From Malachius bipustulatus (Eukaryota > Arthropoda > Insecta > Coleoptera > Melyridae), in NCBI GenBank assembly GCA_910589415.1, contig OU342630.1:48206012-48270011 (forward strand): 64,000 nucleotides of DNA. The letters run 5' to 3'. Every line of letters begins with the position of its first letter. Position 1 is the first letter of the stretch. Positions 1-64,000 of this stretch are shown in pieces. Below the pieces are notes generated by a model that saw only the letters and a list, made by a program, of their open reading frames with translations, searched no databases and was not told where the DNA came from. Both the position numbers and the translations under genes were made by a program.

Positions 1-115
1 TACAAACATGCTGATTAGACCAAATTATAGAGAATTAAATTATTCATGAATGTGTCGCGAATAAAATACTCTAATTTAATTATAAAGTGTACTTTTCGCG
101 AGAATTCTATACGAT

Positions 116-128
116 GGGACACCCTGTA
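116..128. repeat. Right end of a CAGGGTG-type DNA element
   Basis: GGGACACCCTG followed by TA matches the right terminus of the fold-back elements further on (for example at 12999 and 14197). The rest of this element lies left of the window or is lost. Bases 1-115 show nothing else I recognise. Confidence 0.5.
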
Positions 129-545
129 TATGCAAGAAATAACATTTCTGTAACATCGTTCTCCAACTATAAAGCTATCGAGAAACACTTTGAACTAACA
201 ATAGGTGAGTTCCTGATTGAAGGATGTAGGCTGTTTATTGTTGTTGTCTATCGCACGCCAGATAGTATTTTGGACAGTTTTCTCAAGAACCTGGAAGAGA
301 CTCTGTTGAGGATCCGCAGGCCTGATAGCAGATACATTGTGTGCGGTGATTTCAATGCTGATTTTCCTGTGACCGGTAAGAAACAAAGTGCTATTTTACA
401 GTTATTTTTGAGGTTTAATTTGGAGAGACATATTTGTGAATACACACGAATAACGAGATCTTCCAAGACATGTATTGATAATATTTTTTCGGACATGACA
501 TGTGAATTTGCAGGTGTATTTAGTGTATTTATATCAATTATGTAA
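129..545 (+). pseudogene. LINE endonuclease (EEP) fragment
   Basis: The translation contains VVVYRTP and CGDFNADF, the core of the apurinic-like endonuclease/exonuclease/phosphatase domain of non-LTR retrotransposons; this enzyme nicks target DNA to prime reverse transcription. The N-terminal half of the domain is missing. An ATG at 87 is not the true start, because 87-128 belongs to the terminus of another element. The frame breaks near 525-545; coding similarity continues in other frames through an A-run at 560-569 into the linker before the reverse transcriptase. It is the 5' part of the same broken element as the next entry, of CR1/Jockey-like type; the clade is not certain. Confidence 0.75.
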
Positions 546-2405
546 GTTTTCGCTACCACAAAAAAAAAATGCAACGCAAAGGATCCGAAAACAGCTGGTA
601 GGAGGGTTGTGAATGAAAGGTCACTTGATGATTTTATTGCCATGTTGGCTTGTGAGTCGTGGGAGGGTATGTTATGCCGCGACTGATTTCAATATTAAGT
701 TTAATGAATTTTATATCATTTTCCTCTCATGCTACGATAGGGCTTTTCCAATTAGGCAAGTTAGGATTCGTAGTGGCAAGGGTTCAAGGTTTCCGACAAA
801 ACTACGCATGTTGCATGATTTTTTATGTGAAATGTCCGGATTGGCCAAGACAACAAATAATTTAATTATAAAAAATAGATACAGACTTCTTAAAGGGTTG
901 TATGATAAGGAGGCAAGAACAACACGAATTCAAATGAATGACAGAAGAATCCTATTGTCTGGGAACAAGGTGAAGGAGAGCTGGAAGATAATTAACGAGA
1001 AGATAAACAAGGATAAGAAATATCCTACTACAGAACTAAGCGTGGATGATAAAAAGGTGTCGAATCCTGAGGAGGTATGTACTCGTTTTAACAACTATTT
1101 CACCGGGTTTTCTGATGCCAGGACTAAGCCCGATTATGACCGTTTTATTTTGCGGCCAGGGCCTTCCGCTAGCTTTTATATTTTTCCCACTACTCCTCTT
1201 GAGGTGATGGATTTAATAACGCGTACCAGTAAAACAAATTCAGCTGGAAGCGATGATATGTACGGAGGGGTGGTTAGATTTGTTGCGGATGTGCTTTGTG
1301 AACCACTTTCTTACTTGATAAATCAGTCGTTCGCCTTTGGTACGTTTCCAGACTCACTAAAGGTGTCGCGGTGTATTCCTATATATAAGGGCAAGGGGCC
1401 AAGAGACAGCATCGAGAATTATAATAGACCAATTTCTATTCAAACCATATTTGGTAAGATTTTCGAGTTGGCGTTCAAGGATAGGCTTCTTGATTTTTTG
1501 AAAAAATATAGTCTTCTGTCTGAGTGTCAACATGGGTTCACGGAGTCTCGCTCCACAGTCACTGCGGTTTCCGAGGCGATGTCATCGATCTTGTCGTCGC
1601 TAGAGCAGCGCAAACATGTCATTGCTTTCTTTTATGATCTTAGTCGTGCTTTTGACTCTGTTGATCATCAACTACTTGTATTGAAATTATACAACTTGGG
1701 TATTCGAGGAGTACCCAACAAATGGATTGAATCATACTTAAATAATAGGTATCAGCAAGTTACCTTGGGGGACAGTCGCTCGACCGCTGAGGTTGTGAAA
1801 GTTGGAGTACCACAGGGCTCAATTTTGGGCCCCTTGTTATTTGTTTTGTTTGTAGATGATGTCATCGCAAGATGTAGTACCCAAGGTGAGATGGTATTGT
1901 ATGCGGATGACACTAATATAATAGTCTCCGAATCAGATTTGGCTGCAACAATGGAGCGAGGTGTTGCTGCAACGGAGACTTTCAGTGACTGGTGTTTGGA
2001 GAACGGATTGACACTTAACTTAAAGAAAACAAACTGTATGTCCTTTGTCGCGAGCAACCGCAGATTAAACGTAACATCGGCTGTAAGGGTGGGTCGGGAG
2101 ACGATTGAGTGCGCTCGAGCTTTGAAATTCTTGGGTGTGATGTTGGACTCTAGACTCACCTGGAGGGACCACATAGACCAGTTGGGTAGCAAGATGAGTA
2201 CCTTTTGCTACATTCTGAAATGCTTGAGAGGGTCTGTGTCCGAGGAAGTTTTGCTTTTGTTTTACCATGGTCCGGTTCAAGCACTTCTTTCTTATGGATT
2301 GTTGTTTTGGGGATCATCACATTTCAGGAATGCCTTTATCGCACAAAAGAAAGTTATAAGATCATTGACGGGAGCCCCACCTAGAAGCCACTGTCGACCA
2401 CTATT
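546..2405 (+). pseudogene. LINE reverse transcriptase, frameshifted and 3'-truncated
   Basis: From about 690 to 2405 one frame encodes a non-LTR reverse transcriptase. Motifs in order are NYNRPIS (a one-residue insertion in the usual NYRPIS), HGFTESRST, FFYDLSRAFDSVDH (motif A with catalytic D), GVPQGSILGPLLF, YADDTNIIV (catalytic YADD), and LKFLGVMLDSRLTW. The thumb follows, and then similarity stops at 2405, where a non-coding repeat begins whose start recurs at about 4066. The C-terminus and 3' UTR are therefore missing. The in-frame ATG at 613 is not the natural start, since the real polyprotein would run on from the endonuclease fragment. Jockey/CR1-like. Confidence 0.8.
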
Positions 2406-4066
2406 TAAAAAACCTTCTTGCGCATCAATCGCAGAAATAGTGTATTTTTATGCGATTCAATTCTGAATATTTTCACCGCTTTTTAAATTGGCTTTCTGAA
2501 ATTTTCCATAGTCAGGTCATATTAGCGTAGTGGTTTACTGAGAAAATTTCATTTCATTTAGTTTGAAAACGTGCCTTAGAATGGATTTTTAAATTTAACA
2601 AAATTAAAAAAAAAACTGACAAATTTTAAAAAAATTTTCCTTTTCCTGTGTCCGCCACTGGCTAACTTTACTTAAAAAATACTAATCTTTACACTACCTT
2701 TAATAAATTCGCAAAAAGTGAAAGGGGAATTTTGAAAACCAAAAATTTGAAATTTTAGAGGAATAAACATCATGTAAAAATATTCGAATATCTCCGCCAT
2801 TTTTCTTATTTGCTTCTTGAAATTTTTCAGAGTTAGGGGTTATTCGTATAGTTGTCTACTGGAAAAACTTCAGCTCAATTCCTTCAAAAAAGGCTCATAA
2901 ACGGTTATAGAAATTTAGCCATTTTTACCCTTTTCTTACCCACGCCACTGGCTTATTAATAAAAAAATATGCAAATTTTCTTGCATTAACTCAAATTTAG
3001 AATAATTTTCTTCCAATCGTGTTAATTTGGTTTAAATTTGTTTTTCTAACTTGCTTATAGGTGGGTAGGTATTATAGGGGTGCAAAATCTGGCAATTTTT
3101 TCTAAAATTGAAAAGGCCGCCATTTTGAAACTGCTCGATTTTACTCAAATACAGTACCAGACGACTCCTTGCGGCTATCTTTCTCATAAAAAAATTTCAG
3201 ATTGAAAACTGCGACCAGAAACCGTGCCTCATAGACGGTTTTTGTTTTTAATTTGGAGGGACACCCTGTAGAAGTAACGCAGCTTTAGGGAATTTTTTTA
3301 CGAAAATCAAATATCATTTCGAAGTTTCACAAGGGTAAAAAATTTCGTTCACTAATCCTTAAATATGAAGCTACAACAGCGGTTTAAAAATTTTAAAGAA
3401 ATAAACATCATATGAAAAAAATATTAATATCTCCGCCATTTTTCTTATTTACTTCTTGAAACTTTTAAGGGTTTAAGGATATTAGTGTACTTGCCTACTG
3501 TGAAAATTTCAGTTCAATTTCTTTAAAAATGAACTCATAAACGGTTATAGAAATTTAGACATTTTTACCCTTTTCCTACCCACGCCACTGGCTTATGAAT
3601 ATAAATAATGCCAATTTTATTGCTTTAATTCAAATTTCAAATAGTTTTATTCCAATTTTGTTAATTTTATTTGAAAGTTTTATTGCCATCTTGCTCATAC
3701 GGAGACTCAAAAAAAAGCAAATTTTCCAAAAATTCAAATGGCTGCCATTTTGAAACGGCTTGGCCGATTTTGCTCAAGTGCAATACCAGACCACTCCTTG
3801 TAGATATCTTACTCCCACAAAAATTTCAGCCTCCTAGATTCAAAACGGCGACCTGAAATGAGATGACAAAACCCGGATTTCTGGAACTTTGAAGGGACAC
3901 CCTGTAGAAGTGATGGGACTTTTGGAAATTTTTTCAACGAAAATCTAACGTCATTCCAAAGATTCACAAGAATCCAAAATTTCGTTCACTAATCTTGATA
4001 GATAAAGCTACAGGAGCGTTTTGAAAATCGAAATTTCGCGATTTTGGAGAAATATATAAATATATA
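2406..4066. repeat. Non-coding ~635-bp repeat, copy A (about 2.5 monomers)
   Basis: The stretch consists of diverged monomers of about 635 bp. Landmarks recur at that spacing: GGGACACCCTGTAGAAGT at 3257 and 3895, and a block with CTCATAAACGGTTATAG at about 2895 and 3533. No long ORF is present. It starts inside the broken LINE reverse transcriptase at 2406, and its first ~1 kb is repeated nearly unchanged from 4067, so the block has been duplicated as a 1.66-kb unit. No transposase or terminal inverted repeat was seen. Related monomers lie at 17336-18836. Confidence 0.7.
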
Positions 4067-6078
4067 AAAACCTTCTTGCGCATCAATCGCAGAAATAGTG
4101 TATTTTTATGCGATTCAATTCTGAATATTTTCACCGCTTTTTAAATTGGCTTTCTGAAATTTTCCATAGTCAGGTCATATTAGCGTAGTGGTTTACTGAG
4201 AAAATTTCATTTCATTTAGTTTGAAAACGTGTCTTAGAATGGATTTTTAAATTTAACAAAATAAAAAAAAAATGACAAATTTTAAAAATTTTTCCCTTTT
4301 CCTGTGTCCGCCACTGGCTAACTTTACTTAAAAAATACTATTCTTTACACTACCTTTAATAAATTCGCAAAAAGTGAAAGGGGAATTTTGAAAACCGAAA
4401 ATTTGAAATTTTAGAGGAATAAACATCATGTAAAAATATTCGAATATCTCCGCCATTTTTCTCATTTCCTTCTTGAAATTTTTCAGAGTTAGAGGTTATT
4501 CGTGTAGTTGTCTACTGGAAAAACTTCAGCTCAATTCCTTCAAAAAAGGCTCATAAACGGTTATAGAAATTTAGCCATTTTTACCCTTTTCTACCCACGC
4601 CACTGGCTGATTAATGAAAAATATGCAAATTTTACTGCATTAACTCAAATTTAAAATAATTTTCTTCCAATCGTGTTAATTTGGTTTAAATTTGTTTTTC
4701 TAACTCGCTTATAGGTAGGTAGGTATAGGGGTTCAAAATCTGGCAATTTTTTCTAAAATTGAAAAGGCCGCCATTTTGAAACGGCTCGATTTTACTCAAA
4801 TACAGTACCAGACGACTCCTTGCGGCTATCTTATTCATAAAAAATTTCAGCCCCCTAGATTGAAAACTGCGACCAGAAACCGTGCCTCATAGACGGTTTT
4901 TGTTTTTAATTTGGAGGGACACCCTGTAGAAGTAACGCAGCTTTAGGGACTTTTTTTACGAAAATCAAATGTCATTTCAAAGTTTCACAAGGGTAAAAAA
5001 TTTCGTTTACTAATCCTTAAATATGAAGCTACAGCAGCGGTTTTAAAATTTTAAAGAAATATACATCATAATGAAAATTTTTTGGGAAAACTCCCCACCT
5101 ACCTACCAAAAAAAAAGAAAATATCTTCTCGTGGTTTCGAACCCACATCAACAGTTTATTAAACATGCATGTAATGAACTGAACCACGGTGGGTTTCGAG
5201 TTTGTAGTGCTGATTTGCGTGGATAGGTATATGTAGTACGTCAGGTACCTATTATACACCTAGCACATTTTATTTTTTAAACTGGTCGTATCTTTGTTAT
5301 TAAAAAACCAATTTGAATACTTTTTTCACCTGCATGTAGGTGATTTAATTGTTGTTGCGTTTGCTCTTCTAATTTTCAGAACCATTCATAATTGAATGTG
5401 AAAAAAAATAAAAAAGAAATTGCGAACCATTTCATCGATTTAAAAAAAAAATTTCGTTTAAAGTGCTACAGATTAATCGAGGCGAATTGAAGCTAAGACA
5501 TCAAATTATATGTTAAAGCAAAAAAAAATGGAAAATTTCTGTTCAACTTCTTCAAAAATGGACTCATAAACGGTTATAGAATTGACACATTTTCACCCTT
5601 TTTCCTACCCCCGACACTGGCTTATTAATGGAAAATATGCTAATTTTATTGCATTAACTCAAATTTCCAATAATTTTCTTCAAATCCTGTTGATTTGATT
5701 TCAAAGTTTTTTTGCTATCTTGCTCATACAGTGGCTCAAAAAATTGGAAATTTTCCGAAAATTAAAATGGCTGCCATTTTGAAACGGCTCGGCCAATTTT
5801 GCTCAAGTGCAATACCAGACCACTCCTTGTGGATATCTTACTCCCACAAAAATTTCAGCCTCCTAGATTCAAAACTGCGACCTGAAATGAGATGACAAAA
5901 ACCGGATACCTGGAATTTTGAAGGGACACCCTGTAGAAGTGATGGGACTTTTGGACAGTTTTTCAACGAAAATCCAACGTCATTCCCAAATTTTACAAGG
6001 ACCCAAAATTTCGTTCACTAATCTCAAAAGATAAAGCCACAGGAGCGTTTTTAAAATCGAAATTTCGCGATTTTGGAG

Positions 6079-6080
<2 letters not shown>
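4067..6080. repeat. Non-coding ~635-bp repeat, copy B with an insertion
   Basis: A direct repeat of copy A offset by about 1660 bp; the landmark GGGACACCCTGTAGAAGT lies at 4917 and 5925. The second interval is about 370 bp longer than in copy A because 5070-5515 holds unrelated sequence, including a tRNA-like segment. The block ends in an AT tract. No coding potential. Confidence 0.7.
5085..5200 (-). mobile_element. Possible tRNA-derived SINE head
   Basis: On the minus strand there is an A-box-like TGGTTCAGTTCA (5175-5186) and a B-box-like GGTTCGAAACC (5133-5143), about 43 bases apart, the spacing of the two RNA polymerase III promoter boxes in a tRNA. The T stem pairs poorly and no full acceptor stem forms, so a working tRNA gene is unlikely. 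It lies in the insertion that interrupts the 635-bp repeat. A decayed SINE fits best, but I see no tail or target duplication. Confidence 0.35.

Positions 6081-6110
<30 letters not shown>
6081..6110. repeat. (AT)n microsatellite
   Basis: Fifteen uninterrupted AT units at the end of repeat copy B. Confidence 0.95.
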
Positions 6111-6114
<4 letters not shown>

Positions 6115-7458
6115 ATGGTTCGCAGGGACTGCGCTTTCTCTACTCTTTTTTGAAAATTTATTTTCGTCTTTGATTCCCTCTTACCATAAACAAATTATTT
6201 ATTTAGGGGGCCTTTCTTTTTTAAAAATTAATAAAAGTTTAGTCTGTATGAGACCTCTATTACTCAGAGTGAGTTCAAGTACCTTTTTTTTATAAATTTT
6301 TGAAAATTTTCATAACCTATAAACTTCTATTGAAACTCAATTTAAATTTGTTTGGGTTTTATTACAATTAGAAATTTTCCCAACAATAGCACTTACAACA
6401 ACTAACTTAAAAATAACTTAAAATTACTCACAGTTTGTTCCCTTATTCTATTCCCTTGATGAATCTTCTTCGTCACCGACTTTCTGTCTTATTTCTTGAC
6501 AGAAGTCCTTCGTAGGTTAACGAAAGGAATAACCCACGGAATCAGCTGTTGAACAAAGCTTGAAGTCAACTCTAGTAGCCTTGCTGTTTGTGTGTCAGCA
6601 ATTTCAATGTAGATCTCTGCACGGATATATCCAATTCGCTGCTACGTTTTTCTATCTTCAATGTCAAAATCGCAGAATCCAAATCGCTGCACGGCTGTAC
6701 CCAAATCAAACTGCAATTGTCAGCTGCCTGCTAGCCAAATCTCCGCACGGCTGTATCCAAATCTAATTGCAGTTGTCAGCTACCAGCTAACCAAATCTCT
6801 CCTTCTAACCTATATGTTTCTTCTTGTAGTCAGCTACGGCCTCTGTTCTTTTCCAAATTCTTGATGTTCGAAATTTTTCTAGATGTTCACGATGTTCACG
6901 ATGTTTGGTTATGATTTCGTGATCTACACTGCTTAACTTGTGTTTTATGAATCTCTCAAATAATCGTTGTTTTTCTATTTATAGTTTTTATTGTAACTAT
7001 GTAAATTCGATTGTTATCTGCTTGACAACATATTATTTCTCACTATGACAGCGGATAATTTTTGTATTTTCCTTCCAATCAACATCTATGAAATTAATTT
7101 CTCTTCTGGAGTACAACACACAAAATCCTCTTTGGACCTGTTATGTTTTCCCCCTTCTAACAGCCAATTTCCCTGCTACTAGAGTTGCTGTTCGTTTCTT
7201 CCAAATTGTGATTTTTTATAATTTTATGCTTGACATTTCCCCCATACACTCTATCTTATTCTAATTATTCTAATTATTTTACAAAAACTATTCTATGATA
7301 TTTCACCTTATTATTACATTATTTTCTAATCTACTGTCCCAAACAAATCTAAATATTCTGTTCCAATAGAACTTCTCAAAAACTAAAGACTATTTTTCAT
7401 GAAAAAAAAAAACTATTACTTCGTAAATAAGCATAATGAGCCTTTTATAACAATATAA
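6111..7458. other. No gene seen; short minisatellite inside
   Basis: No convincing coding sequence. A 56-bp imperfect tandem repeat occupies about 6691-6802 (blocks starting ACGGCTGTA at 6691 and 6747). TGTTATGG at 6110 and CTGTTATG at about 7138, followed by a C-rich run, could be the edges of a minus-strand solo LTR with a polypurine tract, but no partner LTR or coding region was found. Confidence 0.4.
6691..6802. repeat. 56-bp minisatellite, two units
   Basis: Two adjacent imperfect copies of a 56-bp unit beginning ACGGCTGTA, with a weaker relative just upstream (about 6625). Confidence 0.6.
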
Positions 7459-7548
7459 ATATATATATATATATATATAGTGAAGGGTGGTAACGGGAAA
7501 AACAGCTTAAGTAATTTTGGGCATTTATTCGAGTGCTCTATTGTTTGT

Positions 7549-7589
7549 ACATCGACGTTTCGGTATAGTACATACCATCTTCAGGATGC
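7549..7589 (-). ncRNA. Hammerhead-ribozyme-like motif, Penelope left end
   Basis: Minus strand: stem I GCATC/GATGT (last pair G.U), core CTGAAGA, stem II GGTA/TACC after one extra T, core GAA, minimal stem III ACGT, then C at the predicted cleavage point. Conserved CUGANGA, GAAA and GUC are all present. The extra U between A9 and stem II and the two-base stem III are unusual, so single-copy cleavage may be weak. Hammerheads are known in the terminal repeats of Penelope-like elements. Confidence 0.6.
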
Positions 7590-8107
7590 TAAAATTTAAT
7601 TACATCTAAAGTTAGAGATGGTCCAGGTTATCATAATTATTGTCTTCCTTACCAAACTGTGAGGATTTCTTAAAGTTAAAACTGGACAAAAAACACAAAG
7701 ATAAAAATACATCAATAGGACAACTACTCTACATTGTTAAAAAAATAAAATCAATACATTATCACTTAGTTATGTTCTACGATTGCTAGCACAAATTTTG
7801 ATTAACTTCAATTTCTTGTTTTGTTGTGAAGGCGGCCATTATGTCTTTCAGTGAGATATTAATGTTTACATTTTTGTTATCAGTTATTTCCTCTTCTTTT
7901 TAATTCAATATTTTTAGTTCTTTAAGAAACAGACAGGTGATTATTTCAGTTTTAATTGATGTTTACGTCTGATGACTGGTGACAGTTTGATTGAAGTTGG
8001 TATTGGTGAGGAGTGAAGTGACAGTGCCAGAGGTGACACGCACAACGAACTCCAGTCATGCTCAGAACGTTGTTAATTATTATTATTAAATTTTGAAAAT
8101 TTATGAG

Positions 8108-8863
8108 TCAGGTGAGCCGAGGGTTGTTATTGGAATTAAGTTTTATCAGGTAGGAATAGATGTTGCTTATTTTTTCTATGTCTGCTCTATGATTCATGGT
8201 GTTTTCTGTTTTTGATATGTGAAACATTTCTAAGAAGCATCTCTTGCGTTGATTAGTTTCAATTTCTAGGATTTTTGAGTTTTGAAAGTCTGCTTCATGA
8301 GAAGTATTGCGACAATGTTCTGCTAATGCGCATTTCTTGTCCGGATTTTTTATGTCGCTCTTGTGTTGTGTAATACGTTTTTTTAAAAGTTGGGATGTTT
8401 GACCTATATAAACCAATTCACAGGCTTCGCATGGAATCTGATATATTACATTCCTCTGTTTTTCACTCGGTATCCTGTCTTTCAGTCCGCTGAACAGTCT
8501 GTCAATTGTGAAGAAATTCTTTTTTGCTATTTTTATATCATCTGTTTTAAGGAGGTTTGTCAGTTTATTCGTGAGATCGTTTATCTGTGGAAGTGAGACG
8601 AATCGTGGTTGGGTAACTGTTGTGTGGTGTCTATTATTTTGGTTTTGTGTGTTTGGCTGCCTTGTTGTGCTATATAGAATTCTGTTTAGTAGGTTTTTGG
8701 GATAGCCATTGGTTTCAAGAATGGATTTTAAGTTTATGAGATTTTTTTGTAACAGGGTAGGATGAGAGATGTTTCTCACTCTCTCTTTCATGTTGCGGAT
8801 TAAATTTATTTTTTGTTGCATGGGGTGGTTTGATAAATAATGAATAAATCTGTTTGATGACAT
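8108..8863 (-). pseudogene. Penelope GIY-YIG domain, inverted duplicate
   Basis: A 251-codon frame identical in translation to the plus-strand C-terminus at 10558-11313. It carries IYQIPCE, LVYIGQT and KRITQHK of the GIY-YIG nuclease. The reverse transcriptase part is missing from this copy, because the inverted repeat stops at 8878, just upstream of the ATG, which is an internal methionine of the full protein. It is a duplicated fragment rather than an independent gene. Confidence 0.85.
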
Positions 8864-8880
8864 GGGTTTTCTATACCATG

Positions 8881-8961
8881 GAATATCCTCCGGTTCCGCC
8901 AGCTTGCTAACTTGATGTTTGTTCTAGCCCAGTAGCAAGCTGGCGGAACCGGATGATATTC
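8881..8961. repeat. Perfectly placed hairpin at the head-to-head junction
   Basis: Arms 8881-8909 and 8933-8961 are inverted copies of 29 bp with one mismatch; the loop is 23 nt. It separates the inverted Penelope fragment from the intact-orientation copy. I saw no hammerhead core in it. Confidence 0.85.
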
Positions 8962-11313
8962 TTGCATCAATGCAACAAATTTGGACTACAACCACCTCAT
9001 ATCACAAACAGTATTAGCAGTCTATTCAACCTCATAACAGAGACCAGAGCAGCACCAAAGGTTATAAAAAAGAACATACAGGTGATAAATAATCTATTAA
9101 AATTTGAGATCAGGTGTACAGTGGAGAAAATTATTGAGTTGGAGAGGGAGTTGTCCAGAGATTGGCAGTTTTTGGAGGACTCTCTTCCCAACCACATCTT
9201 ATATGAATTTAAACGGAGAAATGATGTTGCTTACAACAGAAACTTTCATTTGATCAAACATAAGAACCAAAATAAGTTCAATAATTTACTACAAAATCTA
9301 AACAACAAACTAAAAACCAACGATTCATGGTGTAAAAATGTTAGCAACACTACACTACCCACCAATATTCATAAATTCCTGTCACTAGGTCCAAAATTCA
9401 GTTTAGAGGTACCCAGTCATAACTTTCCAATTCAAAAATTGTTAGCCGATGTTGACGATATAATAAACAAACACCCCAACCACGAAAACAAAGATCTTCT
9501 ACGAGCACAGTCCACCCATCTCATTACCAACTATTATATAAACTCACAACCTAATCATAACAAGTTTCTTTTCCAACTATTCATAGAAACAAAAACGTTC
9601 CTGAAAAATCATCCTGACCTCATAGTAACCCAGTCAGATAAGGGAAACGTCACAGTGATTATGTCCAGACAAGACTATCATAGATTAGCAAACAACATAA
9701 TAGGGGATAATAAATACTATAAACCGCTCACCAGGGATCCAACTTTAACAATACAAAATAAGGTCAACCAAACCATCAAAGACCTATATAACAAAAGATA
9801 CATCAATGAAACTGAGGCAAAATCCCTTTATGAATATAACTCAATTCCTGCCAGATTCTATGGCATGCCCAAAATACACAAGCCAGAATTAAGCCTCAGA
9901 CCGATAGTGTCTTGCATAAATACCCCCACATCCAAAATATCCAAATTTGTAGCCCAAATACTCCAGGCATCCCTTGACAACGAAAACAGATATTTTATCA
10001 GAGATTCTTTCCATTTCTCTGAACAGTTTAACAATTTTCAATTGCCTAAAGACCATATTCTTGTCAGCTTTGACGTCATATCTTTATATACTAATATCCC
10101 CACAGATCTGGTATTAGAAGTTGTAGAAAAAAAGTGGGATACTATAAAAACACATACAAACATACAGAAAACAGATTTCACACAGTTAATAAAATTAATT
10201 TTTGACTCGAACTACTTTTCATTCGACAACAAACTCTATAAACAAACATTCGGCTGTCCAATGGGATCTAGCTTAAGTCCGATAGTAGCCAGAATAGTGA
10301 TGGACCACATATTGGACGAGATTTGTGACTCACTCCCATTCCAACTACCCTTTATAAAAAAAATACGTGGATGACATCATAACAGCGGTTCCCAAAGATC
10401 AAATAGAGTCCACATTAGACTATTTCAATCGACATAATGAACATAACATATCCAGTTCACTAAGGAAACAGAGATTAACAACTCCATACCATTCCTTGAC
10501 ACCAAAATAATTAGATTACCTAATGATCAAATAATACTTGATTGGTATAGAAAACCCATGTCATCAAACAGATTTATTCATTATTTATCAAACCACCCCA
10601 TGCAACAAAAAATAAATTTAATCCGCAACATGAAAGAGAGAGTGAGAAACATCTCTCATCCTACCCTGTTACAAAAAAATCTCATAAACTTAAAATCCAT
10701 TCTTGAAACCAATGGCTATCCCAAAAACCTACTAAACAGAATTCTATATAGCACAACAAGGCAGCCAAACACACAAAACCAAAATAATAGACACCACACA
10801 ACAGTTACCCAACCACGATTCGTCTCACTTCCACAGATAAACGATCTCACGAATAAACTGACAAACCTCCTTAAAACAGATGATATAAAAATAGCAAAAA
10901 AGAATTTCTTCACAATTGACAGACTGTTCAGCGGACTGAAAGACAGGATACCGAGTGAAAAACAGAGGAATGTAATATATCAGATTCCATGCGAAGCCTG
11001 TGAATTGGTTTATATAGGTCAAACATCCCAACTTTTAAAAAAACGTATTACACAACACAAGAGCGACATAAAAAATCCGGACAAGAAATGCGCATTAGCA
11101 GAACATTGTCGCAATACTTCTCATGAAGCAGACTTTCAAAACTCAAAAATCCTAGAAATTGAAACTAATCAACGCAAGAGATGCTTCTTAGAAATGTTTC
11201 ACATATCAAAAACAGAAAACACCATGAATCATAGAGCAGACATAGAAAAAATAAGCAACATCTATTCCTACCTGATAAAACTTAATTCCAATAACAACCC
11301 TCGGCTCACCTGA
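8953..11313 (+). pseudogene. Penelope-like RT / GIY-YIG endonuclease, two frameshifts
   Basis: This is the replication protein of a Penelope-like element; it reverse-transcribes element RNA and cleaves target DNA. Residues 1-473 (8953-10374) hold the Penelope RT, with SDKGNVTVI, RFYGMPKIHK, LRPIVSC, SFDVISLYTNIP (catalytic D) and GCPMGSSLSP. The catalytic YVDD lies directly after an A8 run at 10358-10365; one extra A throws it out of frame. A second, compensating indel near 10460 (before QFTKET) brings the frame back, so 10558-11313 continues in the original frame with DWYRKP, then GIY-YIG motifs IYQIPCE, LVYIGQT, the R of KRITQHK and a downstream E. No other stops are seen, so decay is slight. 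The start at 8953 is the first in-frame ATG, 3' of the hairpin. Confidence 0.85.
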
Positions 11314-11829
11314 CTCATAAATTTTCAAAATTTAATAATAATAATTAACAACGTTCTGAGCATGACTGGAGTTCGTTGTGCGTGTCACCTCTGGCACTGT
11401 CACTTCACTCCTCACCAATACCAACTTCAATCAAACTGTCACCAGTCATCAGACGTAAACATCAATTAAAACTGAAATAATCACCTGTCTGTTTCTTAAA
11501 GAACTAAAAATATTGAATTAAAAAGAAGAGGAAATAACTGATAACAAAAATGTAAACATTAATATCTCACTGAAAGACATAATGGCCGCCTTCACAACAA
11601 AACAAGAAATTGAAGTTAATCAAAATTTGTGCTAGCAATCTAGAACATAACTAAGTGATAATGTATTGATTTTATTTTTTTAACAATGTAGAGTAGTTGT
11701 CCTATTGATGTATTTTTATCTTTGTGTTTTTTGTCCAGTTTTAACTTAAGAAATACTCACAGTTTGGTAAGGAAGACAATAATTATGATAACCTGGACCA
11801 TCTCTAACTTTAGATGTAATTAAATTTTA

Positions 11830-11870
11830 GCATCCTGAAGATGGTATGTACTATCCCGAAACGTCGATGT
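11830..11870 (+). ncRNA. Hammerhead-ribozyme-like motif, Penelope right end
   Basis: Plus-strand counterpart of 7549-7589: stem I 11830-11834 with 11866-11870, CTGAAGA 11835-11841, GAA 11858-11860, ACGT 11861-11864, predicted cleavage after C11865. Stem II is one pair weaker than in the left copy (TATCCC replaces TATACC). Confidence 0.55.
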
Positions 11871-11971
11871 ACAAACAATAGAGCACTCGAATAAATGCCC
11901 AAAATTACTTAAGCTGTTTTTCCCGTTACCACCCTTCACTATTGGTAATCAAAATACAGCGTGAATTCTTG

Positions 11972-11973
<2 letters not shown>

Positions 11974-12043
<70 letters not shown>
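11974..12043. repeat. (AT)n microsatellite
   Basis: About 35 AT units between the Penelope end and the first fold-back element. Confidence 0.95.
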
Positions 12044-12046
<3 letters not shown>

Positions 12047-12999
12047 GGTGTCCGGTAAGTACCTCCTAATCTCTCGGGAGCATACAGGGGAGGTCAAAAG
12101 AAACCTAGTCTGTCATAAAAAAAAAATTCCTATAGTGTCCCCAAACGGAGATATGGAGCCCTAAAAGGGTGCCCCGCAATTTACTTTTTTGGCTCTAAGT
12201 TTTGCACGGACCTGTATAATTGGATGGAATTTAAACACTTTATAGAGGCCACAGAGAGCCATCAGGCCATATTAAAGTCGATGTTTGACGTCGTCATGGA
12301 AGTCAGGAATGGATTTACCATCATACTCGTTGAGTCAAAATTTTGACAGGTGTCACTTTACAGAGCTAAAAACTATTTTTTTGAATAGTCCAATACTTCA
12401 TCTTTAAAGAAGGTGCTCTTAATTTGTTTCGGTAAAACTGACGGTTTTCGAGATAAATCGGTTTTTAGGTATGCGAAACACTCAAAAGTTACTAATGCTA
12501 AACACAAACAGGTAAAAATCAGGTTCTTGTTGATAAACCTACCTACATAATGACGGAACTTGATCAAAATTCGCATAAAAGTCGATTTATCTTGAGAACC
12601 GCTAGTTTTATCGAAATAAATTAAGAGTACCTTTTGTGAAGATGAATGACCAGCGTATTTAAAAAATAGGTTTTCAGCTCTGTAAAATGACACCTGTCAA
12701 AACTTTGACACAATGAGTGTGGTGGTAAGTCCGTTCCTGACTTCCTTCAGGACGTCAAACATCCACTCTGATATGGCTTAATGAGTCTTTATGGCCTCTA
12801 TAAAAAATTAAAATTTCATCAAATTATACAGGTCGGTTCAAAAGTTAGAGCCAAAAAAGTAAATCTTAGGGTCCCATTTTGGGGCTCTGTATCTCCGTTT
12901 AGGGACACTTTAGGAATGTTTTTTTTATGACAGACTAGGTTTATTTTGACCTCTCCTGTATGCTCCCGAGAGATTAGGAGGTACTTACCGGACACCCTG
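12044..12999. mobile_element. Fold-back DNA element, CAGGGTGTCCGG termini
   Basis: A nearly complete 956-bp palindrome: each arm is about 460 bp with the centre near 12520. It starts CAGGGTGTCCGG and ends in its complement, flanked by TA on both sides, as for Tc1/mariner-type target duplication. No transposase, so non-autonomous. Confidence 0.8.
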
Positions 13000-13007
13000 T
13001 ATATATA

Positions 13008-14197
13008 CAGGGTGTCCCAATATTCCATGGACATGGAGCAACCACAGATTACTGAGGTAAAAAAAAGTCGCTCGGACCAAATTTATCTCTATACCAAAGT
13101 GCTTCGTTTGTCCGTTAGAGGGCTTCAAAGTATTTTGAAAATTTTAGTTTTTTTGAAATAGCTCAAAGTCGGCTGATTCCAATTCGATTAAATTTGGTAG
13201 GTCAATTTCTTATTAAAAGTACTAATTTCTGATGTACATGATAATTTGACGGAAACCCGGGAAGGGGTGAAACTACCCCTACCCTCCATTAAAATCGATC
13301 GTAATTGTTGATAGGGTAGCAGGAACGCTGTTCATGTTTTTTTGTTTAAAAGATACATCGTTTTAGCCCATTTTTGGTCTCCTACAAAAATCTGTATCTC
13401 TCCGAGGTGCTATATGATAAAATAAATTAGTCGATGGTACCTAACCAAAATTTTATTTCATTCTTTTAATTTGAAATGAAATTTTCAATTGTCAGGTGAT
13501 TATTTGATCTAATCTCATAAAAGATGTTTAGTATGGTTCGGTTTTTTTTTTCAGGTGTTTGCAAACGGTTTTTTTCAAACGCAGTAAACAGTTTGCAAAA
13601 CGACGAGGTTCGAAGAAAAGTTAAAATCATTTTTTTGCGCAGGATGGAACTTTCTAGGGTCCAAACCGGCGCCCACATCGAGCATCTTTAATGAGATTAG
13701 ATAAAATAATCACCTGACAATTGAAAATTTGATTTCAAATTAAAAGAATGAAATAAAAATTTAGTTATCATCGACTAATTTATTTTATCACATAGCACCT
13801 CGGAAAGATACAGATTTTTGTAGGAGAACAAAAATGGGCTAAAACGATGTATCTTTCAAACAAAAAAACATGAACAGCGTTCCTGCTACCCTATCAATAA
13901 TTACGATCGATTTTAATGGAGGGTAGGGGTAGTTTCACCCCTTCCCCGGTTTCCGTCAAATTATCATGTACATCAGAAGTTAGTACTTTTAATAAGAAAT
14001 TGACCTACCAAATTTCATCGAATTGGAATCAGCCGACTTTGAGCTATTTCAAAAAAACTAAAATTTTCAAAAGACTTTGAAGCCCTCTAACGGACAAACG
14101 AAGCACTTTGGTATAGAGATAAGTTTGATCCGAGCGACTTTTTTTTACCTTAGTAATCTGTGGTTGCTCCATGTCCATGGAATATTGGGACACCCTG
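13008..14197. mobile_element. Fold-back DNA element, CAGGGTGTCCCAAT termini
   Basis: A second palindromic element, 1190 bp, with arms of about 590 bp and an unpaired centre near 13620-13680. Termini are CAGGGTGTCCCAAT and its complement, with TA flanks. Its arm sequence is unrelated to the preceding element. Short ORFs inside are products of the palindrome. Confidence 0.8.
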
Positions 14198-14216
14198 TAT
14201 ATATATATATATATAT

Positions 14217-14350
14217 CGTGGGCAGGTGAATTTTGGAAAACCACTTTTTCGTGATCTGGGGGTCATGATCGGTGGACATTTGATGAGTTTGGGTGATTTT
14301 CGAAAAGTGATGTCGTCCTCAATAGTGTATTTTTTGTTAAAAAATACACT
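14217..14350 (+). repeat. 135-bp repeat, copy 1 of 3
   Basis: Begins CGTGGGCAGGTGAATTTTGG directly after an AT tract and ends in a TTGTTAAAAAATACACTA stretch. Two other copies occur at 16221 and 19516, all on the same strand and all preceded by (AT)n. Function unknown. Confidence 0.7.
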
Positions 14351-14375
14351 AATATATAAATATATAAATATATAT

Positions 14376-16209
14376 ACAGGGTGATCCATTTTAATCTGAA
14401 CAGGGAAATATTTCGGGATTGTGGGGTTATTGAAAAAAAGTTTTCAACAAAAGTTGTATGGTTGTTAGGGGGACGTAGTTTAGGGGCACAATCATCCCCC
14501 CTCTCCCCCACCCCTCGCGGGAGGTGGGGGCAAGTAAATTTTTTTAAATGGGAACGCCCAGTTTTTATAGCGTACGTCGATTGAGTTGACAAAAACGTGA
14601 AACTTTTGTTTGAAACTTTTTTTTTTTAACGAAAACCTGTCAAGTTATCTAGATGTCAAAATTGACATTTTTAATTCTTATCATTGGGTCTTGTTAAAAA
14701 CACACTCTAGTGCACAGTAATTTTTAGATCGCATTTAGTGTGTTCTTCATTATTAACTTAAGTGTCAACCTTGAATTTGGAAAGTTCTGTGAACCCGTTC
14801 ATCGTTTCTGAAGCCATAATGGCTAACTATCCGCCGCAGGAGATAATAGACATTATTATTTCGTACGGTGCAGTTGGCGAAAATGCGCGGGCAGCCGCAA
14901 TTCATTATGCCATCAGATTTCCTTTACGGCGTCATCCCAATCATGTCACCATTCTCGCTTTACTGCAGCGGAGTCGAGGTGGGTTTCTCCACCGACAAAG
15001 AAGAAAAAGGCGGTATGATGATCCAGATGATCCAGAAATACTGACTGTCCTGGGGATGGTATTTATGAACCCCCACATCAGTCAACGTAGGATTTGTCGT
15101 TTGCTGAATATGACGTATGGGACGGTCAATCGAATTTTGAAGGCTACTCACTTCCACGCTTATCACATCTCTTTGCATCAGGCATTGACCGAAATTGACG
15201 GTGAAGCAAGAGTCAGATTTTGTAGATGGGCGCAAGAACAAATTGTTCAGGATAGACAATTCTTCAATCGCGTGTTGTTCAGTGATGAAGCTACCTTTAA
15301 GAACGATAAGACAATAAATCGGCATAATTCTCATTATTATTCTCGAATGCAGCCGCATTATGTTCGTGAGATTGATTATCAACACCGTTGGAGTATCAAT
15401 GTCTGGTGTGGCATAGTGAATGGTCAGCTGATCGGTCCGCATTTTTTTAGGGTAATTTTTTTCATTCAATGTCAGCGATATCTCATTCTTACAGTCAAGT
15501 TTCTTCCCGTTCTGCTACCCGCAAATTTAAAATTTGTTTAAGTTTGGCAAATTCTACAATTTCTTTCTCAGGTATTCTAGATGGCCCGACGTATCTACGA
15601 TTCGTGCAACAAGATTTTCCGGTGCTGTTAATTGGAGGATGTCGATTTGGACACACGTAGACAAATGTGGTTCCAGCAAGATGGTGCCCCGCCACATTAT
15701 GCTGTTGCTGTAAGGAACTATCTGGAAGCTAGATTCCCAGGTCGGTTGATCGGAAGAGGATGTGGCATTCCTTGGCCAGCAAAGAGCCCGGATTTAACAT
15801 CCCCTGAATTTTTCTTATGGGGGTATTTGAAAGGGGTTGTTTATGAGAGAGACCCAACAACACGGGAAGATATGAGGCAACGAATTATCGAGGCGTGCCA
15901 AAAATAATTTAGAAAATCTCAATTTTGACAGCCCGATAACTTGACAGGTTTTCGTTTAAAAAAAAAAGTTTCAAACAAAAGTTTCACGTTTTTGTCAACT
16001 CAATCGACGTACGCAATAAAAGCTGGGGGTTCCCATTTAAAAAAAATTACTTGCCCCCCCCCTCCCGCGAGGGGTGGGGGAGAGGGGGGATGATTGTGCC
16101 CCCAAACTACGTCCCCCTAACAACCATACAACTTTTGTTGAAAACTTTTTTTTCAATAACCCCACAATTCCGAAATATTTCCCTGTTCAGATTAAAATGA
16201 ATCACCCTG
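14376..16209 (+). mobile_element. Tc1/mariner-superfamily transposon, DD41D type
   Basis: Termini CAGGGTGATCC and its near complement at 16209, TA flanks, and long terminal inverted repeats of about 295 bp (14376-14670 with about 15915-16209). It encodes one transposase (next entry). It lies between two direct copies of the 135-bp repeat, within AT tracts. Confidence 0.85.
14819..15907 (+). pseudogene. DD41D-type transposase, interrupted
   Basis: The transposase would cut and rejoin the element ends. The N-terminus from 14819 (the ATG at 14762 is also possible) matches the DUF4817 helix-turn-helix region (QEIIDIIISYGAV...). The IS630-like catalytic core follows: RVLFSDEATF (first D), RWSINVWCGIV, then QQDGAPPHY (second D, ~15675) and SPDLTSPEFFLWG. 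Forty-one residues separate the second catalytic D from the third acidic residue, which is E here instead of the D at the same site in the element at 48289. Between about 15451 and 15570 lies an intron-like insert ending in TTTCTTTCTCAG. A frameshift near 15630 then puts the last part in another frame. Probably inactive. Confidence 0.8.
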
Positions 16210-16220
16210 TATATATATAT

Positions 16221-16354
16221 CGTGGTCAGGTGAATTTTGGAAAACTACTTTTTCGTGATCTGGGGGTCATGATCGATGGACATTTGATGAGTTTGGGTGA
16301 TTTTCGAAAAGTGATGTCGTCCTCAATAGTGTATTTTTTGTTAAAAAATACACT
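16221..16354 (+). repeat. 135-bp repeat, copy 2 of 3
   Basis: Same unit as 14217-14350, with a few substitutions (CGTGGTCAGG start); follows an AT tract. Confidence 0.7.
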
Positions 16355-17335
16355 AAAAAATACACTAACATAAAAATACATTAAAAACTAATAAAACTAA
16401 ACTGATGACAACTTACTTACCTATAAGTAATACTTCCTATAATACATTAGAACTTTTCACAACACGAAAAAGTCAAATCAGCCAAGGTAAATTCACAGTA
16501 TTATCAGGATAAAAAACCGTTCACTTCTTAGTGTAAGATGTGGTGTAAGTCTCGGTGTACCTAAGTCTATCTTATATTCGCGTTACTACCCTATTATTAA
16601 ATTATTAACACTAACAGGTAAATAGGTAGGTAATACAATACAAGACACTTGACACTTCCAAGATTTAAGAAATTAAGAATTTTAAGATTCCAAATTTCCG
16701 AACTAGGTATTTGAGTAATTAAACAACTATTTCTTCTTCTTCTTCTTCTTCTTCTCCTCTCTAGGTTTTTGTTTTTGACCTTGCGCTGATGCTACTAGGC
16801 CAGACCTATTCACTAACATGATTGTATGGGGCTGTGACGTTTCAACTACATGCGTATAATACTCCTATCTGAGCCTCCGACGAAGCGTCAAAAAGGGACG
16901 GATACCTACGAATGGCCGCTTTTCTTTTCGCGTCTTCACTAATCACTAATCTCCGATCTTCGACTTTGACTTAGTCACGGGTTTCGTGGAAATACCTGTA
17001 GTTTTACGAAATCATCACTACGTACTTCAGATAACCAAACGGAATTGTTAAATTTTGTATAAAACTACGAACTGTCATGATTTCGGTAAACTACACACAT
17101 TTTAATTTTACGAGCCTCGTGGCCCCTTTAACCTGAATTTACGTCCTTCGCTTGTCTAGTTATGATGAACACTCAAATTGAGCCACGTTACGGAATTCTG
17201 TATTTCTAATAATGTGATATAACGCGCAACACGTGGTACCTTATTTTTAAAATTCCAATTTTTGTATAGGTACCTACATACTACCGATCTTGAAATACGA
17301 AAACAGAATACAGGACGTTCTGAAAATCGAAAATT
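16355..17335. other. No gene seen; (TTC)n tract
   Basis: No coding sequence recognised. A (TTC)n tract lies at 16731-16755. Confidence 0.5.
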
Positions 17336-18836
17336 TAAAATTTTAAGAAATAAACAGACAGTAAAATAAACTTACTTAAAATATCTCCGCAATTTTTGTT
17401 ATTAAATTCTTAGAAGTTTAGAAAGTTAAATGTTATTAGTATGGCTCGAAGTTTTCAAGAGTGAAGAACTGTGTTCACTATATTTTTGAAATTGAAGCTG
17501 CAGAATTTTTTTTTTAATTTTAGAGAATACCTAAAGATCAAATAAAAAAAAATCAAATACCTCCGCCATTTTTCTTGTTTACTTCTTTAAATTTATGAAG
17601 GTTAAAGGTTATTAATATAGTTGTCTATTGTAAAAATTTCAGTTCAATTCCTTCAAAAATATGCTCATATAAACAGTTATTATAGAAATTTAGAAAATTT
17701 TATATACCATTTTCCTTACCCACGCCACTGGCTTAATTAATCAAAATAATGCAAATTTTGTTTCATTATCTCAAATTTCAAACAATTTTCTTCCAATCTT
17801 GTTAATTTGGTTTGAAAGTTTTCTTCTGTCTTGCTTACAGGGGTTAAAAAAATAGCAATTTTCCTAAAATTCAAGAGGCCGCCATTTTAAAACGGCCCTA
17901 ACGATTTTGCTTAAATGCAATACCATACCACTCCTTGTGGATATCCTCTTACTCCCACAAAGGTTTCAGCCCCCTAGCTTGAAAACTGCGACCAGAAACC
18001 GTGCTTCGTGGACGATTATTTTCGAAATGTGAAAGGAGACCTATATAGAAGTAATGCGAATTTAGGAATTTTCTTAACGTAAATCAAACGTTATTAAAAA
18101 TTTTTAGAAGAGTGAAAGATCCGTTCAATAATCTTGAAAGATGAAGCTACAGGAGCATTTTTAAAAATTTTTAGAAATTAAACATCATCTAAAAAAAATT
18201 CGAATATCTCCGCCATTTTTCTTATTTGCCTCTTGAAATTTTTGGGGCTTGGAGGCTATTAGTATAGTTGTCTACATTAAAAATTTCTGTTTAATTTCTT
18301 CAAAAATGTGCTCATAAATGGTTTTAGAAATTTAGCCATTTTTACCTTTTTCCTACCGATGCCACTGGCGTATTAATAGCAAAAATGCAAATTTTGTTGC
18401 ATTAAATTAAATGTCAAATCATCTACTTACAATCTTGTGAATTTTATATAAAACTATTTTTTCTATCTAGCTTATACAGGGGTTCAAAAAAAAGTCCTTT
18501 TTCCGAAAATTCAAATGGCCGCCATTTTGAAACGGCTTGGAAGATATTGTTCAAGTGCAATACCAGACCACTCCTTGTGGAGATCTTACTCCCACAAAAA
18601 TTTCAGTCTCCTAGATTGAAAACTGCGACCTGAAATGAGGTGACAAAAACGGGATATCTGGAACTTTGAAGGGACGCCCTGTAGAAGTAACGCAACTTTT
18701 GGAATCTTTTTTAATGAAAATCCAGATTGTTTCTAAGGTTTAACAAGAGTGCAAAATTTCGTCCACTAATCTTGAAAGATAAAGCTACAGGAGCGTTTTT
18801 AAAATCGAAATTTCGTGATTTTGGAGAAATAAATAA
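17336..18836. repeat. ~635-bp non-coding repeat, second locus
   Basis: At least two diverged monomers of the family at 2406-6080. The same blocks recur (CGCCATTTTTCTT, CCCACGCCACTGGCTTA, AATACCAGACCACTCCTTGT), and the CCTGTAGAAGTAACGCAA landmark at 18679 has a diverged partner about 633 bp upstream. Confidence 0.7.
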
Positions 18837-18854
18837 TATATAAATATATAAATA

Positions 18855-19448
18855 TATATAAATACTTAGAAAATATTTAACAGAGCCGTTGTATGAAAAC
18901 AAACCTTAATAATAATAACGGTCCGTCTGTGATTTCGAAGGATTATTTGGAAGGCTCTGATTTGTAGACTGCCTGAGAGCTCGAAAGAGCCAAGCCCGTT
19001 ATTATTATTAAGGTTTGTTTTCATACAACGGCTCGTTAAATATTTTCTAAGTATTTATACTCTCATGGGCAATGATGGTGACATCTGCTGGCTGCGCAAC
19101 ATAGCCAGACGAGAAGTCGAGCCTCATAGCATATAAAACTGCACGAGGCCACTTTCTCTGAATGGCGCGAGTTGCCGTCAGGTCGGTAGTTCCGTCATCC
19201 ATCGGTAGATGTAGTTAGGTTCTCCGGGTCACTGTGAACCGGATGAACGATTTTAATAACACCTCGAGACCGATGGCAGTCTGCAATTCATCCTCCAGAT
19301 GTATCTATTCGATATATCACACTGATGAGCTCATAATAAGAGCGAAACGGTCCGTCTGTGATTTCGAAGGATTATTTGGAAGGCTCTGATTTGTAGACTG
19401 CCTGAGAGCTCGAAAGAGCCAAGCCCGTTATTATTATTAAGGTTTGTT

Positions 19449-19449
<1 letters not shown>
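18855..19449 (+). mobile_element. Hammerhead-bearing element with 430-bp period
   Basis: Sequence starting at 18921 recurs at 19351, exactly 430 bp on, so the locus is one full monomer plus about 99 bp of a second. A full hammerhead motif spans the junction into the second copy. The left end, 18855-18920, is an inverted copy of 18989-19052. No ORF of note. Tandem, non-coding, ribozyme-bearing monomers of a few hundred bases match the description of retrozymes; this may be a decayed one. Confidence 0.6.
19316..19362 (+). ncRNA. Type I hammerhead ribozyme motif
   Basis: Stem I ATCACA (19316-19321) pairs with TGTGAT (19357-19362), 6 bp. Core CTGATGA 19322-19328. Stem II GCTC/GAGC with a 7-nt loop. 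Core GAA 19344-19346. Stem III ACG/CGT with a 3-nt loop. GTC ends at 19356, the predicted cleavage point. Every conserved core base is present. Confidence 0.85.

Positions 19450-19515
<66 letters not shown>
19450..19515. repeat. (AT)n microsatellite
   Basis: About 33 AT units. Reading frames rich in Y and I across it are spurious. Confidence 0.95.
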
Positions 19516-19517
<2 letters not shown>

Positions 19518-19652
19518 TGGGCAGGTGAATTTTGGAAAACCACTTTTTCGTGATCTGGGGGTCATGATCGGTGGACATTTGATGAGTTTGGGTGATTTTC
19601 GAAAAGTGATGTCGTCCTCAATAGTGTATTTTTGTTGTTAAAAAATACACTA
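19516..19652 (+). repeat. 135-bp repeat, copy 3 of 3
   Basis: Same unit as at 14217 and 16221, again following an AT tract. Confidence 0.7.
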
Positions 19653-20627
19653 ATACATCCAATACATAAAAATCAATTATCAATACATTAGATATACCTG
19701 GTAAACAAGATTTTCCTTACGAAAATCTTGGCCTGCCGGCGGCGTCGAGCCTTCGGCAAATCCGCAATGGAGTTTTTTTTCGAATAAGTCGTTTTTGCCG
19801 ACCTTTGACGTGAAAAATCGTATCTACCTTTTTTTTAGACGAAGAATGTCTCTATCACACTGTTTTGTTATCTTTCTGATCGGTCAAAAACATTTCGAGA
19901 AAAATTTCAAAACTCGCGTTTAAAAGTTGCATCTGTTCAATCGTTTTTTAAAAAGACGATTGCCGCTCACAAACGACGAATTTTCCGGGAAAATGTTTCA
20001 AATAAAAAAAATAGCATTCAAAGAACTACTCAAAAAAGCTTTGATTTGATTTTTCGCTAGGATGCACCGTTTCTGAGAAATTTTTTTTTTTTTTGGTGTT
20101 TAGAAAAAGCAACAGATTTTTTTGTTTTTTGAATAAGTCGCTTTTGTCGACTTTTCACGTGAAATTTCAACATTATCTTTTTTGTAGGCAATGAACGACT
20201 CTAACACACTGCTTTGTCGATTTTCCGATCGATTTGAGAAATTTTGAAAAAAAATTCGAAATCATGCGCAGAAAGTGAAGCAACATTTCAAATTTTTACT
20301 TATTTTTAATTTTCCGCTCGCTCAATTTTTTTTTCGAAAAACGATCTCTACAAAGATTGTACGTCTATGCTTTCCCCAAGTAACTGTGCAAACAGAATGT
20401 CCCCGCTATGTACCGTTACCGAGAAACAAATCCTTAAGTCGGAACGTTGCAAGAAAAAGTACGGCCCTGAACGGGGGTCTTAAAATTCTCGGATCCGGCC
20501 CATTTTCAATAGGTCGTATTTGGGGGTCCCAAGGTACGTCCCCACCAAGTTTCATTCCGTGGAGGGGGACAATATAAAATAAGTCTATGGCTAATTTTTC
20601 TCAAGCCCGGCTAACGCTGGGCTTTTT
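19653..20627. repeat. Two diverged ~340-bp direct repeats, no gene
   Basis: A block with GAATAAGTCGTTTTTGCCGAC at about 19783 recurs, diverged, as GAATAAGTCGCTTTTGTCGAC at about 20131; the sequence around both is alignable by eye. No reading frame of note. Confidence 0.45.
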
Positions 20628-20745
20628 GATGTTCAAACAATAGAGCACTCAAATAAATGTCCACATTTACTTAAGCTATTTTTCCCGTTACTTCCCTTTA
20701 CTATTGGTAATCACAGTAGACAGCGTTAATTCTAGAAAAAATATG
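20628..20745 (+). mobile_element. Penelope terminal fragment
   Basis: Matches 11866-11980 (CAAACAATAGAGCACTC, CTTAAGCT, TTTTTCCCGTTAC, TATTGGTAATCA). Similarity begins at GATGT, the first base after the predicted hammerhead cleavage site of the Penelope element. Confidence 0.75.
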
Positions 20746-20775
20746 TAAAAACTATTTTCAAAAGAAAATTCAGAT

Positions 20776-20997
20776 TTAGTGAAGTGGAAATAAATTTTCT
20801 ATAGCCCGTATTAAGCCACCACCACGCTTTTTGTCCACTAGATCAAACTGACGATCTCTGGAATAGACAAAAAACCTATCCGAGAAATACTCCGTACTCA
20901 GGATCTGCTCTGAGGATAACCACGTCTCAGTCAATCCAACGCAGTCTACGTCCATGTCATTCACATTTACATAAAAATCAGAAGTATTCCAGCGCAT
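20776..20997 (-). pseudogene. LINE endonuclease N-terminal fragment
   Basis: The minus-strand translation contains CVGLTETWLSS and RGGGLI, conserved near the start of the EEP endonuclease of CR1/Jockey-like LINEs. Only about 70 residues remain, with no reverse transcriptase nearby. It resembles the fragment at 46490. Confidence 0.7.
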
Positions 20998-21734
20998 GTT
21001 TTTTGGAGGATAAGTATGATCGAGTCTTCTTCTTCTTCTCTACCACCTGTGGACAGTCATCTATATCTCTCAATCTAATATTCTTTTCACCAGCCGCAAT
21101 CCTGCTTTTGAACTTTTTATGCCGGCTCCACACGCTGGCCCAACTCCGGCAAATCAGTGCCAACACGAACGTGTGGACAGTACGTTCGTCTCGATTGCCC
21201 AAACATTCGGCCAACTGACCGAAGTTTGTCTGCGTTCGCCTCGCTGTCGGCAAATGCACGAATTCAAAGAGATTCGGCTATCGTCAAATTCGCTCTATTT
21301 GACGCTGCCCACACGTTGGCCCGTTCGATCTTGTCATTTACGCTCGACTATTCACTGCACAGTGCAGTGTATTTACGGTAATAACTGAAATTAAAATAAA
21401 TACAACAACAATGCCAACCTGGAATGACGAAAGAGTTTTCCAGTTTCTCGAACGTTATCAAAGTGAACCAATGATATGAGACCCGAAAAATAAATTTCAT
21501 AAAGATAAGAACAAGGTTCCTGAATAATAACATACGGCTACTTCCTAAATTAATTTTTTATGAGTAGGATCAACACTAAAATTAGTAATTACCAAAAAAA
21601 GTTTTCATAACTCTTTTTTTATAAAATATAGGTAAGAAACAAATAGCCAAGTCCTCGGCCCAATCTAATAATTACACATGAAAAAAGGCCATTCCTTGGA
21701 AAATGTAATTTTGATTATGATTTTTAAATACAGT
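20998..21734. other. No gene recognised
   Basis: A more GC-rich part at 21098-21340 carries CACACGCTGGCCC and CACACGTTGGCCC about 180 bp apart and may be a short non-autonomous element. Overlapping reading frames there show no family I know. Confidence 0.3.
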
Positions 21735-21885
21735 CTTTTTCTTTTGATTTTCGTCTTTTGTCAATTGCTTTTCCTAATTTGTCAAATGAGTTTCCCATTT
21801 ATTAAACGTCAGTCCGTGATTTTTCAAATGAAATTCCTCTTTTGTCAAATGAGATTCCTTTTTTATCAAATGCTTTTCCAATAGC
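21735..21885. repeat. Imperfect ~27-bp minisatellite
   Basis: TTTTGTCAAATGAGATTCC-like units repeat about five times with substitutions. The small reading frame over it (FCQM repeats) is a product of the repeat. Confidence 0.6.
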
Positions 21886-23773
21886 ATTCAATTATTACCC
21901 AGGCAAGCCTGAGGAATAATCATAGAATAGCGGCCTAATTTGGTCAGTTGGTCATCACATTTAAAATAGGAATAACCACAAGGTAAACTGCAATTTGCAG
22001 AGAACGTCATATTCGAAATGATAAACTAAACTCATCGCCTTACGAGGCCAGGTAGAACAAAAAGGTAGCCGCAGGGAAAATAGGTATCGAAATAAAGGTA
22101 GCCCGTGAGGCAAAACAACGACACAACAAATAAACGAAATGAGTTAAAACAACTATCATGAGTATGACGTCAATTCAGGAATAACACGCTTTCACAATTG
22201 AAAAGCAATTGGAAAGACATTCGTATCACGTTCAAAGAGGAGGTAGTAATCAAAACAAACATGGCAACACTGCTCTCGACATCCAAGTCAAGCTAGAAAC
22301 TCGACCAACAAACAAGTGGTCATAAATGTAGGGTGGAGTCGGAGTGCCTGTGTATCAGGGTAAAGCCCACCACAATAAACGCTCATAAAAATTCCCAAAC
22401 GAAAGGAAGAGCAGAGTCAACGAATAAATCTCAATAAAATACAAAATGAGAATTCAATAAATATTGAATAGGTAAACAGACAGATATTCCCGCCATTAAT
22501 CCCGGGTAATCTGTAACCAAAGTGGTTGTCTTCTTTAATTAATTCAAGCTGATGCTTGAAATGAAATCAAAGAAATTAAACAACAAGAAGTAATAAGAAA
22601 GCACAGGTGTGTAAAGGAGTGGAATCCGAAATGGATTGCAGTTTGAAAGATGTATGAAAGTGATTCATCTTCGCTTTCCATTTTTTTATGCTCTCTATGA
22701 AAAATCACAGCCTTTCTCGCCCTTCTCCTTGTTACGCTCTCTGCAAACGAATCCTCTCGCTCTTCATTCGCTTTTAGACTCTCCGAAAGGAAATCAACAG
22801 TTAACAACAAGTCTCAGTTAAGTTCCCCGCTTTTCTGCAGGAAATCCAAATCAGCCGAGAAAAAATAAAATCCAGGTGACAATGAGTCACAGCAGGTTCT
22901 TCTGCGCCATCCGTTTCGGCCATACTAATCCTGGCATACCTCAATCAGCGAGCAGGGGTGACTACGGTAAACACAACGAAAGAACTCACAGCGGTCCTAT
23001 TAGGGGTAAATAGACGATCACAGTTGCTTTTCGCAACAGAGCAACGGGCCCGGGGGGTAAACGTTACAAGAGAAAAATTATCTACCTCTTGAAAATTTAT
23101 TACCTTTCTCTCTTGACCTGCCATTTTAAGGTCCCGCAAATTTTTAGAATAATTGTTCTCTCACGCTACCCCCACAAGGTTGTAATTGCATATTTTAATG
23201 CTATTTTTTCTACTACTAACCTTTAATATGCATATTAAATATGAAACACCAGTGCTTTAATGGGTCTCATTAAGATACAAATTTTCATTAACGCACTGGT
23301 CAAGCTATCCAATGGCAGAGGAGCATTTGCAATCGAATCGGTTCCTTTTCGCTCACAATCGGGTCGGTCCAAACCAACCGAAGTCACAGAGTTGTCATAC
23401 TCACGACAAAAATTGCCTTGAGATATAAGTTCTCTATTTGTGAAAAAAAATCCTGAACGTTTATTTAATTTAAAACATAAGTAACATTCAAAGAAAATTT
23501 ATCAAGATTTTATGTTACCTTAATTAATTTGATAGGTAGGTATATCGATGTAAAAGATAAGAAGATAGAGTATTATATTATTCTTAGTGCTCCATAGTAT
23601 TCAAAGCGGCAACGCTGCGACCATTGCGTGCGCAGGTAAACAATATCGTAATTATTGGCTGTCAATGTTATTATTATTAATCTCAAAATCAAAGCGTAAA
23701 ATTCGGATTTCGAACTTCGCATAATAAAAATTACGCAGTAGTGAGTAGTGCCCTTTAAACTTGATACTAAAAC
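21886..23773. other. No gene recognised
   Basis: Low-scoring short frames only. A weak inverted pair CACCAGTG/CACTGGT at 23248-23302 may be a tiny inverted-repeat element. Confidence 0.35.
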
Positions 23774-23905
23774 ATGTCTCAGCAGAATAATCTTAGCGAC
23801 GAAGAGATTATGTCCACACCACCCGATATTGTTACAAGAGAATCAGTAGTCGCGAATGATTTACTACCAATAAAATCAAGGAAAATGTGCGAAAAATTCT
23901 ATTAA
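23774..23905 (+). CDS. Small ORF, 43 codons, unknown
   Basis: An acidic N-terminus (LSDEEIMSTPPDIV) leads into LLPIKSRKMCEKFY and a stop; similarity-like sequence (FYEIKKGRRKN) continues in another frame just after. The KSRK...YEKFY pattern resembles the N-terminal region of tyrosine-recombinase-like proteins of Crypton-type elements, but this is a guess. It may be a broken transposon gene or the first exon of one. Confidence 0.25.
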   Translation: MSQQNNLSDEEIMSTPPDIVTRESVVANDLLPIKSRKMCEKFY

Positions 23906-23954
23906 TCTTTTCTATGAAATAAAAAAGGGTCGTAGAAAAAATAGTGTATGGAAC

Positions 23955-24055
23955 TCGCAAATAATGGCTATTAATACGCTCTTATGATGGTTAAGACACT
24001 AGCCTACGGCTCGTATCTTAACCATCATACTCACTTATTAATAGCCTTCATTATA
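23955..24055. repeat. Short inverted repeat
   Basis: GGCTATTAATA...ATGATGGTTAAGA on the left is matched by its complement on the right around a ~6-nt loop, giving arms of about 45 bp. Confidence 0.7.
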
Positions 24056-24124
24056 AGCTCGTTGCATAATATACTATTTAAATCCGATCATCTTTTTTAA
24101 ATAACATATTTTTAATATTAATAA

Positions 24125-25010
24125 GTTTTCCTGAACGACACATTGGCCCTAATGCCTAATAACGGTATGGTGAAGACACAGAATAGGCACAGAATAGATA
24201 CAATCAGAAGCTAAACTCGCCGGCGGCGCCTTTGATCTTTTAGAGACAAGCCACAGAATAGAACACCTCTAGCTAGAATAGGTACCTATTCTGTGGAATA
24301 GGTATAATCAGAATATAAACTTCAATAAAAATACCGAGTTCGCGCATCTACTCGGCGCATAGAGATCCGCCATGATTTGAGATGAGCTTTCATTAGTTTT
24401 GAATGCGGGCCCTCATAATAGAAATGTACCTATTCTGTGGCGGGCCTGCGTTTTTACTCTGAAGCAATGGCCGCTAGAGGTGTGGCTTGTCTCTAAAATA
24501 TCAAAGGCGCCGCCGGCGAGTTTAGCTTCTGATTGTATCTATTCTGTGGTGAAGAACAGAGAAATCGATGTTTCAATCTCATCAGTCTGGCACATCACGA
24601 TCACCAGAGGAGTGTGCCAAACAGAAAGAAAACCAACACACTTAAGCATTTTGATTTGTCGGAAACATAGTGACTTGCAAGGCAAATGCGATCTAGCGAC
24701 TGAAAGTATTACAACTTTCAATGTGTCAAAAGAACTGAGAGATTCTCTCAGAGAAATCTGCAATTTTTTCACTACCATCTCTGACGGTTCACTGAAAAAG
24801 CAATTAGATGACATTTGCCTTGCAAGTCATTATGTTTCCGACAATCGTTCGTTTCATCGTTCGCTTAAATGCGTTGATTTTCTTTATTCGGCACACTCCT
24901 CTGGTGATCGTGATGTGTCAGACTCAGGAGATGGAAATAACCATTAAAACATCGATGTCTCTGTCTTCACCATACCATTAGGGCAAATGTGTTGTTCATA
25001 AAACGTTATT
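24125..25010. mobile_element. Nested inverted-repeat elements
   Basis: The outer arms (about 24125-24185 and 24945-25008) share CCCTAATG and GGTATGGTGAAGACA. Inside, 24195-24275 is inverted at 24468-24548 (GCCGGCGGCGCC core), and 24565-24700 is inverted at 24805-24945 (CACTCCTCTGGTGATCGTG). No transposase. The reading frame at 24399-24947 follows from the palindromic arms and has no recognisable domain. Confidence 0.6.
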
Positions 25011-25261
25011 GTCTCTCTGAAGGCTTCATCGGTTGTCCCTAATCAGCTAATTTCGTATTTAGTCCAATGTAGTAGGTATACGTGGAAAATATTAGTTTAA
25101 TTACTTATACCTACTAATGATCCTTATTGATAAAAAATTAATATCATATTAAGGGACAAGAAAGATCAATGAATAATGGGCACAACCGAAAGGTCACTTG
25201 CACTTCAAGACACGAATCGACTATCTTATCATTTTATTTCCTGAATACTTGCGTTTAAAAA

Positions 25262-25390
25262 GCTCAGTTCGCCTTGGACCTTGAAACGTTCTTGAACGAA
25301 ATCCAATTTGAAAAAATAATTTCACAAGAAGTGATCACTTGCAACACTCCACCTAGTGAAGAAGTCATCCAAAGACTGTGTAATAATAAA
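25262..25390 (+). other. Possible isolated exon
   Basis: Open in one frame between AG and GTAAAG, encoding an acidic stretch (LDLETFLNEIQFEK...PPSEEVIQRLCNN). It is bounded upstream by a stop and downstream by a donor-like site. No family recognised. It lies 200 bp upstream of the odorant receptor start and need not belong to it. Confidence 0.25.
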
Positions 25391-25588
25391 ATGGTAAAGT
25401 AGGCCTCGTTAGGCTTTCGTTTATAATGTTCCAAATGAATTTTTGCGTTAACCTGACGATCGTTAAAACTATTTTTGTTTTGGTTTTTATCGGTGCTGCA
25501 CCTACACGTAAACGCAAACATTCAGATGGCATCAACTAGGTAGGTATTTGCAGTAAAACAGGACACCAGTATATTTCAGGAGGCTGAA

Positions 25589-25784
25589 ATGATTTCTGAC
25601 GAAGTTCTGTACCCCAAGAGTTTTTCATCTGTTTTTCGTGAATTGAAATTATTCTCGTTGTGGCCAAGAAATACTCGCCTGGAGGAAGTAACATGGACAT
25701 TGTACGTTAAAGCAGTTTTGAAGTGTTGCATTTTTCTTCCCGCAGAAATTGGAAGTTTTTTGCATTTGTTGCATTTCATTCATG
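25589..25784 (+). CDS. Odorant receptor exon 1
   Basis: Codons 1-65 plus one base; N-terminal tail and TM1 (about residues 34-63). Donor G|GTAATT; the single G joins AT of exon 2 to give Asp66. Confidence 0.88.
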
Positions 25785-28700
25785 GTAATTATTAACAAAA
25801 AATCGCTTAAGCGGATTAAAACGATTGCAAAATCAGAGACACTGTTATTTTATGTTTAATTCTTTTTGAGGAATTATCAAAATCGAACGTACATCATATT
25901 TATTAAATTGAAACTAGTTTGTAATAAACATTATTAGAATACGAACACAAATAATATAAATCAATTTAAGTTTTACAGAGTGACAAGAATAATACTCAGA
26001 ATAAAATTCTATCGCAATAAGGAAAAGCAAAAACTAGCATCTTCCAGTGGGTGGGTAGGTAGGTACATCAATATAAGGGTGAATCATTTGTATCGAATAA
26101 ATTCATTTTGCTCGCTTAATATTTGTAGAACTAAAAAAACCCTATATAGGTCAATTTTTTAATTCGATTATTAGAAACGGTCACAGAAATCTGTCCTTTA
26201 TTGAGCCTTTAAAATACCCGCCGCTACATATTCTTATGGTATTCTCTGGCAATAATTACTGTCATTATTCCTTTAAATTTTGTTTCTGTTGACTTTTTTT
26301 TAAATCTCGCATAACAAAAATTATAATATCTTATTTTATAGAGGTCGCTCTCTTTCTCTCAAGTGGGTTCAGAGGTAAATATTTATTTATGTTAACTTCG
26401 AAATTCGAAGCAAAATAAAAATATAAAATTGGTTGGAGCTTTCCTTTTCTTTAACTTTGTAACTTAAACAAACGGTCAGTTAACAAAATTACCTATTATA
26501 GTGCTCTGAATACAACTATCTACAACCTAATAATTTAAAATCAATAACAATAAATAATTTATTATTTTATCTTCGATCAGCAAAAGTCCTTCTACATTTC
26601 TCAAGCCAATTTTCTCTAACTCCCTTCCAATTATCTCACCAGCTATCGTTGCACACCTTTCCTTATTATTCAATACAATTTACTTATTAAAACTTCTTTT
26701 CAACTCTTATAGCACATCTTCAGTAACTTTACCTCTTCACTTCTTCAAAACAGCCAAATTCTGTTCCACTTCTAGCTGTTGTTAAAACCTCCTTTAATTT
26801 CAATATTTCCTTTTTGTTGCTTATCTTATTCCCTGGTTTTCATAAAATTGTCATTTCTCCGTCTATTGCTGCGTCTTTCTGCTCTTACAAATACTTATTT
26901 CACACTTTTTAAATTTCTTTCTCACATCCCTCTCAAATTTCCCCCCTTTTAACAATCCAAAATATTTTTCTCTTAACATTTCCAATTTCTTATTCTAAAT
27001 ACATTTTTATTAACAAAAAGATGAACGACATATCGTAAAACGATACGTCATTCATTGATTTCATGCTGTGAGTCAGGGGTGGAAATTGTAGACACGTGTT
27101 TCGTCCTAATTGGGACTCTTCAGTACAATGTATCTTGCTAACACACAGCACAATTTAGTCACTTAATAGTGAGCAAAATGATAAAAATAAATAAAAATAA
27201 AATAGCACGGTGGGTTCGGCTTTCGCCATAGGATGCAACCCCAGGCAGCTAAAACGCATGCCAACAACTGAGTGCAGTGCCTCCCGATGTGCGTAAAGGT
27301 AGGATAGGCCTACTTCCAAAGTTTAACAAAAAGATGAACGACATATCGTAAAACGATACGTCATTCATTGATTTCATGCTGTGAGTCAGGGGTGGAAATT
27401 GTTAAACTTTGGAAGTAGGCCTATCCTACCTTTACGCACATCGGGAGGCACTGCACTCAGTTGTTGGCATGCGTTTTAGCTGCCTGGGGTTGCATCCTAT
27501 GGCGAAAGCCGAACCCACCGTGCTATTTTATTTTTATTTATTTTTATCATTTTGCTCACTATTAAGTGACTAAATTGTGCTGTGTGTTAGCAAGATACAT
27601 TGTACTGAAGAGTCCCAATTAGGACGAAACACGTGTCTACAATTTCCACCCCTGACTCACAGCATGAAATCAATGAATGACGTATCGTTTTACGATATGT
27701 CGTTCATCTTTTTGTTAAACTTTGGAAGTAGGCCTATCCTACCTTTACGCACATCGGGAGGCACTGCACTCAGTTGTTGGCATGCGTTTTAGCTGCCTGG
27801 GGTTGCATCCTATGGCGAAAGCCGAACCCACCGTGCTATTTTATTTTTATTTATTTTTATCATTTTGCTCACTATTAAGTGACTAAATTGTGCTGTGTGT
27901 TAGCAGGATACATTGTACTGAAGAGTCCCAATTAGGACGAAACACGTGTCTACAATTTCCACCCCTGACTCACAGCATGAAATCAATGAATGACGTATCG
28001 TTTTACGATATGTCGTTCATCTTTTTGTTAAACTTTGGAAGTAAGCCTATCCTACCTTTACGCACATCGGGAGGCACTGCACTCAGTTGTTGGCATGCGT
28101 TTTAGCTGCCTGGGGTTGCATCCTATGGCGAAAGCCGAACCCACCGTGCTATTTTATTTTTATTTATTTTTATCATTTTGCTCACTATTAAGTGACTAAA
28201 TTGTGCTGTGTGTTAGCAAGATACATTGTACTGAAGAGTCCCAATTAGGACGAAACACGTGTCTACAATTTCCACCCCTGACTCACAGCATGAAATCAAT
28301 GAATGACGTATCGTTTTACGATATGTCGTTCATCTTTTTGTTAAACTTTGGAAGTAGGCCTATCCTACCTTTACGCACATCGGGAGGCACTGCACTCAGT
28401 TGTTGGCATGCGTTTTAGCTGCCTGGGGTTGCATCCTATGGCGAAAGCCGAACCCACCGTGCTATTTTATTTTTATTTATTTTTATCATTTTGCTCACTA
28501 TTAAGTGACTAAATTGTGCTGTGTGTTAGCAAGATACATTGTACTGAAGAGTCCCAATTAGGACGAAACACGTGTCTACAATTTCCACCCCTGACTCACA
28601 GCATGAAATCAATGAATGACGTATCGTTTTACGATATGTCGTTCATCTTTTTGTTAAACTTTGGAAGTAGGCCTATCCTACCTTTACGCACATCGGGAGG

Positions 28701-31700
28701 CACTGCACTCAGTTGTTGGCATGCGTTTTAGCTGCCTGGGGTTGCATCCTATGGCGAAAGCCGAACCCACCGTGCTATTTTATTTTTATTTATTTTTATC
28801 ATTTTGCTCACTATTAAGTGACTAAATTGTGCTGTGTGTTAGCAGGATACATTGTACTGAAGAGTCCCAATTAGGACGAAACACGTGTCTACAATTTCCA
28901 CCCCTGACTCACAGCATGAAATCAATGAATGACGTATCGTTTTACGATATGTCGTTCATCTTTTTGTTAAACTTTGGAAGTAAGCCTATCCTACCTTTAC
29001 GCACATCGGGAGGCACTGCACTCAGTTGTTGGCATGCGTTTTAGCTGCCTGGGGTTGCATCCTATGGCGAAAGCCGAACCCACCGTGCTATTTTATTTTT
29101 ATTTATTTTTATCATTTTGCTCACTATTAAGTGACTAAATTGTGCTGTGTGTTAGCAAGATACATTGTACTGAAGAGTCCCAATTAGGACGAAACACGTG
29201 TCTACAATTTCCACCCCTGACTCACAGCATGAAATCAATGAATGACGTATCGTTTTACGATATGTCGTTCATCTTTTTGTTAAACTTTGGAAGTAGGCCT
29301 ATCCTACCTTTACGCACATCGGGAGGCACTGCACTCAGTTGTTGGCATGCGTTTTAGCTGCCTGGGGTTGCATCCTATGGCGAAAGCCGAACCCACCGTG
29401 CTATTTTATTTTTATTTATTTTTATCATTTTGCTCACTATTAAGTGACTAAATTGTGCTGTGTGTTAGCAAGATACATTGTACTGAAGAGTCCCAATTAG
29501 GACGAAACACGTGTCTACAATTTCCACCCCTGACTCACAGCATGAAATCAATGAATGACGTATCGTTTTACGATATGTCGTTCATCTTTTTGTTAAACTT
29601 TGGAAGTAGGCCTATCCTACCTTTACGCACATCGGGAGGCACTGCACTCAGTTGTTGGCATGCGTTTTAGCTGCCTGGGGTTGCATCCTATGGCGAAAGC
29701 CGAACCCACCGTGCTATTTTATTTTTATTTATTTTTATCATTTTGCTCACTATTAAGTGACTAAATTGTGCTGTGTGTTAGCAAGATACATTGTACTGAA
29801 GAGTTCCAATTAGGACGAAACACGTGTCTACAATTTCCACCCCTGACTCACAGCATGAAATCAATGAATGACGTATCGTTTTACGATATGTCGTTCATCT
29901 TTTTGTTAAACTTTGGAAGTAGGCCTATCCTACCTTTACGCACATCGGGAGGCACTGCACTCAGTTGTTGGCATGCATTTTAGCTGCCTGGGGTTGCATC
30001 CTATGGCGAAAGCCGAACCCACCGTGCTATTTTATTTTTATTTATTTTTAACATTTTTATTGTTACTCATTATTATAAATTTATAATTATTACACTTTTA
30101 AAGTTTATTTAAACCTGAAATTATTATTACAATTTTCCTAAACACATTTTCCACGACAATATTTTTATTATAATATCTTTCTTTCAGATATGAGCCCTAG
30201 CATTTCCCTGGATTTGGCAGCCTTCACTACTGTTGTCAGTGTTATCTGTCTGCGAATTATGTTTCTGAGAAACTTGAGAAAGACAGTTACAGATATATCT
30301 CAATTCAAAAAGCGTGATAACGACCACAGAGTAAATTATCCTGTGTTAATGAATCTAATTAGATATGGTCTGATCTGCGGTATATCAATATGTACCTTGT
30401 TCAAGACCTGGGACCAAAAAGCATGTAGGCAAAGAATGGGGAATAATTCTCTCGATTCCTGCGGTTTCCTTGTTCCCATTTACTTACCTTTCAATTATGA
30501 TCAATTTCCACTGAATAAATTAATATTGGTATATCAGATGATCTCAGTCTATTACTTTCTTATGATGTTGATAAATATGGGCATAATGATGCTTTACTTC
30601 TTGGAAAAAGTTATAAATGGCGCAGTAAATGTGACTGCGGACATTCGAAAAATCGATGATTTCTTGCACGATCAACAGGAAGTAGAAAAAATTTTATTAC
30701 GCTCGATAAAAAGATTTATAACCATAACAGAGTAAGTATACTATAAATATTATTTCAGGTTGTTAATAAGACAAGAAAATTAACCAGCATCAAAAACTAT
30801 ACACAAATGATTTTATCGAATGTGGAAGAACTACAAGACCACAAAAAGGTCTTTAAAGAATTAAACTCAATCAAACAAAATTGTACCCATAGCAATAGCA
30901 ATTTGTCAATATCAGTCTTTGTTACAAATGAAATTATTTGATTTGTGAAATAAAACATAAAAATAAATGAAAAAAAGTTGATCTATGATTTTGAAATGTG
31001 ATATAGGGACCTAAATGTTGATTCTGAACAACTTTTTCAAAAAACATTTTGTCGTATTTGCCACATAAAAGGCACTTTACTCAACAGAAAAACCGGTTTC
31101 TTGGAAATTTCCAAGGCATGCTTGATTTTTCCAAACTAAAATTTTGTTAGATATTATTCTTTAGCCAAGCAGGGCAGAACTCCAAAAAATTAAAATTAAA
31201 ATCAAAAAATTTTTGTCTTTAATAAGAGTCTATCCGGGGACACACGGTATATGTTCTTATAAAGACCGCAAAGCCTAATCCGGTTGTACATATCTAAGCC
31301 TAATCCGAATATACAGGGTGTCCCGTATCGTTATGTTCAAATTTTTTGAGCATATAGTAGGCTTAATTTTGAGCCCAAAAAACCCAAAAGTGGCAGGTCT
31401 ATCTTTATTCGTTACGAAGTTACAGGCCTAAGAAAAATATGACTAGTAAATAACAAAGATTCAACTTTGAAAACCACAGAACCACATGTGTTGTGGTGTA
31501 GGCTAATAATTTATTGTTGTGGTAACGACATGAGTAAATGTCACCGAAATAAACGTTAGAAGAGGTTCTCCTGCTCATGGCATTTGGATTCAAATAAATG
31601 GGACACCAGCATATTTCGGAATTGGCGTTTGTAACTAAATTCCAAAAAGCAATTATTATTGGATCGTATTCAGCATGCTGGTCAAGAGATCGGTCGCGAA

Positions 31701-34700
31701 AAAAGACGAGAAATTAGGACTGTTACTTCTGCAATAGGCCTCCGAGCACAAGTTTGTATGCAGCAAGGAATAGGACATTTTTAACACATGATAAACTAAA
31801 GATGTGGTCAATAAAATAAGCTTTATGTGATTTTCAAAGTTAAATCTGGTATTTACTAGACATTATTTTCTTAGGCCTCTAATTTCGTAACGAATGCAGA
31901 TAGACCTGCCACTTTTGGGTTTTTTTAGACTTAGATATAAGCCTACTATATGCTCACAAAATTTGAACATAACGATACGGGACACCCTGTATAATTGTTC
32001 TTATAAAAATATAAGTCAGTAACAAATAATTTCATACATTTCATAAATTTAAAGAGAATTTTAAAATGCCGGAACTAGATCCAAAAAACGAAAAATCGGA
32101 AGTCTATACCATATTGCAGCAACGAGGATCTAAATCCAAAAACTTTAATTAAAAAAGTTTCGTCTTGACGAAATCTAAGTACATGACCATTAAATGTCTA
32201 ATTTGAGTTGATACAGCCTGTATAGTGAAACTTTTTGATTTCAGTGCCTGTACAAAACTTAATGCTTCAACAAGCTCTATATTATATGTGCATTACTTAT
32301 CCAATCAAATAACAATGGCCATATTCATTTTTAATATAATCGTGGTAAGTAAAACTATTAGATACATAAGTATAAATTGTTTTCTATGAAATTTTACAAT
32401 CAATATAAGGCTAACAAGGACGAGCAGAAAAATGGAGCCATCCGAAATAAATATTTCAAAAATTACGTACTGCTTTCCTCATTCCTCACTTGCTCGTAAC
32501 AGTCGATATATTTCAGAACTGGTTACATAAATACGGCGAGTTTCTGAACACCCAACGTTGAACAACCAGTCAACAATATCAGCTGTCAATCATTTAGTTG
32601 TTGAGTTGAATTTTTGAGTTGATGAAGCCATTTTACAAACGATCTGTTAAGACAATAATTGACACGACGTATATTTTATTGATAAAAGTATATTATGATA
32701 AGTTGGTTATAAAATAAATGTCAATAAGGCGATATCCTCTGTCGTTCAAAAGATGATCCAGAGTTAGTTGATTTCGTTGAGTGAACATTGACCTCACAAG
32801 TGGCTTAGAAACATGACAGTTGACTGCTAACATTAATTTTATAAACGGTATGTTGGCATTGTTGTTCAGTTGTTTGGTATTTAAAAACTCCATATCCATG
32901 ATCTATTACTGTCAACTGTACCTATTTCTTCACAGAAATAGAAAATAATCATATATGTTGTCAGGCTTATATTATTACCATAGAGAAAAACTTATTAAAA
33001 TTTATATTAAGTTGTATCTGATTATAAGGGCTCTTTAAGTTAACTAGTTAACTGGCAGATTCCTATGGTCATTTCAAAAGATGAAGGTATCGAGTCTAAG
33101 TGGAAATTTTTTAAATTTATCTATTCTTCACGTGGGTGTACCTAATTACAAAAATGTTAACAAAAGTAATGTGACGTCGATATTGGCTTTAAAAATGCTC
33201 ACAAAAAACTGCCCGTTAGCCTAAAGGAGCGTTTTCACCAAGCGCGCAAAACGTTTGCAATTGTTAGCAAATGTTTGCAATCGCAATATTTGTTTGGTGG
33301 AGACGCGCATTCGCCAACATTTGCAATCATTTGTCCGTGTTCCGAGCGTTGTCGGTACATCAAAGGGATTTGTTGCTTGTGCGTGCGCGAAGTATTTTCA
33401 GTGTAGACGGGCAGGGAGTGTTCGCAGGAATCGCAGGGAATCAGAGCAGTGTTGCTTGTTGTTTTCCAGCAACTGCGACGTGTCTACCAAATTAACTATA
33501 ACTATAACCAAAAAATGGGATGTCCAAAATCTACGAGTTCTCTTTTTATTATTCAATTAAAACAGTCATAATTGTTACGTTGGTTACTTTTATGGAGCTT
33601 TATTAAAAAATGCAGTCATGATTATTAACATATAATCTAATAATAATAAGTATAACAATCGTAATAATGAAATGATAATATATAAATTAATTAGCAGACA
33701 TCTTGTGCTCGTCTATCTGACCTACTGCCCATGTCCCTGATGACATCCTTCAGTGACATTGTGAAGGTTGACATTCTGGCATATCAGAATACCACAGAGA
33801 ATGCTATAGGCAGCTCAACATACTACAACATGCCCCCTTTTAAAGAAAAGCATGACTATAAAACATATACCCCATTTTAAGCAAAATAAGATTACAAACT
33901 TCGATTACATCTGTAAATATAACAAATCAAACTCAGGCATGCTGAAATGTTGAAAACCTAACATTATACAAATCAAATGAAATCAAAATTTAATCAAAAC
34001 TAAACCGTCTAGGTTTAATCACTGTCCTTCCTGACCTTGTTCTATATGAGTCATACTTAGACTTTGTTTCGTCTTTATTACTTGAGACATTTGGACTATT
34101 GATACCCTTGAAGTCTCCCTCAAATGACACTCGTTTGCTGGGTGATAACAATGACTGTTTTGGTGAGGAGCTAGGCACATCTACTAAATGCTCTGGGCTG
34201 TTTAGTGATTTATTTAATACAGTCGACCTATCATGCTGTGTCGAATCATTACTATTAGGCGTTTTCATTAAATGTTGACGATTCCGTCGGTAGGTAACTC
34301 CTTCCGGCGTACGGACTAAGAAAAATCTTGGGGACGATCCCTGACCAACTACCACGGCGGGCGACCAAAATGACATTGGTGTCTTCTTATACATAACGAA
34401 GTCACCGACTTGTACTGGTGGCAGTGATTTCACCTTCTTGTCATAGTTTCGTTTCATCTTCACAATACCTTTCTTCACACGATTTTCATGCGAAGTGTAA
34501 TCAACAATACTTGGCATTAAGCTTTCCTCAGTTATAGGCAATTTGGTTCGTAAGTTACGTGACATCAATAACTGTGCAGGAGACTTACCGCTAGCTTGTG
34601 GAGAATTACGATATTGCAACAATGCAATATAAGGATCTGCATCAGATTCCTCACACTTTTTTAGTATTTTTTTTATTATGCCAATTGACCTTTCTACCAA

Positions 34701-37700
34701 CCCATTAGACTTTGGATAGTTGGGACTGACTGAATTAAAATTAATACCCCAGTCTTCAAGGAAGTTTAAGAATTCCTTAGAAGTGAAAGGAGGTCCATTA
34801 TCAGAGACCATTTCTAGGGGAATCCCGTGTCTAGCAAATATGGACTTCAATTTAATTACCAACTGACTAGCAGACGTTCCTTGATTCATAAGACTCATTT
34901 CAACATACTTAGAGAAATAATCTACTACTAATAGATAGACTTTATTATTATATTGGAAAAAATCTGCTGCGACTTTTTGCCATGGGAATTTGGCTACCTC
35001 ATGAGGCAAGAGAGGTTCAGGTGAACTCGAGTTTCGAAATTTAAGACAGGTCATACATTGTTCAACCCTATTCTTTATGTCTACATTCATGTTTGGCCAG
35101 TAGACAATGCCTCGTGCCAGTTTTTGGCATTTGTCCACGCCTTGATGACCTTCATGTATGTAATCTAACATCTGAGGACGTAAACTCTCCGGTATTACCA
35201 CATACTGATTTTTTAATAACAAACCATTAATAGTATGAAGATCATGATGAATATTAAAATATGGCTTCACTTGCATTTCAAGAGAGTTTTTGGAATTTGG
35301 CCATCCCTGTTGATAATAATTAATTACTTTGGACAAGACCGGATCGTTGCTAGTGGCTTCTTGTATTAGACGAAGTTTTTTATCCGCAATTGACAAATTT
35401 GAGACAATCAAATTACAGTGAATTTGCAACTCCTCATCCAAGGATTCATCGACATCTGTAGGACTCGTATCATTGACGGGCGCTCGGGATAAAAAATCAG
35501 CAACATACAGATACTTTCCCGGTCTATATTCTACATTAAGATCATAAGCTTGAAGTATCATCATCATACGTTGTAAGCGTGCGGGAACTTCAGACAATGG
35601 TTTCATAAATAATGTAACTAACGGCTTGTGATCGGTTTCGACTCGAACTTTTCTTCCATAGACATAATTATGGAAACGCTGACATCCAAACTGAATAGCA
35701 TAAAGCTCCCTTTCAATTTGGGCGTATCTCGTTTGTGTGTCTGTTAATGACTTAGATGCATAAGCAACTGGTCTGTTACCATGCAAGATAACAGCACCGA
35801 CTGCATTTTTAGAACTGTCGACTGACAGGGTCAGGGGTAAGTTGGGATCAAAATGTACTAGAACTGGTGCTTGACTAATAGCTTCTTTAAGTGCATCAAA
35901 TTCGCTTTGATGTTCTGCGGACCAGTTCCATAAAACATTCTTACGAGTTAACGTTCTCAGGTTAGTTGTCTTATCAGACAAATTATCTATATATGATCCT
36001 AAATATGTAATCATACCTAAGAATCGTTTTAATTCTGTGACATAATTAGGAATAGACATCTGACAAATGGCATTGACTTTACTAGTATCAGGAAACATGC
36101 CGTTGGCATTGAAAATGTGACCCAGATATTTAACTTCTGATAATAAAAATTTGCACGTTGTCGCATTGAATTTTAAATTTACCTCGCGAGCTCTTTTCAA
36201 AACTTTCTGTAAAGTTTTTGTGTGACTTTCCATTGTCATACTATATATTAAAATATCATCTAGGTAAACTAGAACTCCTGGAATGTCCGAGAATATTTCA
36301 ATAATTTTTCTATGAAATAATTCGGGTGCACAACTGACGCCATAAGGTAGTCTCATAAACCGATACCGACCAAACGGTGTATTAAATGTACATAAACGCG
36401 AGCTTTCATCATCTAACTGCATCATCCAAAATCCCGACTGAGCATCCAGTGTTGAAAAATATTTTGCACCTGACAGTTTAGACCTAATTGACTCTACCGT
36501 AGGTAATGGAAAATGACAGCGTTTAATAGCTTGATTGAGATTTCTCGGATCTAAGCAAACACGGAGTGAACGATCTTTTTTTTCTACTAGGACAACAGAA
36601 TTTACCCATTCACTAGGTTCAGTGATTTTAATAATGACGTTTAATTTTTCCATGCGTTCGAGTTCCTTTTTATACCGATCCATTAATGAAATTGGAACCC
36701 TACGCTGAGCATCGATCTTAGGAACCGCATCAGACTTGACAGATATGTGACATGTGCCCGGTAGACAGCCAAGCCCCTCAAAAACATCAGCAAAACTTTT
36801 GAGAAGAGTATCATTTGATAGAGTACATACCTTTTTTATAATTTGCAGATCATGACAGGTAGGCAAACCCAGAATGGTATGACATTCAATATTAGCAAGA
36901 ACAAACTCAATCAGGACAGGCGACTTGTCTCCAATAATACATTCTAGCTTACAGCATCCTTCAATAGGTACAAGGTTACCTGAAAATGATGTTAATTTAA
37001 TACTACTAGTTCTATCAACACTGATATTTTTAAAATTGAGACTTTTGAAAAGTTTATAGCTCATTACATTAGCTTGAGCTCCCGTATCTAAATGACATCG
37101 TACAGACTTGTTCTGAATACTAACATCTACTGTCCAAATATTATTTACACTATTTATAAATACAGACCCTATAAATAAATTATCACTGTTATTGCCTCTT
37201 GAATTCTGAACATCTACCACATCTACATGTTTATTCCTAGGGCAACACACTGCATAGTGATTCCATTTTTTACAGTTTCTACATTGGACTCCGACGGCTG
37301 GACATTTGGATCTGTGAACTTGATTGCAGTTTTTACACGGCTGCAGATTTTTACTACCATTCATGTTGGTCTGGTATCTTCCATTATGCGGCGTCTGTGA
37401 TCTTGCTCTATTAAAGCGAGAGCTGGACTTTTGGCGAAACGTACCACTTGACGGTTCCCTATGACGACTTGGACGACCATTGTATTTTTGCACCTGTTCA
37501 ATGACTGCTCCTCTGTCTATGCCTTCGGCTTGCTGGTGTGTGATTTCAATACTCTTCGCTATTTTTACAGCCTCCTCTAGTTTCAAGTCAGACTTCTGAA
37601 GTTCTTTCATATTTCTGTTCGACGACTTCAACCCAACTATGAACATGTCTCTTACTAAATCTTCACGGAGGTCACCCAACTCACAGGAGAGACTCAGGTT

Positions 37701-40700
37701 TTTGAGTGCCGTTACAAAATCTTCGATAGACTCTTCAGGCTTCTGCGACCTTGTAAGAAATTTATGCCTTTCTACTGTAATGTTCTTTTTCGGTTTACAA
37801 TGCTCTTCAAACTTGTCAACTAGCTCTTTATAAGGAATTATATCCATGTCTATATTAAAAGAATCGAACACATGTACTCCTTCTTGTCCGATGTAGTGCA
37901 GAAACATTGCCACTTTGCGATCATTAGGCTGGTTTTCATAACCACCTGCTCTCATAAAGATTTTAAAATTCTGGTACCATAAGGTCCAATTGTTTGCGAC
38001 GTTACCCTGCAGGCTCAGGGATGGAACCGCATTACCCGTCTTCGCACTCGACATGACTTCCGGATGAGGATCACTGTTGACTACTACTCCTCCTGCTGTA
38101 TCTTCAGGTTTAGGTTTCTCCTCCGCAGCTTTTTTATCCGCTTCTGTTTTCGTCATCGGCCACAGGGATAGTTTATCACACCAGAACTATAAGACTTTCA
38201 CCGACCGCGTGACAGACAAAAATGACTTCTTCCTTCGACTTTTAAATATTAACCCATAAATATGTTCTTAACACCTGACACCATGTTACGTTGGTTACTT
38301 TTATGGAGCTTTATTAAAAAATGCAGTCATGATTATTAACATATAATCTAATAATAATAGGTATAACAATCGTAATAATGAAATGATAATATATAAATTA
38401 ATTAGCAGACATCTTGTGCTCGTCTATCTGACCTACTGCCCATGTCCCTGATGACATCCTTCAGTGACATTGTGAAGGTTGACATTCTGGCATATCAGAA
38501 TACCACAGAGAATGCTATAGGCAGCTCAACATACTACAACAATAATTATGAAAGATGCGGCACTAACAATACATTTTCTTTTCGGAGCCATTTTTGCTCG
38601 GAACATGAACAAATGATTGCTAATAACGTACCAGGTGTCTGTGAATATTCAGTGGAGACACTTTAATTGCAAACATTTGGAAACATTCGCAAACATTTGC
38701 GAACGTTTGATAACAATGGGTACGTTCACCTGACGTCAACTGTTGAGTTGTTGAGGTAGCGCTTGCGTTCAGACATACCGCTCACTTACAACCGTTGCTA
38801 AACTGTTGAGTATTCTTGTGAGCGAAAATATTTCACGCTCAGCACAGTCAACGTGTATGTTGCCGACATGCGCAAAGTGGGAAGTAAAAGTTGCAAGTAA
38901 GAATGCTCCTGATACAATCACCGACAAATAAATGATATAATTATTTCTATGAACTTGAATTGTATCCAGAAACATGTAACATATCTCTCGATCTCAACAA
39001 TGCGTTCAGACTATTTCCAACATGTTGCAACAACTAACACTCAACCGTTTTGCGCTGCTATTCAACAGTTGACGTCAGGTGAACGTAGTCATTGATTTTT
39101 TTGTGAAAACGCACCTTAATGAGCCTTTATATTGGCTGTAAGACACACAACTCAAAATATCATCAATTCCTTGATAACGGTGAAGGTGGATTAATTATAC
39201 AGGGTGAGTTTTTTTCAATTTTTAGTACAGGGATCTCGTAAACTACTGCAGTTAGAGGAACGGTTAAATGGGGAAAGAAGCGCAGTTTTATGAGCTTAAT
39301 TCGAAACAGCTTTTATTTTTTTGAAAATCTCCATGGCTTCCTAGATATTTAGCAAAAAGTAAATTCCGCGGATTTCTTTACACCGAGATAGCAGTCTTAT
39401 TATTGGGATTAGAGAAAAATCGTAAAGGAAAACCTTTTAGACGATTTTATAGACAACAAAACGGCGTTACAATTTTTTTTATTTGTTGTGTCATTTTCGA
39501 GCTATGACGTAAACTTGTGTTTTTTTAAATGTAAGTCATAGTTGGCTATGACATCATTCGATATGTCTTTTTTTTCTAAATACAACGATATAAAACTCGA
39601 TATCGTTTTTTCGGGAAATAAAAAAGTTAGGACGGTTTTTAATTTTATTTCCTCAACTTAACTAGGCGGCCATGTAAATAACTGATAGACCTCAGTTAAA
39701 TTTGAAATTATACATAGATAATTTTGCAAAATAATTTGTAATCCTTTATGCAAACAATTATTATACTTAATTAACTACAAATTTTCTAATAGCCATCTAG
39801 TAACTCTAGAAAATATTATGAAACATTTGAATATAAAAGGTTAACGACGATAAAAATATCTGCGAAAATATTGTTCCGCAGCCCTGACAGCATTCTTTTG
39901 ACACTGAATATAACATTCTATCATATCACGCTTCTCTTGGTTGGAAAACTCCATACTAGTAATTCACCTTGCAGGTTATACGATTTAAGAACTTCTGCAA
40001 AACCTGACTTCATACTTAAAGTTCAATGGAAATTATAAGCCTCTAAGTAACTAACTGTCAAATTTTATAGTTTCACTGTTTCTGTTGCTGTTGCTAAGCA
40101 ACCGCCACATTTTGATATGAATATTTAGTCTAAAGTTGTTCTACAGCGTAAGTAGGTATTGTTACAAGATTTTCGAAAAATTAGAATTAAAATTAATTTT
40201 TTTTTAAAGTTCTCGAAAACTAGCTATCCCGTTGAATTCATTATAAGATTTTCAATTCAAAATTAACTATTAAATTCAGCGCCTATACCACGTATTTGAG
40301 GAAATAAAATTAAAAACCGTCCTAACTTTTTTATTTCCCGAAAAACCGATATCGAGTTTTATATCGTTGTATTTAGAAAAAAAAAAACATATCGAATGAT
40401 GTCATAGCCAACTATGACTTACATTTAAAAAAACACAAGTTTACGTCATAGCTCGAAAATGACTCAACAAATAAAAAAAATTGTAACGCCGTTTTATTGT
40501 CTATAAAATCGTCTAAAAGGTTTTCCTTTACGATTTTTCTCTAATCCCAATAATAAGACTGCTATCTCGGTGTAAAGAAATCCGCGGAATTTACTTTTTG
40601 CTAAATATCTAGGAAGCCATGGAGATTTTCAAAAAAACAAAAGCTGTTTCGAATTAAGCTTATAAAACTGCACTTCTTTCCCCATTTAACCGTTCCTCTA

Positions 40701-43700
40701 ACTGCAATAGTTTATGAGATCCCTGTACTAAACATTGAAAAAAACTCACCCTGTATAAATCATTTTTGCAACGATTATCGATTTGCCTTATAACCTGTCT
40801 CGAGTGTATTAGATATTTCTTATTATTTTGAGACTCCTGTGCCTGTGCTCATGAAACTCATTCATTCACCAAACACCAGAAACCAGACACACCACTTATA
40901 GATACAGAAAGATTTGACATTTAATTCAACTGATTTATGATGCATGTTTGATTTATTAATATAAAATATTTATATTTCAGTCTCATAACTTCATGTCGTA
41001 TTGTCTCTTTTTCTTTTGGGGTATTGCTATCTCAATTATCCATCTAGTTGGTCAGATGTCTATTGATGCGGTAATTTTTTTCTCTCTTAATTTTTATAAA
41101 TTCGGAAGATCATACTAAATATTAAGGGCCGTTTTTTCAATCCTAGTTTAAACCTAGTTTAACGTTAAACCAAGATTAAATACAAATGATCCTTGTTCAT
41201 TGCTAGTTTAAGGTTAACTGTAGTTTAAACTGGGGTTTAAACTCGGGATTCTTAAACCGAGATTTTTGGTGGTTTAAGCTAAGTTTAACGTGAAACTAAC
41301 CTACAAAGTTATTTTTATGAATTAAAATATAATCCAGGAGCCAGGTTGTTTATAAGCACAAGTGCACCAGTAGAGTGTTTTACAATAATTATTACTTGTT
41401 ACTTTTTTAAAAGAATTTGGTTGGTGTGGAGTTTGGTTATTATTATTATTAATTATTTGTCTGTTTGAGAAGGAATACTTATTTTTCAGGGTCTTTTCGT
41501 CTCGATTAACCATCTGTGGTTACCGAATTGAAAAGATCTCGAATTTGTTCCCAGGCTGCTTTCTTCTCTCCTTACAGGTGACTGCATCAGTCCTTCTATT
41601 TTCTATTATTTCCTTGTATTTTTCTACACAGTGCACAAGCCTTTCAACCTCTTATGTTGAAAAATTAGCGTTCCTCTTGAACGTGCCAGTAATTTTTGAT
41701 ACACCATCCATATTAATGCATATTAAGCAAAATAAACAATAAAGATAATTAAAACAAGTCCACGTGCACCTCTCCAGGTACAAGACAAATTAAGTTAAGT
41801 TGCTGTCAATTTGACGGTTATGACATGATGAACTGACATTTAAGTGACAGTGTTTACAATAAAGGTACTTACACACTTGAAACTGTCGATTAAACTGAGT
41901 TTAGCTAAACTTCGTTTGAAGTAGGCATGAACAACCGAAACTAACTTAAACGCAGTTTAAATTTTAAACTCCGTTTAACTAAACTCAAGTTTAAACTTCT
42001 ATTGAAAAAACCGCCCTAATTGTTTTATTACTTTGTGTTATTTGATCCCACTGATTGATACTTTTTTTGTACCTTTAGACTATAAAACTGCAGCAAACTT
42101 TATATGATACGAAGTGGTACGAACTGAACTTGAAGAACCAACGCTTTATTTATATGTTAATGTTGATGACCGAAAAACCTCTATATTTACGAGTAGGTTC
42201 ATGTATTACGTCATCAAGATTTACATTATTGGAGGTAAGTTGTTTGAATCATTACTTACTTGTCGCTTGATAGAAATCACTTTTTATCTACCTAAATTTT
42301 TAAATACCTAAAAAGTTTAAATACCTACATCTGCGGGAATGGCAGATCAAATATTTTTAATTTATAAACTTAGGTTCAAAAAAGATTCGTTTTCTACATA
42401 AGGTAAATATTTAATATTTAATATTAGGTATTAAAATTTGTAAAAAGAAATAGTTTATTTTATTAATACTTATTTAAGAAAGTTATTAGATAGTCCGATT
42501 TTGACAAACTTTTGAGAGTAGTTGATTCTCTTCATGAAGATAATAACAAATGCATGAAAATACAAGCGATAATCACAAATCCCCTTTGTTTCATGCCCAA
42601 ACCAATAATTAGATGAAAGCCCCCATTTAAATAATGCATTACTTTATCCAGGACACGTGTCTCACACGTGCCTTTTTCGAAATAAACAATCTTCAGCAGG
42701 CTGAATGCAAATTAAATTGATTTTTTATTTCATCTCTATGATAATTAATATTATCTCTCCTGATCTCTTGTGATGTGATATGTGATAAGAACAATAATAA
42801 TAATTTACCATTATTACTTACAGGTGTTATTAAAATAATTTACTTGGATTATTTAACATAAAAAGCACCCCCTACTAGGGATGTTCCGAATACTCGTATT
42901 CGAATTCGTATTCGCGAGTATTCGCCATATTGCAATATTCGTTTTCGTAATCGTATTGGCCAAAATTCATACGAATACTATACGAATATTTGAAATTAAA
43001 ATTATTGAAATATAGAGTTTTTATTTACCATCGTAATTGTCACTGTTTAAAATTTCTCTTGTATGGATCTTTTGGGCTTTAAGAAAATTTTCTTAAATAG
43101 AAACTATCAAACATTTATTAGTATTCATTAAGTGCGAGTTAGGATAGTTTTGGTACTAGTCAGGTAAGAAAGGCCCGAAAGAGCATACAAAATGATGTTT
43201 GAAAGAGGTACACATTGAACTCTAGAACTCTTTGCGTTAGCGCATGTTCACATTATTTACTCAAGGTCATGTATTCGTATTCGTATTCGTATTCGCGAAT
43301 ATTCATATGAGTATTTGTATTCGCATTCGTATTGGCTAATATACGAATTTTTGTATACAGGTTGTCCCGTATCGTTATGTTCAAATTTTGTGAGCATATA
43401 GTAGGCTTATTTCTAAGCCTAAAAAACCTAAAAGTGGTAGGTCTATCTGCATTCGTTACGAAGTTACAGGCCTAAGAAAATAATGTCTAGTAAATACCAG
43501 ATTTAACTTTGAAAACCACATAAAACTTATTTTATTGACCAAATCTTTAGTTTATCATGTGTTAAAAATGTCCTACTGCTTACTGAATACAAGATTGTGC
43601 TCGGAGACCTATTGCAAAAGTAACAGTTTTCTCATATTTTTTCGCGTACCTATCTCTTGACCAGCTTGCTGAATACGATCAAATAATAATTTCTCTCTGG

Positions 43701-45666
43701 TGTATTTAGTTACAAACACCAATTCCGAAATATGCTGGTGCCGCATCTATTTGAATCCTGTTGCCATTTCGTATGAGCAGGGGAACCTCCACTGATGTTT
43801 ATTTCGGTGACGTTTACTCATGTGTGGCAATTTGTGTGGCATACAAAGTTGAATCTTGTTATTTACTAGTCATAATTTTCTTAGGCCTGTAACTTCGTAA
43901 CGAATAAAGATAGACATGTCACTTTTGGGTTTTTTGGGCTCAAAATTGAGCCTACTATATGCTCAAGAATTTTGAACATAACGATACGGGACACCCTGTA
44001 TAGTCCGATAAAGTTTAAAAAGTCATACGTATCGATTAAGAATACTCATCCTTCTGATAGTTCGATTTATTTTGTTTCATTTACGTGGCTCTCATAGAAA
44101 CCGTCAAGTTTGTCTAAACACTCCATCCCGAATAAATAAATATACGTCAACATTGGTTTTGAATGAGAATTAAATGCACAACAGAGAGGATAAAATGTCA
44201 TTACGTGAGTAAATTTTATGTAGTTGTCAGTGGCTTTCAAACTGATTTAAAACGTTCAATTCATTGTTTGAATGATTCCTTTAATAGTTACACTCGTTCA
44301 CACCTTGAAATTTAACTGTTTGACATTTTCTGGTGAAATGAAAAATCTTAATTCGGACGGTTAGCATGACGTCACATATGACTTTTTAAACTTAATCGTA
44401 CCATATTCGGAACATCGCTACCCCCTACCTAGCCTAACATAGCTGTTAGTCGGTCGACCTCTTACCCTATCGAAAAGTGAAGTGAATTTAACCCTGTTTT
44501 TTACAGTCAATGCCGATATATGACATGGCAGTGAAAGTTTGACGTTTAAGCGTTGGAAGCATAATTATGACAAATTATGACATTTGACCCATATACAATA
44601 TAACTGAATAGAATCAACTCTATAGGTTTAAATTTTAACATGCGAAGTTGGCACATAAGGAAATCTTTGACACTATTTGACGTGTATTTAATTAAGTTAT
44701 TGTTTTGTTTCCTGCTCAATTTACTGTCAAAGGTCAGCCATCTTGTTAAAATTTACTTGAAATTTAGAAAGTTCCTGCGACGCATCACCTATTAGAAGGA
44801 CGTTTATCTCGATAACGGTTCGCTCCATCGAAATAAATAAGGATACATTTTTTATGTAAAAAATATCAAATAAAAAGAAAATTAACCTTGAAAAACTGTA
44901 AAATTATTATTTTTATTGTTTTCTTCCAAGTGAATGAGGGGGTTATGCCATCCCGAAGTCTATGTATGTGCTACCAAAGATTATGAAACACTATTCTAAA
45001 CAGTCCAAAATAATACAAAATAAAACCAAAAATTATCAAAATCGGTCAAGAAATAAAAAAGTTATTGCAAGAAATTGATTTTCAACCCTCAACTTCAACA
45101 GCTAATATCTTTGTAGGGGTGTCTCTGAGGAATTAATTTTATAGCTATTTTTTCATTTATTTTTACAAAATTTACCCAAATCCAAGAGATTGCCCACATA
45201 TTATGGGACACCCTGTATATGTAATTATATAACGTATACTGTATGTATTACAAAAATATTATCCACTCGCCGTAATTAACGTAAAAAGTGAGGAAGGGGT
45301 AGAATTTACTTTGCGGCCACCCCAACGTGAACGGCAAAATTTAATTGAGTACTTAATTGAACTTTAAAAAATCATAGGCGCCGTCACAAATCGATATCAT
45401 CATTGATGCAAAAAATAGATGTCAATAAAAAATAGAAATATTTATTGACGCTATTGTACAAATATACTGAACAAAGTCTGACTTACTTTGATTTTGATAA
45501 AATTCAGCTGAAATTTTCATGACAAAAAAATATGCGTTCACATCTTAGTGGCCGCGACTCTACCTATACAAAAAAGTTTGTCTGGAATTCTAATGATGTG
45601 ATTATGTTTTAGACATGGAAAGCAACCTACTCCTATGCCACAATGCTAATGAAGTTCATAGAATAA
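25589..45666 (+). CDS. Odorant receptor (7tm_6), six exons, 379 aa
   Basis: A seven-transmembrane insect odorant receptor; these form ligand-gated channels with the co-receptor Orco in the dendritic membrane of olfactory neurons. Exons: 25589-25784, 30188-30731, 32245-32344, 40981-41070, 42079-42234, 45613-45666. All five introns are GT-AG with consistent phase (1, 2, 0, 0, 0) and no internal stop. Family marks: LKLFSLWPRN before TM1; an extracellular loop with PIYLPFNYDQFP; a C-terminal WYELNLKNQR, then TEKPLYLRVGS; and a last exon with TYSYATMLMKF before the stop. The 379-residue length is typical. The start is the first in-frame ATG of exon 1. AATAAA overlaps the stop codon. Introns are 4.4, 1.5, 8.6, 1.0 and 3.4 kb and hold most of the mobile elements between 27 and 44 kb. 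Ligand and subfamily cannot be told from this. Confidence 0.92.
25785..27010 (+). other. Intron 1, first part
   Basis: AT-rich, then T/C-rich from about 26570. No element or coding sequence recognised before the 313-bp array. Confidence 0.5.
27085..27129 (-). ncRNA. Hammerhead ribozyme, inverted monomer
   Basis: Same 45-nt motif as in the plus-strand monomers, with every core base and all stems intact, on the opposite strand. Confidence 0.85.
27599..27643 (+). ncRNA. Type I hammerhead ribozyme, array unit 1
   Basis: Stem I ATTGTA/TACAAT (6 bp, 27599-27604 with 27638-27643). Core CTGAAGA 27605-27611. Stem II GTCC/GGAC with loop CAATTA. Core GAA 27626-27628. Stem III ACAC/GTGT with almost no loop (two pairs plus a tetraloop, or three plus two bases). 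Predicted cleavage after C27637. The same motif is at 27912, 28225, 28538, 28851, 29164 and 29477 (each 45 nt). ACACGTGT is self-complementary, so two neighbouring motifs could pair as a dimeric hammerhead, as known for other short-stem-III satellites. Confidence 0.88.
29790..29834 (+). ncRNA. Hammerhead ribozyme, array unit 8 variant
   Basis: Stem II reads GTTC/GGAC; the C-to-T change makes a G.U pair, so the fold is kept. Confidence 0.82.
30188..30731 (+). CDS. Odorant receptor exon 2
   Basis: TM2 to the loop after TM4, including the extracellular loop with PIYLPF and YQMISVYYF. The acceptor TTCTTTCAG precedes AT; the donor is GA|GTAAGT, where GA joins T of exon 3 as Asp. An ATG at 30190 is internal. 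Confidence 0.92.
31314..31989. mobile_element. Fold-back element in intron 2
   Basis: 676 bp, termini CAGGGTGTCCCGTATCG and its complement, TA flanks, with subterminal arms of about 140 bp. Same family as 43358-43998, in opposite orientation. No transposase. The rest of intron 2 (30732-31313, 31990-32244) shows nothing. Confidence 0.8.
32245..32344 (+). CDS. Odorant receptor exon 3
   Basis: One base plus 33 codons (ACTKLNASTSSILYVHY...), covering the start of the TM5 region. Acceptor TGATTTCAG, donor GTG|GTAAGT. Confidence 0.88.
32345..33221 (+). other. Intron 3, first part
   Basis: No coding sequence or clear repeat recognised. Confidence 0.45.
33573..33830 (-). repeat. 3' LTR of the gypsy element
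   Basis: Begins TGTTGTAGTA and ends CGTAACA on the minus strand. A purine-rich tract (AAAAGGGGGCA) lies just upstream on the minus strand, 33831-33841, as expected of the polypurine primer. Confidence 0.92.
33990..38156 (-). CDS. Gypsy gag-pol polyprotein, 1388 aa
   Basis: A single uninterrupted frame encoding gag and pol. Gag ends in cysteine-rich knuckles (about residues 272-305, CKNC...CRNCKKWNHYAVC). Protease: CHLDTGAQANVMS (~355). Reverse transcriptase: FSTLDAQSGFWMMQL and YLDDILIYS (~630). RNase H: LTLSVDSSKN (~775). Integrase: zinc-finger region HEGHQGVDKCQ...CMTCLKF (~1000-1040) and core D, D, E at VAADFF, VSDNGPP and GLVERS with 35 residues between the last two. Gag and pol are fused without a frameshift. 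It is long enough to include all enzymes, with no env and no stop, so it may still be functional. Confidence 0.95.
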   Translation of the reverse strand: MTKTEADKKAAEEKPKPEDTAGGVVVNSDPHPEVMSSAKTGNAVPSLSLQGNVANNWTLWYQNFKIFMRAGGYENQPNDRKVAMFLHYIGQEGVHVFDSFNIDMDIIPYKELVDKFEEHCKPKKNITVERHKFLTRSQKPEESIEDFVTALKNLSLSCELGDLREDLVRDMFIVGLKSSNRNMKELQKSDLKLEEAVKIAKSIEITHQQAEGIDRGAVIEQVQKYNGRPSRHREPSSGTFRQKSSSRFNRARSQTPHNGRYQTNMNGSKNLQPCKNCNQVHRSKCPAVGVQCRNCKKWNHYAVCCPRNKHVDVVDVQNSRGNNSDNLFIGSVFINSVNNIWTVDVSIQNKSVRCHLDTGAQANVMSYKLFKSLNFKNISVDRTSSIKLTSFSGNLVPIEGCCKLECIIGDKSPVLIEFVLANIECHTILGLPTCHDLQIIKKVCTLSNDTLLKSFADVFEGLGCLPGTCHISVKSDAVPKIDAQRRVPISLMDRYKKELERMEKLNVIIKITEPSEWVNSVVLVEKKDRSLRVCLDPRNLNQAIKRCHFPLPTVESIRSKLSGAKYFSTLDAQSGFWMMQLDDESSRLCTFNTPFGRYRFMRLPYGVSCAPELFHRKIIEIFSDIPGVLVYLDDILIYSMTMESHTKTLQKVLKRAREVNLKFNATTCKFLLSEVKYLGHIFNANGMFPDTSKVNAICQMSIPNYVTELKRFLGMITYLGSYIDNLSDKTTNLRTLTRKNVLWNWSAEHQSEFDALKEAISQAPVLVHFDPNLPLTLSVDSSKNAVGAVILHGNRPVAYASKSLTDTQTRYAQIERELYAIQFGCQRFHNYVYGRKVRVETDHKPLVTLFMKPLSEVPARLQRMMMILQAYDLNVEYRPGKYLYVADFLSRAPVNDTSPTDVDESLDEELQIHCNLIVSNLSIADKKLRLIQEATSNDPVLSKVINYYQQGWPNSKNSLEMQVKPYFNIHHDLHTINGLLLKNQYVVIPESLRPQMLDYIHEGHQGVDKCQKLARGIVYWPNMNVDIKNRVEQCMTCLKFRNSSSPEPLLPHEVAKFPWQKVAADFFQYNNKVYLLVVDYFSKYVEMSLMNQGTSASQLVIKLKSIFARHGIPLEMVSDNGPPFTSKEFLNFLEDWGINFNSVSPNYPKSNGLVERSIGIIKKILKKCEESDADPYIALLQYRNSPQASGKSPAQLLMSRNLRTKLPITEESLMPSIVDYTSHENRVKKGIVKMKRNYDKKVKSLPPVQVGDFVMYKKTPMSFWSPAVVVGQGSSPRFFLVRTPEGVTYRRNRQHLMKTPNSNDSTQHDRSTVLNKSLNSPEHLVDVPSSSPKQSLLSPSKRVSFEGDFKGINSPNVSSNKDETKSKYDSYRTRSGRTVIKPRRFSFD
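38266..38283 (-). other. Primer binding site
   Basis: Directly after the 5' LTR the minus strand reads TGGTGTCAGGTGTTAAGA. The TGG start is complementary to a tRNA 3' CCA end. Which tRNA is not determined. Confidence 0.65.
38284..38541 (-). repeat. 5' LTR of the gypsy element
   Basis: 258 bp, identical by eye to the 3' LTR apart from A/G at 38359. Confidence 0.92.
38719..39089. mobile_element. MITE-like inverted-repeat element
   Basis: Inverted ends of about 26 bp (TACGTTCACCTGACGTCAAC and complement). No ORF of note; about 370 bp. Confidence 0.6.
39200..40753. mobile_element. Fold-back element, CAGGGTGAGTTTTTTTC termini
   Basis: 1554 bp with arms of about 460 bp (39200-39660 and 40295-40753), TA flanks and a ~630-bp unpaired centre with no recognisable gene. 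Confidence 0.8.
40981..41070 (+). CDS. Odorant receptor exon 4
   Basis: Thirty codons in phase 0 (SHNFMSYCLFFFWGIA...), a transmembrane segment near TM6. Acceptor ATATTTCAG, donor GCG|GTAATT. Confidence 0.88.
41126..42016. mobile_element. PIF/Harbinger-type element in intron 4
   Basis: Termini GGGCCGTTTTTTCAAT and its near complement, with AGTTTAAAC-type subterminal repeats. TAA lies on both sides, fitting the 3-bp target of PIF/Harbinger. It carries a broken Myb/SANT-like gene but no nuclease gene. Confidence 0.75.
41322..41711 (-). pseudogene. Harbinger Myb/SANT-like DNA-binding protein, broken
   Basis: From an ATG at 41711 the minus strand reads MDGVSK...FKRNANFST, a stop, then EVERLVHCVEKYKEII and ENRRTDAVTCKE. 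This is the pattern of the Myb/SANT-like domain found in the accessory protein of PIF/Harbinger elements. A frameshift follows, and DEKTLKNKYS near 41480 looks like the last helix of the domain. In intact elements this protein binds the ends and helps import the transposase. Here it has at least one stop and one frameshift. Confidence 0.6.
42079..42234 (+). CDS. Odorant receptor exon 5
   Basis: Fifty-two codons in phase 0. Contains YDTKWYELNLKNQR and MTEKPLYLRVGS, the conserved C-terminal block of the family, leading into TM7. Acceptor ACCTTTAG, donor GAG|GTAAGT. Confidence 0.95.
42235..42867 (+). other. Intron 5, first part
   Basis: No gene recognised. A palindromic ACACGTGT lies near 42655 (see rejected items). 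Confidence 0.4.
42876..44420. mobile_element. hAT-type non-autonomous element
   Basis: Termini TAGGGATGTTCCGAATA and the complement of TAGCGATGTTCCGAATA. An exact 8-bp target duplication CCCCCTAC flanks it at 42868-42875 and 44421-44428, diagnostic of hAT. Subterminal TATTCGTATTCG repeats lie at the left. No transposase; the fold-back at 43358-43998 is inserted inside. Confidence 0.8.
43358..43998. mobile_element. Fold-back element nested in the hAT element
   Basis: 641 bp, second copy of the family at 31314-31989 in the opposite orientation, TA flanks. Confidence 0.8.
44429..45612 (+). other. Intron 5, last part; one DNA-element end
   Basis: GGGACACCCTG ends at 45214 followed by TA, a right terminus of a CAGGGTG-type element; I could not find its left end. 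Otherwise no gene. Confidence 0.4.
45613..45666 (+). CDS. Odorant receptor exon 6
   Basis: Seventeen codons and the stop, phase 0 (TWKATYSYATMLMKFIE), the typical last exon of the family. Acceptor ATGTTTTAG. AATAAA at 45662 and 45666. Confidence 0.92.
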   Translation, partial: TWKATYSYATMLMKFIE

Positions 45667-46489
45667 ATAAAACGTGTTAAGTTGTCTGCTAATAGGTTTG
45701 TAGAGCCAGTAGCCACAGACACCATTTCTGCAACTCAAAAACTTGTAAAATGATGTCGTTCATGGAATTTTTATGAAATTATCACAGATTATGTGTTTGA
45801 ATAATTTCACAATTACATATTGATAATTTTATAGACATAGGTATACTAAAAGTTTATAAAAAAATGGGTTGATCCATTATTTTACGACACTCACAACCAT
45901 TACTTTTAGAAAACAAAAAAGTAAAATTTTGATAAATGCATTATGAAATAACACCCTCACGCTCTTTGTTCACTAACTAATATTAGATTGTATTTTTAAC
46001 ATAGAAGAGGTGTGCACTTGACACTGCTTCCCATCACCAAGCCAGTCATGCAGATATTTCGAAGTTAAAAAAAAATTGCTCTAAGGTATCTGTTACGTGG
46101 CAACAGTGGCAACAGAGCTCTCCTCTGCCAAAGGGCTGTTCTAGCTTGAGAAGGTCGGCTGGGAGAGGGGAGTGAGTTGTAAGGTGGCCACCGAAAATAC
46201 CCCGCTCGAAAATTCATTCGTATTCGTAACAATCGTAACCATAACTTCAACTCTCCTGTGAGGAGATAGAAGTAGGTACGCTCGAAGTCGTATAGGAGTT
46301 ATAAGGTATGTGCTCCAGCTACTATGAAAGACAAATTGCTCTCTCCTGATTTTTGGCCGACTGACGTGGCGTTTAAAAAGTTCACCGACTACTCCAGGTC
46401 GAATTTTCGGCACAGGAACAATCCCCCCATACCAGGGACATAAATCACAAACCTGCCGTTCAATATCATCATGACACTCCGCTAAAATA
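45667..46489. other. No gene recognised
   Basis: No coding family seen. From about 46060 GC content rises; this may be 5' sequence of the LINE fragment that follows. Confidence 0.35.
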
Positions 46490-46829
46490 CTATTACCAGA
46501 ATGTACGAGGATTAAACACTAAGGACAGTGAATTCTACCGTGATGTCAGTGACGTCGAATTCGATGTGATTGGCCTTACAGAGACCTGGTTGTCATCCAA
46601 TGTTGACTCGAGTGAGTTGCTACCAAGTGGTTATAACGTATTAAGATGTGATCGTAGACATAGCGATGTTGCGTTATCGCAAGGTGGAGGTGTATTGGCA
46701 CTAAAAGACTCTATAAAGATAAGACTGCTAGATGTATCAAATATTGTTCTTAAGCTACCACTTATTGACATCATTGCTTGCAGGTGTAACATTGATTTGC
46801 TTACCCGTCACTACAGCTACAATTATTAA
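46490..46829 (+). pseudogene. LINE endonuclease N-terminal fragment
   Basis: Reads YYQNVRGLNTK, then FDVIGLTETWLSS, then SQGGGVLALKD, the first third of the EEP endonuclease of CR1/Jockey-like LINEs. The ATG at 46566 is internal. Similarity is lost near 46800, and no reverse transcriptase follows on this strand. Confidence 0.8.
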
Positions 46830-47387
46830 CAACTTTAGTCACATGCTGTGAACAAGCAGCTATGTTATTTACACAGGTACTTGGAGAAAATTTTCTACCC
46901 CTATTTCATAGAATTGCAGTCCGCCTTTGTAGAGGAGAATGCAAAGTGTTTACTCTAAACTAAGTCGTAAATAACTAGCACACTTGACCATCTTTTGTAC
47001 CTTTCACCACATTTAATAACTTTACAGACAAAAATCATTATAAATCATATCTTTTTTTATTGAAAATGCACATGCACTGCAGGGAAATCCCTATGACGCT
47101 CTGGGAGCGGTGCATGAGCGGAGATGTCGATTCACGTTGGCCTTGAATCGCTTTTTTAATTACTTGAATTTTTACTGAAGAATTTTAGAAAACAACGTGA
47201 AATTTAAATTTGTTTCTGATGTCAAGCGTTATGCGCAATAATTTTAGCTTCATTTTGATACCAAAACCATTTCTGTCAGTTTAAACGGCGAGCAGGAATC
47301 CTCAAAAACCACTTTCGCAATGCTAATCCTCTATGGCCCGCTTTGAAAATCAACAGCCTGTATATAATATCTATAAAATAACATTAT
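46830..47387. other. No gene recognised
   Basis: Nothing recognised between the two LINE pieces. Confidence 0.4.
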
Positions 47388-48286
47388 AAATGGATCCCTG
47401 AGGCACACCGGCATTGATGGAAAAGGTCTCAGAAAGAGCTCCATCGACTTCCACCTGTAATGGCGATCTCCGAGGTAACTCGCAAGCCACAAGCAGAATT
47501 TCTCGGGCATGCCATAAGCCTGCAGTTTTGCCAACAGACCATTATGCCAGACACGGTCGAAAGCTCTAAAAATATCAAGCGCAACCCCTCGAGACTCCCC
47601 ATGGTGTTCGATTACGCCGTTCCACACCTCGATGACGTAGATGAGGAGGTCACCAGTTGACCTCTGTTTGCGGAATCCGTATTGGCGGTCGCTGATTATA
47701 TTAGCTCCTTCCAAGTACTTTAAAAGAAAGATATTGGTTAATAGCTTTCTCCATAATCTTGGATATTACTGAAAGCAGTGCCACTGGTCGATAGTTATTT
47801 GGCAAGGTTTTTTTTTGCCTTTCTTGGGAATAGGTTGGATTCGTGCACATTTCCAACAGGAAGGAAATATTCCCCTTTTATACGACAGATTGAAAAGTCG
47901 ACAGAAGAGAGATGACAGCTCAGTGGCGCATTTTTTAAGTACGATAACAGCTACGTCATCGGGCCCAGAAGCTTTGTTTGAGTTTAAGGCTAACATAATG
48001 CGCTTTATGACACGCTGTCGGAAAACAATGTCTGACATTTTGGGCTCTACGGAAGGAATCATTGGAGTTCTTCTCTGAAAATCGACGGAAGAGTATGAAG
48101 AAAACACTCCCGCCAACAAGTTCGCCTTCTCCCCAGTGGTGCTTTCACCATGATAGTATATATTTGAGGGTTCGTGGTCAAAAACAGATCCAACAGGCTG
48201 GCGAATTCTCAGCTGATCGCAAACGATTCCGCTTCACGGCCTTCTTTATCGGTGAAATTTGAGTATTTAAGCCAGTTGATGTTATG
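47388..48286 (-). pseudogene. LINE endonuclease C-terminus and RT, broken
   Basis: Minus-strand continuation of the LINE piece at 51065-51420. In order: NWLKYSNFTDKEGREAESFA (end of endonuclease), KASGPDDVAVIVLKKCA, CARIQPIPKKGKKK (48119-47766), then DRQYGFRKQRSTGDLL and VALDIFRAFDRVWH (motif A, 47714 onward), and out of frame GVPQGSIYN near 47390. The YADD motif and everything after are missing, so the 3' side is cut off, unlike normal 5' truncation. At least two frameshifts. Clade not certain. Confidence 0.75.
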
Positions 48287-48288
48287 TA

Positions 48289-51062
48289 CAGGGTGGGCCA
48301 ATAAGCGAGGTAAGCGGCTGTATCTCAGAAACTAATGATCGTAGAGAGTAACGGTAAAAAATTTTATGGGTTAAGTGGGCAAAGGATAATGCTGGAAATT
48401 ATTTTCAAGTTTCCAAGATGGCTGCCAGAGGGCGTTTGCACCATCTTGAATTACATAAAGTTACATTTCTTGTGATTTTCCCCAATGAATGTAACAAAAA
48501 AATATTTGCGTTTTAATGTTAACTTAAAGTCGAACATATTTTGTAGAAACAATTTTTCTCTATCTTTCGAAATAAAGTGGTAGGGGGTATTTGAATGTTG
48601 TTTTAAACAAATGCCTGTAACTTCGAAACGGCTTTAATGATTTTGGATAAATTTGGTATAATTCGAAAGAGCATTTCTTGGGCTTTTAGGTTTCTTGTGA
48701 TAATGACAGTTGTGACCTATACGGCCGCCGATAAAGCGCGTTATTCGATATTATAACCAAAATATTGGATTTTCTCAAAAAATTTAAATGCAATGATATG
48801 ACTTTTTTTAGACTAGAAAATAGACAAATGATCAACCAATAAGCCTGCGCAAACCGCATCTTAATATCTTTTTCCTAACTCAAATTATTAAAAAAAATAC
48901 CAAACTAAGAAAATTCATATATCCCCATTTAAAAATGCATCGGTCGCTTTCGATAAGAAGGCAAGTAGTAGGCCATGGAAATAAAAGACAAACTCCTAAC
49001 TTAAATATTGGCAAGTAACGTCAAACTTCTGTCACACACGCAGCCCACTATTATTGTTGATTGCATATAATTTGAGTACTTTTTAATGAAAATGCTTCTC
49101 ACAAAATTAAATAATGAAGCCGTTGACATGATTGCGATTTATTTCGAGTGTTTTCAAAATGTAGCTATAGCTGCAAGACAGTACGCGGCACGGTATCCAG
49201 ATCGCCTTCATGACGGGAGAAGAATGTTTCCGCGCTTGGTACAGCGATTACGCGATTCTGGAAGTTTTCGTTGTGCTAAACGTCGCAGGCGTCGCAATGG
49301 AAGGACCGAAGAAAATATTATCAATGTCTTGGCTTACATAGAATTTTATAGACATGTAGAAACTAGAACATTGTCTCTAGACTTGGGAATTTGTTGCACG
49401 GACAACTGTTAGAAATATTTCGAAAGATTGTAGGTGAATAATTTTATCTTATTCAAGTATCTTAGCACATACCCTCAAATACAAATTCAGTGTTATTCTG
49501 GTTTTATTATTTTTTACTACTGATTATGTTGTTTTCTACTTTTATATTACATCCTTACCACATAGTCTTGCACCAGACGCTAAATAAACAAGATTTCGAT
49601 AATAGATTAAATTATTGTCATAATGGATGCTAGGCATACTTAAGGAAAACGGAAATTTCTTAAAGGAAATTCTCTGGACCGACGAGGCTACCTTTAATAG
49701 TGATGGTAGAGTAAACCTTCATAATATGCATTATTGGTCCGCTGAAAATCAACGTTGGTTAAGAGAGAGAAGTGCAGCAGCAGGGAGGCTGGAGCCTAAA
49801 TGTGTGGTGCGGTATCATTGGGGACAGAATTATTGAACTTTACTTTTTTGATCAAGCTTTAACTGGTAACCGCTTCTTAGAGTTTTTGATCAACGACTTG
49901 CCAATTTTGTTGGAAGATGTGCCACTCGAAACTAGGAGAACTATGCTTTTGCAATTAGATGGTTGTCCGGCACATTATTCAATTAATGTCCGAAACCATA
50001 TTTACTGGATCTTTCGAGAACGCTGGATAGGAAGGGGAAGCCGATTTCCTTGTCCGGCAAGATCTCCCGACTTGACATGTCTTGATTTTTACGTCTGGGG
50101 ACGCTTAAAAGACATTGTTTTTCAAACTCCACCAACAACACGAATGGATATGGAAAACAGAATTCGAAACTCAATTCCTCAACTATCAGCGGCAGAAATC
50201 GAGGCTGCGGTTCTGCTGACTCAAGAAAGACTGGAACAATGTGTGGAATATGACGGAAGGCAATTTGAACACAGAAGGCATTAATCTTTTTTCAAAATGG
50301 GTCCTTTTCAGAACCACAACTTTATTTAAAAGGAAAATCGTTACGAAAACGCGTGAGGAGTTTGGCTTTTGTTTCCATGGCCTACTAATTGCCTTCTTAT
50401 CGAAAGCGACCGATGCATTTTTAAATGGGGATATATGAATTTTGTTGGTTTGGTATTTTTCAAATAATTTGAGTTAGGAAAAAGATATTAAGATGCGGTT
50501 TGAGCAAGCTTATTGGTTAATCATTTGTCTATTTTCTAGTCTAAAAAAAGTCATATCATTGCATTTAAATTTTTTGAGGAAATCCAATATTTTGGTTATA
50601 ATGATGAATAACGCCCTCTATCGGCGGCCGTGTAGGTCACAACTGTCATTGTCACAAGAAATCTAAAAGCCCAAGAAATGCTCTTTCCAATTATACCAAA
50701 TTTATCCAAATCATTGAAGCCGTTTCGAAGTTACAGGCATTTGTTTAAAACAACATTCAAATACCCCCCACCACTTTATTTCGAAAGATAGAGAAAAATT
50801 GTTTCTACAAAATATGTTCGACTTTAAGTTAACATTGAAACGCAAATACTTTTTTGTTACATTCATTGGGGAAAATCACAAGAAACGTAACTTTATGTAA
50901 TTCAAGATGGTGCAAACGCCCTCTGGCAGCCATCTTGGAAACTTGAAAATAATTTCCAGCATTTTCCCTTGCCCACTTAACCTATAAAATTTTTTACCGT
51001 AACTCTCTACGATCATTAGTTTCTGAGATACAGCCGCTTACCTCGCTTATTGGCCCACCCTG
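48289..51062 (+). mobile_element. DD41D Tc1/mariner transposon with ~710-bp TIRs
   Basis: Termini CAGGGTGGGCC and its complement, a TA duplication (48287-48288, 51063-51064), and unusually long inverted repeats (48289-49000 with 50350-51062). It sits inside the GDFN codons of a minus-strand LINE; removing it rejoins LGDFNV to HNINW. Confidence 0.9.
49086..50284 (+). pseudogene. DD41D transposase, frameshifted, intron-like gap
   Basis: Residues from 49086 match the DUF4817 HTH region (AVDMIAIYFECFQN...MFPRLVQRLRDSGSF), then RRRRRNGRTEENI. A frameshift near 49395 is followed by ARTTVRNISKDCR. About 49435-49550 looks like an intron. Then PYHIVLHQTLNKQDFDNRLNYC, a frameshift, LWTDEATF (first D), a frameshift near 49780, WSLNVWCGII, LLEDVPLETRR, QLDGCPAHY (second D) and SPDLTCLDFYVWG (third D, 41 residues later). 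The C-terminus ends in GRQFEHRRH. At least three frameshifts make it inactive. The organisation matches the copy at 14819. Confidence 0.82.
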
Positions 51063-51064
51063 TA

Positions 51065-51420
51065 CATTAAAATCTCCCAAGATGGCTATCTCGGCTTTGG
51101 GGTAGTTTATCTGTATGAAGTCAACAGTTTTTGTCAGAGACAAAAAAGTGTCCTATACTGTGTATCGCTGGGTGGTCGGTATAAACAACAGATAAATCTC
51201 GTCGTTTGTCGGTCTGTTATCCTAAGCCACATGACGTCAAAGTCATTGGGCTCAAAGTCTTCCTCACGTTGGCAGGACAGGTCACTTCTGACAAAAATGC
51301 CAATTCCGAAGTTACGTCTAAATCGGGAATGAAAGTCATATCCTGGATAAAAATAATTAACTGTGCTTGATTCGTGTTTAAACCTCTAATATCACGAAAG
51401 TCGACTATAAATTTTTCCAT
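51065..51420 (-). pseudogene. LINE endonuclease, first part, split by a transposon
   Basis: The minus strand runs DIRGLNT near 51380, FGIGIFVRSDLSC, and AEIAILGDFNV up to 51065, in several frames. This is the EEP endonuclease N-terminal two thirds; the rest continues after the transposon at 48286. Confidence 0.75.
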
Positions 51421-51429
51421 TCTGGAGGT

Positions 51430-51830
51430 GTTATTTTTCTTTCTCCTGCATGAATGTGCCCCTGGATCAGCCCCCGCCTGGAGATCCGAATGGGGGGTCG
51501 TTTTAACTCCGGAAAATTTTAATCCCGGGAACGCAATCCATGCATATTATTATTGTGTCTTACCCCATGGACCGGAATCTCTGGCACAGCAACGAAACGT
51601 CAGCTCTTTAAAGCAACTTCACGCCGGCTAAACCAGAAAGATGGTATCGCACCTGGCGGGGCTGTGTGGGTTCAATGTCCTCTACCATCTGATTTACTAG
51701 TTTTGGTCAGCCACAGGGTATACCTTATTGCCCCGGTGTCATCTATATAGACGACATTCCCCTATCCGCCACCCGGGGAGGCTCCCGATGGGAGAGCAGC
51801 CCCGACACGGGATTTTTGATCTGATTATGC
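51430..51830 (-). other. GC-rich 5' region of the minus-strand LINE
   Basis: Directly upstream (minus strand) of the endonuclease fragment and richer in GC than its surroundings. Probably the 5' UTR or a decayed ORF1 of that LINE; I recognise no domain. Confidence 0.35.
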
Positions 51831-53590
51831 CTGATTTGACATTATCTGTAATTAATGGCATTAGCTTTATAAATTTTCAATTTCTAATTTCACAGGCGGA
51901 TTTTTAATGATATTTAGAATTTATGATATAAAAGTTGAAACTTCATTATTTATGTAAAGTATTATATTATGTACCTTTGATTATATTAGAAATGCACATA
52001 TTTTTCCTATAATATCTTTTATTATAATCGTTAATGTAGATAAAATATATTGATATACAATAGTAGAGTTGTAAGAAAATTACGCACTCGCTCAATTAAA
52101 AATCGCAGCTAGCGTCTCATATGTAACTTTTTCCACTTGTGTATAATTCAGCAGTTAAAGCTATTGTTAGGTGTGCTAAACAAACGGCAGTTTAAGAAAA
52201 ATATGCTCAACCGACAATACTCGACCTTTCTTCTATACCTGATTCATTGTGTTGATTTAGCACAATAATTGTAGTTGCGCCGCCAAGCGTACAAGGGTGG
52301 AACTAAAAGTTATTTATGGTGAGACATGGCGGGAGTTCCAAATACATATCAACATTGAAAAAAACTAAAAAAACTCGTAAACTTAATTAGACGGATATGC
52401 CATTAAAGTATTATAAAATTAATGCAACAAAAAATAATTAAGTCTGCAGTATGTTTTATTATAAAAGTGACACTCTTTGCCGCATAAGGGCGCTGTAAAA
52501 CTGGTCCGTTGATTTAGGTGTGAGTGTCCGGTATTGTTAGTTGAGCGTATTTGCTGAAACTATTTGTAAATAAAGTTAATCAATAAAATATTAAATCTAT
52601 AAAAGTCGTTTCTATTTTATGTTAGAGGGTTGGAAAAAAATTTGTGAGGAAATTAAAATTTGGCTTAGACAGTCGTTGGAAAAATATTCTGCGAATAAAT
52701 ATGCATGACTGTAGACATTCAGAATTTTAATTTTACAGTTAGATATACAGGGTTTTTTAAATGATGTGGCCACATTCAAGAATGTGATTCCTGTGTCCGT
52801 TATAAAAAAAATCATATAGGTAAACATTATGTCCGAAACGGCTAAACTTTTTAATAACAGGGTGATGAAGTTACAAGAAAAATGTATAATCTCGTAATGT
52901 TTTCTTCTCGGTTTTCTTTATAACTTTGTAGCGTCCCAATATTCTTCTGGGCTCTGTTTAGAAGTAGAGGCTTTTATCGTTTATGCCGCAACAATCAAAT
53001 TTGAGTATTATTGCGGATTGTCAGAAAGAAGTGACATTTCTATATTTTTTACATTTCTTTGATTGGCGCAATTTAATTGCTTGAAAGTAAAAATTTTAAA
53101 TGGAAGCAATAGGAATCATTTGGGGATAAAAGAAAATCAAAGTTTATTAATAGAAAAATAAAAAATTAGTTGAGGGACCTGTCAGAAAAGAGTTAAAAAA
53201 ATCATAATTAAAAACTGTAATTTTGGACAGAAAGACCCAAAGTGTTTATTTGAATGTTCCCAAAAGAGGATTGGAACCGAAATACAAACCTTCCTAACAT
53301 TTCATTTCATGGATTAAGCGGAACTAAGCATTTTGGTGAGCTATTTCTTAATGGCTGAGTAGTAAATTAATAGTGGCATTTTTATGCATTATAGGGTTTT
53401 ATTTTTTACTTTTTCTTGGAGTTTACCTATTATCTATTATACTGACTTCTGGCAACGAGTCTGTGGGAGAGTTTGGATTTTTGGTTGGATTGTTTTACCT
53501 ACATCTCAAAAATGGATCTCAGTGAAGCAGGGAGGTGATCACGATAGTGGATAGAAGGTTTAAATCAGCAGAGATAAGGTACTGAAGTTA
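51831..53590. other. No gene recognised
   Basis: Only short frames; no repeats or domains that I can name. Confidence 0.45.
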
Positions 53591-56480
53591 ACTTTCTTTT
53601 TTTTTTATTGTTAAATTAGGGTGCTTCGACATCCCGGGTCATTAGCACCAGGTACATTTAAGGATCATTATAATTAACATGTCATTTTAATGTAATTCTT
53701 TCAAACAAGGTTGTATGCTCCAATTTGTCTAATGAATCTCAGTAAGCTTTTGGTGGCAGTTGGCGAATCTATATTAAGGACTTCTTCCAGGCTCTTACCG
53801 ATATTGTTTTGTGCTCTCTCTTGGATAAACCGAGGACATTCTATCAGGAGGTGACGCACTGTCTGCTGTCTACTGCAACGCTCGCAGGCGGGAGCAGTGT
53901 TTTTTTGCAGGATATGGTCATGTGTGATGGCTGTATGTCCTATTCTTAGTCTTCTCAGAATTACTCCCTCTCTTCTGCTATATGAATTTAAAGGCCTTGG
54001 TGAGATTGAGGGCTCTATGGTTTTTAGTTGAGTATGTTGCTCCTGCCATATTTGTGTCCATGTGTTCTTTATTCTTGATAGTATTTCTATTTTCATATCC
54101 TGATGTAGCACTGTGTCCTCCCGTAACTTCATCATATGGCATGCCTCCCGTGCCAGCAGGTCTGCGTCTTCGTTGCCCTTTATGCCGCAATGAGAGGGAA
54201 TCCATATCAAAATGATGTTCTTACCAGTTCCATTCAATTTGCGACATATGCTTCGAATTTCTTGAACAATCAGTTTTTTTGAGTAGATCTGCTTAATGGA
54301 TTGTATCGAACTCAGTGAGTCGGTGCATATGGCCGAGGTTTTAAAAGAGGTACTCAAAGTGTATGTGAGAGCTTCTTTAATAGCATGTAGTTCCGCTGTA
54401 TGTATAGAAGCTTTTGAAGGTAGTCTAAATTTTTTATTACTTGATGATGTGACAACTCCACAACCTACTTTATTCTCATTCTTGGATGCGTCGGTGTATA
54501 TGACTGTGTCTGGATGATACGAATGCAATACTGCTTTGAAGTTGGCTATAATAATTGATGGTGGCGTAACTGCCTTGATGTATCTGGTGAGGGATGTGTC
54601 AATTTGAGGTGTGATTGTCTTCCAAGGTGGCTCATTTATAGTGGATTCAGGTGCGGTGTTTTGGATCTCATCATCGGTTAGATACTGCTGAATTTTCATG
54701 TAGTAAGGTGACGGTAGTCCAGGGTGATTTGTGAATTTGACTTTGTAGGGGTTATTGTTCACGAGGGTTAGGTAATTAGGGTTCTTGGGCTGAGAGGCAA
54801 TCCTGACGGCGAAATTTGTCATAAGCTGCTTTCTACGAAGTTCCAGCGGTATCTCTCCTGTTTCTCTATACAACGTCATTCTCGGGCTTGTTCTGTGAGC
54901 TCCCAAGATCAGTCGCAAAGCAGAGTTTTGTATGGCATTTAGCCTTCTGAGTGCTGATTTTTTTGCCGTGCCGTATGCGATGCATCCGTAGTCCAACTTG
55001 GATCGTACAAGGCTGCGGTATACTGCCAGTAGAATAGATTCACTGGCGCCCCAGTGTTGGCTTGAGAGTGTTTTTAGGATTGATATTCTCTGAAGGCAGT
55101 CGTTTTTCAGTTTGTTTATATGCGGGATCCAATTCAACTTAGGGTCTAGTAAGATGCCTAAAAACTTATGTTCTTTCACTTCTGTCAAAGGGCTGCTCAT
55201 TAATTTTAATTGTGGGGGGCTTTGATATTTTTTTCTTGAGAATACCATGAACTTGGTTTTTTCAGACGAGAGCTTGAAGCCAGCGTGGTCCGCCCAGTTT
55301 TGAATTTTGTCCATTGAATTTTGTATTATTCGGGAGATGTTGTTTGTGTTTGATCCTCTGCAAAATACTACTATATCGTCTGCATAGGTTGATATTTTAG
55401 CTGGGGTTATCGTGGTGCGGGTAAGTTCATCTAGTGCGATAGTAAAGAGGGTCGGACTAATAACTGATCCCTGAGGCACGCCATTCTGTTGGACATATGA
55501 TGATGAGAGGTGATTACCTACTTTTGTTTTAAATGTTCTGTTTCGGAGAAAGTTGTCTACAAAATATAAAATGTTTCCTCGCAGATTTTTTTCATGTAAT
55601 TTTGTAATGATTCTGAATCGCCATGTGGTATCAAAGGCCTTTTCGAGGTCATAAAAAACTGCTATTAGTTCTTGTTTGTTGGCGAATGCTTCTGTTATCT
55701 CTGTATGAAGGTGTGTAATGCTGTCGACAGTTGATCGGCTTGTTCGAAAGCCATTCTGCACGTCGGATATGAGGTTGTTCGTTTCCATATACCACTGTAG
55801 CCTTTTATTCACGATTCGTTCAAGCAACTTGCACGATGTACAGGTCAGAGAGATAGGTCTATAAGAAGAAATTTCATCCTTTGGTTTATTTGGTTTGTGA
55901 ATTGGTAGGACAATAGCTGTTCTCCAAATTTCTGGGAAACGGTTTTCTGTCCATATTAAATTGAATATCTCTAGGAGTTTGTGCAGGCCAATTGGTGGTA
56001 GGTTTTTAAGGAAGATGCTAGGTATGTTGTCTGGGCCTGCCGTAGCGCTGGCGCTATGTTGCAAGGCCTCATTCACTTCCTCGATTGTTATGGGTGCATT
56101 TATAGAAGTAGGCTGATCTTCCGTGTAATCTAGCCTTGCGTCTGATTCTGCGGTTTTTTTCCTTTTTAAGAATTCTGTTGTAAAGTTTGAGTCTCCAGAG
56201 TTGCTGGAGAATTTTCTTGCTATCATTTCGGTTAGTTCTGAAGCGGTGGTGATAAGGTCTCCGTTATTTGTCCTGATTCCGGCTATATGATTCAATTTTT
56301 GCGAACCTTTGATCCCAGCGATTTTGTCCCATACTTCGTTTATTGGTGTTTCGCTTGTTAAGGTAGAAACATAATTCTCCCAGTACATCTTTTTGCTCTG
56401 CTTGATTATTCTTCTTTCAAGTGCCCTATATTCTTTTAGTTTAATTAAATTTTCTACGGTTCTATGCCTTTTTGGACCGG
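53591..56480 (-). mobile_element. I-group non-LTR retrotransposon, 5'-truncated
   Basis: The minus-strand 3' part of a LINE: RT and RNase H in one frame, a short 3' UTR, and a poly(A)-like tail at 53597-53608. ORF1 and the endonuclease are absent here. The left (5') edge abuts the LOA-like element at about 56480. Confidence 0.85.
53701..56480 (-). CDS. I-group LINE ORF2 fragment: RT, RNase H, zinc knuckle
   Basis: About 925 codons open from the LINE edge to the stop. The frame runs upstream to 56562 with an ATG, but those first ~28 codons belong to the neighbouring element. The reverse transcriptase has SYRPISLTC, QNGFRTSRST, AVFYDLEKAFDTTW (motif A), GVPQGSVISPTLF and TYADDIVVF. RNase H carries the catalytic acids in VIYTDASKN, AELHAIKEA, CTDSLSS and NEDADLLARE. 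A C-terminal CERCSRQQTVRHLLIEC fits the usual CCHC. The open frame suggests a fairly young copy, but lacking its 5' half it cannot move on its own. Confidence 0.9.
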
Positions 56481-56842
56481 GCAACGTGGTGCCACTTGTG
56501 AGTACCACGGCTAACAAGGCTCTGACAAAACATGGCACAGACCGTAAACCGCTAGGTGGCACAACGACCCCCGAGGTATATCACTGTCGTGACCTGCCTC
56601 GGGGTAGTGACGCCAGGGGCACGGGGGCTTGGCTTAACCGCCTGTCTGCGTGGATGAGGACCACTATAAAAACCTCCCCAAATCCACGGTATTGTGCGCG
56701 CCAATGGATGCATGGTCGAGGGGGAGCTCGGCAACTAGCGACAAACCTCGGGGAACCTGGCGCACCCCGTTGTATGTAGCCTGCTGCGTCATGGGGGTTA
56801 TGGCGCAGTACCTTTATTTCCCCCAGTTCTCGTGGGACCAAA

Positions 56843-58000
56843 ATGGAAACCAACGAAAAAACAAAACAAACAACTGAGGGACCTCCACAAGAAGGAACCT
56901 CAGAACTTAGCATGGATGCACAGGATGTGGCAGGCCCCCAGAGCCATGCCACCCTGGAACCTATGCAAGTTGAAACACACAGCTGTGCGGACTCGCAGGG
57001 AAGTAGCAGTGCTACAAGACCAGCGAGTACGACAGCTGAACAAAAAACGGCCTCAGGGGCCCTAATACAAACCCCGAGACCTAAGCTGTCGGGTGCACAG
57101 CGTAGAAAGCTGGCAGTTGAATTCGCGAAAGCCGCTGGGGTACCAATCAAACCCAGAAGGCCGCGGACAAACCGCCAGCGAAAAAACCCTGATGGAGAGG
57201 CGGGACCCAGCAGAGCGTCAAACTCTGCATCACAGGGAACTGCCACCCCATCTGTAAAAAGGCCAAGGTCAGTGGTAAGCACTCCATCCCCAGCGATGAG
57301 TGCAACCAAAGTCCTGGCCAAAAAGCCAAAGCACGAAGGGGAGACTGTGACCTCCGAGCCTGGCGCATCCTCACAGGGTGCTACTGGCTTCGGAGTAAGC
57401 TACAGTCAAGCCCTGACGGCTTTCAAAATGGCGGTGGTAATGGAAAGTTACCCCGAAGAGCGGCTGGATCAACACCAGGCAAAACTGGTCCAGCAATCCA
57501 TCATGGAGCAGGTGGTGGGGGGCGTGCCTGGACTGGGGCCACAATTCAAGAGCACCAGGTTTGAGAAGGGCGTGGTCTTCATCACCTGCGCCAATGAAAA
57601 ATCTAAGAGGTGGCTGGTGGACTTGGTACCGAAGCTACGACCTTGGGATGGGGCCGCACTACGTGTGGGCCCGTCCAGAGAAGTGGTGAAAGCCACTAAG
57701 GTCGTGATCTTCATTCCTGCAGACACACCAGGCCTCGAGGAACCAACAAAAGCCTTTCGTCTGTTGGAAAACCAGAATCTGGGCATTAAAACAGACGAAT
57801 GGTCTATCATCAAACAGCACAGGGAGAGGGACGGTAAGGGTACCACACTTGTGCTGTGGATTGATGAAGAGTCTCTGAAGGCTCTCGCCGGAGGGGGGTA
57901 CAAAGCGTACCTCGGTTTTGGTGAGGTAACCTTCAGAGTGATGGGAGGAAAGAACACACCCTGCAATGCTGCGGGCTCTCCAGATCAACCTGCAGCATAG
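56843..58000 (+). CDS. LOA-like ORF1 (gag-like, DUF4780 region)
   Basis: 385 residues. The N-terminal half is low-complexity and basic (residues 80-170, many K/R/P). The C-terminal half (about 190-370, from SYSQALTAFKMAV to YLGFGEVTFRVMG) matches the DUF4780 region found in gag-like proteins of this LINE group; it should bind element RNA. No CCHC knuckle. The stop overlaps ORF2 by 35 bp, in the +1 frame, suggesting reinitiation or frameshift for ORF2. The frame is intact. Confidence 0.75.
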   Translation: METNEKTKQTTEGPPQEGTSELSMDAQDVAGPQSHATLEPMQVETHSCADSQGSSSATRPASTTAEQKTASGALIQTPRPKLSGAQRRKLAVEFAKAAGVPIKPRRPRTNRQRKNPDGEAGPSRASNSASQGTATPSVKRPRSVVSTPSPAMSATKVLAKKPKHEGETVTSEPGASSQGATGFGVSYSQALTAFKMAVVMESYPEERLDQHQAKLVQQSIMEQVVGGVPGLGPQFKSTRFEKGVVFITCANEKSKRWLVDLVPKLRPWDGAALRVGPSREVVKATKVVIFIPADTPGLEEPTKAFRLLENQNLGIKTDEWSIIKQHRERDGKGTTLVLWIDEESLKALAGGGYKAYLGFGEVTFRVMGGKNTPCNAAGSPDQPAA

Positions 58001-61000
58001 CAAAGCTGCCTCCGCATCTCTGTGCAGACTTCTAGCTGCCGGAGATGTAGACGTAGCCCTAATTCAAGAACCTTGGCTGGTAGCCGGCCGCGTAGCAGGT
58101 TTAGGAGCAGCCAGAGGTAAGATCATTTACAATAGGGCCTACGGTAACAGCAGAACATGCATTTACGTGAAAAACGAACTAAAAGTCCTGGTTATAACAC
58201 AATTATGTTTCAGGGACTTGACCACAGTAATACTGAAATATCATATGGATGGGGCAGCCAAGGAGCTTGTAGTAGCTTCATTATACCTACCATATGACTC
58301 CACCAGTCCTCCTCCGTCACAGGAAATGGAACTACTGGTTAAGTACTGCGAGGACCATAACCTCCAGGTCATCATTGGTGTCGATGCAAACTCCCATCAC
58401 GCAGTGTGGGGCAGCAGCGACACAAACAACAGAGGTGAGTCACTGTTACAGTTTATGGTATCCAGGAAACTGGAACTTCTGAATAGGGGCAGGGAACCCA
58501 CCTTTGTAACATCGAGACGGAAAGAAATAATTGACATCACCTTAGCTTCCCCTCGTATTGGCGCCCGGGTAGTCAAGTGGCGTGTATCTGATGAACCGTC
58601 TCACTCAGATCACAGATACATTCAGCTGGAAATCAACTCCGTTGATAAGACAGCAGAGCTGTATCGCAATCCACGAAAGACTGACTGGGCGAGGTACAGG
58701 GCGGAGTTGAGGGCAAATCTAACCAATGTCAAAAGCAACATTGCATGCATATACGATATCGAGGTAGCTACAGAACAACTCCAAGCAGCCATTACAACCT
58801 CATATCACAACAACTGTGCTCAGACACCCCGTCGGAAAGGTGGGGATGTCAGTTGGTGGAACCCCAAACTGGCGGAAATGAGACAGAAAACACGTAAGCT
58901 TTTTAACAAAGCTAAGAAAACAGGAAAATGGGACGAATATAAGACCACCAATACTGAATACAACAAGGAGATCAGATTTGCAAGAAGAGCTGCGTGGAGG
59001 AAGCTCTGTCAGGATGTGGAAACGACATCCGAAGGAGCAAGACTCTACAAACTCATGGCAAAAGATCCCCTGAACCCCATTGGTACCTTAAAAAGTAGCA
59101 ATGGTAATTACACAGAAACCGGGAGGGAAACTCTCAAGGTACTCCTCAGAGCACACTTTCCGGACTGCAATGTAATTGAAGTGGAAGATGGCCTACACAA
59201 CACTCTGGAAAACCTAAACCACAGGGTCACCAGGGAAGACTGGAGGACATCAAGACACATAATTACATATGAAAAAGTTAAATGGGCCATAAGCTCATTT
59301 GAGCCTTACAAGTCACCTGGCCCGGACGGGATCTATCCTGCCCTTTTGGAGCAGGCGAGTGAAGATCTCACGCCGGTGCTTTGTAGGATATTCAGAGCCA
59401 GTTTGGCACTTGGTTACATTCCGCTGGCCTGGAGAGAAATAAAAGAGGTTTTTATACCGAAACCTGGACGTAATGACTACGACGAGGCCAAGGCATATAG
59501 ACCGATTAGTTTGACATCCTTTTTACTAAAAGCGATGGAAAAACTGGTTGAGAAGCATCTCAGGCAAACCTTTCTTACAGAGAGGCCATTAAGCCAGAGG
59601 CAACATGCTTTTCAACCAGGTAAATCATGCGAATCAGCTTTGCACCAGCTAGTGATGAGAATTGAAAAATCACTAGACAACAAAGAAATTGCCCTCGGGG
59701 CTTTTCTAGACATAGAGGGGGCGTTTGACAACACCTCCTTTAGCTGCATGGTATCGGCTGCTAGAAGACATGGCGTCGACGACACCACAACTAGGTGGCT
59801 GAGCGCTATGTTGGAAGGCAGAAGAGTCCAAGCAACTCTGTTTGGCGAGACGATGCGGGTCACCGTCACCAAAGGATGCCCACAGGGCGGAGTCCTATCT
59901 CCGTTGCTGTGGGACATGGTGGTGGATGACCTGCTCATCAAGCTAAATAACAAAGGTTATTATACCCAAGGCTATGCGGATGACATAGTCATACTGGTCA
60001 TGGGGAAATACACTAAAACCATCTCAGAGCTCATGCAAGGGGCTCTGAATATCGTGGAGGAATGGTGCTTCGGGGCGAAGCTTCGCGTAAACCCTGTCAA
60101 AACGGCACTGGTCCCCTTCACCAAAAGAAGCAAGATGGAGGAATTAACCCCACCCATCTTCTTCAATGAACGGCTGCAGGTGAACGACCGGGTCAAATAT
60201 CTGGGAATAACCCTGGATGCAAAACTGACCTGGAATCTTCACCTGCAGAAAGCGATAAATAAAAGTAAAATGGCACTGATGGCTTGTAGAAGGTCATTCA
60301 GTAAAACATGGGGACTGAAACCACGCATGGTACATTGGCTGTATATTGCCGTGGTCAGGCCCATACTAACATATGGCTGTCTAGTCTGGTGGCCAAAGAT
60401 CGACCAGAAACAAGCCATTATGAAAATTCAAAGTGTTCAAAGGCTTGCATGCTTAGGCATCACGGGAGCCATGAACACTACATCAACGACAGCACTGGAG
60501 GCCATACTTGACCTGCCTCCTCTTGACATTCATATTAAGAGCGAGGCACGATTGGGCGCCTACAGGCTGAAACAAAACAAAAACTGGGACAAACCTGGGA
60601 AAACCGGGCATTCCAGAATAACTGATATCATCGCAGATCCTATCCTGGAAATGCAATCCGATGGTATGAGTACTACGATATCATTTGTAAAACCATTCAA
60701 AGTTCTAATGGACTGGAAAGAATGGCAACAAATGGAACACCTGTGCCTGAAAAAAGGGCTGGTCTGGTACACTGACGGTTCAAAGACAGGGACAGGTACC
60801 GGAGCTGGAGTGCATGGGGTGGTCCCCGGATGCAATATTTACGTGCCACTGGGGACTCATGCCAGCATCTTCCAGGCCGAAATAAATGCAATTAGGCTAT
60901 GCGTTGGAGAGAATACCAGAAGGAACTATCGAGGTAGGGAAATCTACATCCTCTCCGACAGTCAGGCTAGCCTGAAAGCCCTTGCAGCTTATGAAATCAG

Positions 61001-61591
61001 ATCAAAACTGGTCTGGGAATGCCTGCAAGACCTCATTGACTTAGCCAGGTGTAACGTGGTGACACTAGTTTGGGTTCCGGGTCACCGTGGGACGCCTGGT
61101 AATGAGGCTGCAGATCAACTAGCCAAGAAAGGCGCTGGGATAAACTACACTGGGCCCGAACCAGTGTTGGCATCCCAAAGAACACTGTACGCGGGGCGGT
61201 GGCTCAGTGGATAAGAACACAACATAGAGCACACTGGAACCGTATAACAGGAAACAAACATGGTAAGGTGATGATCAAGGAGCCCTCTCAAAACCTTGCC
61301 AGACAGATACTGCAACTAAACAGAATGCAGATCAGAACGGTGGTGGGTCTTCTCACAGGACACTGCCACCTAAGAGTACACCTACATAAACTGGGGATAT
61401 ACAGAGAAGACCCAATTTGTAGACTCTGCAATGAAGAAGACGAGACAGCTTCTCATGTGATATTCGAGTGTCCAGCACTCGCACGAACGCGCTATGCGGT
61501 TCTGGGACCAATCAGTCCCGGGAGCCATCTGGCGGAAAAAACCTTGGTTAGCGGGCTGCTAAACCTTGTCAAAGGAACGGAGCTCTTCTAA
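57966..61591 (+). pseudogene. LOA-like ORF2: endonuclease, RT, RNase H; one frameshift
   Basis: The enzyme for target-primed reverse transcription. Endonuclease residues 1-220: LQINLQHSK, LIQEPWL, GVDANSHH and SDHRYIQLEI. RT residues about 430-720: YKSPGPDGIYPALL, AYRPISLTSF, QHAFQPGKSCESAL, GAFLDIEGAFDNT (motif A), GCPQGGVLSPLLW and GYADDIVIL. RNase H about 930-1060: VWYTDGSK, AEINAIRL, SDSQASL and NEAADQLAKK. The first frame ends at 61214; a 1-base shift near 61190-61200 passes into the frame ending at 61591, which carries CRLCNEEDETASHVIFEC. Apart from that indel the frame is clean. Confidence 0.9.
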
Positions 61592-61736
61592 TCAAGGAGA
61601 ATCTAAATGTGAGAAATACAATAAGCCCGCTGGCTTCAGTGTTTGGGACCTAATAAACCATCTCTCACATTTAGTTAAAATACCAAATACCAAATACCAA
61701 TACCAAGCATTTTAGTTGTTCGTATGTTAGTATATA

Positions 61737-62345
61737 TTATTGCGTCTGATTCTCGTTGATTGCTGATTCTATTACTGAAAAGCTTCTTTCTTCAGATAAA
61801 TCTTCTGTAGATTTAGTGTTGCTTCTCTTTAGTTTCTTATACTGAGCAGTTAGTTTCGTCTTAATGTTTTGTGGGGAGTGTATAATATTCATTTCCTGGA
61901 CTGTTGTTGCAGCTGTAGGACTGGGTGGCTCGGTTGATTCTGAGGAAGGTGGAGCAGGTCTCTTGAAGCGCGAAGAGGCCATTTCTTCCGATGTAGTTGT
62001 ATCTTTATGTATCAGAATGTCCGCCATATAATTTGTGCCGGTTGTGAAAGTTAGTCTTTTATCCGGTTCCATGGAATGAAGATCTTTGGAGCTGATGTCT
62101 TGTGAAGTCTGATTTCGTTCAGTGTAGTGTCGGGCTGTGTTTTCGGTGCTAGTATCTGACCATATGATATTTATGTTGTCCGGAGCTTGATTAAGTGGTT
62201 TATTGTTTATGGCTTTGTTAACTGAAGTTTCCACTTGTATCTGGTTGAGGGTTTCAAGTTGGCTTGGTAGGGTGAGTTCTGAAGGCTCTGTTGCTTGTGT
62301 GGTTGGGTATCTTGTGGGATTTGATGTCGTCCTGGAGTCGAGATT
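61737..62345 (-). pseudogene. Possible LINE ORF1 N-terminus, minus strand
   Basis: Open frame with a hydrophilic Ser/Thr/Pro-rich protein (FKRPAPPSSESTEPPSP, KLKRSNTKSTEDLSEE); there is no ATG at the apparent start, and the frame continues upstream of 62234. It is cut at 61736 by the tail of the LOA-like element. Its composition and position suggest ORF1 of the minus-strand LINE whose ORF2 lies at 53701-56480, with the middle lost. No conserved domain seen. Confidence 0.35.
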
Positions 62346-62544
62346 GTGCAGCGAAGCATCGAGGACGGTTCAAACCGAGCTCCGTTATCAGTGTAGTGGC
62401 TGTGTTTTCTTTACTTATCGATTTATAAATACAAGATTATCACCTAGAAACACGACAAGAGACAACAAAATTTCAAAACAAAATAAAGTTATTTATGAAA
62501 TTTTTTTAAAACTCGGCGCTAACTCGGCTGAGTGGCGCCATAAA
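62346..62544. other. Divergent LINE 5' regions
   Basis: Lies between the minus-strand ORF1 fragment and the plus-strand ORF1; probably the 5' UTRs of both. No boundary could be fixed. Confidence 0.35.
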
Positions 62545-63696
62545 TATGACCGGTGATAGTGATACGGCTAAACGCAAATCAGGTGAAATAAGCCCGTTAG
62601 CAGAGAATAGTACACAAAAGAGATACGCCTGGAATGTGGAAGATTTGCTATCACAAAACAAGTACTATCTACCACCAGAAAAGGAAGACTAAACAGCGAT
62701 TACCCGCCAAACAGATCTAATTACAACACACAAAATAGCAATGATAAACAAAATAGCGGAAAGATAAAAATCCCCCCAATATTCATACACGCACAAAACT
62801 ATAAAGAAATTGCAGAAGATATCAAGGCACTGACAATAAATGATTTTACAACGTCATACAATCTTAATCGCCTCCGAATCAATTTATCGAGTATAGAAGA
62901 CTTCAGAACCTTAACAAAATATTATACAGATAATAAAATAAATTTTTATTCTTATCAAAATCCAGAACACAAACCGTTATCTATTGTAATTAAAAATGTT
63001 CCGATCTCAATAACCGAACAGGAAATAGAGCAGTTACTGATGGATAAAAAATATCCTGTGACAAAAGTAACACGACTTTTAAACAGGGAAAAACGAATAA
63101 GCCCAAGTGTTGCAGTAGAATTAACAAACACCGACGAAGGAAAAGAAATATATAAGCTAGACAAACTTGGCTACTCAGTAGTGAAAGTTGAATCACGGAG
63201 AAATACCCAATCGGTACCACAGTGCCATCGATGTCAACGATTTGGTCATACAAAAAACTATTTTCAAATGGAATACAGATGCGTCAAATGTCAGGGAAAA
63301 CACTTCTACAAGGATTGCCCAAAAAACCCTAACATACCGCCAACCTGTGTTAACTGCGGAGACCAGCATCCTGCCAACTACCGGGGCTGCAAATACTATA
63401 AAAAACATCAACTGAGTAAAAATACTAATCATACCAACAGCACTGATGCGAACCACCAGTATAGAAATCTCCATCGTCCCAACTTTACAACGACAAATAC
63501 AACGCAAACTTATGCAGATAAAGTAAAAGCACATTATAATCAGCTCCCAAGATCCCAACACCCAACCCCCTCTCAAAGCACATCCATTGTAGATCAAATC
63601 CTCAGATTTATACTCGACATGATCACCCCGCACCTAAACAAAATCAAACAGTTTTTCATAAATAATATAATACCCAACCTATTCAATGGACCATAA
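62545..63696 (+). pseudogene. Jockey-like LINE ORF1 with zinc knuckles, one frameshift
   Basis: Starts MTGDSDTAKRKSG at 62545 and stops at 62689 in this frame. A 1-base shift there gives a continuous frame (LNSDYPPNRSNYN, IPPIFIHAQNYKEI) to 63696. The later part has a PRE_C2HC-like fold (IVIKNVPISITEQEIE, LGYSVVKVESRRNT) and the cysteine knuckles CHRCQRFGHTKNY, CVKCQGKHFYKDC and CVNCGDQHPANYRGC. This is the gag-like RNA-binding protein of Jockey/I-type LINEs. The ATG at 63040 is internal. Confidence 0.8.
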
Positions 63697-64000
63697 CCCA
63701 GCAGAAATAATACAAAATATAACAATTCTAAATTTTAATGCGAATGGAATAACAAAACAAAATCAATGCTAATTGATTTCTTAGCTCGACACCAAGTGGC
63801 GATAGCTTGTATTACTGAAACTCATCTAGCCGAAAACGAAGTTCTGAAAATACCTGGATACACCATCTACAGAACAGATAGAAACTCAAGAGTCGCCTCA
63901 GGAGGCGTGGCTATACTGATTAAACGAAAAATTAGTCACTCTCAGCTACCAGTAATTAAAACAGATCTGGAGACCATCGGTATCCAAATAAATTTAAATA
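63686..64000 (+). pseudogene. Jockey-like LINE ORF2 start, runs off the window
   Basis: The ATG at 63686 overlaps the ORF1 stop by 11 bp. ITILNFNANGITK, then a 1-base deletion near 63762, then LARHQVAIACITETHL, IPGYTIYRTDR and SGGVAILIKR: the first quarter of the EEP endonuclease. The reverse transcriptase would lie to the right of the window. Confidence 0.78.

Follow-up and report, generated by a model that had tools for sequence, protein, structure and literature searches.

What kind of element has left, in the 544-Mb genome of the beetle Malachius bipustulatus, a tandem array of hammerhead-bearing units with one unit turned against the others? The array occupies positions 27010-30050 of the window, the whole stretch of 64,000 nucleotides that was analysed, and is composed of 313-bp units, one of them inverted. 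A covariance scan of the whole window with Rfam, as proposed in the earlier note, yields nine Hammerhead_1 matches above the gathering score, eight on the plus strand (27599 to 29834, at a spacing of 313 bases) and one on the minus strand; eight of them score 53.5 bits (E 4e-11) and the ninth 50.1. This bears out the claim of a complete type I hammerhead in eight plus-strand monomers and one inverted monomer, and the cleavage position given there, after C27637, agrees with the predicted cut C27637^T27638. The monomer length is as uniform as had been stated (Tandem Repeats Finder: 8.5 copies, period 313, matches 99%), the array is confirmed as non-coding in that it holds no ORF of at least 120 codons, and the second hairpin is strongly predicted at monomer 36-70. 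The GC content of the unit is 0.41, and no LTR layout is found on reading the array ends and units. The linked variants 269G/94A recur 939 bp apart inside the array. A protein search with the ORF to the right of the array gave no homologue. In window coordinates, the insertion is built as follows.

27001..27011, left copy of the 11-bp target-site duplication, ACATTTTTATT
27010..27402, minus strand, inverted arm of 393 bp (1.26 units) from site A, monomer 81 to 2; its outer end is 27010, with TT common to arm and duplication
27085..27129, minus strand, type I hammerhead, 53.5 bits (Rfam)
27399..27402, overlap of both arms, head-to-head junction with four common bases (TTGT)
27399..30050, plus strand, arm of 8.5 units from site B, monomer 75 to 222; its outer end is 30050
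27599..27643, plus strand, type I hammerhead, 53.5 bits, predicted cut 27637/27638 (Rfam)
27673..27707, plus strand, conserved hairpin of the first plus-strand unit, monomer 36-70, directly 5' of site A
27912..27956, plus strand, type I hammerhead, 53.5 bits (Rfam)
28225..28269, plus strand, type I hammerhead, 53.5 bits (Rfam)
28538..28582, plus strand, type I hammerhead, 53.5 bits (Rfam)
28851..28895, plus strand, type I hammerhead, 53.5 bits (Rfam)
29164..29208, plus strand, type I hammerhead, 53.5 bits (Rfam)
29477..29521, plus strand, type I hammerhead, 53.5 bits (Rfam)
29790..29834, plus strand, type I hammerhead with a single change, 290 C to T, 50.1 bits (Rfam)
30051..30061, right copy of the 11-bp target-site duplication, ACATTTTTATT

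The 11-bp border match, which is absent from the earlier note, is reached by chance in 29/100000 random border pairs drawn from the whole window and in 4/100000 trials with pairs from the local flanks only. A search of the genome, one of the further checks named in that note, finds hundreds of copies of the unit, while scans of viral_contigs returned no relatives. The statistics on insertions rest on 29 distinct complete insertions out of these hundreds of copies. Sixteen loci (L020-L032 and L034-L036) have their A-side flank in common, as expected of one insertion amplified within another repeat, and are counted once, as L022, throughout. L048, L049, and L057 are counted with their true left ends; outside the count are L061, L066, and L067, which are incomplete, and L069, which has no match. 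Fifteen of the insertions form an unselected set, found without choosing on an end. Duplicated strings of 11-15 bp border 25 of the 29 insertions, the other four having no clear duplication of at least 11 bp. In the unselected set duplications are found in 13 of 15, against 1/210 in a control of mismatched flank pairs. A related copy of the repeat that surrounds L070 lies beside L022 and is without the insertion; where this copy is aligned with the flanks of L070, the left-hand and right-hand alignments have 9 bases in common. Because dispersed copies carry target-site duplications, a mobile element is favoured over a plain satellite; together with the features of the family, this supports the assignment to the retrozyme kind of retroelement that the earlier note had put forward.

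The inverted monomer is the mark of an insertion mechanism, and more than a detail. All 46 outer ends of the 29 insertions, which correspond to the 3' side of the RNA, lie at one of two places on the monomer, site A (80-86; TTTTTGTTA) or site B (220-229; TTTATTTTTA), and so do 23 of 23 in the unselected set. Wherever an insertion has two arms, these stand head to head, and one starts from A and the other from B (17/17). The sites are 142 nt apart on the monomer, site A lying 80-86 nt downstream of the hammerhead cut, and in the predicted RNA circle the two most open stretches hold A and B. Variants peculiar to a locus are repeated from unit to unit within an insertion and are present in both of its arms, as in L017 and L018. 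At the level of sequence, the fixed outer ends, the rule of one end of each kind, the duplications, and the variants common through an insertion are documented. A second retrozyme family, in which one of three two-armed loci has the same end site twice, counts against a strict A/B rule.

The inner ends follow no such order and are, in most insertions, scattered across the monomer. In the window, the A arm ends at monomer 2, at most 1 nt from the hammerhead cut, and the B arm at 75, adjoining A; in the L022 group the inner ends are 6/2, near the cut. A general rule that the hammerhead cut sets the inner end, suggested by these two cases, was rejected in view of the scatter elsewhere, albeit a minor route via a linear template is possible. 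Likewise dropped was the rule that an arm stops at the start site of the other arm, as just 3 of 17 B arms end at 70-75 (the window, L009, and L065). The A arms of L050 and L051 stop at 207 and 209, which is suggestive, and no rule is claimed. Nearly palindromic junctions are found in L017 (132/129), L022 (6/2), and L056 (192/189), and distant inner ends meet in L010 (259/131) and L018 (254/15).

Could ordinary target priming by a LINE account for the array, with a multimeric linear transcript as template and twin priming as the source of the inverted piece? LINE-type reverse transcriptases are present in the window, the geometry of the window taken alone fits one linear RNA with its 5' end at most 1 nt from the hammerhead cut, and the L022 group (2/6) likewise ends close to the cut. 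Twin priming fixes one end only, whereas the two outer ends seen here are each confined to a fixed site, and never to the same one (17/17); moreover, a multimer would offer many A and B sites and predicts common same-site pairs, the inner ends are mostly scattered, and the insertions lack a poly-A end, so that a LINE origin is improbable. In the open-licence full-text literature, no article pairing "hammerhead ribozyme" with "twin priming" was found.

It is less probable still that the head-to-head layout stems from a single cDNA priming itself on an antisense template. That route has been proposed for inverted junctions with palindromes in bdelloid Penelope elements (PMC3846280, in excerpt) and would suit the nearly palindromic junctions of L017, L022, and L056; it leaves the constant difference between the two outer ends unexplained, however, and the junctions of L010 and L018 lie far apart on the monomer. 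That the array is a plain satellite, amplified via unequal exchange with the hammerhead as a passenger, is hardly credible. The loci are dispersed, with duplications in 25 of 29 and ends at two fixed phases, opposite arms have locus-specific variants in common, and the mismatched-pair control already disfavours it; the tandem order speaks for it, as does the return of linked variants at 939 bp, which resembles local duplication after insertion.

The Penelope-like elements (PLEs) of the same genome offer a closer comparison. The 2988-bp PLE also has arms in head-to-head order. Two end sites recur, both of them present in 10 of 11 copies, the exception, L042, ending at 703 instead of 726-731, and all 11 carry duplications of 12-14 bp, next to 11-15 bp in 25 of 29 for the retrozyme. 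Its first end site lies 70-80 nt past the cut of its motif, a hammerhead read by eye. The PLE hammerheads are putative: Rfam at E up to 0.05 finds none in five PLE loci (L038-L041 and L045), nor is there an Rfam hammerhead in the window's own PLE. A PLE protein of this genome is 852 aa long. The end sites of the PLE are about 40 nt apart as against 142 nt for A and B, and neither TTTTTGTTA nor TTTATTTTTA matches the end sites of this element, the one PLE of which many copies were compared; this mismatch lowers the claim for that one PLE only. Named relatives of the PLE are found in beetles, sawflies, an ant, and a psyllid. The retrozyme unit, unlike a PLE, encodes no reverse transcriptase with GIY-YIG; it is 313 nt long and non-coding.

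The array is probably an insertion of an animal (non-LTR) retrozyme, made by a PLE-type reverse transcriptase for which a single small RNA circle, entered at two ports, is the template for both strands of the target. Transcription, self-cleavage, circularity of the RNA, and the identity of the enzyme are inferred. By analogy with the published family, the hammerheads would cut array transcripts into 313-nt units, which a host ligase would close into circles. A Penelope-type reverse transcriptase/endonuclease would then make staggered cuts in the two strands of an AT-rich target, at a distance of about 12 bp. One and the same RNA would be the template for extension of both cut 3' ends, with A as the start for one strand and B for the other, and copying may pass round the circle many times. 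Joining of the two cDNA ends, often across a few common bases, would yield two head-to-head tandem arms flanked by 11-15-bp duplications. Uniform units could also result if the template were a long linear RNA from a homogeneous donor array, a possibility that tells against this reading, as do the linked variants 269G/94A that recur at 939 bp.

The family to which the unit belongs is known. Animal non-LTR retrozymes (Cervera and de la Pena, 2020; PMC7229834, cited here and below from excerpts) have a type I hammerhead in tandem, non-coding units of 150-450 bp (170-400 nt by a narrower figure) and low GC (under 50%), with target-site duplications of more than 4 bp; their expression and circles have been demonstrated, and co-resident PLEs are named as a strong candidate for their mobilisation. 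The present unit resembles them in its hammerhead, 313-bp length, GC of 0.41, lack of coding content, duplications, and co-resident PLEs, and differs from that description in its head-to-head arms and fixed pair of start sites. Plant LTR retrozymes are similarly non-coding and non-autonomous, with a hammerhead-processed circular RNA (presumed for the present unit), but have a type III hammerhead, LTRs, a primer-binding site, 4-bp duplications, and Gypsy machinery (PMC7229834). The amphibian hammerhead satellite, likened by its description in the same source, has tandem units of about 330 bp, a type I hammerhead, and a weak palindromic helix III, its sequence being unrelated as far as known.

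On the side of the enzyme, the purified Anolis PLE (PAc) acts on AT-rich DNA and starts the extension of its two strands at two internal sites of the RNA (PMC11167929, in excerpt). The retrozyme has two internal RNA starts, AT-rich targets, and an upstream hammerhead in common with PLEs and, as we infer, the cutting and extension of both target strands. Hammerhead cleavage is dispensable for the Anolis PLE in vitro (PMC11167929), which is counted against the explanation preferred here. Bdelloid Penelope elements are alike in having repeats placed head to head, one of which bears a tail, and have duplications of 8-10 bp (PMC3846280) as against 11-15 bp. In the excerpts consulted from open-licence full texts, no description of the two-armed A/B layout of a retrozyme was found, and that of PMC12910113 yielded nothing on insertion structure.

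Summarizing, what this analysis adds is a record of the way in which a retrozyme inserts, the retrozyme kind itself being already known. In the excerpts of PMC7229834 and PMC7761336, the enzyme that mobilises animal retrozymes and the way in which tandem copies of a circle enter the genome are left open. Within one genome, insertion scars now link a retrozyme with the PLE way of inserting in several respects, namely two fixed starts, one per strand, head-to-head arms, and duplications of equal length, and they suggest that a Penelope-type enzyme copies the RNA from two fixed starts onto both strands. That animal retrozymes are satellites of PLEs, a two-headed PLE complex copying one monomer circle via two ports simultaneously, is given an even chance. 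As a monomer circle holds one A and one B, only A/B insertions would then be possible, and as copying would start about 80 nt 3' of the ribozyme cut, cutting and circle closure would present a complete unit to the enzyme. If true, this role of hammerhead cutting and circle closure would apply to retrozymes and perhaps to PLEs, and the insertion scars also suggest why hammerheads occur in both.

The Rfam scan found nine type I hammerheads within 313-bp units (41% GC) of the window, eight on the plus strand and one on the minus strand; this is the arrangement of eight plus-strand monomers and one inverted monomer, each with its hammerhead, that the earlier note had described, and that description also holds for the hammerhead core, its three stems and the predicted cut at C27637^T27638. 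The uniform monomer length that it claimed is borne out by Tandem Repeats Finder (period 313, 8.5 copies, 99% matches), and the array holds no ORF of at least 120 codons, in line with the stated lack of coding content. Helix III, as read from the sequence, is the palindrome ACACGTGT, which would either fold on itself with two pairs around an ACGU loop or pair between two molecules; dimeric action has been reported for amphibian retrozymes in excerpts of PMC7229834. The small element of the retrozyme kind proposed earlier is a real finding, and the array adds a new member to the animal retrozymes.

The array is one part of a larger structure:
27010-27402, minus strand: inverted piece
27399-30050, plus strand: tandem array
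27001-27011 and 30051-30061: the two copies of the 11-bp duplication ACATTTTTATT, flanking inverted piece and array
Random border pairs drawn from the whole window matched over 11 bp in 29 of 100000 trials, those drawn from the local flanks in 4 of 100000. Since such a match is rare by chance, the whole 3-kb structure most probably arrived as one unit, the inverted arm included. Within the array, the linked variants 269G and 94A (numbered with 1 at the base directly following the hammerhead cut) recur exactly 939 bp, or three units, apart at window positions 27906, 28044, 28845 and 28983 and do not continue into the remaining units, which suggests that a local duplication came later or that the template was mixed.

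The search for further copies suggested in the earlier note was run with one unit on the 544-Mb genome (52 contigs, the window included) and returned at least 310 matches among the best 39 of 901 candidates. Twenty-nine places from the matches listed were examined together with the window, making 30 loci. Sixteen of these (L020-L032 and L034-L036) share the flank on the side of end site A and are one two-armed insertion amplified as passenger of another repeat, the B arm having been lost in some; collapsing them leaves 15 distinct insertions, unselected on their ends. End-string searches added eight insertions and an additional end search six complete ones, bringing the total to 29, of which 14 were thus found via one end; L061, L066 and L067 (cut off) and L069 (without a match) were left out of the count. 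Comparison of flanks of up to 500 bp across all 29 gave six similar pairs (70-94%), with differing distances from the junction in all six, so what the members of a pair have in common is a host repeat, not an insertion. The host repeat of the insertion L070 also lies beside L022, there without that insertion, and the alignments of this copy to the left and right L070 flanks overlap by 9 bases, as an empty site would show.

A string of 11-15 bp is common to both borders in 13 of the 15 unselected insertions, compared with 1 of 210 mismatched left/right flank pairs used as control. Such duplications are present in 25 of the full 29 (those of L048, L049 and L057 read by eye), the exceptions being L015 (8 bp), L019 and L052 (7 bp each) and L051 (none clear). 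Target sequences are rich in A and T; some insertions with a single arm (L012, L033, L037) carry extra bases on their inner side.

The outer, RNA-3' ends of the insertions fall at two monomer positions, A (80-86) or B (220-229), in 23/23 cases of the unselected set and 46/46 of the full set, with L009 and L070 read by eye at B; the B end in the window is 222 by exact match and extends to 229 in the gapped alignment. Inner ends are scattered across the monomer, none within the A or B ranges. All 17 insertions with a second arm of at least about 20 nt (the shortest, in L070, read by eye) are arranged head to head, and in all 17, eight of them from the unselected set, one arm starts from A and the other from B, for which the chance under free choice is about 8 in a million. 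The 12 one-armed insertions start from A (7) or B (5). L037 has about 9 extra bases resembling an A arm, and L062 a single additional internal rearrangement.

Locus-specific variants run through the units of individual insertions: 221A in 8/8 units of one L017 arm and 7/7 covered units of the other; in L019, 117C in five units and 221A in four; a deletion with an insertion in 10/10 units of L037; an inserted G in all covered units of both L018 arms; and 221A in 18 units of L012, though not in all. This pattern would fit many rounds of copying on one circle. Uniform variants might also stem from one long RNA transcribed off a homogeneous donor array; the A/B rule, however, favours the circle over such a multimer as template, because each 313-nt circle offers a single A and a single B, a multimer many of both. 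In the predicted fold of the circle, the two most open stretches are those holding A and B; both belong to one multiloop, and the domain that separates them is folded away (linear fold z = -4.67). On such a circular template, a reverse transcriptase of the Penelope-like element (PLE) type would start at the two sites, copying onto both strands.

A B-end string also matches a tandem repeat of 2988 bp with an 852-aa ORF, in which Pfam found a reverse transcriptase and no GIY-YIG domain at E 0.001; a KYIGQT motif was seen by eye. Eleven two-armed copies of this PLE, picked for their closely spaced plus/minus pairs, are all head to head with duplications of 12-14 bp, and ten use both end sites (682-692 and 726-731), L042 using 684 and 703. 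A hammerhead-like motif seen by eye in this PLE would be cleaved at 612/613, placing the first site 70-80 nt downstream, similar to A at 80-86 nt downstream of the retrozyme cut, whereas A and B are 142 nt apart and the PLE sites about 40 nt. The A and B strings do not match the end sites of this PLE, which was examined in many copies, and among the PLEs covered none carries both strings. The tandem PLE L038 (G000 C3:31406500-31416400; 2988-bp units, 852-aa ORF) has, by eye, a hammerhead-like motif with GTGATCA in place of the usual CTGATGA; the same paired C3G/G8C change was tested in another PLE, according to excerpts of PMC11167929. The window holds a PLE of its own, with reverse transcriptase and GIY-YIG domains (Pfam):
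7477-11976: Penelope-like element, inverted partial copy (7477-8878) preceding the sense copy; right end, about 11976, by eye
7550-7589, minus strand, and 11830-11869, plus strand: minimal hammerhead motifs, by eye
Its inverted arm matches 10543-11942, and the minus arm ends 77 nt after a motif cut that was read by eye. An 86-bp fragment of the same PLE (20628-20713, 90% identity) has a 5' end that coincides exactly with the base following the predicted hammerhead cut (11866), as though copied from a cleaved PLE RNA.

An unrelated repeat and further retroelement frames lie in the window:
18857-19449: second retrozyme-like repeat, of 429-bp units, beside a TA repeat, head to head, 65-bp minus arm and 533-bp plus arm
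613-2466, 33990-38186 and 57942-61214: frames for two reverse transcriptases of the LINE type and for one long polyprotein with domains for reverse transcriptase, RNase H and integrase
The hammerhead of the 429-bp family (19316-19362) scores 31.7 bits (E 0.0002), under the gathering score of 34; the family has at least 43 matches in the genome, with arrays of up to ten units elsewhere. Nine of ten end stretches matched, eight outer ends lying at 83-92 or 132 and that of L075 at 22. Both ends were read at three two-armed loci: the window and C3 loci use one of each site; the C2 locus has 132 at both ends, which is evidence against a strict rule in this family, several of whose loci sit within TA repeats, share a flank and may lack independence. 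Just right of the 313-bp array, a 197-codon open frame (30142-30735), reminiscent of insect chemoreceptors, had no Pfam or protein-search match.

Excerpts of PMC7229834 include insects among animal retrozyme hosts, propose circles as templates and name PLEs as a strong candidate; LINEs or PLEs are named again in an excerpt of a 2024 review (PMC11722881), and part of PMC7761336 states that no conserved motif reveals the mobilising element. The A/B layout was not found described for retrozymes in the open-licence full-text literature. Excerpts of PMC11167929 describe a purified Anolis PLE that initiates at two internal sites, with extension of both strands and a preference for AT-rich DNA, the start lying 85-92 nt after the hammerhead cut as worked from the stated numbers; a bdelloid Penelope copy has an optional 31-bp tail on one of two inverted repeats (PMC3846280, in part), an asymmetry similar to that of the retrozyme arms. 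The value of the find lies in the insertion record, which lends testable support to priming of the PLE type, from two sites and on two strands.
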